64,000 bases of DNA from Phorcus lineatus (lineage: Eukaryota > Mollusca > Gastropoda > Trochida > Trochidae). A program made the position numbers and the translations under genes. Position 1 is the stretch's first letter. Each line of letters opens with the position of its first letter. The DNA lies in contig OV121085.1 of the NCBI GenBank assembly GCA_921293015.1, forward strand, positions 11,743,731 through 11,807,730, in the 5' to 3' direction. Below the pieces are notes generated by a model. It had not been told where the DNA came from. It saw only the letters and a list, made by a program, of their open reading frames with translations, and ran no database searches. Below, in pieces: positions 1 through 64,000 of this stretch.

Positions 1-1800
1 GTAACTAGACTTGGAAGCATTTTACAGACTTCCAATAACTTTCGCAATAGGGTCTTTACTTGACATCAACCGCAGACCAATTTGATAAATATTACAATTA
101 ATTTCAAGTGAGTATCATTTCCCCCATAGTTAATCGTATTAATTTGATGGATAGTCATGTCAAAAACTTTGATCAATTATTCAAATGTTTATCTTCCTTA
201 GCTATAGCATTTTGAAAATGTTGAAATATGAAAATACTCATATTTATTGCTTTCCGACAATTGCATAGGCACACTATTCTTAAAGTTTACCGTCCAAGGC
301 TCAGAGAGACATACCGAGAGTATATATTTGCTATAAATATTTTGGATTTCGAAAATTTAAGATATGATGTAAGGAGTTAGTAGATACCAAAAATAAGAGA
401 GCCATGGTCTATGTAGTTCAACAGACTAGGTAGTGTTGATTTTCAAGACGAAGATGTATATCCGTTAGATCTCCAAATGAAATACCAAAATTGTTCAGTG
501 TCAGTGCACTAGATAAGATGTCTTAACACAAATTTGGAAGAAAGTTGATGAAACCATGTAATATTCCTTAAATCATAATCCTGAAAAGACAACAGATTTT
601 TTTTTAAAATAGTGACTATTTTTCATTCATTTACACACTCTAACACATTTGCTCTTTATGTCTTAACGCATTTAAAACAAATAAAACATGCTTTAAATGA
701 GCAAAAAATCTATTTCCAACAAAATCCCACTTCTATCTTCTGACCCCACCACTTTTGTTATCAACCTTTCCCAAATTAACGTTCACCAAACCCCTGCCAA
801 TACGCAACAGAAATTGCAAGGATGTCAGAATTCGACTTGCTTGTCCCTTGTTACTGTGTGCCCAGTCCACTGTTTGCAAGGGCTGTCTGAACAAGCTCAG
901 TCATGCGCTTCAAAAATTTATTAATTGTTTTTTAGTTTACTTTTTAATTGAGCTTCAGACATGAACTTGGGCTCGATTGAATCCTCCTAACCACATCAAT
1001 ATGATTCAACTTAACTGATCATCTGACAAAGCTTTTGGAAATTATAGGCCTTTTAAGTTTGCAACCCGGTCACGCCATATGAACCCCTGCCACACTCTTG
1101 TTTTTGGGGTTAGGACAGTGAAATTTACACATCTTTGTCTCAATCCTACAAAGATGGTATTCTCAAAACATAAGATCCCAAGCATGACTGATGTCTGGTC
1201 TGAAATAAAGGCGATAGAATGTTTCAGGTTGGGTATTCAGTAACGCCATTATTTGAACGGCGGCCAAGATCAAATCTAATCTAATCTAATCTGCAAGGTG
1301 TTTCCCCCTCCCCTAAGTTTCAATTTTAGGAGTCGTCTGTTTTGGTGGAGAAGTCGAAAATGTCAAAAGTTTACGGACCACGCCCGACGGACATCGGATT
1401 AAGGGCCATGTTATACCTTTCAGGTCTGATCGGCTTATAAAATGAGTTAAAGATTAAAGAGACCCTACATGAGTTGTTCGAATTACATATGCTAAACTTG
1501 TGGTGTCATTGCCAAAAGGTAACAACTGTATTCTAATCAGTTCATTTGGGCGACAATTGAAGGGGAAAAGTTGCGATATTGATTGAAAATAGGATGCGCA
1601 TCAATTAGTCATACATAAATTTCAAACTAATGCAGGTAGCAGATTGCATTTGAGTTGGTATCCGAGACGTGACTATTGATATACACCCCTAAAGACACCA
1701 TCGTTGATGTCATTATTTAGACATCTGATGACTGTTTACAGACAACCCTTCACGATCATTTACTTGAGATTTACAGCCTGTTGAATAAAGCTACTCTCCT
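1..1800. other. No gene recognised
   Basis: AT-rich DNA with no convincing coding exon or RNA gene. The only visible structure is a short run of the 5-mer ctaat near 1274-1292. The short open frames at 697-964 overlap each other and match nothing I recognise. Confidence 0.5.
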
Positions 1801-1806
1801 GTAATC

Positions 1807-2835
1807 ATGGAAAGTTCTAAAACTGAGCATCGTACGGTTATGAAGTTTCTCACAAAAGAAGGGGTGAATGCGACCGTAATACATAAACATATGACCAATG
1901 TGTATGTGAAACAGCCCCTCAATAATCTACTGTTGCAAAATGGTCAGCTGAGTTGAAGCGGGTTAGCAGCTCTTTGGATGATGACCCACGGTCAGGAAGG
2001 CCTGTTGAAGACATTACAGACGATATGGTTGCACTGGTCGAGGGCTTAATCATGTCTGATCGTAGAATAAAGGTGAACGAGATATCTTCAGAGTGTGGCA
2101 TTTCTCACGGAAGTGTTTGCACCATAATTCATGAGCACTTGACCAATGTGTTTGCAAGATGGATACCACAAAACTGATCAACACCAAAGAGTTGAATCCA
2201 GTCGTGAGCTCTTTGACATCGACAATGCTGATCCCGATAACTTTCATGCCCGTCTGCTTACAGAGGAAGAAACATGGATTCATCACTGGGATCCTGACAC
2301 CAAGCAAGAATACATGCAATGAAAGCACAAGCACTCTCCTCATCCAAAAAGTTCAGAACTAAGCCTTCTGCTGGCGGGATCATGGCGACCATTTTTTGGG
2401 AATCAAAGGGCGTGATACCTATAGACTGTAAACCGTCTAAAACTACAGTAACAGAAGCCTACTATGCTGACTTGTTGAAGTGATTGAGAGCGGCGATCAA
2501 GAGGAAGAGGCGCGGCATGTTGACTGCTGGAGTTATGCTTCTTCATGACAACGCTCCAGTGCACAAGCGTTGTATCGCACAGGCTGCGTTTCAACAATTT
2601 GGCTTTTAACATCTTAACCCTAGCCCCTTACAGTCTAGATCTGTCCAAAAGCGACTTCTATCTGTTTCGCATTTTGAAATTAAACCTGCGTGGTACGAGA
2701 TTTTGCATGATGATGAACTCATGGCAGCTACTTAGGCATGGATGAGGGGCCAGTCAGAAGATTTCTACCGCAACGGCATAGACAGTCTCAAAGACAAAAG
2801 GACTAGGTGCATCGAGGTCCAGGGAAAATATATTG
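1807..2835 (+). pseudogene. Decayed mariner-family transposase
   Basis: This is a nearly full-length but broken mariner transposase. The frame starting at 1807 shows the N-terminal helix-turn-helix region. After a frameshift near 1920 the second HTH block appears (DDPRSGRP near 1980, then GISHGSV near 2098). Near 2255 an EETWIHHWDP block matches the first catalytic block of mariners, where the acidic residue is normally Asp (DETW) and is Glu here. The second block, LLHDNAP, lies near 2540. The third, resembling YSPDLAPSDY, lies near 2630. The C-terminal DFYRNGIDSL block lies near 2760. Several frameshifts and stops separate the blocks, so no functional protein is possible. Terminal inverted repeats were not located. 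Confidence 0.85.
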
Positions 2836-5190
2836 AAAAATCAAATCAATATCGCAACCATTGGCTTCTGTTTTTATATCCATTCCTCGTAGTTACTATT
2901 ATTCATAATAACCGACAATGTGATTTCGCGTTGTTTGGTTTTCATTCAAAACATTTGTTTAAAGTAAATAAGTGTCTTTTATCAACCTAATCCCTGTCGA
3001 AATGTATTTAAATTTGTTTACATGATCAGTGAATGTCTTCATATTATGTTTTAAGAAAACTTCCGTTTATTATTTTTCTGTGCATAAGCGGGAGAATCTA
3101 AATAATGATAATACATATTTTTGACAATTGAGGAAATTAGGTATTGATTGATGAGATATACATTATCAGTGTTTTATTGAATATGTTTTAAAAGTTAGGG
3201 TCAAATGTAACTCCGAATTGTTTTTTAACCTTAATTTGTTCATTGATTATGCATAAGTGCAAAAATCAACATAACATTTTTAACGGAATATCCTAGCTTC
3301 GTGCCGTAAAAGTTTCATGAATGGGAAAACAATTTACTTTTCACGTTTCACATCAATTCAAATATTGCTAACTTACATGACGAAACTCAAAAACGAAAAA
3401 TTTAAATCATTACATTTTATTCTGCGACTGTTACCTCATTGTTATATTGTTATACTAACAAACTTACCCCCCCCCCCCCCAGGCCAACCACCTTACACTG
3501 AAGCAAAATTCAAAAGGCAATCTTGCAATATACATGCACAATTTACCGTGTCCATGAAGGTATTGATTGATTTTTTAAAAGATTTTACAAATACGAAATA
3601 TTTTCTCTCAGAAGTCTGAAAATATCAAAAGGCACCGCCTCAGTAGTTGTGTAATATTTATGCAAAGTTCCAGTAAGATTTAAGTTTTTAGTTCTGTTAC
3701 AGTAATTATAATTATATGAACGGACGGATATACCCCACGTGATATGTATCGTAGCGATAAAAAAATGAAAAAACCATAATTTCAATTAACACCCATAATG
3801 AGAACTCACATACAGTACACTCGAATGATGTTCTCAAATACCAACGCAAACAACACTACACAAGAGACCTAATATTTAAAGAATGAATTAGTTTTGAGTA
3901 AAATAAATATCAGCTATCAGAATGCTGCGCCAAAGCTGAGAACCACCATATTTTCATGGAAATCTGACGATCTGGGTCAAGATCTATACATGGTTATTGA
4001 CAAAATTCGACATGACTTATAGATTTCAGCAAGGGGAAAGTAGTTCAAAGGTGGTGCTCTAACGAAAGCTATAAAATCTTCAAGAAGACTGCTAGAGCGC
4101 GAGTATACTGAAAATCAGACTTCGAGATAATTTTTAAAAATAACGAACTTCTGTTTCTGATTACAATTTCTTGGTCTGCTTGTGTCTTCGTATAGTTTAA
4201 ATTAGCGTAAATAGGACTTAGACTGTTTAAAGTGCTCTTATTTTATACACATTCTTGGAACTGGACAAGAATGTGACAAAAGACATGGTTTGCCTAGAAT
4301 AAGACATTTCAATGCCCCCTTGCTTAGTTGAATATAACCCCAACTGTCATTCTTGCGTTCATTTCCAGTGTAGAAAATTAACTTATCTTAATCATATTTA
4401 TTGTTATTTAAAGAAGACTTACACAGAAGAATGTTTTGAGTTGTCGTTCAACGCTTTTAAAGCACGACCCTAAAGTGAAGTGAGTCAAGTGAATCTCAAT
4501 CTAGTTAAAGCTAGCTGTATTGATAAAGTTTCAAGGGATAATTCTCATATGTAAGACTGCCTAGACTCTGCAAAAACATCCTACTGAAACAGGATTCGTG
4601 AATCCATGGTGATAGTCGTTGATTTATGTATATAATGGTGGAGACTTAGATAGTAAATCATAGATACTATTCTAAATCATTACTAGATTGCAATTATATC
4701 AGGGCTACGGTGTTTAAGTCTATGAATCTTCAAGCCAAACATAATCTTAAATCTTAAACTACATAGCCTTATCCGTTATTCTTCAAAGAATAATTTCATT
4801 TCCTTATCTTCGTCTACGTATCTTCAGAGAAGACTATTGCCTGATTGACATAAAAAAAATATCATGTAGTCTTCTTGCACAGCTCTTACATAAGATTCAA
4901 GTCATCATATTGAAATATGGCACTTATCAACCATTTGTTATGTTTATGTTAAGTTGATAATAAAAATTATCTGCTTTGTTACAGTTATTCCTGTTGTTCT
5001 ATAGCCCATAAGGCTCGTCATACAATGTAAACAGTTACAGAAAATAGAGATTTCTACAATAGATTGTTTGCGTAAATAAATTCTGTTGATTTAATAGGAC
5101 TTCAACTCAAAGTAGAAAAACGGAATTCATATCAATACTGTTGACTCAACAGAGCGATTTTAAGGTTTTTAAACATATTGAGTTATTCTA
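2836..5190. other. No gene recognised; one poly-C run
   Basis: No supported gene. A cytosine homopolymer lies at about 3467-3481. The short open frames here lack any family resemblance. Confidence 0.5.
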
Positions 5191-5198
5191 CACACAAT

Positions 5199-8100
5199 GA
5201 TCTGAAAAGTTTGGCTACCATTGGTCAAGTATTAGATATTTTACATAGGTTTGAATATTCTAATTTTGACAGGACCTCGACCCAAAACGGGAAAATGTCT
5301 TTAAAATCTATAATTTCGACCCAATGGTGCGCAATTTTGTTTTAACATGTATATAATCATGATACACGATGATCTGGCAAGTTTGGCTACCTTTTGTCAA
5401 CTAATAGATATTTTACATAGGTTTGAATTTGTTAATTTTGACAGGACCTCGACCCAAAACGGGAAAACGTCTTTAAAATCTATATTTTCTTCCAAATGGT
5501 GCGCAAATTTGTTTTAACGTGTATATAATCATGATACAAGATGGTCTGGCAAGTTTGGCTACCTTGCGTCAAGTATAAGATATTTTACATAGGTTTGAAT
5601 ATTTCAATTTTTACAGGACCTCGACCCAAAACGGGAAAACGCCTTTAAAATCTATACTTTTGACCCAATGGTGCGCAAATTTGTTTTAACATGTGTAGAT
5701 TCATTATACACGATGATCTGGCAAGTTTGGCTACCATTGGTCAACTAATAGATATTTTACATAGGTTTGAATATTTCAATTTTGACAGGACCTCGACCAA
5801 AAACGGGAAAACGTCTTTCAAATCTATATTTTCTTCCAAATGGTGCGCAAATTTGTTTTAACGTGTATATAATCATGATACAAGATGGTCTGGCAAGTTT
5901 GGCTACCATTGGTCAACTAATAGATATTTTACATAGGTTTGAATATTTCAATTTTGACAGGACCTCGACCCAAAACGGGAAAACGTCTTTCAAATCTATA
6001 TTTTCTTCCAAATGGTGCGCAAATTTGTTTTAACGTGTATATAATCATGATACAAGATGGTCTGGCAAGTTTGGCTTCCTTGCGTCAAGTATAAGATATT
6101 TTACATAGGTTTGAATATTTCCATTTTGACAGGACCTCGACCCAAAACGGGAAAACGTCTTTCAAATCTATATTTTCGTCCCAATGGTGCGCAATTTAGT
6201 TTTTACGTGTGTAGAGTCATGATGCACGATGATCTGGCAAGTTTGGCTACCATTGGTCAACTAATAGATATTTTACATAGGTTTGAATATTTCAATTTTG
6301 ACAGGACCTCGACCCAAAACGGGAAAACGTCTTTCAAATCTATATTTTCTTCCAAATGGTGCGCAAATTTGTTTTAACGTGTATATAATCATGATACAAG
6401 ATGGTCTGGCAAGTTTGGCTTCCTTGCGTCAAGTATAAGATATTTTACATAGGTTTGAATATTTCCATTTTGACCGGACCTCGACCCAAAACGGGAAAAC
6501 GTCTTTCAAATCTATATTTTCGTCCCAATGGTGCGCAATTTAGTTTTTACGTGTGTAGAGTCATGATGCACGATGATCTGGCAAGTTTGGCTACCATTGG
6601 TCAACTAATAGATATTTTACATAGGTTTGAATATTTCAATTTTGACCGGACCTCGACCCAAAATGGGAAAACGCCTTTAAAATCTATATTTTCTTCCAAA
6701 TGGTGCGCAAATTTGTTTTAACATGTATATAATCATGATACAAGATGGTCTGGCAAGTTTGGCTTCCTTGCGTCAAGTATAAGATATTTTACATAGGTTT
6801 GAATATTTCAATTTTGACAGGACCTCGACCCAAAACGGGAAAACGTCTTTAAAATCTATATTTTTGACCCAATGGTGCGCAATTTTGTTTTATCATGTTT
6901 AGATTCATTATACACGATGATCTGGCAAGTTTGGCTACCATTGGTCAACTAATAGATATTTTACATAGGTTTGAATATTCTAATTTTGACAGGACCTCGA
7001 CCCAAAACAAGAAAACGTCTTTAAAATCTATACTTTTGACCCAATGGTGCGCAATTTTGTTTTAACATGTATATAATCATGATACACGATGATGTGGCAA
7101 GTTTGGCTACCGTTGGTCAACTAATAGATATTTTACATAGGTTTGAATTTGTTAATTTTGACAGGACCTCGACCCAAAACTGGAAAACGTCTTTAAAATC
7201 TATATTTTCTTCCAAATGGTGCGCAAATTTGTTTTAACGTGTATATAATCATGATACAAGATGATCTGGCAAGTTTGGCTACCTTGCGTCAAGTATAAGA
7301 TATTTTACATAGGTTTGAATATTTCAATTTTTACAGGACCTCGACCCAAAACGGGAAAACGCCTTTCAAATCTATACTTTTGACCCAATGGTGCGCAAAT
7401 TTGTTTTAACATGTGTAGATTCATTATACACGATGATCTGGCAAGTTTGGCTACCATTGGTCAACTAATAGATATTTTACATAGGTTTGAATATTTCAAT
7501 TTTGACAGGACCTCGACCCAAAACGGGAAAACGTCTTTAAAATCTATATTTTCTTCCAAATGGTGCGCAAATTTGTTTTAACATGTATATAATCATGATA
7601 CAAGATGATCTGGCAAGTTTGGCTACCTTTTGTCAAGTATTAGATATTTTACATAGGTTTGAATTTGTTAATTTTGACAGGACCTCGACCCAAAACGGGA
7701 AAATGTCTTTAAAATCTATATTTTCGACCCAATGGTGCGCAATTTTGTTTTAACATGTATATAATCATGATACAAGATGATCTGGCAAGTTTGGCTACCT
7801 TTTGTCAACTAATAGATATTTTACATAGGTTTGAATTTGTTAATATTGACAGGACCTCGACCCAAAACGGGAAAACGTCTTTAAAATCTATATTTTCGTC
7901 CCAATGGTGCGCAATTTTGTTTTAACATGTATATAATCATGATACACGATGATCTGGCAAGTTTGGCTACCTTGCGTCAAGTATAAGATATTTTACATAG
8001 GTTTGAATATTTCAATTTTTACAGGACCTCGACCCAAAACGGGAAAACGCCTTTCAAATCTATACTTTTGACCCAATGGTGCGCAAATTTGTTTTAACAT

Positions 8101-9320
8101 GTGTAGATTCATTATACACGATGATCTGGCAAGTTTGGCTACCATTGGTCAACTAATAGATATTTTACATAGGTTTGAATATTTCAATTTTGACAGGACC
8201 TCGACCCAAAACGGGAAAACGTCTTTAAAATCTATATTTTCTTCCAAATGGTGCGCAAATTTGTTTTAACATGTATATAATCATGATACAAGATGATCTG
8301 GCAAGTTTGGCTACCTTTTGTCAAGTATTAGATATTTTACATAGGTTTGAATTTGTTAATTTTGACAGGACCTCGACCCAAAACGGGAAAATGTCTTTAA
8401 AATCTATATTTTCGACCCAATGGTGCGCAATTTTGTTTTAACATGTATATAATCATGATACAAGATGATCTGGCAAGTTTGGCTACCTTTTGTCAACTAA
8501 TAGATATTTTACATAGGTTTGAATTTGTTAATATTGACAGGACCTCGACCCAAAACGGGAAAACGTCTTTAAAATCTATATTTTCGTCCCAATGGTGCGC
8601 AATTTTGTTTTAACATGTATATAATCATGATACACGATGATCTGGCAAGTTTGGCTACCTTGCGTCAAGTATAAGATATTTTACATAGGTTTGAATATTT
8701 CAATTTTTACAGGACCTCGACCCAAAACGGGAAAACGCCTTTCAAATCTATACTTTTGACCCAATGGTGCGCAAATTTGTTTTAACATGTGTAGATTCAT
8801 TATACACGATGATCTGGCAAGTTTGGCTACCATTGGTCAACTAATAGATATTTTACATAAGTTTGGATATGTTAATTTTGACAGGACCTCGACCCAAAAC
8901 GGGAAAACGCCTTTAAAATATATACCTTTGATCAAATGGTGCGCAATTTAGTTTTAACATGTGTAGATTCATGATTCATGATGATCTGGCAAGTTTGGCT
9001 ACCTTTGATCATGTATTAAACTTTTGGCATAGTTTTGAATATGTTAATTTGGACAGGACCTTGACCCAAAACCCTTTAAAATGAAGACTTTTCATCATGC
9101 GCATTTTTGTTTTAACTTGTATAGATTCATTTTACGGGATGATCTGGCATGTTTGGCTTAATTTGGTCCACTATTAGATATTTTGCATAGTTTTAAAAAT
9201 TTCAATTTGGACAGGAACTCGACCCAAAACTGGAAAACGCTTTTAAAATTTATACTTTTCATCCAATGGGGTGCATTTTTGTTTTATCTTGTAAAGATTC
9301 ATGTTACGGGATGATCGGGA
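5199..9320. repeat. 172-bp satellite array, about 24 monomers, with higher-order structure
   Basis: The array is tandem copies of a 172-bp monomer. The anchor aggacctcgac occurs at 5271, 5443 and 5615, exactly 172 bp apart. The core aggacctcgacccaaaac is kept in almost every monomer. Between about 5.9 and 6.7 kb a two-monomer unit (344 bp) repeats. From about 7.2 to 8.9 kb a four-monomer unit repeats, because the variant gcctttcaaatctatac recurs at 7361, 8049 and 8737 (688 bp = 4 x 172). Monomers near the right end (8.85-9.32 kb) are clearly more diverged, as expected at the edge of an array homogenised by unequal exchange. The open frames inside are by-products of the repeat. Confidence 0.95.
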
Positions 9321-9330
9321 AACGCTTTCC

Positions 9331-9885
9331 ATATTTTCTATATTTTCATATTAGTAATCCTAAATATCATTTCAATATATCTTAAACCTAATTTAATCAT
9401 TTCTAGCACGTATTCGATACATTATTAAAACATTATAGAATAAATTGTAGCCAAAGATATTATTTTTTCAAATAACTATAAAATGTATAATATACATATT
9501 ACATATGGCGAGATAATTGAATATCTATATATGAGATGCATATCCTATCTACGTCCAATGCGACAGTTTGAACATAGAGGTCAAATTAAATCTTCGGCAT
9601 TTTCCCTTGATATATTGTTTCCTATCATATTTTTTCTAATTTGAATTGAACTCTAATTTCGATCAATGCATTTTACTTCCCAATAACTCAATAGTCAAGT
9701 CGATAAAAAATGTATTTGATCTACTTTAACTCAAAGTCTCAACATTTTCATATTCACATTCAACATTATACTTCAACCAAAGACCTCATGATATAAGGCT
9801 TCGTTGTTCTAGGCTCCTTTCAAATTTATTTCATATGAGATAGTCAAAGATGAATATAGTTAAAATGTAATTTTTGTAGAAATAA
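9331..9885. other. No gene recognised, AT-rich
   Basis: Very AT-rich single-copy-looking sequence between the satellite and the CR1-like insertion. Nothing recognisable is present. Confidence 0.5.
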
Positions 9886-9887
9886 CT

Positions 9888-11017
9888 GATAATAATAATA
9901 ATAAGAGGATTTATATAGCGCGTTATCCACATCACTCAGGGACATGCTCTAAGCGCATAACATATATACAGCTTATATACAGTAAAGGTAGCGTTCAGAT
10001 ATATCGCTGGAACAGATGTGTTTTGAGTCTGGACTTGAAAGCAGGGATAGATGGAGAGGCTCTAAGATCTTGTGGAAGGGAGTTCCATAGAGTGGCAGCA
10101 GCATACGAGAATGAATTTGCACCAAAGGTTTTCAGCTTATATTTGGGGACCACTAGTAGAAGTTTATCACTGGAGCGGAGGGATCGTTCTGGTTTGTACA
10201 AATGTAACAAGTCCTGTAGATATGCTGGTCCGATGTTGGAAATGGTCTGGTAGACAAGGGATAATACTTTAAATTCAATCCTCTCGCGAATCCGGAGCCA
10301 ATGAAGAGAATTTAAAGCTGGTGTAATGTGAGAGCACAACTTTGTCCTTGTGACTATTCGAGCAGCTTGGTTTTGTATTTTCTGGAGACGCTGTAGCTGT
10401 TCCTCCGAGATACCAAATAGTAAACTATTGCAGTAGTCAAGGCGGGTTAGAACTAGAGTCCGAACGAGGGTGGCTGTTGCTTCCATGGTTAGGATGTTGC
10501 GTATCGAACCAATATTCCTCAAATGATAATAACAGGTTTTACAAATGTGGCTGATGTGACTTTTCATACTTAAATTTGAGTCCAAATAAACACCAAGATT
10601 TCTCACAGAGGTCGAGAAGGGGATTGAAGATTGTCCTATAGAAATGGAGGTGAGCTGACACTTCTGCTGTCGTTGACGCGGAGCAATAATAATGGCTTCT
10701 GTCTTACTGTCGTTTAAGACAAGTTTGTTGCTGGTCATCCAGGACTTTACATCATTGAGACAGGACTCCATTTTGACCTTGGCTTTCTGCTGACTGTCTT
10801 TGCATGGCTTGAAACTGTCCATAAGTTGTGAGTCATCTGCATAAAAATGTCTTCCAATGAGATGCTTGATGATGAGTTGTCCTAGAGGTTTGGTATACAT
10901 GGTGTAGAGTATGGGTCCTAAAACCGAGCCCTGTGGCACTCCACATTCAAGGATATGGACATCTGACAGTGTTCTGTTAATCTGAACGGATTGAGAACGA
11001 TTTTCAAGGTATGATGA
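9888..11017 (-). mobile_element. 5'-truncated CR1/L2-like non-LTR retrotransposon, copy 1
   Basis: The minus strand encodes the C-terminal half of a reverse transcriptase. The frame runs from about 11017 to the stop at 9995. It contains VPQGSVLGPILY, the catalytic FYADD block, and the GVYLDSNLS and AARIVTRTK blocks of CR1/L2/Jockey-type elements. Just past the stop the element ends in gcgctatataaat followed by a TTA/ATT microsatellite tail at 9888-9905, a typical 3' end for this group. The 314 residues shared with copy 2 (14.37-15.88 kb) are identical, so both insertions or their duplication are recent. It is 5'-truncated at about 11017 and is not autonomous. Confidence 0.92.
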
Positions 11018-13450
11018 TAAGTTTGTTTTATTTTGAATACAACATACGTTAAATTTTTTTTAACCTCAATTTATTTTTTATAATGAAAATATTAAGAAAA
11101 TATTTATCAGACAGCAAATTAAAAAATAAAGAAAGAGAATCGAAGCTATTTTAATCAACAGCAAACAGCGTGAGCAGAAAGAAGGTACAGTGGTTATGGT
11201 TCGTTTCCACAACGCAATCCTTCTTTTGCAGCTACGGGGCAAATCGCGCTCGACTTTCCAAGCGGACGAAGTCGAAAATAGGCTAATAAAGTCAAAAGCT
11301 GTTTTTCTTGGCACAAAAAGGCTTTTTTTCACTTAACCATACCATTTAATGATTTTCAATGAGGCAATTGGATTTATTTATATAGATTTCCCTGTTTGGG
11401 TCGTTTCCCGGTTTGGGTCGTAACAAACGTCAGTTAGTTGTCCTTAGAGTCTGTTCCTGCATACCAATTCCTCCAAAGATATATGTCCGTTCAATTGTTA
11501 CCACCAAACCAAAGAATCAAATACGGGTCTTTCACTTATGTCATCATGTTGTCACAGCAATGAAGAATATACTGCTTCAGGGTATAAATCAACCCTATAC
11601 CAGAATTGATTTCAAGAAATAGATATTACACCAGGAAATCAAACTATCGCCCTTATTTTGAGAAACTTCCAGCTTCGCAATTACAGTGATCTTGAACCAT
11701 AGAAATATTAGGAAAGTGTTGTTCAGGGATGATTCACAGTTTCGTCTGCAACGGCAGGATTGAAAATATAGTGTCTTTGTACTGTTAATCATCTTAAAAA
11801 ATAACATATTCCCTTCAATTTCACCCAGACGGTCGACTTCTACGGTTGAGACAATGCTATGTTGTCAAATGCGATATCAAGCACAAACAGAGCTGATTTA
11901 GTGATGGTGGGAATTTAGGGAAAACACTTCATTAAAAACGTCTTTGGACTTCACGTGATTCCAATTAGTGCCTAAAATCATAATAACGTTAATGCTTAAA
12001 CAGCATGCGTAATGGTCAAACTGTAGTGCCACCCTTAACGTTGCACTTAGGCTACTTTAGTGACTTAAGGTCACCTTAGTGCGTTAAGCTACGGCACCCA
12101 GATCTTTACCCAATTGAACAACAATGGCATGAAATCAACCTTGCATCTCAAAGTCACAAGACGTCTCAGACACTGTTGTACAGGAAGATAGAGGACGAAT
12201 TTTGAAAAATAAACGTCATTAACTTATTCAAATCTTGTCCATGGATCCAAAGCAAGAAGGTTTCAAATGGTACTCATTTACAGCTTTGACTTTGACGCCA
12301 TGACTAATGGGATAAAGACACAACACCTTTTTATCTTTAGTATTAACATAGAGCCATGGGCTCAGTAGCTCATCAGCCTGTAGGAGCCGTCGACAATGTG
12401 AAAGTTTACTGACGACGGACAATACCCCATACCATAATCCCATCTGACCGTTCGGGCATGAGAATCTTAACATATCTAAGAATACGGACTAAATAACTCC
12501 GAATCTCAAGATGCGGGAAGTGATATTTATATCCACATTGGCGCACAGTTGACAAAACCCGGGCGTTTTTATTAAATTAATGATAAAGAAGACAATGTGA
12601 AGATCGAGATGTCCTTTTGAGACATTTGGCCCAATCTTAACATGATCTTTCCAATTATCTGCAATTAGTTAATTAGTTACCGCCTTACTTAAAGAGCGAC
12701 TCCGTGATTTTCATACCATATCAAAATTTAACTTTTCATGTCCAAAAGACATATATATGACAAATACTGGTTTTCCATGAAAATCTAAAAACAGCCTTGT
12801 AAATGCACAGAGGTGTAGATATTACGTCCGTTATACATTGATACTAGTTATATAACCTAAGAAACACTATCAACTCCTAACTGCCCTCCTACCTGTTTTA
12901 GATAAGTTTCCAAAACTACGTTTTACTATTTGACGTGCGCCACTGTCCGGTTTTCGATCATAATTGCGACGTTCTACCTTCATATTATCACTGTAAAAAA
13001 CCCACAAGCTTTAAAATGTATGTCGATACTTCGAGATCAAATGACACCATTGATTAAGTTTGGTATATATGACTCCAACAACTCACGGAGTGGCTCTTTA
13101 ATCGGAGAGTAGAATGTAGTTTACCCTCTCTCGCCCCAGCGATACTTCACGGGGAAAATGGAACCACTCTGCATATAATACGAGGGTTAAAGTCGTTGGT
13201 TAACTTCGTACATGATCAGTGTTTAGAAATTTCATCATATCGGTTGGAAATATAACTTTGAAATTCGTTTCCGGAACAGATCAAAACAAACGTAAAAGCT
13301 ATGTTAAGGAAACTTAGATTATGGAATAAACATCATCTTATGTAGTTATGTTTAAGGTTTAAGCTAGCCTTCTATAATTCTTATTTTGTAAATTTACATG
13401 AAAATAGGTTTGGTAGTAGAAGTCCATTATCAAATTATTTCAACTACACT
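11018..13450. other. No gene recognised; contains one dispersed 20-bp motif
   Basis: No coding exon is supported. At 12941-12960 lies cactgtccggttttcgatca, which recurs near 21803, 36937, 50287 (inverted) and 55214 in this window. Confidence 0.5.
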
Positions 13451-13454
13451 TTCC

Positions 13455-13800
13455 TTGTCATTGTCTCTCCACAGAGGTACCTTTCAGTCACTAGGGAATC
13501 TTTCAGAAGCCCGTTGTTAGTTGTTATATATGTTTTTATTTGAGCTACTTCTGTGGGGAGGAAATGTTTTCATGTCCTCAGAAGGTTTTATTTTGACGAA
13601 TCAGTTAATAAGTACATGCATGGAGATGTCTAAAGCTCGACCGTTATCTTCTCGAACACTCCCGCGACGTCACCCTCCGTTGGTCTTGTTTACTGGTGTG
13701 TTTACTCAATGTTATCATCCTCATATCAAGTATAACTCCCGGTAACTCTGAACTTCAACCTTGGAAACATTCACGGCTGTTGCTGCTAGTTTCAATTTAA
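13455..13800. repeat. Dispersed block, inverted copy at 54.7-55.0 kb
   Basis: By eye this stretch matches the reverse complement of about 54715-54975, including ctccacagaggta, gacgtc, tactggtgtgtttactca and cggtaactctgaactt. It is part of a collinear inverted similarity between 12.9-16.8 kb and 55.2-51.4 kb. Confidence 0.6.
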
Positions 13801-13929
13801 TTTTATCATCCGCTTGCTTGAACACGCCTCAAAAATAAATCGTATTCCGGGAGAGTGGTCCTTGTAACTTCGGTCTCAATGATACGATAGTGGGTTGTTT
13901 ATATGCAGCAAATGGCAAAAGCCGCATAG

Positions 13930-14100
13930 GCGGATCCAGGAATTTTGAATGGGGGGGGGGGGGGGGAGGGGTTCGGATTCGGAAATTGTCAACGGGGGGG
14001 GGGGGGGGGCTTACATTATGTTACATATGATATGATTCTGTTTCGGGTTCAGAATTTGTCAACTGGGGGGGTCCGGACCCCTTGAACCCCCCTCCCTTGG
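13930..14100. repeat. G-run repeat with two poly-G tracts
   Basis: Two long guanine homopolymers (about 13951-13967 and 13995-14010) sit in a degenerate internal repeat. The phrases 'ttcggattcggaaattgtcaac' and 'ttcgggttcagaatttgtcaac' each precede a G-rich stretch. The block is bracketed by ggatcca / ttggatccg, which suggests a small foldback element. The G-tracts could form G-quadruplexes and are likely to be length-polymorphic or misassembled. Confidence 0.6.
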
Positions 14101-14373
14101 ATCCGACATTGAGCCGTAATCGAAAGATCAAGAGTTTAGAGAGAAAGAGATTTATCTTGACGTATACACATGAGGGTGGGTGAGTAATGGGTGGACGGTT
14201 CTCCAACAATATTTCAGTAATTCAGGTAGATGAAAATCATCAAAAGAGACTGGAGTTACCAGAGGAAAACAAAGAAAAGGTCAAAGTGGAAGGAAGATCG
14301 TTTTATGGAAAGAATCTGGGTTTGTTTTATCTTTGATTTCAATACCTATTATAGATGGTGACAACGTGACAGG

Positions 14374-15880
14374 TGTTTTAAGCGAGCAGTCATCAAACCG
14401 TTGTTGAAGAAACCATCATTAGAACCTGAAAACCTAAGCAACTACCGACCGGTTTCAAACCTCTCTTTTATTTCTAAAATCCTTGAAAAGGTTGTCAAGA
14501 GTCAGATGCTTAGCCATTTACAGAACTTTGATCTCATTGACAAGTATCAATCAGCCTACAGGAGTGCACATAGCACGGAAACAGCTCTCAATGCTGTTCT
14601 GGACAACATCAAGATGTCTGTAGATAACGGAGATATTGCCATGCTTGTACTTTTAGATCTATCATCTGCCTTTGATACCATTGACCATGCTACACTTTTA
14701 TCAAGGCTACAGACTGAGTATGGAATAGACATCACAGTCCTGAAATGGTTTTCATCATACCTTGAAAATCGTTCTCAATCCGTTCAGATTAACAGAACAC
14801 TGTCAGATGTCCATATCCTTGAATGTGGAGTGCCACAGGGCTCGGTTTTAGGACCCATACTCTACACCATGTATACCAAACCTCTAGGACAACTCATCAT
14901 CAAGCATCTCATTGGAAGACATTTTTATGCAGATGACTCACAACTTATGGACAGTTTCAAGCCATGCAAAGACAGTCAGCAGAAAGCCAAGGTCAAAATG
15001 GAGTCCTGTCTCAATGATGTAAAGTCCTGGATGACCAGCAACAAACTTGTCTTAAACGACAGTAAGACAGAAGCCATTATTATTGCTCCGCGTCAACGAC
15101 AGCAGAAGTGTCAGCTCACCTCCATTTCTATAGGACAATCTTCAATCCCCTTCTCGACCTCTGTGAGAAATCTTGGTGTTTATTTGGACTCAAATTTAAG
15201 TATGAAAAGTCACATCAGCCACATTTGTAAAACCTGTTATTATCATTTGAGGAATATTGGTTCGATACGCAACATCCTAACCATGGAAGCAACAGCCACC
15301 CTCGTTCGGACTCTAGTTCTAACCCGCCTTGACTACTGCAATAGTTTACTATTTGGTATCTCGGAGGAACAGCTACAGCGTCTCCAGAAAATACAAAACC
15401 AAGCTGCTCGAATAGTCACAAGGACAAAGTTGTGCTCTCACATTACACCAGCTTTAAATTCTCTTCATTGGCTCCGGATTCGCGAGAGGATTGAATTTAA
15501 AGTATTATCCCTTGTCTACCAGACCATTTCCAACATCGGACCAGCATATCTACAGGACTTGTTACATTTGTACAAACCAGAACGATCCCTCCGCTCCAGT
15601 GATAAACTTCTACTAGTGGTCCCCAAATATAAGCTGAAAACCTTTGGTGCAAATTCATTCTCGTATGCTGCTGCCACTCTATGGAACTCCCTTCCACAAG
15701 ATCTTAGAGCCTCTCCATCTATCCCTGCTTTCAAGTCCAGACTCAAAACACATCTGTTCCAGCGATATATCTGAACGCTACCTTTACTGTATATAAGCTG
15801 TATATATGTTATGCGCTTAGAGCATGTCCCTGAGTGATGTGGATAACGCGCTATATAAATCCTCTTATTATTATTATTAC
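14374..15880 (+). mobile_element. 5'-truncated CR1/L2-like non-LTR retrotransposon, copy 2
   Basis: An open reverse-transcriptase frame runs from about 14374 to the stop at 15774 (over 457 residues). Blocks in order are LSNYRPVSNLSF near residue 12, AMLVLLDLSSAFDTIDH near 80, GVPQGSVLGPILY near 142, FYADD near 173, then the thumb and C-terminal blocks ending LFQRYI. No methionine start or endonuclease domain is present, so it is a 5'-truncated copy. The 3' end is gcgctatataaat followed by (TTA)n at 15860-15880. The C-terminal 314 residues are identical to copy 1 on the opposite strand at 9.9-11.0 kb. The uninterrupted frame indicates recent insertion. Confidence 0.95.
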
Positions 15881-18800
15881 AACGTCTTTCTAAGTTGTAT
15901 CGGGAAACGTTGATACATCTTTTAAATTTCTGTTGAAATCCACACCTGGAGAAAAGTTTTGCTGCATCTAATATTTCCATTACTTTGGTGATACCAAATA
16001 TTGACGTTCGATTAACAAGGATCTTATTCATGTAAAAGGCATTTTATGTCCATGCCTGAAGATTTAAAGCAACAAAATCTAATAATTACCAAATTGATCC
16101 TTTTTAAGATAGTAACCAACGGAACCTTTGTAAAAAAAAGTCAAAGTTCATAGTCGATCAGGTTTTCTGTAACAGCAATGATTAATAAAAAGACGTGGAT
16201 GTCGATTTTTACTGATCTAACTTCGACTGATTAGTCAAGACATTGGAAATAGAAAATCAGTAACCCTAATGAACAAATGGTTACCCGAAAACGTCTCCTC
16301 ATTTACTGAACGATAGCTGCCTATGTGGCTGTTGGTTCTACCAACATGTGACGTGAGTTTCTCTACTGGCTATTGACGAGATGAGTTGTCTTTAACACTA
16401 TTTATCTTCCCATTTAATTTCCTGAAAAGCTCAAAGATTACACCCACTGTTGTTCGATTTCGTTTGGTACCAGAACACAGCACAAAAAAATGAATATCCA
16501 TCGTCAGTAATGAGCACAGCAAATACTTCGTCAGTGCTCTGGAGGCGCGGCTATGTTGAAGCTATTTTATGTGCGCTTATAACGGAATGTGACGTAGTGA
16601 GTTATAACGTGCCTTACATATATTGAACAATATTTAAGACATTAATTACGTGAGTGAAAACCATCCGAAAGAGAGTGGACAGATTGGGGAGAAAATGGTT
16701 TTGAAGGTTGAGGGAACAGACGAAAAAAGAAGAGGAAAAAAGCAAGTGTTATAACCACTCTGGTCTGGTTTCTCTTAAGAAAAGCTGTAGAATAAAGTTA
16801 TTTAGAAAGGGTAGTATTTAGAAAGGACACTTCATTTTACTGAAATCGCTTACGCAAGTTTATAGCCTTTAATATGTCAGTCGTTGAAAACAAAGTAGTT
16901 CCATGAAAGATAAGTATTACAAGATGATAGGTAAAATGTAAAAGTAAAATGACGGGAACTAATAGGAGGCTATTAATATCATTTTCTTTACATCTTACCT
17001 ATCAGGTAGATGTATGTACCAGCATTTAAAATGCATTGACGGGAAGAGGGACTGTTACCATGTTTCGAAGTTGAGTGGTCAGTAGCTGTCAATTTGGCAA
17101 TCGAAAGCGCTCTTTACCTTTGACCAAGCTCTTATGGTCCTACGTCCTACGCTTGCGAGAATATAGCATTCAGCCACAGTAATTTAGGTCCACAATGGTG
17201 CATGTCTACGTATCGACCTTCCGACCTTTGCTGTGTAACATCCATAACGTCACTTAAAGGCATCGTCGACGGTGTTCTAACATAGACAGACATACAGACA
17301 GACAGATTCTTCATTAGACAATTCAGTCAAAAAGTACATTTTACAAACAACAAAAGTTTGCAGCACGGTGGAGAACAGTCTTATCTTATGCGTGTTAATT
17401 ATCAACAGACGAAAAAGCCTAAGAAATACTATAATTGGACCTACTAATTAAATGACTTTAGTACAAGACACACATATTTCGCTAAATTGAAACATAATTG
17501 AACATAATTGAAACATAATTGAACATAAGCAGTTATAGATCTTCATGCGGGCGAAGACACAACTTTATCTTAGCGATCCAAGCTTGACACTCTCTTTTGT
17601 ATCACAACGTATTCCAAATATAAATATTACGGTCTTTATGGCAGTTTTAAGTATTTATCACTGTTGGGGTGACAAACATTGTTTCTGTCTGGACAGAAGC
17701 AAAACTTTGACTTTTCACCATAAAGATCATATGAATTTTCATTTTGCAATGTTCACTAAAACGTATTTAAAAAATGATAATGTTTTAACTAATTTGTTTA
17801 AAACTTTACTGTATTAACCATTAGATCGCCCCCTCCCCTTGCCAAAATCATCCATCTGTACACAGGTTCGCTGCTTAATACAGTAAAACTAAACGAATGG
17901 TTGGAGGTGCAATCGCAGCTAGGCAATTATCTTCCATCTTCATAATAAACATTCATAAGGTCATAACGTCACTATTGCGCAACTTATCTGAATAAATATA
18001 GACACATTGAGGCATACGTACCTACTTGAGATACCTAGTCATGTAATATTTTAGTATTGTTTGACGTTATGACTGCTTTATAATCGACATTTAAGACTTG
18101 AAATAATTGCAATAACTTAGGCAAAACACATATCGCAAATGTCCATTATGCACAAAATGGTAAAACTTTATTGCTGACAAAGCTGTTCATAATTACAGCA
18201 TTTGAATATATTTGGAGCACTAAACATAAACCGTTCGGTTTAAACAATTCATTTAGAATATAGTATCATATAACTCTTGCATTAATAACAACAGGTGTTG
18301 TTTTGTTGTATACGGATTGTCTGTCCTTCTACAGGACTGTTACTGTAAGTCTTAACTACAGTTTGATATAAGCACTACAGTTTGATATAAGCATTACCTA
18401 TGACGTTTCTAACATTTGGAGGTAATATGTTGACGTCATTTGGTCTAGAATGTAGGCGCTTTAGCACTGATAGCATATAGTCAGCACATGAAGGTGATGA
18501 AACATTATATTTGGTAATATTCTAAAATTCTAGGTATTTCTATGGTTTGACTAGATTACCCAAGTGTTAATCGTGAAGCTCGTAAAGGACAATTGAGACT
18601 TCTGAAACTTTCTCACAATTTCATTTTCCTATCTCTTTATATTGGCCCCATGCGTCAGTCAGTTACTGATTGGTATAAATACATCACATAAACATATAAC
18701 TTTACGGGTAAACACGTTTTTGATTATGAAGACCGCAAAATTTTGGAATACAAAATAAATAATGACGGATTCATTAAGAGTAAACTCAAAAAAAGTTATT

Positions 18801-20340
18801 TCTTCTCAAATAAAAACGTGTTACCAATGAACCCTCTCTATCACACCTAATATCACCAACATCATCGTCGTCAAGTTACTTCATCTAAACAACAATGGGG
18901 AATATTAACAACACGCTTTGGTATTACGCCTCCTCCATAAGAATGTATTAAAAAGACTTTGATACAGTCTAGGTCCTCATTAAGCATGTCTATATTTGAC
19001 TGCAAAATAATATCACGGAAAGTAAATTATTTAAATATTTCATATGCTTAATTCTAGTCAAGTATAGTGTGGACATGTACACACGGTTACGAGATTCAGT
19101 CGCTCAATCGCTGCATGTGCATGTAGGATGCTGAGGCAGTTGGCCACTTGAGAGCTGCTGGTACGAGGTCACGTACTTCAATTACGACGTCTGCCAAATG
19201 TTTTCACAACAATCAAATTGGTTTAACTAGTTTGTTTGTTTTTTTATGACACACAGGTGGCGGTTATGTAATCCTATCGCATTCAATTTCAATTCTTGAT
19301 TTAATGGCCTCTAATTATACCTTTTGAATTCTAACGCCTTGGACCCGCCAAGCGGAATATATGTCCTGTCATAATGGCGTAATCTTGGCATTCGACTGGT
19401 ACTTAGTTTATTGTCACGGCGTCCAGTCATTTTGAACCAATGAACTTGTAGAATATATATTCAACCAATAAATTAAGAGAAGGAGATTTGGCTCATGCAC
19501 CTCTAAGGAAGATGACACACATTTAACAAAGTACATCGTGAATAACGGGACCCAACATTCTTTAGGATTATATAGGATGTTTCTAACGCTTGCGTCAGGT
19601 ATGTTTTCATGTCATTTAATGTTAAATTCAAAGACAGAGATATTGCAACACGGTGTGAGATGTTAATGTTATACTAGATAATAATATGATATGTGTTAGT
19701 TAAATACAAACGAATATTCCAATAAGTACTAAGTTGTCATGAAAGTGAAGTGAAACAAAATTATTTGTTCTATAGTCATTAAAAACGTTTCCACATTGTC
19801 TCCCGTTTTTTACAAAAACCTTCATTTTTTTCGAGACAATTTATAACTTCATATCGATAAATACATGTTGTAACACTACGTGATATCCCATTGTAATTGG
19901 ATCTCTCACCGACCAAGTTCTTTACCTTTTTGATATAAACCCACCCAAGAAAACCGCGTCCAAGGATTATCACAGTCTAATTAAGATGGATTTGACGACT
20001 GAGAGGGAAAGTTGATATCATGAAGCCGTTATATATCGTATTTTGGAATTCTTTCGGTCATGCTATTGCCTCTATTTTGCTGTTGAATTAGCTTAAAAAT
20101 ACAGAGAAAATCAAAGGGCTGGGCTTTCAGCTGCCCACTAGCACGTCACACTGGGCGTGGCTTCGAGTCATGTTTCGGTGATTTTGTGTAAGCGTTCGCC
20201 AGTCTCATTAGGCGGCTATCCAAAACAGGGGTATAAAAGGTCTCCTAGTAGTCGAATTAAAGCGTATATTTTCAATTTTTTTGGCTCTATTGATTGATAT
20301 AAGTGAAGCGAATACAGATACTAATTTGAAATAATCAAAT
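15881..20340. other. No gene recognised apart from one dispersed block
   Basis: No coding exon or RNA gene is supported over 4.4 kb. The exception is the block at 16.38-16.78 kb, listed separately. A TATA-like tataaaagg lies at 20232 but is not matched in unit B. Confidence 0.45.
16380..16780. repeat. Dispersed block, inverted copy at 51.38-51.65 kb
   Basis: Long matching stretches are seen with the reverse complement of 51380-51650. They include taacactatttatcttccca, ctctggaggcgcggctatg and ggttgagggaacagacg. Together with 13.46-13.80 kb this forms a collinear inverted pair with 51.4-55.2 kb. Confidence 0.75.
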
Positions 20341-20529
20341 TCATGCGTTACTTCTCCTCTTTAAGAAAGCTGTAGTGTGTAAGTTGTATGACTGCCCTGA
20401 ATCAGTATCGCATAAATGTAACCATGGTGATACCTATACCAGCATTCCATTTGGTCATGCGCAGTCCAATAACACTCCAATTCAACTCTCACGAATTTCA
20501 GCCAAAATTCTCTTTTCCTGGAATCCTCA

Positions 20530-20735
20530 AATGCAAGGGAACCTGCTACTCCAGTCCGATCTAGTGTGTAATGGTGATCGTTTATTGGTTCAGAGTTGTC
20601 ACGTGAGCTCACAGTTATAGTTGGGAAGTAAGAAGAACGTTGCCTGTTTCCGACTTCAAGATCTTACTTTACTTCATTCTGACGAGTAGGAGTAATAGAA
20701 ATACAATTTAGCAGCAAACGTGGGCACTTCTAAAG
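20530..20735 (+). promoter_or_regulatory. Candidate 5' non-coding exon or promoter block of copy A
   Basis: This stretch is conserved with about 35530-35730 upstream of copy B. It contains gtcacgtgagctcacag (a CACGTG E-box) and ends in a good donor context, aaag|gtaaga, in both copies. It has no conserved open frame, so a 5' UTR exon spliced across about 5.5 kb to the exon at 26264 is a reasonable guess. It could equally be an unrelated duplicated repeat. Confidence 0.3.
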
Positions 20736-20841
20736 GTAAGAAATCTTAATTTTCTTGAAACCTCAGTAATAGCTGTCCCATTGATTAAGTCAACCAAAAA
20801 GGGCAATGTTATTACATTTATTGCTTTTTTCATGTTTGACA

Positions 20842-21199
20842 TTAAAGGGTAGGTAGCACGTTTATTGAAACGTTTCTTCGAAATTTCCTCAATGGAAATA
20901 AATTGATGGCAAATTTGTTATCAAATGAGGATCCAACATATCATTACTCAAACTGGTCATCCAGTCGTGGAAGACATAAAGTAACAAGCAAAAACTACAA
21001 AAACTACAAATTGGTGTAAATTTTTTTAATCATATGATGTAGGTAAAGAGACAAGCATATTTAAACCAATCATAGCACGTCCCTTTTAAACTGCGTCTTT
21101 TGATAAAAAACCCCCATTGTCTTGCCGTTGGAAACATTTATTTTCGACCTCAAGATATTTCTTTATTTATCCAAAGAAACGTGCTATTGCGACTTTAAG
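20842..21199. mobile_element. MITE-like element, family copy 1
   Basis: Bounded by ttaaaggg...gtagcacg on the left and cgtgctattgcgactttaa on the right, which form imperfect inverted repeats. A close relative sits at 35830-36187 in unit B. A more distant inverted relative lies at 60052-60625. All share the internal catctcattactc phrase. Confidence 0.55.
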
Positions 21200-22207
21200 G
21201 ACAACATTTCATGAAGGACAGATGCAATCTATTATTTACTCCAAGCATGTATATGGTTACTCCACAAATGAGCATGAACGCGTCTTTCTCTGAATCGGAA
21301 AGACTCGCTTTGAAACCTTATGTATAACGTCCGTTGAAATTGAGAGATTTTCCTCTTAACTCAATGCAAGTTCCCAATTATTCACGACGGAGAGGACACA
21401 GAGACTAATAGCTTGAATACGATAGGGGATTCTCTACAGAGGCGTGAAGTATGTGATAACCCATCAAATAACCATCACCCCCCACAAAGCTTTCTTTTTT
21501 GCAGGTCGACACAGTGACACAGATTATGTTTCTTCAATTTTGTGTGCGTCTTAAATAAGAGCCAAACTACCATATGAGTTAATTTCAAATTGCCTTTCGA
21601 AAGTTGCAACTTTTAAAAATTAGGATTTTGTCTTGATTTCAATTTCAAATGAAAAAACCCATGGCCATATAAATGTTACGATGTCAAAATTCTACATCAC
21701 ATTTTCATGTATAATATCAAAATGATCTACTAAACTCTTCCATCCTATTCACCTCGTATGTAAATCAATTTCCACAATTACGTTTGAGAAATCGGCGCGT
21801 GCCACTGTCCGGTTTTCGATCACGAATCTTGACTCAACCTGTTTATTGTTACTATAAAGAAGTGATACGCATTGAGGTGTTTATTTTCAGAAACAATCTC
21901 AACTCCTCGATCAGACAACACAGTTTATGACCTTTGATATATTTAAATTTTAATTATTAATAATGTCAGTACTTATGATAACATAAGTCTTTTTTGTAAC
22001 ACTTTCGTTTTCCATACAACATTATCGAAAGTTTCTAAGCAATTTTCCCCATTACTCCTTTTTTTATGTCTGCGCATGCTCAGAATCTTATTGTCCGTAT
22101 CGTATTGTACAGTAACATAGCTTATGTCGACATCTATTTCCTTTTATAACTAATTCAGGTATACAATATTTTTGGTAATGGTATATAGTTCAATATCCTA
22201 ACACATC
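21200..22207. repeat. Duplicated upstream flank of copy A
   Basis: Non-coding sequence with clear similarity to 36.2-36.96 kb and 38.87-39.12 kb in unit B, and in inverted form to 49.6-50.6 kb. It includes the dispersed motif cactgtccggttttcgatca at 21803-21822. No coding potential is seen. Confidence 0.6.
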
Positions 22208-22209
22208 TA

Positions 22210-24272
22210 CACTGTAAACAATTACCGTATTTTAAAACGGTATATTGCCTGGCAGCTGGTTGCCAGCAAGTTACCGTTTTAAGAAACTGTGACCCCGTAG
22301 ATACGGTACAATCCTGTAGTTACGGTAACTTGCTGGCAACCAGCTGCCAGGCAATATACCGTAGATACGGTACAACCCTGTAGTTACGGTAACTTGCTGG
22401 CAACCAGCTGCCAGGCAATATACCGTAGATACGGTACAACCCTGTAGTTACGGTAACTTGTTGGCAACCAGCTGCCAGGCAATATACCTTAGATACGGTA
22501 CAACCCTGTAGTCACGGTAACTTGCTGGCAAACAGCTGCCATGTAATTTACCGTAGGTACGGCACAATCCTCCAACTGCCAAGCAGTATACCGTACTAAG
22601 ATACATAGATACGGTACAAACACTGTATAGATACAGTAACATGCTGGCAACCAGCTGCCAGGTTATCTGTCGTACATGTAGATACAGTAAAGCCCTGTAT
22701 GTACATGATTCTGTTACCAAGCAGATGCAATATACCATTGGTACAGCACAGGGATGAGAATAGAAATAACTGAAGGTTTCCCAGGGATCTATAAATTCAA
22801 TCAGTCTGTCTTAACTTGACAAAAATGCCAATAGAACATGCAACAGTGAAAATAGTTAACATTAACTTGTCTCAAAAAAACAACATACCAATTGAGTTAA
22901 ACATAAGATATTTATTCGGAAAAGACAATCTTTAGTAACCCAAAAATCACAAAAGATATGTAAATAAATCATCAGAGCAGGAGTTTTTGCATCAACTTAA
23001 AGATATAAATTTTGTCTGCAGACTAGAATGTGCAAGAACTCTCTCAAACATTATTGGTACACCTCATTTAAAAATCCAACATCAAGCTAAAATTTCGCAA
23101 AATGGTCAAAACTCTTATGTTAGCTTTATCAATGGAAATTTATGCTGGTATTTTAAAACTATCTTAAATAATAAATCTGAGTAACAATGGAAATATGACA
23201 ATACAAAGGGACTATTTTCTTTGTCATGTATCTCATGTTGAAGAACCAAGTTTTTGGTGAAATTAGAGTCAAAAGTAAAACTCGGTACTTAACCTGAATA
23301 ACCTCACTGAGCTTTCATTATAACATCGTAAAAACCAGAGTCATAAAAAAATGAGATCCAATAGATGAGCCAGCTTTCACTGACAAAAATTTACATTAGA
23401 AATATAGGTTGCAAACTAAATAAAATCAATCAAAATTGATATGCCAATAACACTTGAATAATAGAATATTGCTATTTAACTAAACATATACTATACGTAT
23501 AAATCAATACAGTCAAAAGTTATGGCCAAGATGTTTGGAACTCAATAAAATTATGTTATAGTGATATTCAAACATGATTATTTTTCACAGAGTGTCATTG
23601 GGGATACTTATATAAAACTGGACGTTCACAGAAGTGTCACTAGGGCTCTACTCGAACCTGGAAAAAGAACTTGCAATGCCATTGATCATTCCAGCAAAAT
23701 GCTTAAATATTTCCCAAAAGGCAAAACTAGCAATAAAATCTCTGATAAGAAGTTAAAAGGACTTCAACAGACTTTCATTATTTATGATGTATCCAAAGGT
23801 AAAACAATGAGACACAAAATAAAAACTTTGACAGTTGACAGCAGCATGAATATAAACAACTACATAATACCAAATGTAAATAATCTAAAAATCCGTAAAC
23901 AAAATAAAATACCCTTTCAAATACCACACAGTGCCAAATATGTGGCCTATCGCTGGATAAAAACGTGGTTCCGAAAAATGGCGCCCATCAACTACATACC
24001 CGGATTACATCCCATGATGCAATTCGAAACGGTACGTTACCGTATTATATCCCACAATTTACTAAAACAAACATGCATTACCGTCTTTATGCTATTGAAA
24101 CAGTATTTCGCCGGTAAAGTAAATCACAGTTTCGCCCTGTATGGGAATAACGGTAGATCGACAGTAGGACAATTTTCTTTACAGTGATGCACCGTAAAAA
24201 AGAACAACGGTATTTTACCGTATTGAAAAAACGGTACATGGATTGTTAATTCAACGGTAATTGTTTACAGTG
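22210..24272. mobile_element. 2.06-kb non-autonomous TIR element, TA target duplication
   Basis: The ends are perfect 19-bp inverted repeats: cactgtaaacaattaccgt at 22210-22228 and its complement at 24254-24272. TA flanks both sides (22208-22209 and 24273-24274). The empty site is present in unit B at 39110-39135, where the same flanks join across a single TA. Internally, 22.24-22.74 kb holds five or six 65-bp tandem units (gtaacttgctggcaaccagc) preceded by one inverted unit. The remainder is AT-rich. An open frame at 23561-24187 looks like no transposase I know. I cannot assign a superfamily. Confidence 0.9.
22240..22740. repeat. 65-bp minisatellite inside the TIR element
   Basis: Units containing gtaacttgctggcaaccagc recur near 22325, 22390 and 22454, 65 bp apart, with diverged units further right. 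One reversed unit at 22241-22280 lets the first pair fold into a hairpin. Confidence 0.85.
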
Positions 24273-24274
24273 TA

Positions 24275-25538
<1,264 letters not shown>

Positions 25539-26263
25539 TCTTTGTTTCCTCCAGTGCTAACCAAAGATTACATATAAACATCACATTACATCATTGTATT
25601 TGCAACTTTGCAATGTTATTTTGAAGAAGTTATGCAATTGGGGACAATATGCTTATCTAATTAATGCTGTTGACGTATCGTTAACGTAATGAACGAAACA
25701 TGATCACATGGCATTGTTGTTGACGTGAAGTCACGGTGACAACGAGAAGTATGTCTTCACCCCTAGATGAGTTTCCGTCGGAGAAAACGTTCCTATTATT
25801 TAAGGGGTCCAACTCATACACTTTTAAGCACCTCCAAATTTGGAATTCTGCGGCACCATTTCATCTAGATGTGTATTTTGGGCGTTAGAGAATTTATGTG
25901 TGTGTAGAGGTAATAGTTTGAAAATTGTGTTTTTCAGCATTTTTCTTCAAATACTGATATAGAGAATCTTTACCTTTTTACGAAATTTTGGAGATTCAAG
26001 TTTTTTTCAATTCAATTTTTTCCTGTTTCGGTTGCAACATTTTTGACTTTATCTTTTTAAGGGTAGTGTTCTTTCAGGTGCATTACTCTGAAAGTCACCA
26101 CCTGTTTGCATCGCGCCTCACTATTACATGTAGATGTTGCCTTTGAGAGGTTTAACCATTTTTTTAATGCTATGCTTGTTTTTGGTTCCGTCTTTTTCAA
26201 AATATAGGGCACGTTTCAGAGGCAAAAATAAGCCAGTCAGTATTTATAAATATGATGTTGCAG

Positions 26264-26586
26264 GAAGCATGTCTATGACAGTGGTATACCAGCCCGGCAT
26301 GCAGCTGGGCAGGTCGTTTGATCTCAACACCTACACAACAGGCCTGAGTATCTTCAGTGAAGAGTCCACTGCGAAGACTACAAGAACTGAACGACACGTG
26401 AACAACATCAAGTACTCGGTGGTCAAAGGATCCAGCGATGTCAACAGTATTCTCGGCGTATCCGGAGAAATTTCGCTTAAATGTAAGGCAGGAATCCTGG
26501 ACATGGAAGGAATGGGCTCTTATCTCCGTGAAGACAGGTCACAGGACAACACTGTGGAAATCATTGCCAGGGCCCAGGTTGAAACA
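26264..26586 (+). CDS. Copy A exon 1: start of stonustoxin-family MACPF-like domain
   Basis: A 323-bp exon. The acceptor is ttgcag|GAAGC at 26263/26264 and the donor is GAAACA|gtgagt at 26586/26587; both are conserved in copy B. The first in-frame ATG is at 26269, giving 106 residues and a phase-0 end. The segment PGMQLGRSFDLN followed by beta-rich sequence and a GVSGEISLKCKAG block resembles the N-terminus of stonustoxin-family (SNTX) perforin-like proteins. These are membrane-attack-type folds that also occur as non-venom proteins in many animals. The frame continues upstream to an ATG at 26134 with a signal-peptide-like start, but this is not conserved in copy B. The domain call rests on sequence pattern only. 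Confidence 0.72.
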
Positions 26587-28155
26587 GTGAGTCACTTATA
26601 CATGAACACAGTTGTGCCTTCATTAACTTACCGTCAAAAAATAACAAAACGGAGATGTTTTATTGTCACAATGGTGTGAGTGATCCTGAAATGATATATG
26701 CAAGAGACAAATTTTAGGTAACGATACTGTTGTTATTTGATGAAATGTGAAAAGATAACGAATAAGCCCATCGTGTAAATAGCTTTAGTAAAGAAACATT
26801 TTTGTTTGTTTTTTGAATGACTTAATTCAAATCAATGTTTCATGATTAACTTTGGAGACAAATCATAATTGTTAAGAGGACAAACCACCTCCAGAAAGAG
26901 GAATGAAGATGTTGCGTCAAAGCAATTTCGTTGCAGAGACAGACGAATTTGGGGCATAAGAGATAGCGGCGGGACAGGATAGCGTAATGCCAAGGATTAT
27001 GAGACATTTTTTGTTAATAAGAGGCAGACGATTAAGTTAATGATTGGACTAACTGTTGCTGGTACAGTCAAAAGATAATGAAGCAAACAGACTTCGGTTG
27101 GTAAAGGTTAATGGTTCACAAACTATGGTGTAATAAGGATGCAGACACATTTTAATGTTAGGACACAGTATAGTTAAAACAGGGTATACAATTTTTTAAT
27201 TAAAAATTTGATGATAAATCGACTTCGATTTGTAAGGGGACAGGCAAAAGTTAATGGAGGGACAGACTATGGTTGATAAGTGACATGTTAAACTTAATAA
27301 TTGGACAGCGTATGGTTGTTAAGGGGGACATTGACAAATTGTTACGATTGGAGAGAGTATGGCTACTAAGGGGGCACTCAAAAGGTAGTGGTTAGACAGC
27401 CTATGGTTAATAAGGGGGCAGACAAAACTTAATGGTCGGAAATACTATGGCCAATGATGGGGCAGACACAACTTAATAGTTCAACAGACAATGGCAAATA
27501 AGGGGGCTTACAACCTTTAATGAATGAACAATGAATATATGTTGGGACAGAACATGGTTAACAAGGGGGAAGACAAAAGGTATTGGCTTAACAGACCTCG
27601 TGTAATAAAGGGCAAAACAAATGTAAAGGCTAGATAGAATAGGGTAATAAGGGACAGACAAAAGTTAATAATGCAACAGAGTGTGGTTAATCAGGGGAAC
27701 ACAAAAATGAAAGTCTGGATAGACCATTTGAAGAAGGGGTCGCACAAAACTTGATTCGAGAGTAATGGCTAATGAGGGGCACATCAAGTAAATATATGAC
27801 GACTATGGTTAATAAGCTCATATGAGTGCACACACAAGTTTTTTGTTGAAGAGACTTCAGGTAATAAAGGGAAGAACAAATGTTGATGGTTAAACAGACT
27901 ATAGTTAATAAGGATGCTTACACATGTTAATTGTTGGCCAAACTATGGTAAATAAGAGATCAGACAAAAGTTAATGGTTTGGCAGACCATTTACTAGAAG
28001 AAGGCAGACAAAAGTTAGTGGTGGGACATACAATGGCCGACAAAAGGTGAAGTTGGGACAGGTTATGGTGTATAAAGGGAGCAGAGATTTGATAATATGT
28101 AAATTTTAAGGAACATAAAATGCCTAATCAGAGATTTTCTTATCCTCTTCGTCAG
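26587..28155 (+). repeat. Intron 1 of copy A, largely a 42-46 bp minisatellite
   Basis: From about 26880 to 28110 the intron is made of degenerate tandem units of the type acagactatggttaataagg followed by gcagacaaaagttaatgg. The period is about 42-46 bp. The homologous intron of copy B is longer (2453 versus 1569 bp) because of more units. No coding exon is recognised inside. Confidence 0.8.
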
Positions 28156-28929
28156 GTTACAGAATCTATGATTGACGACACTCCACTGGCTGGGTGGAGC
28201 AAGATTGTCAGAGGTACACACTACATCAGGAGCATCATCTATGGTGGCGACTTAATAGTGCGGATCCGTATCAAAGGCAAAAACTCCAAAGACTTCAGCA
28301 AAATAGAAGCAACAGTAAATGCTGATCTGAAAACAAGTGGAGCGGTTGATGCAGGGGTCCATGCAAAATTTAAGAAGATGGAGGATGAAATAAAAAACTC
28401 ATCTGAAGTTGATATTGAGTACTACTCGACAACGGCAAAGGGAGAGATGCCACGTGACATTACAGGAATGTTGCATGCCCTTGATAATTTCAAGAATGAG
28501 GTCATTCAGTTGAACGATGGACGCGGGGTTCCCTGTAAGTGTGAAATACTACCTCTCAGCATGCTTGATGACACATATCCAAGTGTTTTGAAGGACAGCG
28601 CCTTTAACGCTCAGATGGGTACCTTAGAGGCAAAGTTTGATGATGTCATTGGTGGAAAGTCTAAGCTCGATAGGTTTCTGATGGAAGACTGCATGAATCT
28701 TGACCTTGATCCAGAGGAAGAAGACACTGCATCAAGTCTGGAGCAGAGGATTGATGATGCGAGACAGAGTTTGTTCGAAGCAATATCAGAGATAGACGTG
28801 ACTTCCCAGAAAGATGCCATTCCCAAGATTAGCAGTGCCATCAAGTCCTACAAACAACACACAAAGAACAAGCCAGGGGGATTCCGCAGGGAAGTCACCC
28901 AGTTCTTGAAGAAAGTTACTGGAAAGCAG
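28156..28929 (+). CDS. Copy A exon 2: SNTX/MACPF-like core and helical region
   Basis: A 774-bp exon of 258 codons, phase 0 at both ends (cttcgtcag|GTT; AAGCAG|gtgagt). The first ~150 residues continue the MACPF-like fold: GTHYIRSIIYGG near residue 22, a charged strand-rich segment, then DGRGVPCKCEILPLSML near 123, where SNTX-like proteins have a comparable VP...PL strand. The last ~90 residues are predicted helical and charged (SLEQRIDDARQSLFEAISEI), matching the position of the FAT-like helical domain of this family. In known SNTX proteins a thioredoxin-like and a PRY/SPRY domain follow; here the downstream exons encode GTPase-Hint instead. It is 258 residues in copy B and frameshifted in copy C. 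Confidence 0.75.
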
Positions 28930-29029
28930 GTGAGTCCGATTTTTAAAAATAATTTTTGATAACCACTAAAGTTTAGTTGATTTGTTAGTGATATTGTTTG
29001 CATTTGATTTTGAATAGTGAGTGTATGAG

Positions 29030-30511
29030 GCTACCTTCTCGAACCATTATGGAACCTATTTTGAAGAGGAATTTTTATTTCGACTGCAGAGTACCTCTGT
29101 TGAAGACGAAAAGAATGTACTTTTGGAAGATTTACCAGAGGGAAAGACCATAAGCCTCTGTCTCTTGGGAAAAACTGGACACGGCAAGAGTTCAACAGCA
29201 AATGGTATGTATGGAGAAGACTGGTCACCTGCTTCATCTGATGCGGACTCCGGAACGAAGGAATGTCAGATAAAGGTTAAGGATTTCAACACAAGGAAGA
29301 TATGCTTGGTAGACACACCAGGCAGTATGGATACTCGAGATCCTAGAGCAGCTCTGGAAGAGATCTGCACAGCTGTCGCCTTACGAACCGATGGATACGA
29401 TGCATTTCTTATCATGCTTCGATGGAACACAAAAATGACTAAAGAGGAAGTAATGGCAATTAAACTTATAAAGAAGATATTTGGGGAAGACATCCTCATG
29501 AAGTATGCCATTTTTGTTTTCACATATGGGGACACTTTTGAAACTGAACAAAAGGCAAAAGAACACCCCGTCACCTTTGAAGAGTACATTGAGTCACAGA
29601 AAGGTGACATCTCAAAGTATCTGAAGGAAGCTGAAAATCGTTATATTCTGTTCAGCAAATATGCAAGTAAAGTTGTTAAGAGACGAAAAATGATTGATCT
29701 TGTGAAAATTGTCGATGAAATGTCAAAGGAAAATGGGGAAGCCTACACAAACAAGTACTTTGAGAAAGCTAAAGAAACTTGGGAACATCTTGGATGGAAT
29801 GAAATGAAACAATCACTTGACTCTGATGAGACAAAGGCAACTGCCAAAAAGGTTGGAAAAGAAGTGGCAGATGAAGTAACGAAGGATGGGAACTCCTGTT
29901 TCCCTGCAGCAGCTAAAGTCACACTTGAAAACGGGTTTTCTGTTCCTATCACAGAAATTCAAGTTGGACAAAAGGTTTTGGTTTATAAAACTGAAAACAA
30001 GAGACTAACCTTTGAAGAAGTGTATCTTTTCGGTCATGTAGAAGAGGATATTTGGACCCGATTCATTCAGATAACTACAAGGTCACACAGCATCACTCTA
30101 TCCCCAGATCATCACATATTCATTCAATATGGTGAAATGATGAAGACTATTCCTGCTAAAGATGTGGATATTGGGCAGAGTCTTCTGGCAGTTGGCAGGA
30201 GCGGAATTCAACCAGAAGACATCACGGATGTCCAGAGTATAGTTAGCAAGGGTCTGTACGCTCCTTTCACGCTGTCTGGTACCATAGTGGTGGACCGAGT
30301 ACTCGCATCCTGCTACGTGGACTGTGTTCCTCCTCGTCTCGCCCATCCTCTGCTGTGGCCTGTCAGGACTCTCTACTCCATTTCACCCTCTTTTCTAGAA
30401 TGGATCAGTCGATCAAGAGCTGACGGGATCCCAAACTGGATAAGAATCACCCACAAACTTATATTTGGTGAAAAGTATGTTTATATTGAAGGAAGTAGAA
30501 AATTTCATTAA
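29030..30511 (+). CDS. Copy A exon 'a': AIG1-type GTPase fused to Hedgehog-type Hint (Hog) domain
   Basis: A 493-codon terminal exon after a 100-bp intron. The acceptor gtatgag|GCT is the only one in phase 0 and is conserved in all copies. GTPase (exon residues ~44-260): P-loop GKTGHGKSS at 47-55, switch threonine in SGTKEC, DTPG at 95-98, TYGD at 165-168 as G4. Hint domain: nucleophile Cys290 in NSCFPAAAKV (codon 29897-29899), VGQKVLVY, SPDHH at 358-362 in the place of Hedgehog TxxH, then GLYAPFTLSGTIVVD and ASCY (Cys428), as in Hog domains. The tail PVRTLYS...DGIPNWIRI sits where Hedgehog has its adduct/sterol recognition region. Expected role: GTP-controlled membrane-associated switch with self-cleavage. 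No canonical AATAAA follows before exon 'b'. Confidence 0.9.
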   Translation, partial: ATFSNHYGTYFEEEFLFRLQSTSVEDEKNVLLEDLPEGKTISLCLLGKTGHGKSSTANGMYGEDWSPASSDADSGTKECQIKVKDFNTRKICLVDTPGSMDTRDPRAALEEICTAVALRTDGYDAFLIMLRWNTKMTKEEVMAIKLIKKIFGEDILMKYAIFVFTYGDTFETEQKAKEHPVTFEEYIESQKGDISKYLKEAENRYILFSKYASKVVKRRKMIDLVKIVDEMSKENGEAYTNKYFEKAKETWEHLGWNEMKQSLDSDETKATAKKVGKEVADEVTKDGNSCFPAAAKVTLENGFSVPITEIQVGQKVLVYKTENKRLTFEEVYLFGHVEEDIWTRFIQITTRSHSITLSPDHHIFIQYGEMMKTIPAKDVDIGQSLLAVGRSGIQPEDITDVQSIVSKGLYAPFTLSGTIVVDRVLASCYVDCVPPRLAHPLLWPVRTLYSISPSFLEWISRSRADGIPNWIRITHKLIFGEKYVYIEGSRKFH

Positions 30512-30984
30512 AAGCTCTTAATCAGCCATTAGACAGCCATGATATCCTTCCTTGCTACTGTTGCAACAAACTAACAATGGAAAAATTCTGATAATTATTG
30601 ATATCTGCTAATGCTAATTGTCAGCAGATTTGTAGATTATGTATTTGTCTGTAAGAAAATGTGTAAAATAGTTCTTCGACAATATTGGTGTTCCATGTTA
30701 TAAACATGTACCATTATATTTTATTGTACTTATAACAGTATTTAATTTATATGTATACTTGGATAATGGGCCTCAGAAATTAACGCATTCATTATATCTA
30801 GATATTAATTAAACGAAAACAACAACAACTGCACATATTGATTAGTATATTAAGTAGAGTACATTAAGACTTTCATTTGATAGACTTTGTTAGAATATAG
30901 AAGAAAGTTTCAATTTAAAGATAATTCCCATTGTTGCATCTACGATTTTGAATACCAATATAGTCTTATGATGTTTTAATTCAG
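30512..30984 (+). other. Spacer between exons 'a' and 'b' of copy A
   Basis: AT-rich 473 bp, homologous to 46177-46691 in copy B. It contains attaaa variants but no AATAAA. It ends in a pyrimidine-rich ttttaattcag directly before the ATG of exon 'b', a good splice acceptor. Confidence 0.7.
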
Positions 30985-32316
30985 ATGGAAGAAGGACCAG
31001 ACCTCAACATAGTGATGCTCGGAAAGACAGGCCATGGGAAGAGTTCCACTGGAAACACTATCCTTGGAGAGACACAGTTCGAATCCCATGGCTATAATGA
31101 CACTGTCACCTCCAAATGTCAGTCAGCCAGTAGAATCTATGAGAACAGAACAATCACTGTCCTAGATACACCCGACACTGATGTTGATAAAACCTACCTG
31201 CTGAGGAAAGAAATAAATGACTTTTGTTTGCAATTTCCACCTAGCGCCCTCCTCCTGATTCTCAGGTGGAACACGCGCATGACAACAGAAGAAGCATCTA
31301 TAATGAAAATCATTGATGAAATATCATCCCGAACCGATTTGTTAAACAGATTGTTGCTTGTTTTTACTCATGGAGACACATTTAGACCTGATGTTAAGGA
31401 AAGAAAAGAACGAAAAGATTTATTTAGGAAGCACTTGGAGCAGCAAACAGGCGTCCTGAAGGACCTGATGATGAGAGTGGGCAATCGATGTGTTCTTGTC
31501 AACAACATGGAGACGACGACAAGGCGCATTGCAAAAGAGGCTTCCGAAATAGTAGAGGCCATTGATTCGCTGATCATCAATGCAAAAACCTTGTACGTGG
31601 ACGAAACAGCAGAAGAGGGGTTTTCATCAGTCAGCAGCAGCCCTCTTACAGACACAAGCCACAGTGTAGCGATGTACGACCTTAAAGATGAACATGCATC
31701 CGGATGGGAAATGTTGATACCAGGATGTTTTCCTGCGTCTTCGAGAGTTATCCTGGAAGGTGATGAGGTCACTGAGATGGCCGTGGTTCAAGTGGGTCAG
31801 AGGGTTCTGACAAGATCAACAAGTGGTAGATTGGAATACAGCGAGATCTACCTTTTTGGTCATTCTGATAGCTCAGTAGTTAGAGATTTCATCACCATTA
31901 AAACTGAAAACAACATAATCAATGTATCTCCCGACCACCACATCTTCATAAACCAGGATGACATCTACATGACCATTCCTGCATGGCGTGTTCAGAAGGG
32001 GATGAACGTTCTGGTGATGAGAGAAGGTCAACTTGAAGAAGACGCCGTGGTTGATGTGGCTGTGTCGGTTGGTAAGGGTCTGTACGCCCCCTTCACGCTG
32101 TCTGGCACCATAGTGGTGGACGGAGTACTCGCCTCCTGCTACGTGGACTGTGTTCCTCCTCGTCTCGCCCATCCTCTCCTGTGGCCTGTCAGGACTCTAT
32201 ACTCCATCTTTCCCTCCTTCCTTGACTGGATCAGTCGATCAAGAACTGACGGGATCCCAAACTGGATCAAAATGATCATGGAATTTGCCCTGAACAAATC
32301 TACCCAAAAGTATTGA
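30985..32316 (+). CDS. Copy A exon 'b': second AIG1 GTPase-Hog fusion
   Basis: 443 codons, starting with ATG immediately after ttaattcag. It can be an alternative terminal exon, since phase 0 matches the donor at 28929, or a separate gene. GTPase: GKTGHGKSSTGNTILGE at 13-29 is a classic AIG1 P-loop. G3 reads DTPD at 61-64 where the family has DTPG. G4 THGD is at 128-131 and G5 LVNN at 171-174. Hint: GCFP with Cys248, matching the Gly-Cys-Phe junction of Hedgehog; SPDHH at 315-319; GLYAPFTLSGTIVVD at 365-379; ASCY with Cys385; then an adduct-recognition-like tail of about 55 residues. The GTPase is only distantly similar to exon 'a', but the Hint 3' part is nearly identical in DNA. Confidence 0.92.
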   Translation: MEEGPDLNIVMLGKTGHGKSSTGNTILGETQFESHGYNDTVTSKCQSASRIYENRTITVLDTPDTDVDKTYLLRKEINDFCLQFPPSALLLILRWNTRMTTEEASIMKIIDEISSRTDLLNRLLLVFTHGDTFRPDVKERKERKDLFRKHLEQQTGVLKDLMMRVGNRCVLVNNMETTTRRIAKEASEIVEAIDSLIINAKTLYVDETAEEGFSSVSSSPLTDTSHSVAMYDLKDEHASGWEMLIPGCFPASSRVILEGDEVTEMAVVQVGQRVLTRSTSGRLEYSEIYLFGHSDSSVVRDFITIKTENNIINVSPDHHIFINQDDIYMTIPAWRVQKGMNVLVMREGQLEEDAVVDVAVSVGKGLYAPFTLSGTIVVDGVLASCYVDCVPPRLAHPLLWPVRTLYSIFPSFLDWISRSRTDGIPNWIKMIMEFALNKSTQKY

Positions 32317-33600
32317 CTTTTAGTTGACAGGTAATTTAATTTTAAAAAAACCCAGAATATTTTTCGTTTCAGTTTGCTTATAATGAGAAAATGAATATTT
32401 TATGTGCGCATCAGTTTTAACTCTAAATATTGACTTAAAGTAAAAGTCATATTTTTTTCTATGAAAACATATGTAGTCGACTGCCTTCTTCATCTTTGTT
32501 TTTTAACAGATATATGCGTTACATACATACCTACCAAATTGATATGGATGACCATTGCAAATAATATGTTTTACCAATATGTTACCCTAGAACGTGATCC
32601 GTTTTTTTTGTGCGTCTCCCATACAATAAATACATGATACATTTTAGTAAATTTTTGCAAGAAGAAAATTCAATTGTTGACGATTAAACGACTCTTTATG
32701 TGAATAATTACAATGTGTCACATTATGTTGTATATTTGTTTGCTTTTATTGCTACCATTTGAGAGATACGCAACTCCTTATAAATGAAAGAATTTGCATC
32801 TACATTGCTTTCTCATTATATTAATATTTTTTTTATATTTTTAGCTCATCCGGCACAAAAGGCCCGATGGACGTGTGGTATAGCATGGCATGTTGTCCCG
32901 TGTTCGTCCGTATATTAACTTTTCACAATTTAATATTCTTCTCAAGACCAAGTAACTCAGGAATCTGAAATTTTGTGTTCATACTTCTTGATAAGTTATG
33001 TTTTTAATTCAGAGATTTGGTGACCCTGTGACCCCTAGTAAGGACAACATGGACCACGCCCTTAAAACCTTTTTTCATCTTCATCGCCAGAAGCAAAAGG
33101 CCTTGAAAGCTGACACCTTTTGTGCAGACGGCTTAGCTGATGGAGATTATGATGTATAGATTGCGTGACCCTCTAACCCCTGATCAGAGCCACATGGCAA
33201 CGACTTAAAACCCCACTTTCATTTTCTTTCACAGAAGCAAAAGGCATAGAAAGCTAAAATATTTAGTCTTAAGATGATATGGATTTTTGGCATCGTAAAT
33301 TGTGACCCTTTGACCATTTATGAATCAAATTATATATAGCCTGATGAGCTACAGAGTCAATGGTTTTAATTATCCCATCTTTTTCATGTCTTTCACCGTT
33401 AACTCTTTTCATATAATATTATATTTCTTCTTAAATGACTTTTATATGCGTTTCCGTGCTTTGACGTTCATTGATTTGTGTGTTAAATCTACATGTTTTC
33501 ATTACTTGCAAGTTATTCTAGTATAAACAAATGCTTTGATATCGAAAACCGGATTGATACGATATAGGACGCCTTATAATGCCTTTTTACAAATAAAAAT
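32317..33600 (+). other. 3' flank of copy A: 3' UTR, then duplicated non-coding repeat
   Basis: A canonical AATAAA at 32625-32630 lies about 310 bp after the exon 'b' stop; the same spacing occurs in copies B and C. From 32840 a block containing ggcccgatgga and gcatggcatgttgtcc recurs at 48.54-49.2 kb and, inverted, at 57.4-58.12 kb. It belongs to the duplicated unit. Confidence 0.65.
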
Positions 33601-33689
33601 TATTCTTACATTTTCGTATGTTTCATATTGGATATTGGGTGGTTTGAGAGATTAAAGTATTACGTTGTTTATGTTTGATAGTTAGCAAC

Positions 33690-34423
33690 CGATATCCCTT
33701 TCAACATCACGATTTATGTGAACAGCCATCCTCATTCGTTGGCAGAAAAGATTTTTGCCATACCAGGCAACAGCAACAAGAGGCCCCTTCTGAAGAAATC
33801 GGGACTCCCCTAACCGAGTGGCAACCTTTTTCTGTGCTAGGGCATTAGGCATTCTTTTCCTGTTTGATCTTGCGGTTCCGCAGGCAAAGGTACCATTGTC
33901 AAACAACGACTTTATAAAGGTTGTGAAAAAACGGTCGATATATACATGGTGACCCCGACCATGAATCATTCTTGTCAAGTCCATTACAACTCTGTAGGAC
34001 AAGCATTGTTGACTTGTTGTTGTCTTGCCTGTATATAACTTAAACAATAAAAAAAGTGCTGAGTTCTTCAAGGGTTGTAACGAAAAGCGCCTCACTTTCT
34101 GCTGAATATCTGTTCGTTTCTCTTACGATCCCCCAGAACATTAATCTTGGAAAGAACTTCAAAAAGAAATTGATCTCTCTGTTTTCTTTACTAAAGACAA
34201 GTTTCGATCCGCTTGGACGATCGGGGGTATGGATGTGAAATGGTCGTTGCTTTCGCCAATCCTCGTCAAGATTTGCTGCATCTTCCTCATCCTCCCACTC
34301 ATCGGAATCAGAAATTGATGAAATACTGTTATTAGGGTCATCTTGAGCGTAGTATAGATCACCATAATCGACATCATTTGCGAAACCCTCAAAATCTTCG
34401 CTTTCAGAACTTGACAGATCCAT
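33690..34423 (-). pseudogene. piggyBac-type transposase remnant with internal deletion
   Basis: On the minus strand an ATG at 34423 opens an acidic N-terminus (MDLSSSESEDFEGF) typical of piggyBac-derived transposases. REINFFLKFFP...ETNRYS follows, then the frame closes near 34040. An overlapping frame resumes at LYTGK and carries HHVYIDRFFTTF...GTFACGTARSNRKRMP and LVAVAWYGK, the C-terminal half of the DDE_Tnp_1_7 domain. The central catalytic part is missing, so the copy is dead. It lies at the junction between units A and B. Confidence 0.85.
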
Positions 34424-35440
34424 GCCGACAACCCGGAAGTATGTCGTCTGATGTAAACAAACAGCTGTCAAAATACCGCGGTTTAAAAATCATATAGTAA
34501 CAATCGATCTTATCGAAATACTTCTAGCATTTTCTTTTGATGTATATAAAGCCAATTTACTGTAGGCTTCAAAATCTAACTTTAAAAACATTTTCTCCGT
34601 GAAAAACATATTTATAAGATACACATTTGACAAACAACTCAACAGTGTTTTTGTTTTTGTATTAATTTTGTCAAATCAATTTAAAACAATCCGTCAGTCT
34701 GTTTGAACTGAAATAATGGTTATTAAAAATGTTTAATTTACTGATAAGTTTGGAAGAGTTTAGCCGGGAAATGATTTGTTGAATTTTCATTTGCTTCATT
34801 CTAAGTATAAAATCATTTTAAGGCAAATATAACTTTATACAGCATGTTAACTTCCAGGTATAAGGAAAAGTATTTTCCAAAATAGGCCTAATGAATAGAT
34901 TTTATGTAAAAAAAGCAAAAAGCAAAAAGCAACAAAAACCCAAAACATCAAAAACACAGTAACTTGATTAGATTTTAAAGCTCTGTCGATTTTAAACCCA
35001 AGCAAAAACATCGTATTTTTACCGATAGCACATATTCAGGCTGAAAAACCCCCACCAAATACTTTATTCTTTAGAGTTGCCTTTTTTAAAAACACAAAGT
35101 TTTTAATTTTTTTTTATAACTTTCCGAATATGGACAAGCTGCTAAAACGGAAAATAATATCGATTATGCGCAAAAGAGGATTTATTTGAATATATTTTTT
35201 CCTGCTAGTAGCAATAACGTCTTGTCCATGGTCAATGGAGACAAGGACACTGTCTCTGCTGTGGTAGTAGCATTCTAACATACGTAGCTATATAACTTTC
35301 TACTAGTAACAGCTAAAGTTTCCTTATTCGGGTGAGCAGCCGCGGTATAAGTGAACTAATCTTGAAAGCGTCGTTAAACCCCATATCACCTCACCTGACC
35401 TCAAGATGGAGAAGACGAAGAGATTGATAGCTTGACTAGC
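34424..35440. other. Unit A/B junction spacer, no gene recognised
   Basis: AT-rich with short A-rich runs (agcaaaaagcaaaaagc near 34913). No supported feature. Confidence 0.5.
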
Positions 35441-35529
35441 TATGGGGAATCTCTACCGAAGCGTGACGAATGTGAAAACATATCGAATAACCAACATCCT
35501 TTTTTTCCTTGAATAGTCAAATTCATGAG

Positions 35530-35730
35530 AACTGGCTATCCTGGTCCGATCGAGAGTGTAATCGTGAGCGTTTATTGGCTCAGAGGTGTCACGTGAGCTC
35601 ACAGGCCTAGATTGGAAGTAAGAAGAACTTTGCCTGTTCCCGACCTTAAAATCTTTCTTTATTTCATTCTGACGGGTAGAGGTATCAAAACTACAATTTC
35701 GCGGCGCAAACAAAGGCAGTTGTAAAGGTA
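35530..35730 (+). promoter_or_regulatory. Candidate 5' non-coding exon or promoter block of copy B
   Basis: Counterpart of 20530-20735. It keeps gtcacgtgagctcacag and the donor-like gtaaag|gtaaga at about 35728. The open frame differs from that of A, which argues for a non-coding role. Confidence 0.3.
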
Positions 35731-35829
35731 AGAAAACTTTTCTTTAAACCTCGGCAATAGCTGTCCTATTGATTATGGAAACCAAAAAGGGCCACATTTT
35801 TACGTTTATTGCATTTTTCATGTTTGCCA

Positions 35830-36187
35830 TTAAAGGGACAGTAGCATTTTATGAAATTTTACTTCCTTAAAATTTCCCTATTAGAAATAAATTCATACCA
35901 AATTTGTTATCTTCTTGGGATCTAACATCTCATTACTCAACTGGTCCTCCGTAGTCGTTGAAGAAATTAAATAACAAGCAAAAACTACTGGCGGCCATTT
36001 TTGTGTGAAATCTTTTTATCATTTGATGTAGGTAAATAGATAAGCACGTTTCAACAGATAAACAGACGTTTGTTGTAAAACTGCGTTGTTTAAAACATTG
36101 TCTTGCAGTTGGAAACATTTTTTTCGATTTCATTAGATCGCTTTATTTATCCATAGAAACGTCCTAGGCCTATACTGCCCTTTTAAG
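35830..36187. mobile_element. MITE-like element, family copy 2
   Basis: Left end taaagggacagtagca and right end tactgcccttttaa are near inverted repeats. It is orthologous in position to 20842-21199 in unit A, so insertion predates the duplication. Confidence 0.6.
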
Positions 36188-37260
36188 GCAATATTTCATG
36201 GAGGACAACTTCTTTATTTTTAGTAGGCTAAACTTTGAAATTGCAATCTATTTTTGATTCTCAACAATCATATAATCACTCTACAAACTGTCTCACAGAC
36301 CACCACAAACTCCATTTAAAAGCCAAAGTGTTTGTTTCGAGTGAAATACTCACTATAAAACTGAATGTATAACGTCCGCTGAAATCGAGAGTATTTCCTC
36401 TTAGCTCAATGCAAGTTTCCAAATTATTGTAGACATAAATAAGAAGAAATTAAGGTCAGCAGATGAGCACAAACCACAGTTTTCATGAATTAGCTAGTGA
36501 TATTCAAGATGGAGAGACACAGAGATAAATAGCTTGAATAGCGTTTGGGGAATCTCTACAGAAGCGTGACGAATGTGAACATATGTATATATATAAACAT
36601 TCTCCACAAAGCTTTTTTCGCAAAGCGTAAAGTGACACAGATTTCATTAATGTTGCGTGTGGCTTAGTAAGGGCCAAAATACCATATCATCTGAGTTAAG
36701 GACAAATCTTCTTTCTAAAAATGAATCTTTTATCGCTTTTAAAATTTTGAAATTTTCTCGATTCAAATTTAAAATGAAAAAAAACATGGCCATTTAAATG
36801 TTACGATGTCAAAATATTATACGTCACATTTTTATGTATATCATCAAAATGATCTACTAAACACTACCATCCTATATTTGTCGTCGCCTCTGCCCTAAAT
36901 CAATTTTCAAAATTACGTTTGAGTAATCATCGGTGCCATTGTCCGGTTTTCGACCACAGATTTCGACTCTTACTTTTTATTGTCACTTTACTGAAGTGAT
37001 CAGCATTGAGGTGTTCATTTTCAGGAGCAACCACTACTTCTCGAATAAATAACACCTTTGATGACTTTTGACATATTTGAACCTGACAACATAGGGTATA
37101 GTCTACATAGTAACAAAAGTTTCTCATCGTTTGTATATAAGTACTTTTCAATGTGCTGAATTCAGATATGAAATAAAATTTAGGGGTCTATGAACGATTT
37201 AAATGCTTATGTGCCATTGAAAAATTGATCCCAATGGAAAAACCTGAAAAATACGTATAT
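36188..37260. repeat. Duplicated upstream flank of copy B
   Basis: Non-coding; aligns with 21.2-21.95 kb of unit A, including a variant of the dispersed motif at 36937-36956 (cattgtccggttttcgacca). Confidence 0.55.
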
Positions 37261-37308
37261 TATTTGTCTAGATAATACGTTTTTATTTTATTATTGTTTT
37301 TTCTTTTT

Positions 37309-37349
37309 CTTTTTTTTTTTTTTTTTTTTGGGGGGGGGGGGGGGGGGGT
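37309..37349. repeat. Poly-T/poly-G homopolymer junction
   Basis: About 21 T residues run directly into about 18 G residues. It is prone to length variation and assembly error. Confidence 0.9.
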
Positions 37350-37439
37350 CTTGTTGTAACCAAGTGATGATGAACTTAATTTCAATTCATACGAGCATGA
37401 ACAATTATTATGATGATGATTTATGACGATAATGTCAAA

Positions 37440-37780
37440 TTTTAGATTTAAATGTCTCACTCAGTTTCAGACTAACAATAAGACTGATATTAAGACGAAA
37501 CAGCCAGGAACTGGCGCTGGTTAAGTGAGAAATGAACAATGTTAGAATACCACCTACTGAATATACTTATTAAAATAAGTTATCAGATAAAAAAGATGCT
37601 GTTTCCGATACCCTTCACATTCTTAAGTTAGCTAGACTTGCTACATTCAAGAGATTTGTTGTCAAGTATTGCATAATTGGTAAAATTCATGTTGATTATA
37701 GCCATACTAGATTAGATAGTGATCACTTGACTTAACTTATACTTTTTGTCAAATGATCGTCAAATTTCATCTTAGGGTAG
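37440..37780. repeat. Block with inverted copy at 49.93-50.27 kb
   Basis: Shared phrases in opposite orientation include gaaacagccaggaactggcg, the ctactgaatatacttat stretch, and gatcacttgacttaact. The block is absent from unit A. Confidence 0.65.
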
Positions 37781-37804
37781 TTTACTTCTATTTAGAAGCA
37801 ATCT

Positions 37805-38828
37805 CATTGAAATCAGATCGAAACCTGTCCCTCGTACCACGCTGCGTTCCTTGATCTGACCACGGCTCACATCATGTATAACCCTTGGATCTCGGGATTC
37901 GAGCTTTTTCCGAATGGACCCGAGAAAAGCCGATCTGGGATGAACGCAAAATGATCGTGTCTTTGTAAACTATTATGACGAATATGGTTATGTTTGATAG
38001 GAAATATAGCTATGTCTGCGACACCGAGGAAGATCTTGAGAAATATTAATACCGCGACAATGTTTGCGTTTGTTTTGGCATTTCTTCTTCCAAAAACAGT
38101 TTTCAAAAATTTTGGAAATTATATTGAATTATATAATAATTATAATTATATTATATGAGAAGTTTACCAAAACAAAACTACGAAATATTATTGAATAGGT
38201 CCACAAAGCATTTTTCTCAAAATTAGGTCGACAATTATCTTAAGTCAAAGGGTTTCGAATATTCTTTTCTATTTTTGAATTTCAAAGTAAGTATTTCTCT
38301 GAATGGGGGAAGATAAAGAAATCAACTGTAGAAACAGAAACATTTGCAGTTGCATTTGATAAATGACATACAGTTACATATATAGTACTCAGAATGTGTG
38401 CATTGGTGGACCATTCACCCGATCAAACGCCCCCTGCCCCCGTGGATTATCGACCGTAGAATGGATGACCCCAAAGGCAGCCCCCTCTCGCTCCTTCGCT
38501 TTTTCAGTACAAAAAGCTGATCATTCTATTCAAAATGATAGATCCTTGTGCAACAACATTGATGTTCATTTTTATCTATCCATTCAAAATTTTGGCAAAA
38601 CATTTTCAAAGCGTCCCTTACTTTCAACTTTCCGCAATCTTTGATGATCGGACAAATGTAATATGTACACGGACCTTTGATTGGTAAGAATAATTCAAGG
38701 TGAAAGGTCACGGTCAAGGCCGTCTGACACAGCTTTTATGGAGCCGTGGTCATAAAAGCCGTGGTCAAATCAAGAAGCGCAGGAGGTACGAGGGACAAGT
38801 TTTGACCTTATTTCAATCAGATTGATTT
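37805..38828. mobile_element. TIR element of about 1.0 kb
   Basis: The left arm (37807-37868) and the right arm (38757-38826) are imperfect inverted repeats of 60-70 bp. They share cctgtccctcgtacc and ttgatctgaccacgg-type sequence. It is absent from unit A, so it inserted in B after duplication. No transposase is encoded. Confidence 0.65.
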
Positions 38829-40020
38829 AGTAGATACTGATGTTAAACCAGTGAGTCTGTTATCAGGAATGTCAGTACTTTTTATTACAGTGACACTTCC
38901 GCTTTAAAATAATGTTATTTGAAACACTTTTTCCTGACACCATTAACACATAACTGCGAAACTTTCCAAGCTATTTCCCCCGTTACTCCTTTTTATGTCT
39001 GTGAATGCTTAGAATCGTATTGTACAGTAAGTTATCTGATGTCGACCTTTATTTCCTTTTATATATATTTCAAGTATACAAGTTTTTTGGTAATGGTATA
39101 AAGTTCAATATTTTAACACATCTAACAATAAGGTGGACAAAATAAGGGCATATGTTATTCCAATTTCTGAAAGCGCAGAAAAATATGATGTTTTAAAGTT
39201 CATTTGTAGAATATTTATGTCTATCCTGATTTGTAGTTCGAGGAACTACCTATTGATTGCCGCTTGAGACTCAAGTATAGTTAAAGAGTCCGGAGGGTAC
39301 TATTACGGCAGCTCTGATAACAAAAGGGCGTCTGTTGTCCTAGAGAAATTTATCTCTTTAGTTCAGCTGAATGTGACGGAGTCTATTGTATTTGGTGTAC
39401 CTACTGAGACCAGCTTTTACGTAAAATAGATAACATATACGGATTGTTTGGAATGTGTCACTATCCAGCTTTTCATCAGATGATATATGAAGCTAATCCT
39501 CTTAGCGAACGCGTCTTAGACAGGAGGGCTTACAGTTTATACCTACCTTTATTTAACCCCCAACAACATACTATGTGTCCTATAAAAACCCGCTCAACTA
39601 AAACATGATATCCTCATTCATCTTGCTAAATCAGCGTATGAGTCCGCTCTCGTTCCTTCCTAATACCCTGATCTCCCTCGTATCGCTAGCTACCAAACCA
39701 GACAGACTTTGTGCAAGGCTATCATACAGAAGGAAATTGTTAAGTTTTGCTTGAGAGACAGGACACGGGCCCAATGTTGAACGAAGAGTGGTAAAGGGTC
39801 AAAAGATCTTCATAATTCAACTCGGGAAGAGAGAGGACAGGAATCATTAAGAGATGAACATTGGAATCCTATTGACTGGGACCGTAGATTTTGAATGACC
39901 CCAGATTTGAAACAACCAGACTTGCCCACATTTTGCAGACCTAAGAAGGCTCCTTCAATGTTTTGTTATAGGGTCTTCAAACAGCACTTTTTGCGCCCAG
40001 TATGTTAAATTTTTGCGCCC
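38829..40020. repeat. Duplicated upstream flank of copy B
   Basis: Aligns with 21.96-22.2 kb and 24.27-25.06 kb of unit A. It includes the unoccupied TA target at 39123-39124 of the 2.06-kb TIR element. At 39625-39710 there is one arm of the small inverted-repeat element also seen at 51.79-52.12 kb. No coding exon is recognised. Confidence 0.6.
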
Positions 40021-40030
40021 CTGCTATGTT

Positions 40031-40106
40031 AAATAAAACATAGCAGGGTGCATAAAACACTCAGGGCTGCGCCCTTCGTGTTTTATGCTCCCTGCTATGT
40101 TTTATT
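40031..40106. repeat. Near-perfect 29-bp foldback (hairpin)
   Basis: The left arm aataaaacatagcagggtgc... (40032-40060) pairs with 40078-40106 with a single mismatch, around a 17-base loop rich in GC. It interrupts homology with unit A right after ttcaaacagc, so it is a recent insertion in unit B. Confidence 0.85.
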
Positions 40107-41055
40107 CAACGATAGATGCACACCAACTCGTCTTCTATTTCTTAAATAACATATATAATCGATTAACTAAGTGGAGATTGTTAGTAATATTTAAAGGTAC
40201 TCATTCTGGTATTATTTATAGCTACGAAATATTGGCGTGCGTCAGTGCCTTTAAGTTAAGTTCATGTTTTGAAATTATCATCTAGTCTTGCCAGTGCTTA
40301 TATAGTTTCGAGATCACAATACATAGAGGATATTATATGGTGGACCATGTCAAACTGTCTGGGACATGAAAAGGTAAATGCTGGTATTTCTCGGGAGAAA
40401 GGGAGGGATATACCAATATTGTACACGAGCTTATGTAGGAAAATTATGTCCTTGTGAATAAGTTATGTAATTGAGGACGATACGAAAAATAACTATCAAA
40501 GTTATCAGTACAAAGGGTAATGAACAAAACATGACCACATGATGTTGTTGGAGTGAAGGCATCATGACCCCCTTCCTTAGGCCTTGGGTTTATAATGTAA
40601 TTAGTAATTTGAATTTCCGTTAAATAGTTGGCCTACTGCATCACCATTTCATCCATGTGTACATTTTGGGCGTCAGAGCACCTTTACTGTTTCCACGGCA
40701 ATAATTTGGAAATTGTATATTGTACATCATTCTTCAAATACTAATACGACAAATTGGTTTCGAACATATAGACCTAAATACTACTATTTGGAGATTCGAT
40801 TTTTTCAATTTCATTTTACCTGTTTCAAATGTAAATGTTTGACTTTATCTTTTAAGGGTAGTGCTCGTTTCAGAAGCATTATTCTGAAAGTGCTTACGCC
40901 ATCAGTATCTGATTTTGCATCGCGCCTCTCCATTTCATGTAGATGTTCCCTTTGAGGGGGTTTCCATTTTTTCAATGTTATGCTTATAGAGCACGTTTCA
41001 GATGCAAAAATAAGCTAGTTAATAACAAATAACTACACAACATGTGTTGTTGCAG

Positions 41056-41378
41056 GAAGCATGTCTATGTCAGTGGTATACCAACCCGGCATGCAGCTGG
41101 GTAGGTCGTTTGATCTCAAGTCCTACACAACAGGCCGTAGCATTTTCAGTGAAGAGTCCACTGCGAAGACTACAAGAACTGAACGACAAATGAACAACAT
41201 CAAGTACTCGGTGATCAAAGGATCCAGCGATGTCAACAGTATCCTCGGCGTATCCGGAGACATTTCACTAAAGTGCAAAGCAGGCATCCTGAGCATGGAA
41301 GGAATGGGCTCTTATCTCCGTGAAGACCGGTCACAGGACAACACTGTGGAGATCATTGCCAGGGCCCAGGTTGAAACA
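41056..41378 (+). CDS. Copy B exon 1: start of SNTX-family MACPF-like domain
   Basis: Same length (323 bp) and junctions as in copy A (ttgcag|GAAGC; GAAACA|gtgagt). The start ATG is probably at 41061, giving 106 residues. The protein differs from copy A at a handful of positions, mostly conservative, so both seem under constraint. Sequence upstream of the acceptor is not open, which argues that translation begins within this exon or that an unseen upstream exon exists. A second gtgagt-containing phrase lies near 41540, but no exon is apparent there. Confidence 0.72.
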
Positions 41379-43831
41379 GTGAGTCACTTGTAGATGAACA
41401 CGATTCTGCCTTCATTAACTCACCCATCTTCCTACGAAAATCTTAACTATCGCCAGAACTATCCAAGTCAACCCTTGCTATCGACCTAATACCTTTCTGG
41501 CTTTATACCAGCGCCCTCTCTGGCTATTTTCAGGTGGAAACAGTGAGTCTCTTTTATACAAACGCACTTCTGCATTCATTAACTCATCGTCAATAAAACA
41601 CCGAAACGGAGAGGTTTCAATGCTACAATGGTATGAGTCATCCTGAAATAATATTTGCATGAGATAAATAAGTTTACGACACAGATATTATTAGATGAAA
41701 TGTAAAAAGATAACAAAAAAACCCCATTTATAAATAGCGTATTTTAATGAGACATGTTTTACGTTTTTTGAATGATATAATCCTTATAAGAAAAGTGTAA
41801 GATCATATCATATTGATACATCGTTGTTACTCTAAGGAGAGATCATTATTAAGTTTTGTCGACAAATCAGCGTTAAAAGAAGGGAAATGAAGATGAAATC
41901 ATGAATAAGTTTCATGTTCGATGCAGAAACGGACTTTGGTTAACAGGGGATTGGGGCACACCAGATAGCGTCGAGACAGACTAAGGTAATAAAATGCAAA
42001 TGTTAATGATTGGACAGATTATGGTTAATAAGGGGGCAGACGAAAGTTAATGATTGGAGGAACTATTGCTAATGAACGGAACGTCAAAAGATAATGAGAA
42101 AACAAGCTTCGGTCAATAAGGGATGGTAAAAGTTAATGGTTTTACAGACTTTATGATAATAAGGATGCAGACAAAGTTTGATAATTAATTATTATTGTTA
42201 ATCATAAGGTGTACAAAATGTGATGGTTTGATTGGACCGACCTCGGTCAAGGGGACAGGCAAAAGATAATTGTGGGAGAGACTATTGTTAATAAAGTAAC
42301 ATATAAAACTTAATGATTGGACAGGGTATGGTTAACAGACCATGGTTAACAAGGGGGAAGACAAAACTTAATCGTTGGAAAGAGTTTGGCCATCGAGGGG
42401 GCAGACAAAGCTTACTAGTTCAACAACAATGGAAACCAAAGGGGCATACAAACGTTAATAATTGAACAGACAATAACTTATAAGGGGGCATACAAAAGTT
42501 AAATGGTGGGACAGACCATGGTTAACAAGGGGAAAGATAAAATTTATTGGCTTAACAGACCTTGGGTAATAATGGGAATATAAAATGGAAACGCTTGATA
42601 GACTAGGGTAATAAAGGGCAGACAAAAGTTAAACAGGGACAGGGTGTGGTTAATCAGGGGGCAGACGAAAATAAAAGTTTAGATAACCATATACATAAGA
42701 GGTCAGACAAAAATTAATGATTCGAGATCAATGGCTAATGAGGGGTCGGATCAAATAAATTGAGGACGACTATGGTTAGTTAGGGGGTGTACAAATGTTA
42801 AAGGTGCGAGTGAATAGGGTCTTATGAGGGCAGACACAAGTTATTTGTTGCACAGACTTTGGGTAATTAAGGGACAACTGTTATTGGCTAAACAGACTAT
42901 GGTTAATAAGGACGCTTACATATGTTTGTTGTTGGATAGACTATGGTTTATAAGAGAGGGCATACATACATACGAGGACAGACAAACGTTAACTGTGGGA
43001 CGAAATATTGTCATTATGAGGTCAGAAAAAACGTTAACGGTGGGACGAAATATTGTCAGTACGAGGTCAGACAAACGTTAACGGTGGGACGAAATATTGT
43101 CAGACAGACAGACTATATGGTTATTATGAAGGCAGACAAAAGTAAATGTTGGGACAGACCATTGTTTATAAGGGGGGTGACAAAAGTTTTATTATGGGGA
43201 AAACTATGGTTATTTTGGGCCAGACGAAAGGCAATGGTGGGACGGACTATGATTTAAAAGGTGGCATACCAAAGTTAATGGAAAATAAAGGGGCTGACAC
43301 AAGTCTAAGGTTGGACAGACTTGGATAGTAAGGGGGCAGATGATTGGGCAGACCATGGCCAATGGGGGGGGGGGGTAGACAAACTTTAATGGGGGTAGAC
43401 TATGGTTAATAAGGAGGCATAAATACTTAATGATTGGATAGAGTATGGTTTATAACGGAACATACAAAACTTAATGGTTGGAGTAATACGGTGACAGTCC
43501 AAAGACGATTGTTAATAAGGGGGCATACCAAAGTTAATGGTTTAAAAGATTTGGTTTAATAAAGGGGTAGACAAAGGAAAATGGTTGGATAGAGTAGGGT
43601 AATAAGGGGGCAGATAAAACCTAACAGTAGACAAAACTTAACAAGGGCAGACTATGGTTAATAAGGGAGAATACAAAACCTAATGGTTTTACAGACTATA
43701 GTTAATAAGGGGACAGACTGTGGTTAGTTAGGGGAAGGGGGAAGACAATGGACAATGACGGGACAAACTATAAGAAGCAGAAAATCGTTAATCAGCTAAC
43801 TCATCATAAAAGATCTTCTCATCTTCGTCAG
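41379..43831 (+). repeat. Intron 1 of copy B with expanded 42-46 bp minisatellite
   Basis: About 41.9-43.75 kb consists of degenerate units of the type gacagactatggttaataag plus gcagacaaaagttaatgg. A younger 44-bp sub-array (gttaacggtgggacgaaata) is visible at 42.97-43.10 kb. A poly-G run lies at about 43366. The intron is roughly 0.9 kb longer than in copy A. Confidence 0.8.
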
Positions 43832-44605
43832 GTGACGGAATCTATGATCGACGACTCTCCACTGGCTGGGTGGAGCAAAGGGGTTAGAGGTACACACTAC
43901 ATAAGGAGCATCATCTATGGTGGCGACCTGATGGTGCGCATCCGTATCAAAGGAAAAACCTCCAAGGACTTCAGCAAAATAGAAGCAACAGTAAATGCTG
44001 ATCTGAAAACAGGTGGAGCGGTTGATGCTGGAGTCAAGGCAAAATTTAAGAAGATGGAGGATGAAATCAAAGATTCATCTGAAGTTGACATTGAGTACTA
44101 CTCGACTACTGCAAAAGGAGAGATGCCACGTGACATTACAGGAATGTTGAATGCTCTTGATAATTTCAAGAATGAGGTCATTCAGTTGAACGATGGACGC
44201 GGGGTTCCCTGTAAGTGTGAAATACTACCTCTCAGCATGCTTGATGACACATACCCAAGTGTTTTGAAGGACAGCGCCTTTAATGCTCAAATGGGTACTT
44301 TGGAGGATAAGTTTGATGACGTCATTGCTGGGAAGTCAAAGCTGGATAGGTTTCTGATGGAAGACTCCATGGATCTTGATCTTGATCCGGAGGAAGAAGA
44401 CACCGCATCAAGTCTGGAGCAGAGGATTGATGATGCGAGACAGAGTTTGTTCGAAGCAATATCAGAGATAGACGTAACATCCCAGAAAGATGCCATTCCT
44501 AAGATAAGCAATGCCATCAAGTCCTACAAACAACACACAAAGAACAAGCCAGGGGGATTTCGACGGGAAGTCGCCCAGTTCTTGAAGAAAGTTTCTGGAA
44601 AGCAG
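43832..44605 (+). CDS. Copy B exon 2: SNTX/MACPF-like core and helical region
   Basis: 774 bp, 258 codons, phase 0 both sides (cttcgtcag|GTG; AAGCAG|gtgagt). It is nearly identical to copy A exon 2 with the same domain order: strand-rich MACPF-like part, the VPCKCEILPLSML segment, then a helical DDARQSLFEAISEI region. The length is identical to A and no stop is present, so this copy is intact. It lies 98 bp upstream of exon 'a'. Confidence 0.78.
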
Positions 44606-44703
44606 GTGAGTCAGATTTTTAAAATAGATTTTGACAACCAGTAAAGCTTAGTTGATTTGTTAGTGATATTGTTTGCATTTGTTTTAAATACTGAAGGTAT
44701 GAG

Positions 44704-46176
44704 GCTACCTTCTCGAACCATTATGGAACCTATTTTGAAGAGGAATTTTTATTTCGACTGCAGAGTACCTCTGTGGAAGACGATAGGAATGTACCTTTGG
44801 AAGATTTACCAGAGGGAAAGACCATAAGCCTCTGTCTCTTGGGAAAAACTGGACATGGCAAGAGTTCAACAGCAAATGGTATGTATGGAGAAGACTGGTC
44901 ACCTGCTTCATCTGATGCGGACTCAGGGACGAGGGAATGTCAGATAAAGGTTAAGGATTTCACCACAAGGAAGGTATGCTTGGTAGACACACCAGGCAGT
45001 ATGGATACTCGAGATCCTAGAGCAGCTCTCGAAGAGATTTGCACAGCTGTCGCCTTACGAACCAACGGATACGATGCGTTTCTTATCATGCTTCGATGGA
45101 ACACAAAAATGACTAAAGAGGAAGTAATGGCAATTAAACTTATAAAGAAGATATTTGGGGAAGACATCCTCATGAAGTATGCCATTTTTGTTTTCACGTA
45201 TGGGGACACCTTTGAAACTGAACAAAAGGCAAAAGAACACCCCGTCACCTTTGATGAGTACATTGAGTCACAGAAAGGTGACATCGCAAAGTATCTGAGG
45301 GAGGCTGAAAATCGTTATATTCTATTCAGCAAATATGCAAGTAAAGTTGTTAAGAGACGAAAAATGATCGATCTTGTGAAAATTGTTGATGAAATGTCAA
45401 AGAAAAATGGGGAAGCCTATACAAACAAATACTTTGAGAAAGCTAAAGAAACTTGGGAACATCTTGGATGGAATGAAATGAAACAATCACTTGACTCTGA
45501 TGAGAAAAAGGCAACTGCCAAAAAGGTTGGAAAGGAGGTGGCAGATGAAGTAACAAAGGATGGGAACTCCTGTTTCCCTGCAGCAGCTAAAGTTACACTT
45601 GAAAACGGGTTCTCTGTACTTATCTCAGATATTCAAGTTGGACAAAAGGTTTTGGTTTATAAAACTGAAAACAAGAGACTAACCTTTGAAGAAGTGTATC
45701 TTTTCGGTCATGTAGAAGAGGATACTCGGACCCGATTCCTTCAGATAACTACAAGGTCGAACAGCATAACTCTCTCTCCAGATCATCACATATTCATTCA
45801 ATATGGTGAAATAATGAAGACTATTCCTGCTAGAGATGTGGACATTGGGCAGAGTCTTCTAGCAGTTGGCAGGAACGGAATTCAACCAGAGAACATCACG
45901 GATGTCCAGAGTATACATAGCAAGGGTCTTTACGCCCCCTTCACTCTGTCTGGCACCATAGTCGTGGACGGAGTACTTGCTTCCTGCTACGTGGACTGTG
46001 TTCCTCCTCGTCTCGCCCATCCTCTGCTGTGGCCTGTCAGGACTCTCTACTCCATTTCTCCGTCTTTTCTAGAATGGATCAGTCGATCAAGAACTGATGG
46101 GATCCCAAACTGGATGAGAATCACCCACAGACTTATATTTGAAGAAAAGTATGTTTATATTGAAGGAAGTAGATAA
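44704..46176 (+). CDS. Copy B exon 'a': AIG1 GTPase-Hog fusion
   Basis: 490 codons from the acceptor ggtatgag|GCT to TAA, three residues shorter than copy A because the stop comes earlier. All GTP-binding motifs are kept (GKTGHGKSS, DTPG, TYGD). The Hint domain keeps NSCFPAAAKV, VGQKVLVY, FGH in the segment before SPDHH, GLYAPFTLSGTIVVDG, ASCY and the tail DGIPNWMRI. Hog autoprocessing motifs are therefore complete. An ATG at 44773 exists inside the exon but lies after a conserved acidic stretch, so splicing from 44605 is preferred. Confidence 0.9.
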   Translation, partial: ATFSNHYGTYFEEEFLFRLQSTSVEDDRNVPLEDLPEGKTISLCLLGKTGHGKSSTANGMYGEDWSPASSDADSGTRECQIKVKDFTTRKVCLVDTPGSMDTRDPRAALEEICTAVALRTNGYDAFLIMLRWNTKMTKEEVMAIKLIKKIFGEDILMKYAIFVFTYGDTFETEQKAKEHPVTFDEYIESQKGDIAKYLREAENRYILFSKYASKVVKRRKMIDLVKIVDEMSKKNGEAYTNKYFEKAKETWEHLGWNEMKQSLDSDEKKATAKKVGKEVADEVTKDGNSCFPAAAKVTLENGFSVLISDIQVGQKVLVYKTENKRLTFEEVYLFGHVEEDTRTRFLQITTRSNSITLSPDHHIFIQYGEIMKTIPARDVDIGQSLLAVGRNGIQPENITDVQSIHSKGLYAPFTLSGTIVVDGVLASCYVDCVPPRLAHPLLWPVRTLYSISPSFLEWISRSRTDGIPNWMRITHRLIFEEKYVYIEGSR

Positions 46177-46691
46177 TTTCATTAAAAGCTCTGAATCAGC
46201 CATTAGACAGCCATGATATCCTTCCTTGCTATTATTGCAACAATCTAACATTGGAAAGTTCTGATAATTATTGATATCTGCTAATGCTAATTGTCAGTAG
46301 TTTTGTAGATTATGTAATTGTCTGTAAGAAAATGTGTAAAATCATTCTTCGACAATATTGGTGTTCCATGTTATAAACATGTACCATTATATTTCATTGT
46401 ACTTATAACAGTATTTAATCTATATGTACACTTGCTGAATGGGCCTCAGAAATTAACACATTCATTAGGTATCTAAATATTGGAATTGATTAATCAATTA
46501 ACTGATAAGTTTAATTAAACTAGTGGTATATTTAATTAAGTATATTAAGACTTTCATATATAATATTTTACTTACATCAAACTTATAATGACTTTGTTAA
46601 AATAAAGAAGAAAGTTTCAATTTAAAGATAATTTCCATGGTCGCATCTACGATTTTGAATACCATTATAGTCTTATGATGTTTTAATTCAG
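46177..46691 (+). other. Spacer between exons 'a' and 'b' of copy B
   Basis: 515 bp, homologous to the copy A spacer, ending in ttttaattcag before the ATG. One aataaa-like string (ttaaaataaagaag near 46600) is not conserved in A. Confidence 0.65.
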
Positions 46692-48023
46692 ATGGAAGAA
46701 GGACCAGACCTCAACATAGTGATGCTCGGAAAGACAGGCCATGGGAAGAGTTCCACTGGAAACACTATACTTGGAGAGAGACGGTTCGAATCCCATGGCG
46801 TTAATGACACTGTCACCTCCAAATGTCAGTCAGCCAGTAGAATCTATGAGAACAGAACCATAACTGTCCTAGATACACCTGACACTGATGTTGATAAAAC
46901 CTACGTGCTGAGGAAAGAAATTAATGACTTTTGTTTGCAATTTCCACCTAGCGCCCTCCTCCTGATTCTCAGGTGGAACACGCGCATGACAACCGAAGAA
47001 GCATCTATAATGAAAATCATTGATGAAATATCATCCCAAACCGATTTGTTAAACAGGACGTTGCTTGTTTTTACTCATGGAGACACATTTAGACCTAATG
47101 TTAAGGAAAGAAAAGAACGTAGAGATTTATTTAGGAAGCACTTGGAGCAACAAACAGGCGTCCTAAGGAACCTGATGATGCGAGTGGGCAATCGATGTGT
47201 TCTTGTCAACAACATGGAGACGACAACAAGGCGCATTGCAAAAGAGGCTTCCGAAATAGTAGAGGCCATTGATTCGCTTATCGTCAATGCAAAAACCTTG
47301 TACATGGACGAAACAGCAGAAGAGGGGTTTTCATCAGTCAGCAGCAGCCCTCTTACAGACACAAGCCACAGTGTAGCGATGTACGACCTTAAAGATGAAC
47401 ATGCATCCGGATGGGAAATGTTGATACCAGGATGTTTTCCTGCGTCTTCGAAGGTTATTCTGGAGGGTGATGAGGTCATTGAGATGGCCGTGGTTCAAGT
47501 TGGGCAGAGGGTTCTGACAAGATCAACAAGTGGTAGATTGGATTACAGCGAGATCTACCTTTTTGGTCATTCTGATAGCTCAGCAGTTAGAGATTTCATC
47601 ACCATTAAAACTGAAAACAACATAATCAATGTATCTCCAGATCATCACATCTTCATATACCTGGCTGAAACCCATCTAACCATTCCTGCATGGCGTGTTC
47701 AGAAGGGGATGAACGTTCTGGTGATGAGAGAAGGACAACTTAAAGAAGACGCTGTGGTTGATGTGGCTGTGTCGGTTGGTAAGGGTCTGTACGCCCCCTT
47801 CACGCTGTCTGGCACCATAGTCGTGGACGGAGTACTCGCCTCCTGCTACGTGGACTGTGTTCCTCCTCGTCTCGCCCATCCTCTCCTGTGGCCTGTCAGG
47901 ACTCTCTACTCCATCTCTCCCTTATTCCTTGACTGGATCAGTCGATCAAGAACTGACGGGATCCCAAACTGGATCAAAATGTTCATGGAATTTGCCCTGA
48001 AAAAATCTGCCCTCAAGTTTTGA
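46692..48023 (+). CDS. Copy B exon 'b': second AIG1 GTPase-Hog fusion
   Basis: 443 codons, same length as copy A. Motifs: GKTGHGKSSTGNTILGE at 13-29, DTPD at 61-64, THGD at 128-131, LVNN at 171-174, Hint nucleophile in GCFP at 247-250, SPDHH at 315-319, ASCY near 383-386 and the DGIPNWIKM tail. Differences from A cluster in the loop after SPDHH (YLAETHL versus NQDDIYM). An AATAAA at 48356-48361 lies about 330 bp after the stop. Confidence 0.92.
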   Translation: MEEGPDLNIVMLGKTGHGKSSTGNTILGERRFESHGVNDTVTSKCQSASRIYENRTITVLDTPDTDVDKTYVLRKEINDFCLQFPPSALLLILRWNTRMTTEEASIMKIIDEISSQTDLLNRTLLVFTHGDTFRPNVKERKERRDLFRKHLEQQTGVLRNLMMRVGNRCVLVNNMETTTRRIAKEASEIVEAIDSLIVNAKTLYMDETAEEGFSSVSSSPLTDTSHSVAMYDLKDEHASGWEMLIPGCFPASSKVILEGDEVIEMAVVQVGQRVLTRSTSGRLDYSEIYLFGHSDSSAVRDFITIKTENNIINVSPDHHIFIYLAETHLTIPAWRVQKGMNVLVMREGQLKEDAVVDVAVSVGKGLYAPFTLSGTIVVDGVLASCYVDCVPPRLAHPLLWPVRTLYSISPLFLDWISRSRTDGIPNWIKMFMEFALKKSALKF

Positions 48024-49300
48024 CTACTGTCTTTGTACTTTTAGTTGATGGTGATTTACTGCTAAAAAATCGGACTCTATTTCGTTTCGTTTTGCTTATA
48101 ATTAGTAAATGAATATTTTATGTGCATATCGGTTTTCACCCTCATAGGTTATTCAAAGGAAATGTCATGTTTTATTCCATCAAACATATTTAGTCGGACT
48201 TCCTTTATTTATCATCGTTTTTATAGGTACATGCGTTTCATACATAACTACTAATTTTGATATGGATGACCATTGCAATTTATATGTTTTACCAATATGT
48301 TTCCCAGAAGTACAGTATCACATGTGGTATGTTGTATGTTATGTGTCTCCCGTACAATAAATACAGGTATACATTTGAAGTATAGTTGTTCCAGAAGAAA
48401 ATGCAATTGATGACTATTCAACTACTTTGCATGTGAATAATTACAATATTAGATTGTGTTCTATATCGTTCTTCTTTGTTTGCTATCTTTTAGGGGATAC
48501 GAAGCTTCTTATGAAAGAAATTGCATGTACACTTATTTCACTTAAATTAGTTTTGCTGGTTCATCCCCTGACCTAGCCTGTAAGGGCCGATGGGCTTACG
48601 GCATGGCATGTCGTCCGGCGTCCGTCCATAAACTTTTCACTATTTCTGATCCGATATTCTGTACAGACGCCTTAGCTACTGGCAATTATAATTGCGTGAC
48701 CCTGTGACCTCTACTAAGGGTGAAATTGGCCACGCCTTAAAAGCCCCTTTTCATCTACTTCCCTAGAAGCAAAAGGTCTAGAAACATGAAACCGTGTGTA
48801 CAGGTTTCTTAGCTGATCGGGATTCTAATCTATACATTTAGACCCTCAGGCAATCTCTTTAAAACGCTTTTCATCTCATTTTTAAAAGGGAAAGGCCTAG
48901 AAAGCTGATGTAGTTGAGGATTAATGCATTAGGTGATCCTGTGGCAGCTCATATGGTGACCCTGGACCATTAATGCAATAAAATATATATGGCCTGGTGA
49001 GTTACAGAGCCAATGGTTCTAATTTTCCCCAAATATTTTCATGTTTTTTCACCGTTAACTCTTTTCAATCGTTAATAATGTTAACATTGTCTTATAGTTT
49101 TCAATTAATTAAATTTTCTTCTCAAATGACTTACAGTGCTTTCAATTTCATTGATGTTTGCGTTTATATTTCTAAATGATTCATTACTTACAAGTTATTC
49201 TAGTGAATAATTCTTTGATAGCTAAAGCTGGATCGCTATGATTTTGTTATGGTTTTTCATATTTGATATTGAATGGTTTAAAAGATGACGTTGAATATGT
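48024..49300 (+). other. 3' flank of copy B: 3' UTR, then duplicated non-coding repeat
   Basis: Contains the conserved polyadenylation signal and, from 48.54 kb, the block with gcatggcatgtcgtccgg that also follows copies A and C. No gene is recognised. Confidence 0.6.
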
Positions 49301-49599
49301 TTGAAAATTAGCAACCACAGCATTTTTATATAACGATATACAAATATAAATCATCATTTATTCTAAGTATTAGTTGATTTTGTAGGGAACTTCAACTTAT
49401 CCTCCATGAAATAATCTTGTGATTGTTATTATTAAAAAATATTTGCTTTAAGATATAAAATAGTCATCCTTAACAATACTTAATTTCAGGGATGTGCCAT
49501 TTTTCTAGACTTGGTTTAGACGAAATTATATGTCTTGTGCTGTATTCAAAAAAATATTTTTTAACAGCATGATTTACATCTGTCCCATTCAACTGTTTT

Positions 49600-50640
49600 C
49601 ATTACCACGTGAATGCAATCGATCAGTTAACTAGCAAATTCGGAGTTCCAGATTAAGCCAATACGAGAGAACTCGCGGAAATACCATTCTGAGCATGCGC
49701 AGATACAAAAGAGGAGTAACGGAAACAATCGCGTTGAACTTTCGACAGTTTTGTGACAATGTTGTAGGGATAACTAGGGTTACCTAAAATATTTATTTTG
49801 AAGCCGAATGGTCACTTTACTGCTTAGTTCTGACGTTCTTGATACTAAACATATATAACATCTGTATCTACAAAAGGCAAGGTAAATACCATGTGAATAC
49901 ATTTGACAATTTATTAAAAAAAATTATTAGTTAAGTCAAGTGATCACCATCTAATCTAGTATGGAAAAAGTCTTACAAATTATACATTGCTGTTTTTTCT
50001 GCATCTTTCGCTGAAGCTGTGGCCGCTTCATGTCACACCCTGACAATTATTCATTTTGGAGAAGCAAGTCTAGCTTACTAACGAATGTGAAGGCTATCAG
50101 AGACAGCAGCTTATAGTTCTGATATCTTATTTTATAAGTAGATTCAGTAGGTGGCATTCTCACATTACTCATTTCTTACAAACTAACTAGCGCCAGTTTC
50201 TGGCTGTTTCGTTGCAACGCCAGTCTCGTTGTTAGTCTGTAACTATGTGAGACAAGGTGTCATTTGATCGAAAAGTAGTGGTTGTGTGAACGAAAACCGG
50301 ACAATAGCACGCGCTAATTACTCAAACGCAAATTTGGAAATTGCTTTACAGCAGAGAAAACGACAAATATGGGATGGTAATTTTTTGAAAGTAATTTTAA
50401 CCATATACCTAAAAATTTGACGCAAAAATTTGACATCTTAGCATTTATATGGCCATATATTTTTCATTTATAATTGAAAACAAAAAAATATCATGATCTT
50501 AAAAGATATAAAAGAGGCAACCTTAGAAAGCTCAGAAAGATCTTTTGCTTGTTGAAGAATTTTAGAAATAAAGTGTCCTGACTATTAGTGATAAAATAAA
50601 CCAACTTACCATCGCCAAAACTCGTAACCTCAATAACTAG
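49600..50640 (-). repeat. Inverted copy of upstream flank sequence
   Basis: The reverse complement matches parts of 21.6-22.1 kb and 36.7-39.0 kb: gagcatgcgcaga, the gaggagtaac stretch, the dispersed motif at 50287-50307, and the 37.4-37.8 kb block. No coding exon of the GTPase gene is attached. Confidence 0.6.
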
Positions 50641-52500
50641 CAACAGCTACCCATGCTAGGAGAATCGCCTTTATTCCTGAAATTCAACTTAAAACATGTT
50701 GTACTACTTCATAGATAGACTAACACTACTCGGGGTGAGTGGATAAATAAACCTTCCTTCTTTCCCTCAATGTATTTTAAACGCTTGTACATCTTCCTGA
50801 TGGGTAGGATGAAAAGTAAATGTTGTCAATATCCTCCACTTCATTTTACTTTTAAATTTCACCTTTCGTCTTGTAATACTTACCTTGTTTTGAGTTCGAA
50901 CTAATTTACTTTCAACGGCTGACATATTGCAGGATGTAAATGGCGTTGAGTGACCAGCCTTCACTGGCGTCAGCGAGTTTAGTAAACACGTATCCTTTCT
51001 AATATTATAAACAGCTCAGTTTGATTAAAATTGACCGTGTTCCGAGGAATAAAAGTTTCAAAATATTGAGTCTATCGGGATTCGAACTCTATATGTGTAG
51101 GCTATCTTCTCCACTAGCTCTGACCGCATTCTACTGAAGCGTACGTTCTTGCATAAACTAAGCTAACCAATCACAATGCGCGCGGCAAATACGTAGCTAG
51201 GGGCAAGTAACTCCCATTTACAATTCGTTAACCTTGATCGCCGTTATCTTTATTTTAAACGCGATGATGTGATTGGTTCGTCAATGTTTTGAAACTTTTA
51301 TTCCTCGGAACAAGGTCGTTTTTAATCAGACTGTTAAACAGCTTATCTTAAAAGCCACAACAAATTTGAGTCGTTTAGCACTTGACGTCTTCCTCTACTT
51401 TTCCGTCTGTTCCCTCAACCTTTAGAACCCTTTTTTCTGTCTACCTTCTTTCTGTTAGAAGCGCACGTAAAATGTCTTAAACATAGCCGCGCCTCCAGAA
51501 CACTGACGAAGGATTTTCACACTCCACAAATTAAGCCTTTTTGCTGTGTTCTGGCACCGAACGATATCGAACAAGAGTGTGTGTTATTTTTGAGCATTTC
51601 AGGAAAGTAAATGGGAAGGTAAATAGTGTTATAAGTATTCTTCTACTTACTAGTCAGTAGAAAAACTGAAATTTGAAAGATGGTGTCAATGTCTCGCGAT
51701 AAAACTATGAACGAAGTTGCCACCATCTATATGTATCTAAATCGAAGATACCGAGAACGGAATTTTCCGTCCAACATCTTTTTCATAATCCTGCTAAATC
51801 AGCGCATATGAATCCGCTGAGACTCCTTCCAAATACCCTGATCTATATCTGGCTAAATCCCTAGTATGGCTGACGACTTGATATTCGTGGCTATGCTCAC
51901 CTGTTATTTTTGCAGCCAATGAAATGTCATTAATTAAGGAGCTTGAAGCTACTAGCTTGAACGCAAGGGATTTTTTAATCCGGGTTGTGCCGCTGTTGCT
52001 GAATGCGAGCCGTCTTATTGGCTGGTCAGATAGCTAGCGATACGAGGGTTTGGACTTGAAAGAGATCAGGGTATTAGGAAGGAGCGAGAGCGGATTCATA
52101 AACGCTGTTCTAGCAGGATGCTTATGCATCCTCGACCTTCCTTTCACTTCGACCTTTTCCTTGTTTCGATTGTTGTTCTCCTTTCACTGTCAAATTTCTT
52201 TAATAAACTTTTCGTCCATTTGTTGAATGACTGAAATAGATTAATCTATATATAACACTTGATCCAATCAGTTCCATATTAAGGTGTTACGCCTAAACTG
52301 GAACTGAGCTTGCGAATAAAAGCTTTCTGTTGTAAAACGTATCTTTAACAGAGGTTACAGAGACCACTTTCGCGTATGTTAAAATGTTTTCTGTCAAAGG
52401 CGTATAAAAGCAAGAGGTTCCAAATTATTTTAACACTAGCATCAAAATCAGTGAAATGATTTAAGGCTGAAGTTGAGATTTATCAGGACCGTGCGCTGGA
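50641..52500. other. Gene-free, with inverted flank block and a small foldback element
   Basis: The stretch 51380-51650 is an inverted match to 16.38-16.78 kb. Arms at 51788-51870 and 52030-52119 are inverted repeats of about 80 bp (ctgctaaatcagcg...aataccctgatct), marking a MITE-like element of about 330 bp. Nothing else is recognised. Confidence 0.6.
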
Positions 52501-52504
52501 TATC

Positions 52505-54620
52505 GAGGATCACATTGAGTGAATGAATGAGTTTATTTATGTAAGGGGGCCACAGGCCCATGATACAAGTACATAAAACCAATACAATGTGATACAAGCG
52601 CCATAAAATATAACACTAGTCAACATGATACAGCGATATTTTCAAAGTACTTTTTGCGCATTTTCAGACCAAGAAATACATATTTTGCTAAACGATTAAA
52701 AGGTATTGGATTGAGAGATGACATTAGTTGTTTAAATTTGTCCATCGTTGGGTTAGTGCAATAGTACATAGGAAGGACATCAAGTCTCAGCTTTGCAAAG
52801 TATGGACATATTAACCAGAAAAGGTATTCGGATTCTATGCATGGGGTAACACAAAATGGACATAATCTTGCATTTCGATGTAAATTATATTGCCTACCCT
52901 CTTCTACAAGCAGAATATGATTGGAACAACGGAACTGAAATAAAGCTATCCTGTAAACAGGAACAGTAATAATAGATAAATATGGTTCAAATCTAATTTC
53001 AGATTTAAAAGTCCGAAAATCTCTAATTTTGAGGTGGTAAAAATACTTACGTGCCAACTCTGATTACTAATAGAAATACATCTATCTCTAAGCTCTGGTA
53101 TAAAAGTTTCAACGCATCCAACATCTTGATTTACCCAAGCATAGCCAAATCCATAACGAAGGAGTAAATTTTTAACGCTTAAAGCCCAACACTTTCGACC
53201 TGCTTCTGCGCGTAAGAATTGAAAATTATATGTTTTACACAATATGCCATTAACATCCTAATGCAAAATTCGGACCCAATATTTAATTATTCTTAGATAA
53301 TGATTAACCTTAATCAAATACCGACCCAATTCACCTCTAGCAGCAATACAAGGGGAGCCTCGACCTAGATGAAGAACCAGTTTATAAAAATTGTCAGCAA
53401 CACGTTCAACTGCAGCGGAAGGATGAAATCCCCAGACCTCAGAACCATACAAAAGAACTGGGAGAACTTTGACATCGAATATATATAAAAAAAACCCATT
53501 AATTTGTAAAAAAATTGTAAATGGATAACCTTTACAGGCTGCTTTGAGAGCGTTGCCTGAGTAACATGCCATGTTCCCGAGCTTGAAAAATGAACGCCTA
53601 AATACTTATAAGAAACGACTTCCAGTTTAGAACCACTGAAAAAAATACTTCATACTTCTTCAATTTACCACCTCGACGAAATACCATTACCTTATTTTTA
53701 GCCACGTTATCCATTATAGCTGCCATTTATTACATTAAACTGATAATTTCACTACCACACTACCATCCACAATCACCATGTCGTCTGCAAATAATAACAT
53801 AAAACACACAATACTCCTAATTTAATACACCTTTGTCCATCATCAAACGAAACACTTTACCTTTCACATCGTTAACCGAAGGTTTATACATCAAACCACT
53901 CCTGGATACAGAGTCAAATGCTGCTTTCAGATCAATAAAGGCAGAGTACAATCTACCTTTATGCAGAGATAAATATTTAGTAACAATAGAATCTAATATC
54001 TATATTATTGTGGAGCACAGTGGTGTAGTGGTTGTGGAGCACAGTGGTGTAGTGGTTGTGGAGCACAGTGGTGTAGTGGTTGTGGAGCACAGTGGTGTAG
54101 TGGTTGTAGAGCACAGTGGTGTAGTGGGTAGCTTGCTTGCCTCTCACGCCAGAGACCCGGGTTCGAATCCCGGTGGAGACACCAATAATTTGTGACTTGG
54201 GTCTCATTCTGCGTTGTGTACCTGCGCAACACACTTCATCCACATTGCACTCAGTCAACCCAGCTGTACAAATGGGTACCTGAACAAGGGGGAAGTACGG
54301 CAGCACCGAAAGTACTATCCCTCCAGGGTAATAATACTCATGGCGCTTTGAGCATTACTTTCTGCCCAAAGATAAAGCTTATTACAAATATTTTTAGAAA
54401 ATATTTTCCCGGAAGCTTCTAACAGTGTTATGGGTCTGTAATTTCATGGTTTAATCACACTCCTTTTCTTATGAAGAGGATTAATAACTCCAATTGTCCA
54501 CATTTCCGGATATATACCAGTTAATTATACAGCATTAAATATAGTTTGTAATAAATCAATACATATTCTTGGGGTGTATTTGAAAAATTCTATAGGTATC
54601 ACATTGAGTAAACAACACTT
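52505..54620 (-). pseudogene. Degenerate non-LTR retrotransposon reverse transcriptase, interrupted by a SINE
   Basis: Read from right to left on the minus strand: 54610-54385 encodes broken blocks resembling IPIEFFKY, ...WTIGVINPLHKK and NYRPITLLEASGKIF. After the SINE, 53990-53830 encodes LYSAFIDLKAAFDSV. Near 53785 is the catalytic FADDMV. Then come VLLYGSEVWGFHPS near 53440, the thumb/C-terminal parts, and a Cys-His-like RLCPFCVTPCIESEYLFWLC-type motif near 52840 ending at 52620. Multiple stops and frameshifts are present. Family is probably L1/RTE-like. Confidence 0.85.
54010..54385 (+). mobile_element. tRNA-derived SINE with tandemly multiplied A-box unit
   Basis: A 24-bp unit (gtggagcacagtggtgtagt) is repeated five times from 54010 to 54129. 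The last copy leads into a tRNA-like head with box A (TGGTGTAGTGG) and a perfect box B, GGTTCGAATCC, at 54160-54170. A body with gggtctcattctgcg and aaatgggtacctga follows. The element sits inside the minus-strand reverse transcriptase remnant. Confidence 0.85.
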
Positions 54621-55640
54621 TAAACCTGACTAACGACTAATTTGAACGACCCAAGTTAAGAGGCGTATTCAAACAAGATCGTTCATAAAAATTCATTGAA
54701 ACTAGCAGCAACGTGGATTTATGCAAGATTGAAGTTCAGAGTTACCGGGGCTTATGTATTTGATATGAGTAAGATATAATGAGTATGAGTAAACACACCA
54801 GTAATAAAGACTACAGAGCATGACGTCGCAGGAATGTTCGAGAAGATGAACGTTAAGCATTAGACATTTCTATCGACTTATCAAGTGAGTCGTTAAATTA
54901 AAATCTTCTGAGGACAAAAATTATTTCTCCCCACAGAGGTAGCTAAAGTGTTAAAGTATTACGCTAACCTCTGTTAGAATACGAGTTTTTCTCGGGCTTC
55001 TATCTCCATTTCCATCTCCGAGTCATAGGAAGCAAAGTGTTTTATTTACAAGCTTTTCGGTTGTTCTCCAACCATCGGCGAAGAATGTGCTCAAATAAAG
55101 GGGTGGTGCTTATGTGAAAAAGTGAGAAAAGATAATAAATTGGGCAATAGGATTTCAATGCAAATTATTTTGAAAAACGTTGGTTTTCATTGAACCCCGC
55201 GTAAAATAGTTGGGCTGTCCAGTTTTCGATCAGGTTTCAGCAACCGAAGTATCCTGTCTTGTGTTTTCTATAAAACAGCTCGATAATTTCTAAAAATAAT
55301 TATTTCTCAGCCGATTTCGTTCATATTTGAAATATATATTCATCTTGACATACAAAAACGATTAATGAGTGCAAAAGCCATGATTTGATGGTTTTTTAAA
55401 AAAGATTAGGTCAAATCAGCGATTCGATTCTCTGTTCTAAGATTTCTATCTTTCAACATAAGAATTCAGGTTTCCATCTTAAGCATTTGGAAGCAATCAT
55501 CATAATTACTGGAAATACTTGCCATAATATTAAAAAAACTCTCGTTATTATGGGGTTTTAAAGACTGCATTTGAAATTTATATTTTATCTTAAAAATAAT
55601 TGGTTATTTCCACTTTTGAAAGTCGTTATAACGGTAATTA
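54621..55640. other. No gene; inverted flank block
   Basis: 54715-54975 is the inverted counterpart of 13.46-13.80 kb, and 55214-55232 carries a diverged copy of the dispersed motif. No coding exon is recognised. Confidence 0.5.
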
Positions 55641-55644
55641 ATCG

Positions 55645-56294
55645 TAATAACGTGAATAACCTCGTAATATCGCGGAACCTTTTTTTTACATTTTTCCGAC
55701 TTTCTCTATAGGAAGTGAAATGTCATATCATTCTGTTCAAATTGTTTCTCGAATGTGATTAACCAAAACGTAATACGCATGCCACGAAAAAAAATCGTGT
55801 TTAGGAATAAAAAGGCAACATAAAAGGTGAATCCTCGGTGCTAATGCATTAAATAAGAAGATGCAGAATGTGGTCTCTCCTAAAATTGTATTTTGATCTT
55901 GGTTTATCATACCCAGGAATTTTTTTTTTTAATTTGGATATTTCCGATCATATCATCTTTGTGTTGTGTGTCTATGTATATGTGTATGTATGCATGCATT
56001 AATAAATGTATGTACGTATTTACGTGTATGTATGTTTGTACCTACGTGCGTGTGTGTATATATATGCATGTAAGTATGCACGTGTGTGTATGTATGTATG
56101 TATGTATGTATGTATTGTGTTTGTACGAGACGTATGTTCGTATGGATGTATATATTTATGGCTGCGTATCACGTTGTGTTTAATCACATTCGAGCAACAA
56201 TATGAACAGAATGATAGGACATTTCACTTTCTTTTCAGAAAGACGGAAAAATGTAAAAAGTTTCGCGATATTGCGAGATTTTTCTCGTTATAAA
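55645..56294. mobile_element. Foldback element with ~120-bp inverted arms and a (GTAT)n core
   Basis: The left arm (55645-55770) and right arm (56170-56294) match in reverse complement over cgtaatatcgcg, acatttttccg, gaaatgtc.tatcattctgtt and tcgaatgtgatta. The loop holds an irregular (GTAT)n microsatellite at about 55970-56130. No transposase is present. Confidence 0.75.
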
Positions 56295-56429
56295 GATTAA
56301 TACTCGATTAAATACAAATTACAAATAATGTACTTGAAACCTCGTTATTACGAGTTTTTCTCATGAGTACAACTTATTTCTCCTAATAATGTGTTTTTCC
56401 TCGTAATCCCAAATTTTCCCACGTAATTA

Positions 56430-56717
56430 CCGTATTTCCTCGAATAGACGCCGGGTCTCGAATAGAGGCCGGGGGTATGGCTGTTTGAAGTAAATACACG
56501 CCGGGTCTCGAATACACGCCGGGTCTCGAATACACGCCGGGTGATAAGTTGATTAACTAATGCTCTCGTAGTTGAAGGCAATGTTACCTGGACAAAATTT
56601 TCTACTAAACAATGAATAGACGCCGGCCTCGAATAGACGCCGGGTCTCGAATTCACGCCGGGGGTAAAGGGTGTCTGAAAAAATATAGGCCGGGGGCGTC
56701 TATTCGAGGAAATACGG
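56430..56717. mobile_element. 288-bp MITE with TA flanks
   Basis: The ends are inverted repeats beginning ccgtatttcctcgaatagac (left) with the complement at the right, each flanked by TA (56428-56429 and 56718-56719). The interior repeats cgaatacacgccgggtct several times. TA flanks and size fit a Tc1/mariner-type MITE. The 140-residue open frame crossing it is an artefact. Confidence 0.85.
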
Positions 56718-56719
56718 TA

Positions 56720-57320
56720 TGTGATTTTGAATAGAGGATACAAATTACAGATAAGTCCTTTCAGTCTCATAATTTACTTTTTTCTCGTGATTACGAGACT
56801 TTTAAGAACAAGGCAAATTTCAAATATATTACCAATGATCTCTCGTACATGGAGACTAATTTTTCCTCCCGTCTTTTCTCAACATAAATTATCGAAACGT
56901 TCTCTCCGTCTGATGTCTCCATTGGAAATCCGATATGTTATGAGAAATTCTTTTAGGAGATAAGGTGTACATTTTGTCCTGGCTAATCCCTTCCTCGCTT
57001 CAAATATGTGTCTGTAGAAATTTTGAAAGTATCAAATTTAAACAACTTCATCTTCGATCTATCTTTTGGACTATTGTTTCCAAAACTAACAATGATTTGG
57101 TAAAAACTGTTCATAGAGTAACAGTATGTTGCGCTTTGAGCATTCTTTATGTGTAGAATCAAACGCAGTGTACACATATTTTTATTCATTATCAAAACTA
57201 TCATCACTTTCGCTGCTACTTGATATCGTCACTTCATTCACTCGGAAGCTCAACCCAGTTTTGTATGGTAAGGAATTTCAAACTTTAATCAAAGACGTTA
57301 ATATCCAATACGAAAAGACA
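56720..57320. other. No gene recognised
   Basis: AT-rich spacer between the MITE and the 3' end of unit C. Short open frames on both strands lack family resemblance. Confidence 0.45.
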
Positions 57321-58623
57321 TAAGAAAATGTAAGAATTCTTTTATTTCTAAAAAGGCGTTATAAAGTATCCATTATCATAGCAACCCTGCATTCGATATA
57401 AAAGCATTTGTTCATACAAGAATTACTTGCAAGTAATGAAAACATATAGATATTGACACACAAATCAATGAACGTCAAAGAACAGAATGGCATTTAAGAA
57501 GAAATGTAGAATTAATTGAAAACTATAAGTCAATTTTAGATTTATGAAGGTTTGAAAAGCGTTAACGGTGAACAACATGAAAAAAGTGAGATGATAAAAA
57601 ACATTGGCTCTCTAGCTCATCAGGCTATCTATAATTTTATTCATAAATGCCATGTGCTGCCACAGCATCGCCTTATGCATTTATTAACATCTATATCAGC
57701 TTAAGACTCTGTACACATAATATTTTAGCTTTCTAGGTTTTTTGCTTCTGGGAAAGAAGATGAAAATGGGTTTTTCAGATCATTTCTCTGATCAGGAGTT
57801 AGAGGGTCACGCAATCAATAAATCATAATCACCATCAGTTAAGGCATCTGAACAAAAGGTTTCAGCTTTCTATGCCTTTTGCTTATGGCGATGGAGATGA
57901 AAAAAGGTGTTAAGGGCGTGGTCATAGCGTCAACAAATCTATGAATTAAATACAAAACCTATCAAGGAGTCTGAACACAAGATTTCTGATTCCTGATTCC
58001 CTTGTTCTGGAGAAGAAGAAGAAATTGTGAGAAGTTTATAGACGGACGGACACAGGACAACATGCCATGCCATACCACATGTCCATCGGGCCTTTCGTGC
58101 GGGATGAGCTAAAAATAAAAAATATTAACATAATGCTTTCATTAGGAGCTGCGTATCTCGCAAATGATAGCAATAAAAGCAAAACAATATAGAACATAAT
58201 GTTACAGATTGTAATTATTCACATCGTGTCGTTGAATCGTCAACAATTTAATTTTCGTCTTGCAAAACCATACTTAAAATTGTATATTTATATATTTATT
58301 GTATAGGAGACACACAAGAGAGCAACAGACCACGTGTGATACTGTATTTCTGGGGAAACATATTGGTGAAACATATTAATTGTAATGGTCATCCATATCT
58401 AATTAGTATGTATGTAACCCATATATCTGTAAAAAAAACAGTGATGAAGAAGGGAGTCGACTTCATGTTTTGATGAAATAAAATATGACTTTTACTTTAA
58501 GTCAATATCTAAAGTAACTGTTGTGCACAAAAAATATTAACTTTCTTATTATAAGCAAAACGAAACGAAAAAGATTCTGATTTTTTGTGCAGAAAATCAC
58601 CTATCAACTAAAAGTACTTTAAG
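57321..58623 (-). other. 3' flank of copy C
   Basis: The reverse complement matches 32.3-33.6 kb and 48.0-49.2 kb, including the conserved AATAAA (58295-58300 on this strand) about 325 bp after the exon 'b' stop and the repeat with catgccatgccatacc at 58.06 kb. Confidence 0.65.
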
Positions 58624-59946
58624 TCAATACTTGAGGGTACATTTCTTCAAGGCAAATTCCATGAACATTTTAATCCAGTCTGGGATCCCGTCAGTTCTTG
58701 ATCGACTGATCCATTCCAGGACGGAGGGCGAGATGTAGTAGAGAGTCCTAACAGGCCACAGGAGGGGATGGGCGAGACGAGGAGGAACACAGTCCACGTA
58801 GCAGGAGGCGAGTACTCCGTCCACCACTATGGTGCCAGACAGAGTGAAGGGGGCGTACAGACCCTTGCCAACAGACACAGCCACATCAACCACAGCGTCT
58901 TCTTCAAGTTGACCGTTTCTCATCACCAGAACAGTAATCCCCTTCTGCACACGCCGTGCAGGAATGGTCATGTAGATGTCATTCTGGTTTATGAAGATGT
59001 GATGATCTGGAGATACATTGATTATGTTGTTTTCGGTTTTAATGGTGATGAAATCTCTAACTGCTGAGCTATCACAATGACCCAAAGGGTAGATCTCGCT
59101 GTATTCCAATCTACCACTAGTTGATCTTGTCAGAACCCTCTGACCCACTTGAACCATAGCCACTTCAATGATCTCATCACCTTCCAGAATAACCCTCGAA
59201 GACGCAGGAAAACATCCTGGTATCCATTCCCATCTGGATGCATGTTTGTTTTTAAGTTCGTACATCGCTACACTGTGTCTTGTGTCTGTAAGAGGGCTGC
59301 TGCTGCCTGATGAAGACCCCTCTTCTGCTGTTTCGTACCGGGTTTCTGCTTTAACGATCATCGAATCAATGACACCAATTATTTCTGAAGCCTCTTTTGC
59401 AATGCGAATTGTCGTCGTCTCCATGTTGTTGACAAGAACGCATCGAGTGCCCACTCGCATCATCAGGTCCTTCAGGACGCCTGTTTGCTGCTCCAAGTGC
59501 TTCCTAAATAAATCTCTTCGTTCTTTTCTTACCTTAACATCAGGTCTAAATGTGTCTCCATGAGTAAAAACAAGCACTGTTCTGTTTAATAAATCCGTTT
59601 TGGGTGATATTTCATCAACGATTTTCATTATAGATGCTTCTTCCGTTGTCATGCGCGTGTTCCACCTGAGAATCAGAAGAAGGGCGCTAGGTGGAAATTG
59701 CAAACAAAAGTCATTAATTTCTTTCCTCAGCACGTAGGTTCTATCAACATCAGTGTCGGGTGTATCTAAGACAGTGATGGTTCTGTTCTCATATATTTTA
59801 CTGGCTGACTGACATTTGGAGGTGACTGTGTCATTAAAGTCATGGGATTCGAACCGTCTCTCTCCAAGGATAGTGTTTCCAGTGGAACTCTTCCCATGGC
59901 CTGTCTTTCCATGCATTACGATGTTGAGGTCTGGTCCTTCTTCCAT
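58624..59946 (-). CDS. Copy C exon 'b': AIG1 GTPase-Hog fusion
   Basis: 440 codons, ATG directly after ttaattcag as in A and B. It keeps GKTGHGKSSTGNTILGE (with His instead of Leu before Gly of the P-loop), DTPD at 61-64, THGD, LVNN, GCFP with Cys245, SPDHH, GLYAPFTLSGTIVVDG, ASCY and the tail DGIPDWIKM. The linker before the Hint domain is three residues shorter. Some positions otherwise conserved have changed (YPLGHC for YLFGHS; PARRVQKGI). The frame is intact even though exon 2 of this copy is broken, so it may be expressed independently or be a recent pseudogene. Confidence 0.88.
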   Translation of the reverse strand: MEEGPDLNIVMHGKTGHGKSSTGNTILGERRFESHDFNDTVTSKCQSASKIYENRTITVLDTPDTDVDRTYVLRKEINDFCLQFPPSALLLILRWNTRMTTEEASIMKIVDEISPKTDLLNRTVLVFTHGDTFRPDVKVRKERRDLFRKHLEQQTGVLKDLMMRVGTRCVLVNNMETTTIRIAKEASEIIGVIDSMIVKAETRYETAEEGSSSGSSSPLTDTRHSVAMYELKNKHASRWEWIPGCFPASSRVILEGDEIIEVAMVQVGQRVLTRSTSGRLEYSEIYPLGHCDSSAVRDFITIKTENNIINVSPDHHIFINQNDIYMTIPARRVQKGITVLVMRNGQLEEDAVVDVAVSVGKGLYAPFTLSGTIVVDGVLASCYVDCVPPRLAHPLLWPVRTLYYISPSVLEWISRSRTDGIPDWIKMFMEFALKKCTLKY

Positions 59947-60816
59947 CTGAATTAAAAAAAAAGAAGTTTCAAAGGAAGATATACAATGACAAATTTAAGA
60001 TATATTCTATTCAAAACATAATCATAATATGTTTATGATTTCATATGTTTCTTTAAAGGGACAGTATTTTTTGTGGAAACGAAATTCAAAGGGATATCCC
60101 CGTTTTTACAAGTATAAAATCAGAACATGATTGTAAAATAACCCTATTGAAACATCATACTGATGATAACATTTTGATTGATTTAGATTTCACATCTAAT
60201 TAAAGCCATTCATCGCAGCTACGAGCGCGAAAAGCATGCTTTGGCATTACAAGTCATTGTTGATAAGTCTTATAAAAAATCATTTGTTACTTTGTGGATA
60301 TTAAATCCATGCAAATAGTTTATTCTATAATGTTGTGTATGTAGTAACAGTACAGCGCCTTTTTTTAATGTAATTTCAACTCAAAGCAACATGGCGGACC
60401 GAGCCAATAGTTCGCCTCTTTTAGGAGCAGTAGCATGTTTTTAAAAGTGAAGTGCTACGCAAATATTGTCACCAGTGTTTTTTCATTGATACTTGATTAT
60501 TCGCGCTACGACTTCAGATGATCGGGTGGAGTAATGAGATGTAATATATATAATATATTTGGCATTAACTTATGGGGAAAAGTTGACAAAATATATTTGA
60601 AAAATATGTGCTTTGGCCCCTTTAACAACTTCAAAGGTAAAACTCACCTATAATATCACAACACTCATATCAATTACAGGCACTATTACAATATCTTTCG
60701 ACTTTAGGTAGCTGACCTGATCTAGACTTTTTCATTAATGTATCTTTTTATATGTATCCATCTTTAACGATGGATGCAGAGCTTGCATAAATTTATCTTC
60801 TTCAATACTCTCCAAT
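59947..60816 (-). other. Spacer between exons 'a' and 'b' of copy C with a MITE-like insertion
   Basis: 870 bp versus 473 and 515 bp in A and B. The excess is accounted for by an element at about 60052-60625, with ends ctttaaagggacagta and ggccccttta and an internal inverted match to the MITE family at 20.84 and 35.83 kb. Confidence 0.65.
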
Positions 60817-62271
60817 TTAAACATACTTTCCCCCAAATGCAAGCCCATGGACGATTCTGATCCAGTTTGGGATCCCGTCAGTTCTGGCTCGACTGATCCA
60901 TCCAAGGAAGGAGGGAGTTATAGAGTAGAGAGTCCTGACAGGCCACAGCAGAGGATGAGCGAGATGAGGAGAAACACAGTCAACGTAGCAGGAAGCGAGT
61001 ACTCCGTCCACCACTATGGTGCCAGACAGCGTGAAGGGGGCGTACAGACCCTTGCTAACTATACTTTGGACATCAATGATATCTTCTGGTTGAATTCCGT
61101 TCCTGCAAACTGCTAGAAGACTCTGCCCAATATCCACATCTTTAGCAGGAATAGTCTTCATCATGTCACCATATTGAATGAAAATGTGATGATCTGGGGA
61201 TAGAGTGATTCTGTTCGACCTTGTAGTTATCTGAATGAATCGGGTCCAAGTATTCTCTTCTACATGACCGAAAAGATACACTTCTTCAAACGTTGGTCTT
61301 TTGTTTTCACTTTTGTAAACCAAAACCTTTTGTCCAACTTGAATATCAGCGATAGGTACAGAAGAACCGTTCTCAAGCAAAACATTAGCTGTTGCAGGGA
61401 AACAGGAGTTCCCATCCTTTTTTACTTCACCTGCCACCTCTTTTCCAACCTTTTTCGCAGTTTCATTTGTCTCATCCCAGTCAAGAGATTGCTTCATTTC
61501 ATCCCATCCAAGATATTTCCATGTTTTCTTAGCTTTTTCAAAGTAAATGTTTGTGTAGGCTTCTCCATTTTTCCTTGACATTTCATCAACTATTTTCACA
61601 AGATCAATCATTTTTCGTCTCTTGACAACTTTACTTGCATATTTGCTGAACAGAATATAACGATTTTCAGCCTCCCTAAGATACTTTGCGATGTCGCCTT
61701 TCTGTGACTCAATGTACTCTTCAAAGGTAACTGGATGCTTTTTTGCCTTTTGCTCCGTTTCAAAAGTGTCCCCATACGTGAAAACAAAAATGGCATACTT
61801 TATGAGGATATATTCCCCAAATATCTTCTTTATAAGTTTAATTGCCAGCACCTCCTCTTCAGTCATCTTTGTATTCCATCGAATCATGATAAGAAATGCA
61901 TCGTACCCATCGGTTCTTAAGGCAACAGCTGTGCAGATCTCTGTCAGAGCCATTTCAGGGTCACGAGTATCCATACTGCCTGGTGTGTCTACCAAGCATA
62001 TCTTCCTTGTGGTGAAATCCTTGACCTTTATCTGACATTCCTTTGTACCAGATTCCGCATCAGATGAAGTTGGTGACCAGTCTTCTCCATACAAACCATT
62101 TGCTGTTGAACTCTTTCCATGACCAGTTTTTCCCAAGAGACAGAGGCTTAGTTTCTTTCCTTCCGGTAAATCTTCCAAAGGTACATTCTTATCGTCTTCC
62201 AAAGAGGTACTCTGCAGTCGAAATAAAAAATCCTCTTCAAAATAGTTTCCATTATGGTTGATGAAGATAAA
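60817..62271 (-). CDS. Copy C exon 'a': AIG1 GTPase-Hog fusion
   Basis: 484 codons from acceptor gcatgag|TTT. Motifs are kept: GKTGHGKSS, DTPG, TYGD, Hint Cys in NSCFPATANV, SPDHH, GLYAPFTLSGTIVVDG, ASCY. The tail reads VSPHLAHPLLWPV...DGIPNWIRI and stops slightly earlier than in A and B. It is more diverged than A is from B, for instance TEEEVL for TKEEVM, and GEYILIKY for GEDILMKY. The frame is fully open. Confidence 0.88.
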   Translation of the reverse strand, partial: FIFINHNGNYFEEDFLFRLQSTSLEDDKNVPLEDLPEGKKLSLCLLGKTGHGKSSTANGLYGEDWSPTSSDAESGTKECQIKVKDFTTRKICLVDTPGSMDTRDPEMALTEICTAVALRTDGYDAFLIMIRWNTKMTEEEVLAIKLIKKIFGEYILIKYAIFVFTYGDTFETEQKAKKHPVTFEEYIESQKGDIAKYLREAENRYILFSKYASKVVKRRKMIDLVKIVDEMSRKNGEAYTNIYFEKAKKTWKYLGWDEMKQSLDWDETNETAKKVGKEVAGEVKKDGNSCFPATANVLLENGSSVPIADIQVGQKVLVYKSENKRPTFEEVYLFGHVEENTWTRFIQITTRSNRITLSPDHHIFIQYGDMMKTIPAKDVDIGQSLLAVCRNGIQPEDIIDVQSIVSKGLYAPFTLSGTIVVDGVLASCYVDCVSPHLAHPLLWPVRTLYSITPSFLGWISRARTDGIPNWIRIVHGLAFGGKYV

Positions 62272-62383
62272 CTCATGCACTCACTATTTTAAAAGCAAAT
62301 CCAAAGAGTATAACCTATAACAAATCAACTAGGCTTTAGTGGTTAAAAATAAACCTACTCAAATCATTCATAACCGAAATTAC

Positions 62384-63083
62384 CTGCTTTCCATTAACTT
62401 TCTTCAAGAACTGGATGATTTCCCGTTTGAATCCCCCTAGCTTGTTCTTTGTGTCTTTTTTGTAAGACTTGATGGCATCGTTTATCTTTCGAATGGCATC
62501 TATCTGGGATGTTATGTTTATCTCTGATATTGCTGCGCACAAACTCTGTCTCACATCATCAATCCTCTGCTCCAGACTTAATGCAGTGTCTTCATCCTCC
62601 TGATCAAGATCAAGATGCATGCAGTCTTCCTTCAGAAACCTATCCAGCTTTGACTTCGCAACATTGACATCATCAAACTTATCCTCCAAAGTACCAATCA
62701 GAGCATTAAAGCCGCTGTCCTTCAAGATACTTGGGTATGTGTCATCAAGCATGCTGAGAGGTAGTATTTCAACCTTATAGGGAACCCCGCGTCCATCGTT
62801 CAACTGAATGACCTCATTCTTGAAATTATCAAGAGCATGCAACATTCCTGTAATGTCACGTGGCATCTCTCCCTTTGCCGTTGTCGAGTAGTACTCAATG
62901 TCAACTTCAGATGAGTTTTTGATTTCATCCTCCATCTTCCTAAATTTTGCATGGACCCCAGCATCAACCGCGAATCCGCCCGATCAAGTCGCCACCATAG
63001 ATGATGCTCCTGATGTAGTGTGTACCTCTAACCCCTTTTCTCCACCCAGCCAGTGGAGTGTCATCATTCATAGATTCCGTCAC
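62384..63083 (-). pseudogene. Copy C exon 2: frameshifted SNTX/MACPF-like exon
   Basis: Boundaries match A and B (ttggtcag|GTG; AAGCAG|gtaatt), but the exon is 700 bp instead of 774. Relative to copy A, 74 bp are missing at about 62972, between cggattcg and cggttgatgc. This shifts the frame and produces a TGA within a few codons. Downstream, the frame equivalent to A is open from 62935. The N-terminal MACPF-like module of copy C is therefore broken unless the deletion is an assembly error. Confidence 0.85.
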
Positions 63084-63430
63084 CTGACCAAGAAGATGAG
63101 AAGATCTATTATTTATTATTATTTTTTATTTAATGTTTTTATTTCCCTCAGATGTTACATATGTATGAACATTTGTTTATAATCATATATCAATCATGCA
63201 GTATTATCAGTTGTATATGTTTACATTTGTATACGTCATGATATACATAGTAACAAAAACATTTATGTTACTGAAAAGAATTGTCTGTTGTCTTTGAAAT
63301 CAAACACAGCAGGCAATCTGATAAAATGCAAGGCTTATCTTATTTATTCATATACTTATATCTTATTTATATACATATATATATAACATTCAATTTCAAG
63401 CTTTAAATTTATCCCTTGAGTATCTGTAAT
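63084..63430. other. Intron 1 of copy C, no minisatellite
   Basis: Only about 25 bp next to the exon resemble the intron of B (agatcttctcatctt). The 42-46 bp minisatellite of A and B is absent. AT-rich sequence leads into an L1-like remnant. Confidence 0.5.
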
Positions 63431-64000
63431 TACATGAGTCCGAAAAGCGTGTGAAAAGATGACCAAAATGCAAAGAATTTGTGCTGATTATTATTTGCAA
63501 AAGCAATATATTTGCATGCTTCATAATATTTTGTTAATTCTCTTTTAATATATCCAAAATTGAGTTTTTTATTTGTTCTACTGGCAGTGTAGATATTTTG
63601 TTTTACTAAATCCAAAAATAATATTTTCAGGTGTTAGATCTATTTTTCCTTCAGCCAACCTTTCTAGCCAATTTGCCAAATCTTTCCACACTTTCCTTGC
63701 ATGGACACAATCACATAGTAAATGGAGTACACTCTCAGGCACCTGTTTACAGAAAGAACACAAAGGACAATCAATGTATCCAATCTTATACAGATACTTA
63801 TTTGTTGTCAAAATATTCTGATTTATCTTGTACTGAAACCATTTTAAGTTAACGCTTTGAGTACATCTACAAGCCATCAGATTGATGTTTTCCCATTCAA
63901 TCTGTTGGAAATCTCTTTTGAATATTTCTTCCCATCTCAGTTGACCTATTGTTTTATCAAAGCCTAATTGGCTAAGTGATTTATATGTCTGCTTGCTTAC
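63430..64000 (-). pseudogene. C-terminal end of an L1/Tx1-like retrotransposon ORF2
   Basis: On the minus strand, entering from the window edge, the frame reads ...LRWEEIFKRDF, VNLKWFQYKINQNILTTNKYLYKIG, then the Cys/His motif DCPLCSFCKQVPESVLHLLCDC and VWKDLANWL. This is typical of the C-terminal zinc-knuckle region of L1-like ORF2 proteins. Near 63590 the frame shifts, and the final part (FGYIKRELTKYYEACKYIAF) is in another frame. The element continues beyond 64000 and lies in intron 1 of copy C. Confidence 0.8.

Follow-up and report, generated by a model that had tools for sequence, protein, structure and literature searches.

A gene that joins an SNTX/MACPF-like region, an AIG1 GTPase and a Hint/Hog domain is present in the window analysed here, a 64,000-nucleotide stretch of Phorcus lineatus DNA containing three copies of the gene. 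This module order, proposed in a first-pass annotation of the sequence, is borne out by Pfam, by profile comparison and by five abalone proteins that carry the whole order in a single chain. Copy 1 comprises the following features:

26264..26586, + strand: exon 1, first part of the SNTX/MACPF-like region; acceptor ttgcag and donor ACA/gtgagt kept in three copies; dN/dS 0.19
28156..28929, + strand: exon 2, remainder of the SNTX/MACPF-like and helical region, with a phase-0 end; sub-threshold Pfam MACPF match, stonustoxin beta profile match; dN/dS 0.10
29090..30511, + strand: exon a, AIG1 GTPase, Hint and tail; Pfam, Hint alignment, acceptor ctgcag
about 29156-29785, + strand: AIG1 GTPase of exon a; Pfam
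about 29888-30439, + strand: Hint of exon a; Pfam and Hint alignment
29897-29899, + strand: junction Cys codon of exon a; Hint alignment
30035-30037, + strand: His codon at the general-base position of exon a; Hint alignment
30985..32316, + strand: exon b, second AIG1 and Hint cassette; Pfam, acceptor attcag immediately 5' of an ATG, AIG1 tree placing it beside isoform X2 of abalone
about 31003-31599, + strand: AIG1 of exon b; Pfam
about 31720-32256, + strand: Hint of exon b; Pfam
31726-31728, + strand: junction Cys codon of exon b; Hint alignment

Position 26264, given earlier as the start, holds as an exon boundary, being the first base past the conserved acceptor; the likely start codon is 26269. 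The protein starting there has no signal peptide. An open frame from 26134 with a possible hydrophobic beginning was considered as an upstream coding start and rejected, because stop codons lie some 14 codons upstream of the Met in copies 2 and 3, three copies share the acceptor that precedes 26264, and the abalone proteins begin at the aligned Met of copy 1 exon 1. The possibility that exons 1 and 2 are chance frames was likewise ruled out by their dN/dS values and by the abalone proteins, which align across both exons without a break. Both exons recur in copy 2 (tblastn), and the exon 1 donor and the exon 2 acceptor (gtcag/) are kept in all three copies. The splice sites are in phase 0, and a poly-A signal follows both exon a and exon b. 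Two IMG/VR scans for a viral origin (queries P0009 and P0014) returned no relative.

The other two copies are arranged as follows:

41061..41378, + strand: copy 2 exon 1, coding part; tblastn, 91.6% identity to copy 1 over 107 aa
43832..44605, + strand: copy 2 exon 2; tblastn, 94.2% identity to copy 1 over 258 aa; own-genome search
44764..46176, + strand: copy 2 exon a; ORF, acceptor, 93.8% amino acid identity to copy 1
46692..48023, + strand: copy 2 exon b; ORF, acceptor, 93.0% amino acid identity to copy 1
62384..63083, - strand: copy 3 exon 2, disrupted; lacks 74 nt present in copies 1 and 2 and has lost its frame
60817..62211, - strand: copy 3 exon a, open; ORF, acceptor
58624..59946, - strand: copy 3 exon b, open; ORF, acceptor

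Purifying selection acts on copies 1 and 2, both of which are intact (the dN/dS values above compare these two copies); exon 1 of copy 3 falls outside the window (locus L019). The last ~65-85 codons of exons a and b are 89-94% identical, and dS between them is 0.27 over 65 codons versus 1.54 overall; this pattern fits homogenisation of the 3'-terminal tract by gene conversion.

Pfam MACPF scored exon 2 at 19.1 bits, below its cut-off of 21.5, and exon 2 alone matched stonustoxin beta in the PDB only at E 0.24. A profile including the abalone rows, by contrast with exon 2 alone, returned stonustoxin beta (1.5e-8) and alpha (3.9e-6) as the top two of seven PDB matches, and abalone protein P0001 alone matched stonustoxin at 7.7e-6. 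The abalone N-terminus scored 20.6 bits against Pfam MACPF, with four of eight rows matching at E up to 0.01. The SNTX/MACPF label is thus weak from the window sequence alone and holds as a profile with the abalone rows. Neither Thioredoxin-like nor PRY/SPRY domains appeared in Pfam results for the window exons, and no Thioredoxin-like or SPRY match up to E 0.1 was found in the five abalone relatives, in keeping with the proposal that an SNTX-type N-terminus here lacks the later SNTX domains.

The GTPase and Hint assignments are far above threshold in both cassettes, each complete on a single exon as had been claimed. Pfam AIG1 (cut-off 27) matched the ORF at 29021-30511 (exon a) with 124.8 bits (E 4e-36) and that at 30964-32316 (exon b) with 115.5 bits (E 2.8e-33); for Pfam Hint (cut-off 29.7), the corresponding values were 123.1 bits (E 1.6e-35) and 117.2 bits (E 9.8e-34). 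All six window cassettes carry the G1 motif GKTGHGKS, while the G3 motif DTPG is kept in 3/3 a cassettes and lost in 3/3 b cassettes. The reverse pattern is seen at the position of the GIMAP7 arginine, where a cassettes have Lys and b cassettes, with the G3 Gly lost, retain Arg. The best PDB match of abalone P0001 is GIMAP7 (3ZJC, 3.3e-22), an Arg of which aligns with the Lys. In GIMAP7, Arg103 has the role of a trans-acting arginine. The reciprocal loss suggests that the a and b GTPases may form a pair. Lys or Met also replaces Arg in three of seven aligned fish GIMAPs (P0012, P0013 and P0017), so the Lys of the a cassettes may mean little. This alignment was made without P0006, P0008 and P0021, the last of which had no P-loop pattern match.

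The Hint motifs quoted in the first-pass annotation (the GCFP, SPDHH and ASCY set) are present, and the junction Cys, SxxH and SCY occur in 6/6 window cassettes. The general-base position is His in all 21 non-Hedgehog Hints aligned (without P0004), these six included, and Asp in three Hedgehogs; a 22nd Hint, read by eye, has Lys. In the alignment, the window His falls opposite D303 of 1AT0 and the engineered His of 6TYY, and would thus be a natural match to the active D303H enzyme, which still transfers cholesterol with broader sterol use (Zhao 2019, as described in PMC9163320). Just before the junction Cys, exon a has Ser, exon b has Gly and the abalone rows have Glu, Ser, Ala or Gly, hence not always the Gly of Hedgehog; the HWY motif of the Hedgehog tail is replaced by PxW. 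No match to the Hedgehog signalling domain (PF01085) was found in the window exons or the five full-order abalone proteins. Because the general base is His, cholesterol transfer cannot simply be carried over from Hedgehog, and because there is no signal peptide, the Hedgehog ER route does not apply as it stands.

Exons a and b are paralogous, complete GTPase and Hint cassettes. Each has its own stop with a poly-A signal behind it, which makes the two look like alternative ends rather than successive modules. Relatives were gathered by database searches with a word filter, which limits their reach, returning 24, three and four proteins (the last with one new protein, P0025 from H. rubra); among the relatives found, abalones are nearest. 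The abalone isoforms P0001 and P0005, which are database predictions, share 359 identical residues and then continue into an a-type or a b-type cassette. From this pair, exons a and b probably serve as alternative last exons, so that two protein versions would probably arise by choice between them. In the AIG1 tree (without P0017), the a clade (100/99) and the b clade (100/100) each include their abalone partner; hal_P0005b forms a long branch. Contrary to this, the full Hint tree (without L015) places the a and b cassettes of the window together (87/95). Once the putative gene-conversion tract is removed, the Hint tree does not resolve (67/49; trimmed tree without P0014, P0022 and P0024), so that neither Hint tree recovers the a/b grouping with abalone. 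The domains and their order, the copies, the splice sites, the abalone isoform pair and the residues are established from sequence, and we regard the architecture with alternative last exons as very probable.

It is distinctly unlikely, in our estimate, that exon b, and perhaps exon a, are instead independent AIG1-Hint genes behind an SNTX-like gene, with one cassette or none joined to exons 1 and 2. Such an arrangement would suit the ATG of exon b, which directly follows the acceptor as with a 5' UTR intron, the other AIG1-Hint loci of this genome, near which no SNTX-like exon was detected, and H. rubra P0025, an SNTX-like N-terminus alone of 362 aa. Against it, a single N-terminus continues into either cassette in the predicted abalone isoforms X1 and X2, and in 3/3 copies exon 2 is followed by the a/b pair.

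Under alternative last exons, the following mechanism can be proposed, to which we give somewhat less than an even chance as a whole, from alternative cassettes and autoprocessing through to the lipid cap, GTPase pair and membrane role. A tandemly repeated, mollusc-type gene would encode a protein, probably cytosolic, that starts with an SNTX-type MACPF and helical region, continues into a GIMAP-like GTPase and ends in a Hint/Hog domain, exon a or b supplying a full GTPase-Hint cassette to the common N-terminus. The Hint junction Cys would form a thioester where the GTPase part ends, and the His in the place of Asp303 would activate a sterol, or an alcohol like it, bound by the SRR-like tail at the C-terminus. 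This would free the MACPF-GTPase part from Hint and leave its C-terminus capped by a lipid, which could stand in for the C-terminal transmembrane segment of GIMAP1/3/5, in which such anchors are described (PMC8201404). The GTPase would then control assembly on the membrane, and isoforms a (G3 intact, Lys) and b (G3 Gly lost, Arg retained) may together constitute a GTP-hydrolysing pair, as with GIMAP2/GIMAP7. Splicing in P. lineatus, cleavage, lipid transfer, dimer formation, membrane role and pore formation are all predictions from these features. Points running counter to the mechanism are the ATG of exon b, the pre-Cys residue, His base and PxW tail, the missing signal peptide, the Lys or Met of the fish GIMAPs, the Hint trees and the long hal_P0005b branch of the AIG1 tree. 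A bolder version is unlikely: one gene, by a switch of whole GTPase-Hog last exons, would yield two perforin-like GTPase precursors that clip themselves and are capped with sterol or another lipid by the natural His, an obligate hydrolysing pair then driving MACPF assembly on membranes as a lipid-capped, GTP-gated intracellular immune effector.

Two readings bear on parts of the proposed mechanism. The SNTX/MACPF-like module could be a scaffold that forms no pores, the protein then being a membrane GTPase of the GIMAP type whose N-terminus is unusual; this reading is compatible with the preferred explanation and falls only just short of an even chance. Intracellular proteins, too, can contain SNTX-like modules, and both the missing signal peptide and the weak MACPF likeness of exon 2 alone agree with a scaffold; the motif GTHYxxxxxxGG, close to the MACPF signature, is nevertheless kept in the window and abalone rows. 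Rather unlikely is the alternative that Hint is a timed release switch, removing itself by hydrolysis or a small thiol with no lipid added. The His for Asp303, the altered HWY motif and the variable pre-Cys residue would favour it, as would D303A enzymes, in which DTT still brings about cleavage although cholesterol can no longer be attached (PMC9163320). The cholesterol transfer retained by the D303H enzyme speaks for lipid capping instead, as does the SRR-like tail kept in window and abalone rows.

The earlier interpretation is thus supported in part: the module order, the lack of later SNTX domains and the Hint motifs hold, a simple Hedgehog carry-over does not, and the tethering and release of a pore-former-like module are predictions. 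That it knew of no described protein with this order agrees with the literature searched, where neither an SNTX-AIG1-Hint fusion nor a GTPase-Hint exon swap was found; AIG1-Hint in itself is not new. Hedgehogs have been called singular in their ligation to cholesterol (PMC7242414). A GTPase that is not secreted, yet carries a full Hog domain and a natural counterpart of D303H, would allow a direct test of lipid capping in other animal proteins. If the mechanism is true, GIMAP-like GTPases would gain a membrane anchor made by autoprocessing, and the exon swap, each side having lost one of two catalytic residues, would cleanly illustrate how one gene can encode both halves of a GTPase pair.

Among known systems, AIG1-Hint proteins have been described from coral, the snail Biomphalaria and amphioxus, and as fungal GmGIN1 (PMC3723955, PMC7053062, PMC12373286, PMC2362128). 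Like the window gene, they have AIG1 followed by a C-terminal Hint; unlike it, the available portions of these accounts mention neither an SNTX/MACPF N-terminus (amphioxus has CARD) nor alternative GTPase-Hint last exons. The Hedgehog Hog domain shares the junction Cys, S/TxxH and SCY, its sterol recognition region being matched in position by a tail in the window gene, but has Asp303 and HWY where the window gene has His and a changed motif, and is accompanied by a signalling domain and a signal peptide, both absent here. Members of the stonustoxin family share the MACPF-like and helical N-terminal region by profile and end in Thioredoxin-like and PRY/SPRY domains, where the window gene has GTPase and Hint. 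GIMAP2 and GIMAP7 share the AIG1 fold, and GIMAP7 promotes GTP hydrolysis by GIMAP2 (PMC8201404), so that unlike partners could restore hydrolysis; here, however, the partners would be alternative last exons of one gene, and the anchor would come from autoprocessing.

Four coding exons lie within 26264-32316 of the window, which corresponds to C9:11743731-11807730 (+) of the genome searched (958 Mb, 74 contigs). The first-pass annotation had assigned an AIG1 GTPase and a Hint domain to this gene; indeed, each long ORF (exons a and b) matched both in Pfam, far over cut-off, whereas the MACPF match to exon 2 stayed sub-threshold. At its donor, CAG/gtgagt in copies 1 and 2 and CAG/gtaatt in copy 3, exon 2 ends in phase 0; each of exons a and b starts in phase 0, after the acceptors ctgcag/ and attcag/, respectively, and poly-A signals stand behind both exons in all three copies of the gene. 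The simplest reading of this organization is that one N-terminus would be joined to either of two alternative last exons.

Copies of the gene
26.3-32.3 kb, (+): copy 1, in the window
41.1-48.0 kb, (+): copy 2, in the window
58.6-63.1 kb, (-): copy 3, with exon 1 outside the window, in the fetched stretch L019

The same domain order occurs in abalones, where five Haliotis proteins of 712-814 aa carry the SNTX-like region, AIG1 and Hint in a single chain; one of them, P0004, is annotated without the beginning of either its N-terminus or its Hint. Two H. cracherodii entries, P0001 (isoform X1) and P0005 (isoform X2), match exactly over their first 359 residues and diverge thereafter. In a tree of AIG1 domains, the window a exons form a 100/99 clade with P0001 and P0002, and the b exons form a 100/100 clade with P0005, itself a long branch. 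The simplest reading is that the alternative-last-exon arrangement would predate the divergence from abalones. Both abalone isoforms come from database predictions, and we infer the splicing in Phorcus lineatus. In Haliotis rubra, P0025 is a 362-aa SNTX-like N-terminus predicted alone, with no GTPase or Hint, and may be real or a cut gene model.

The SNTX label first given to the N-terminus proved right, because a profile built from the window and abalone N-termini ranks stonustoxin beta (1.5e-8, positions 23-318) and alpha (3.9e-6) first among solved relatives, the next hit being at 0.0076; the divergence of exon 2 is too great for it to show this by itself. The matched span comprises the MACPF part of SNTX and the helical part behind it, and exon 2 contains GTHYIRSIIYGG, which resembles the MACPF signature. 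The start codon is likely at 26269 and is followed by no signal peptide; thus, the protein is probably cytosolic. A second MACPF-Hint fusion, P0014 (611 aa, from a 14.7-kb metagenome contig), has MACPF (2.8e-11) directly before Hint (5e-35), and likewise carries His at the general-base position.

No SNTX-type N-terminus other than those of the three window copies turned up in this genome, since an exon 2 search of the genome returned these alone (four matches, with copy 3 split in two pieces) and the N-terminus profile gave nothing else at E < 2 in open frames of the window and ten fetched stretches (L013-L022), which took in the upstream ~10 kb for L013, L016 and L017 and, for L015, the 4 kb inside it. 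AIG1-Hint exons occur elsewhere without this N-terminus. Purifying selection is indicated by dN/dS between copies 1 and 2 (exon 1, 0.19; exon 2, 0.10; a, 0.19; b, 0.35). Exon 2 of copy 3 has values of 0.45-0.75, lacks 74 nt and has lost its frame. A whole-genome search with the Hint model gave at least 14 matches, the counts being lower bounds because the best candidates alone were scored.

Matches to the Hint model
C17: true Hedgehog, 223.9 bits, sequence inspected
Window: 6
Other AIG1-Hint loci: 5, three near C9:35.9 Mb and two near C16:48.0 Mb
C37: 2 exons

Near C9:35.9 Mb, two AIG1-Hint copies are damaged: one (L014 2866-6871) has its GTPase split by ~3 kb of other sequence, and in the other (L015 3961-5331) a TGA separates the GTPase from the Hint.

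Other features of the window
5192-9072: 172-bp unit in tandem, 22.6 copies
9995-11059 (-) and 14362-15774 (+): RVT_1 reverse transcriptase ORFs in opposite orientation, the shared part apparently near-identical
27354-27507 (copy 1), 42971-43103 and 43396-43482 (copy 2): degenerate ~44 bp repeats in intron 1
33682-34489 (-): DDE_Tnp_1_7 transposase pieces, closely following copy 1 and falling in two overlapping frames
54117-54173 (+): marginal tRNA match (30.5 bits versus 29), adjoining a 24-bp tandem repeat

Exons a and b share 42% amino acid identity overall (184/433). From GLYAPF on, 60 of 65 residues agree, dS is 0.27 versus 1.54, and nucleotide identity rises from 32-58% to 89-94%; the last ~65 codons of 29090-30511 and 30985-32316 are thus nearly identical, with the remainder saturated. 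This pattern suggests that gene conversion has acted on the tail and the end of the Hint, and it accounts for the pairing of window a with window b in the tree of the full Hint.

The two GTPases differ reciprocally. In the alignment, all five a-type sequences (three from the window, P0001 and P0002) keep DTPG and have Lys where GIMAP7 has an arginine, whereas all four b-type sequences (three from the window and P0005) retain Arg and have lost the G3 glycine (DTPDT; DTPHV in abalone). Both residues are present in the other eight AIG1-Hint rows (P0003, P0004, L013, L015, L016, L017, P0009 and P0010), L014 being left out for its interrupted GTPase. Such reciprocal loss would fit a division of labour between paired a and b isoforms, comparable to the partnership in which GIMAP7 promotes GIMAP2 hydrolysis (PMC8201404); however, Arg is also absent from three of seven fish GIMAPs in the same alignment.

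All six window cassettes retain the junction Cys, SxxH and SCY in the Hint alignment. Their tail of ~50-65 residues lies at the place of the Hedgehog sterol recognition region, with PxW in place of the Hedgehog HWY motif. At the general-base position, Asp is present in all three Hedgehogs, this genome's own included, and His in the 21 other aligned Hints (window, 6; other loci of this genome, 5; Haliotis, 5; metagenome or transcriptome, 5). A multi-exon Hint gene with no AIG1 seen (L018 2850-5353, C37:5.41 Mb) has Lys there (FLKR versus Hedgehog FLDR, by eye), giving His in 21/22 non-Hedgehog Hints. By phmmer, the exon a His falls opposite Asp303 in 1AT0 and opposite the His engineered into 6TYY. 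Asp303 has been termed Hh-specific (PMC4695875), and the D303H enzyme is reported to retain structure and activity, with better use of coprostanol (>200-fold) and epicoprostanol (>300-fold) (review PMC9163320). The non-Hedgehog Hints with His thus carry naturally the base introduced there by design. Autoprocessing is chemically plausible on these residues, and may entail self-cleavage and attachment of a lipid, the adduct being uncertain; membrane action and an immune role are likewise inferred. A natural His at this position was named in none of the texts consulted, and PMC2362128 is without 'histidine', 'D303' or 'catalytic'.

In the portions of the literature searched, no paper was found that joins SNTX or MACPF to AIG1-Hint or describes the a/b exon swap. 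AIG1-Hint proteins themselves are already in print, from coral (four sequences; PMC3723955), Biomphalaria (PMC7053062), amphioxus (PMC12373286) and a fungus (GmGIN1; PMC2362128); for amphioxus, the recurrent architectures with an N-terminal CARD and a C-terminal HINT have been called unique to it among animals (PMC12373286).
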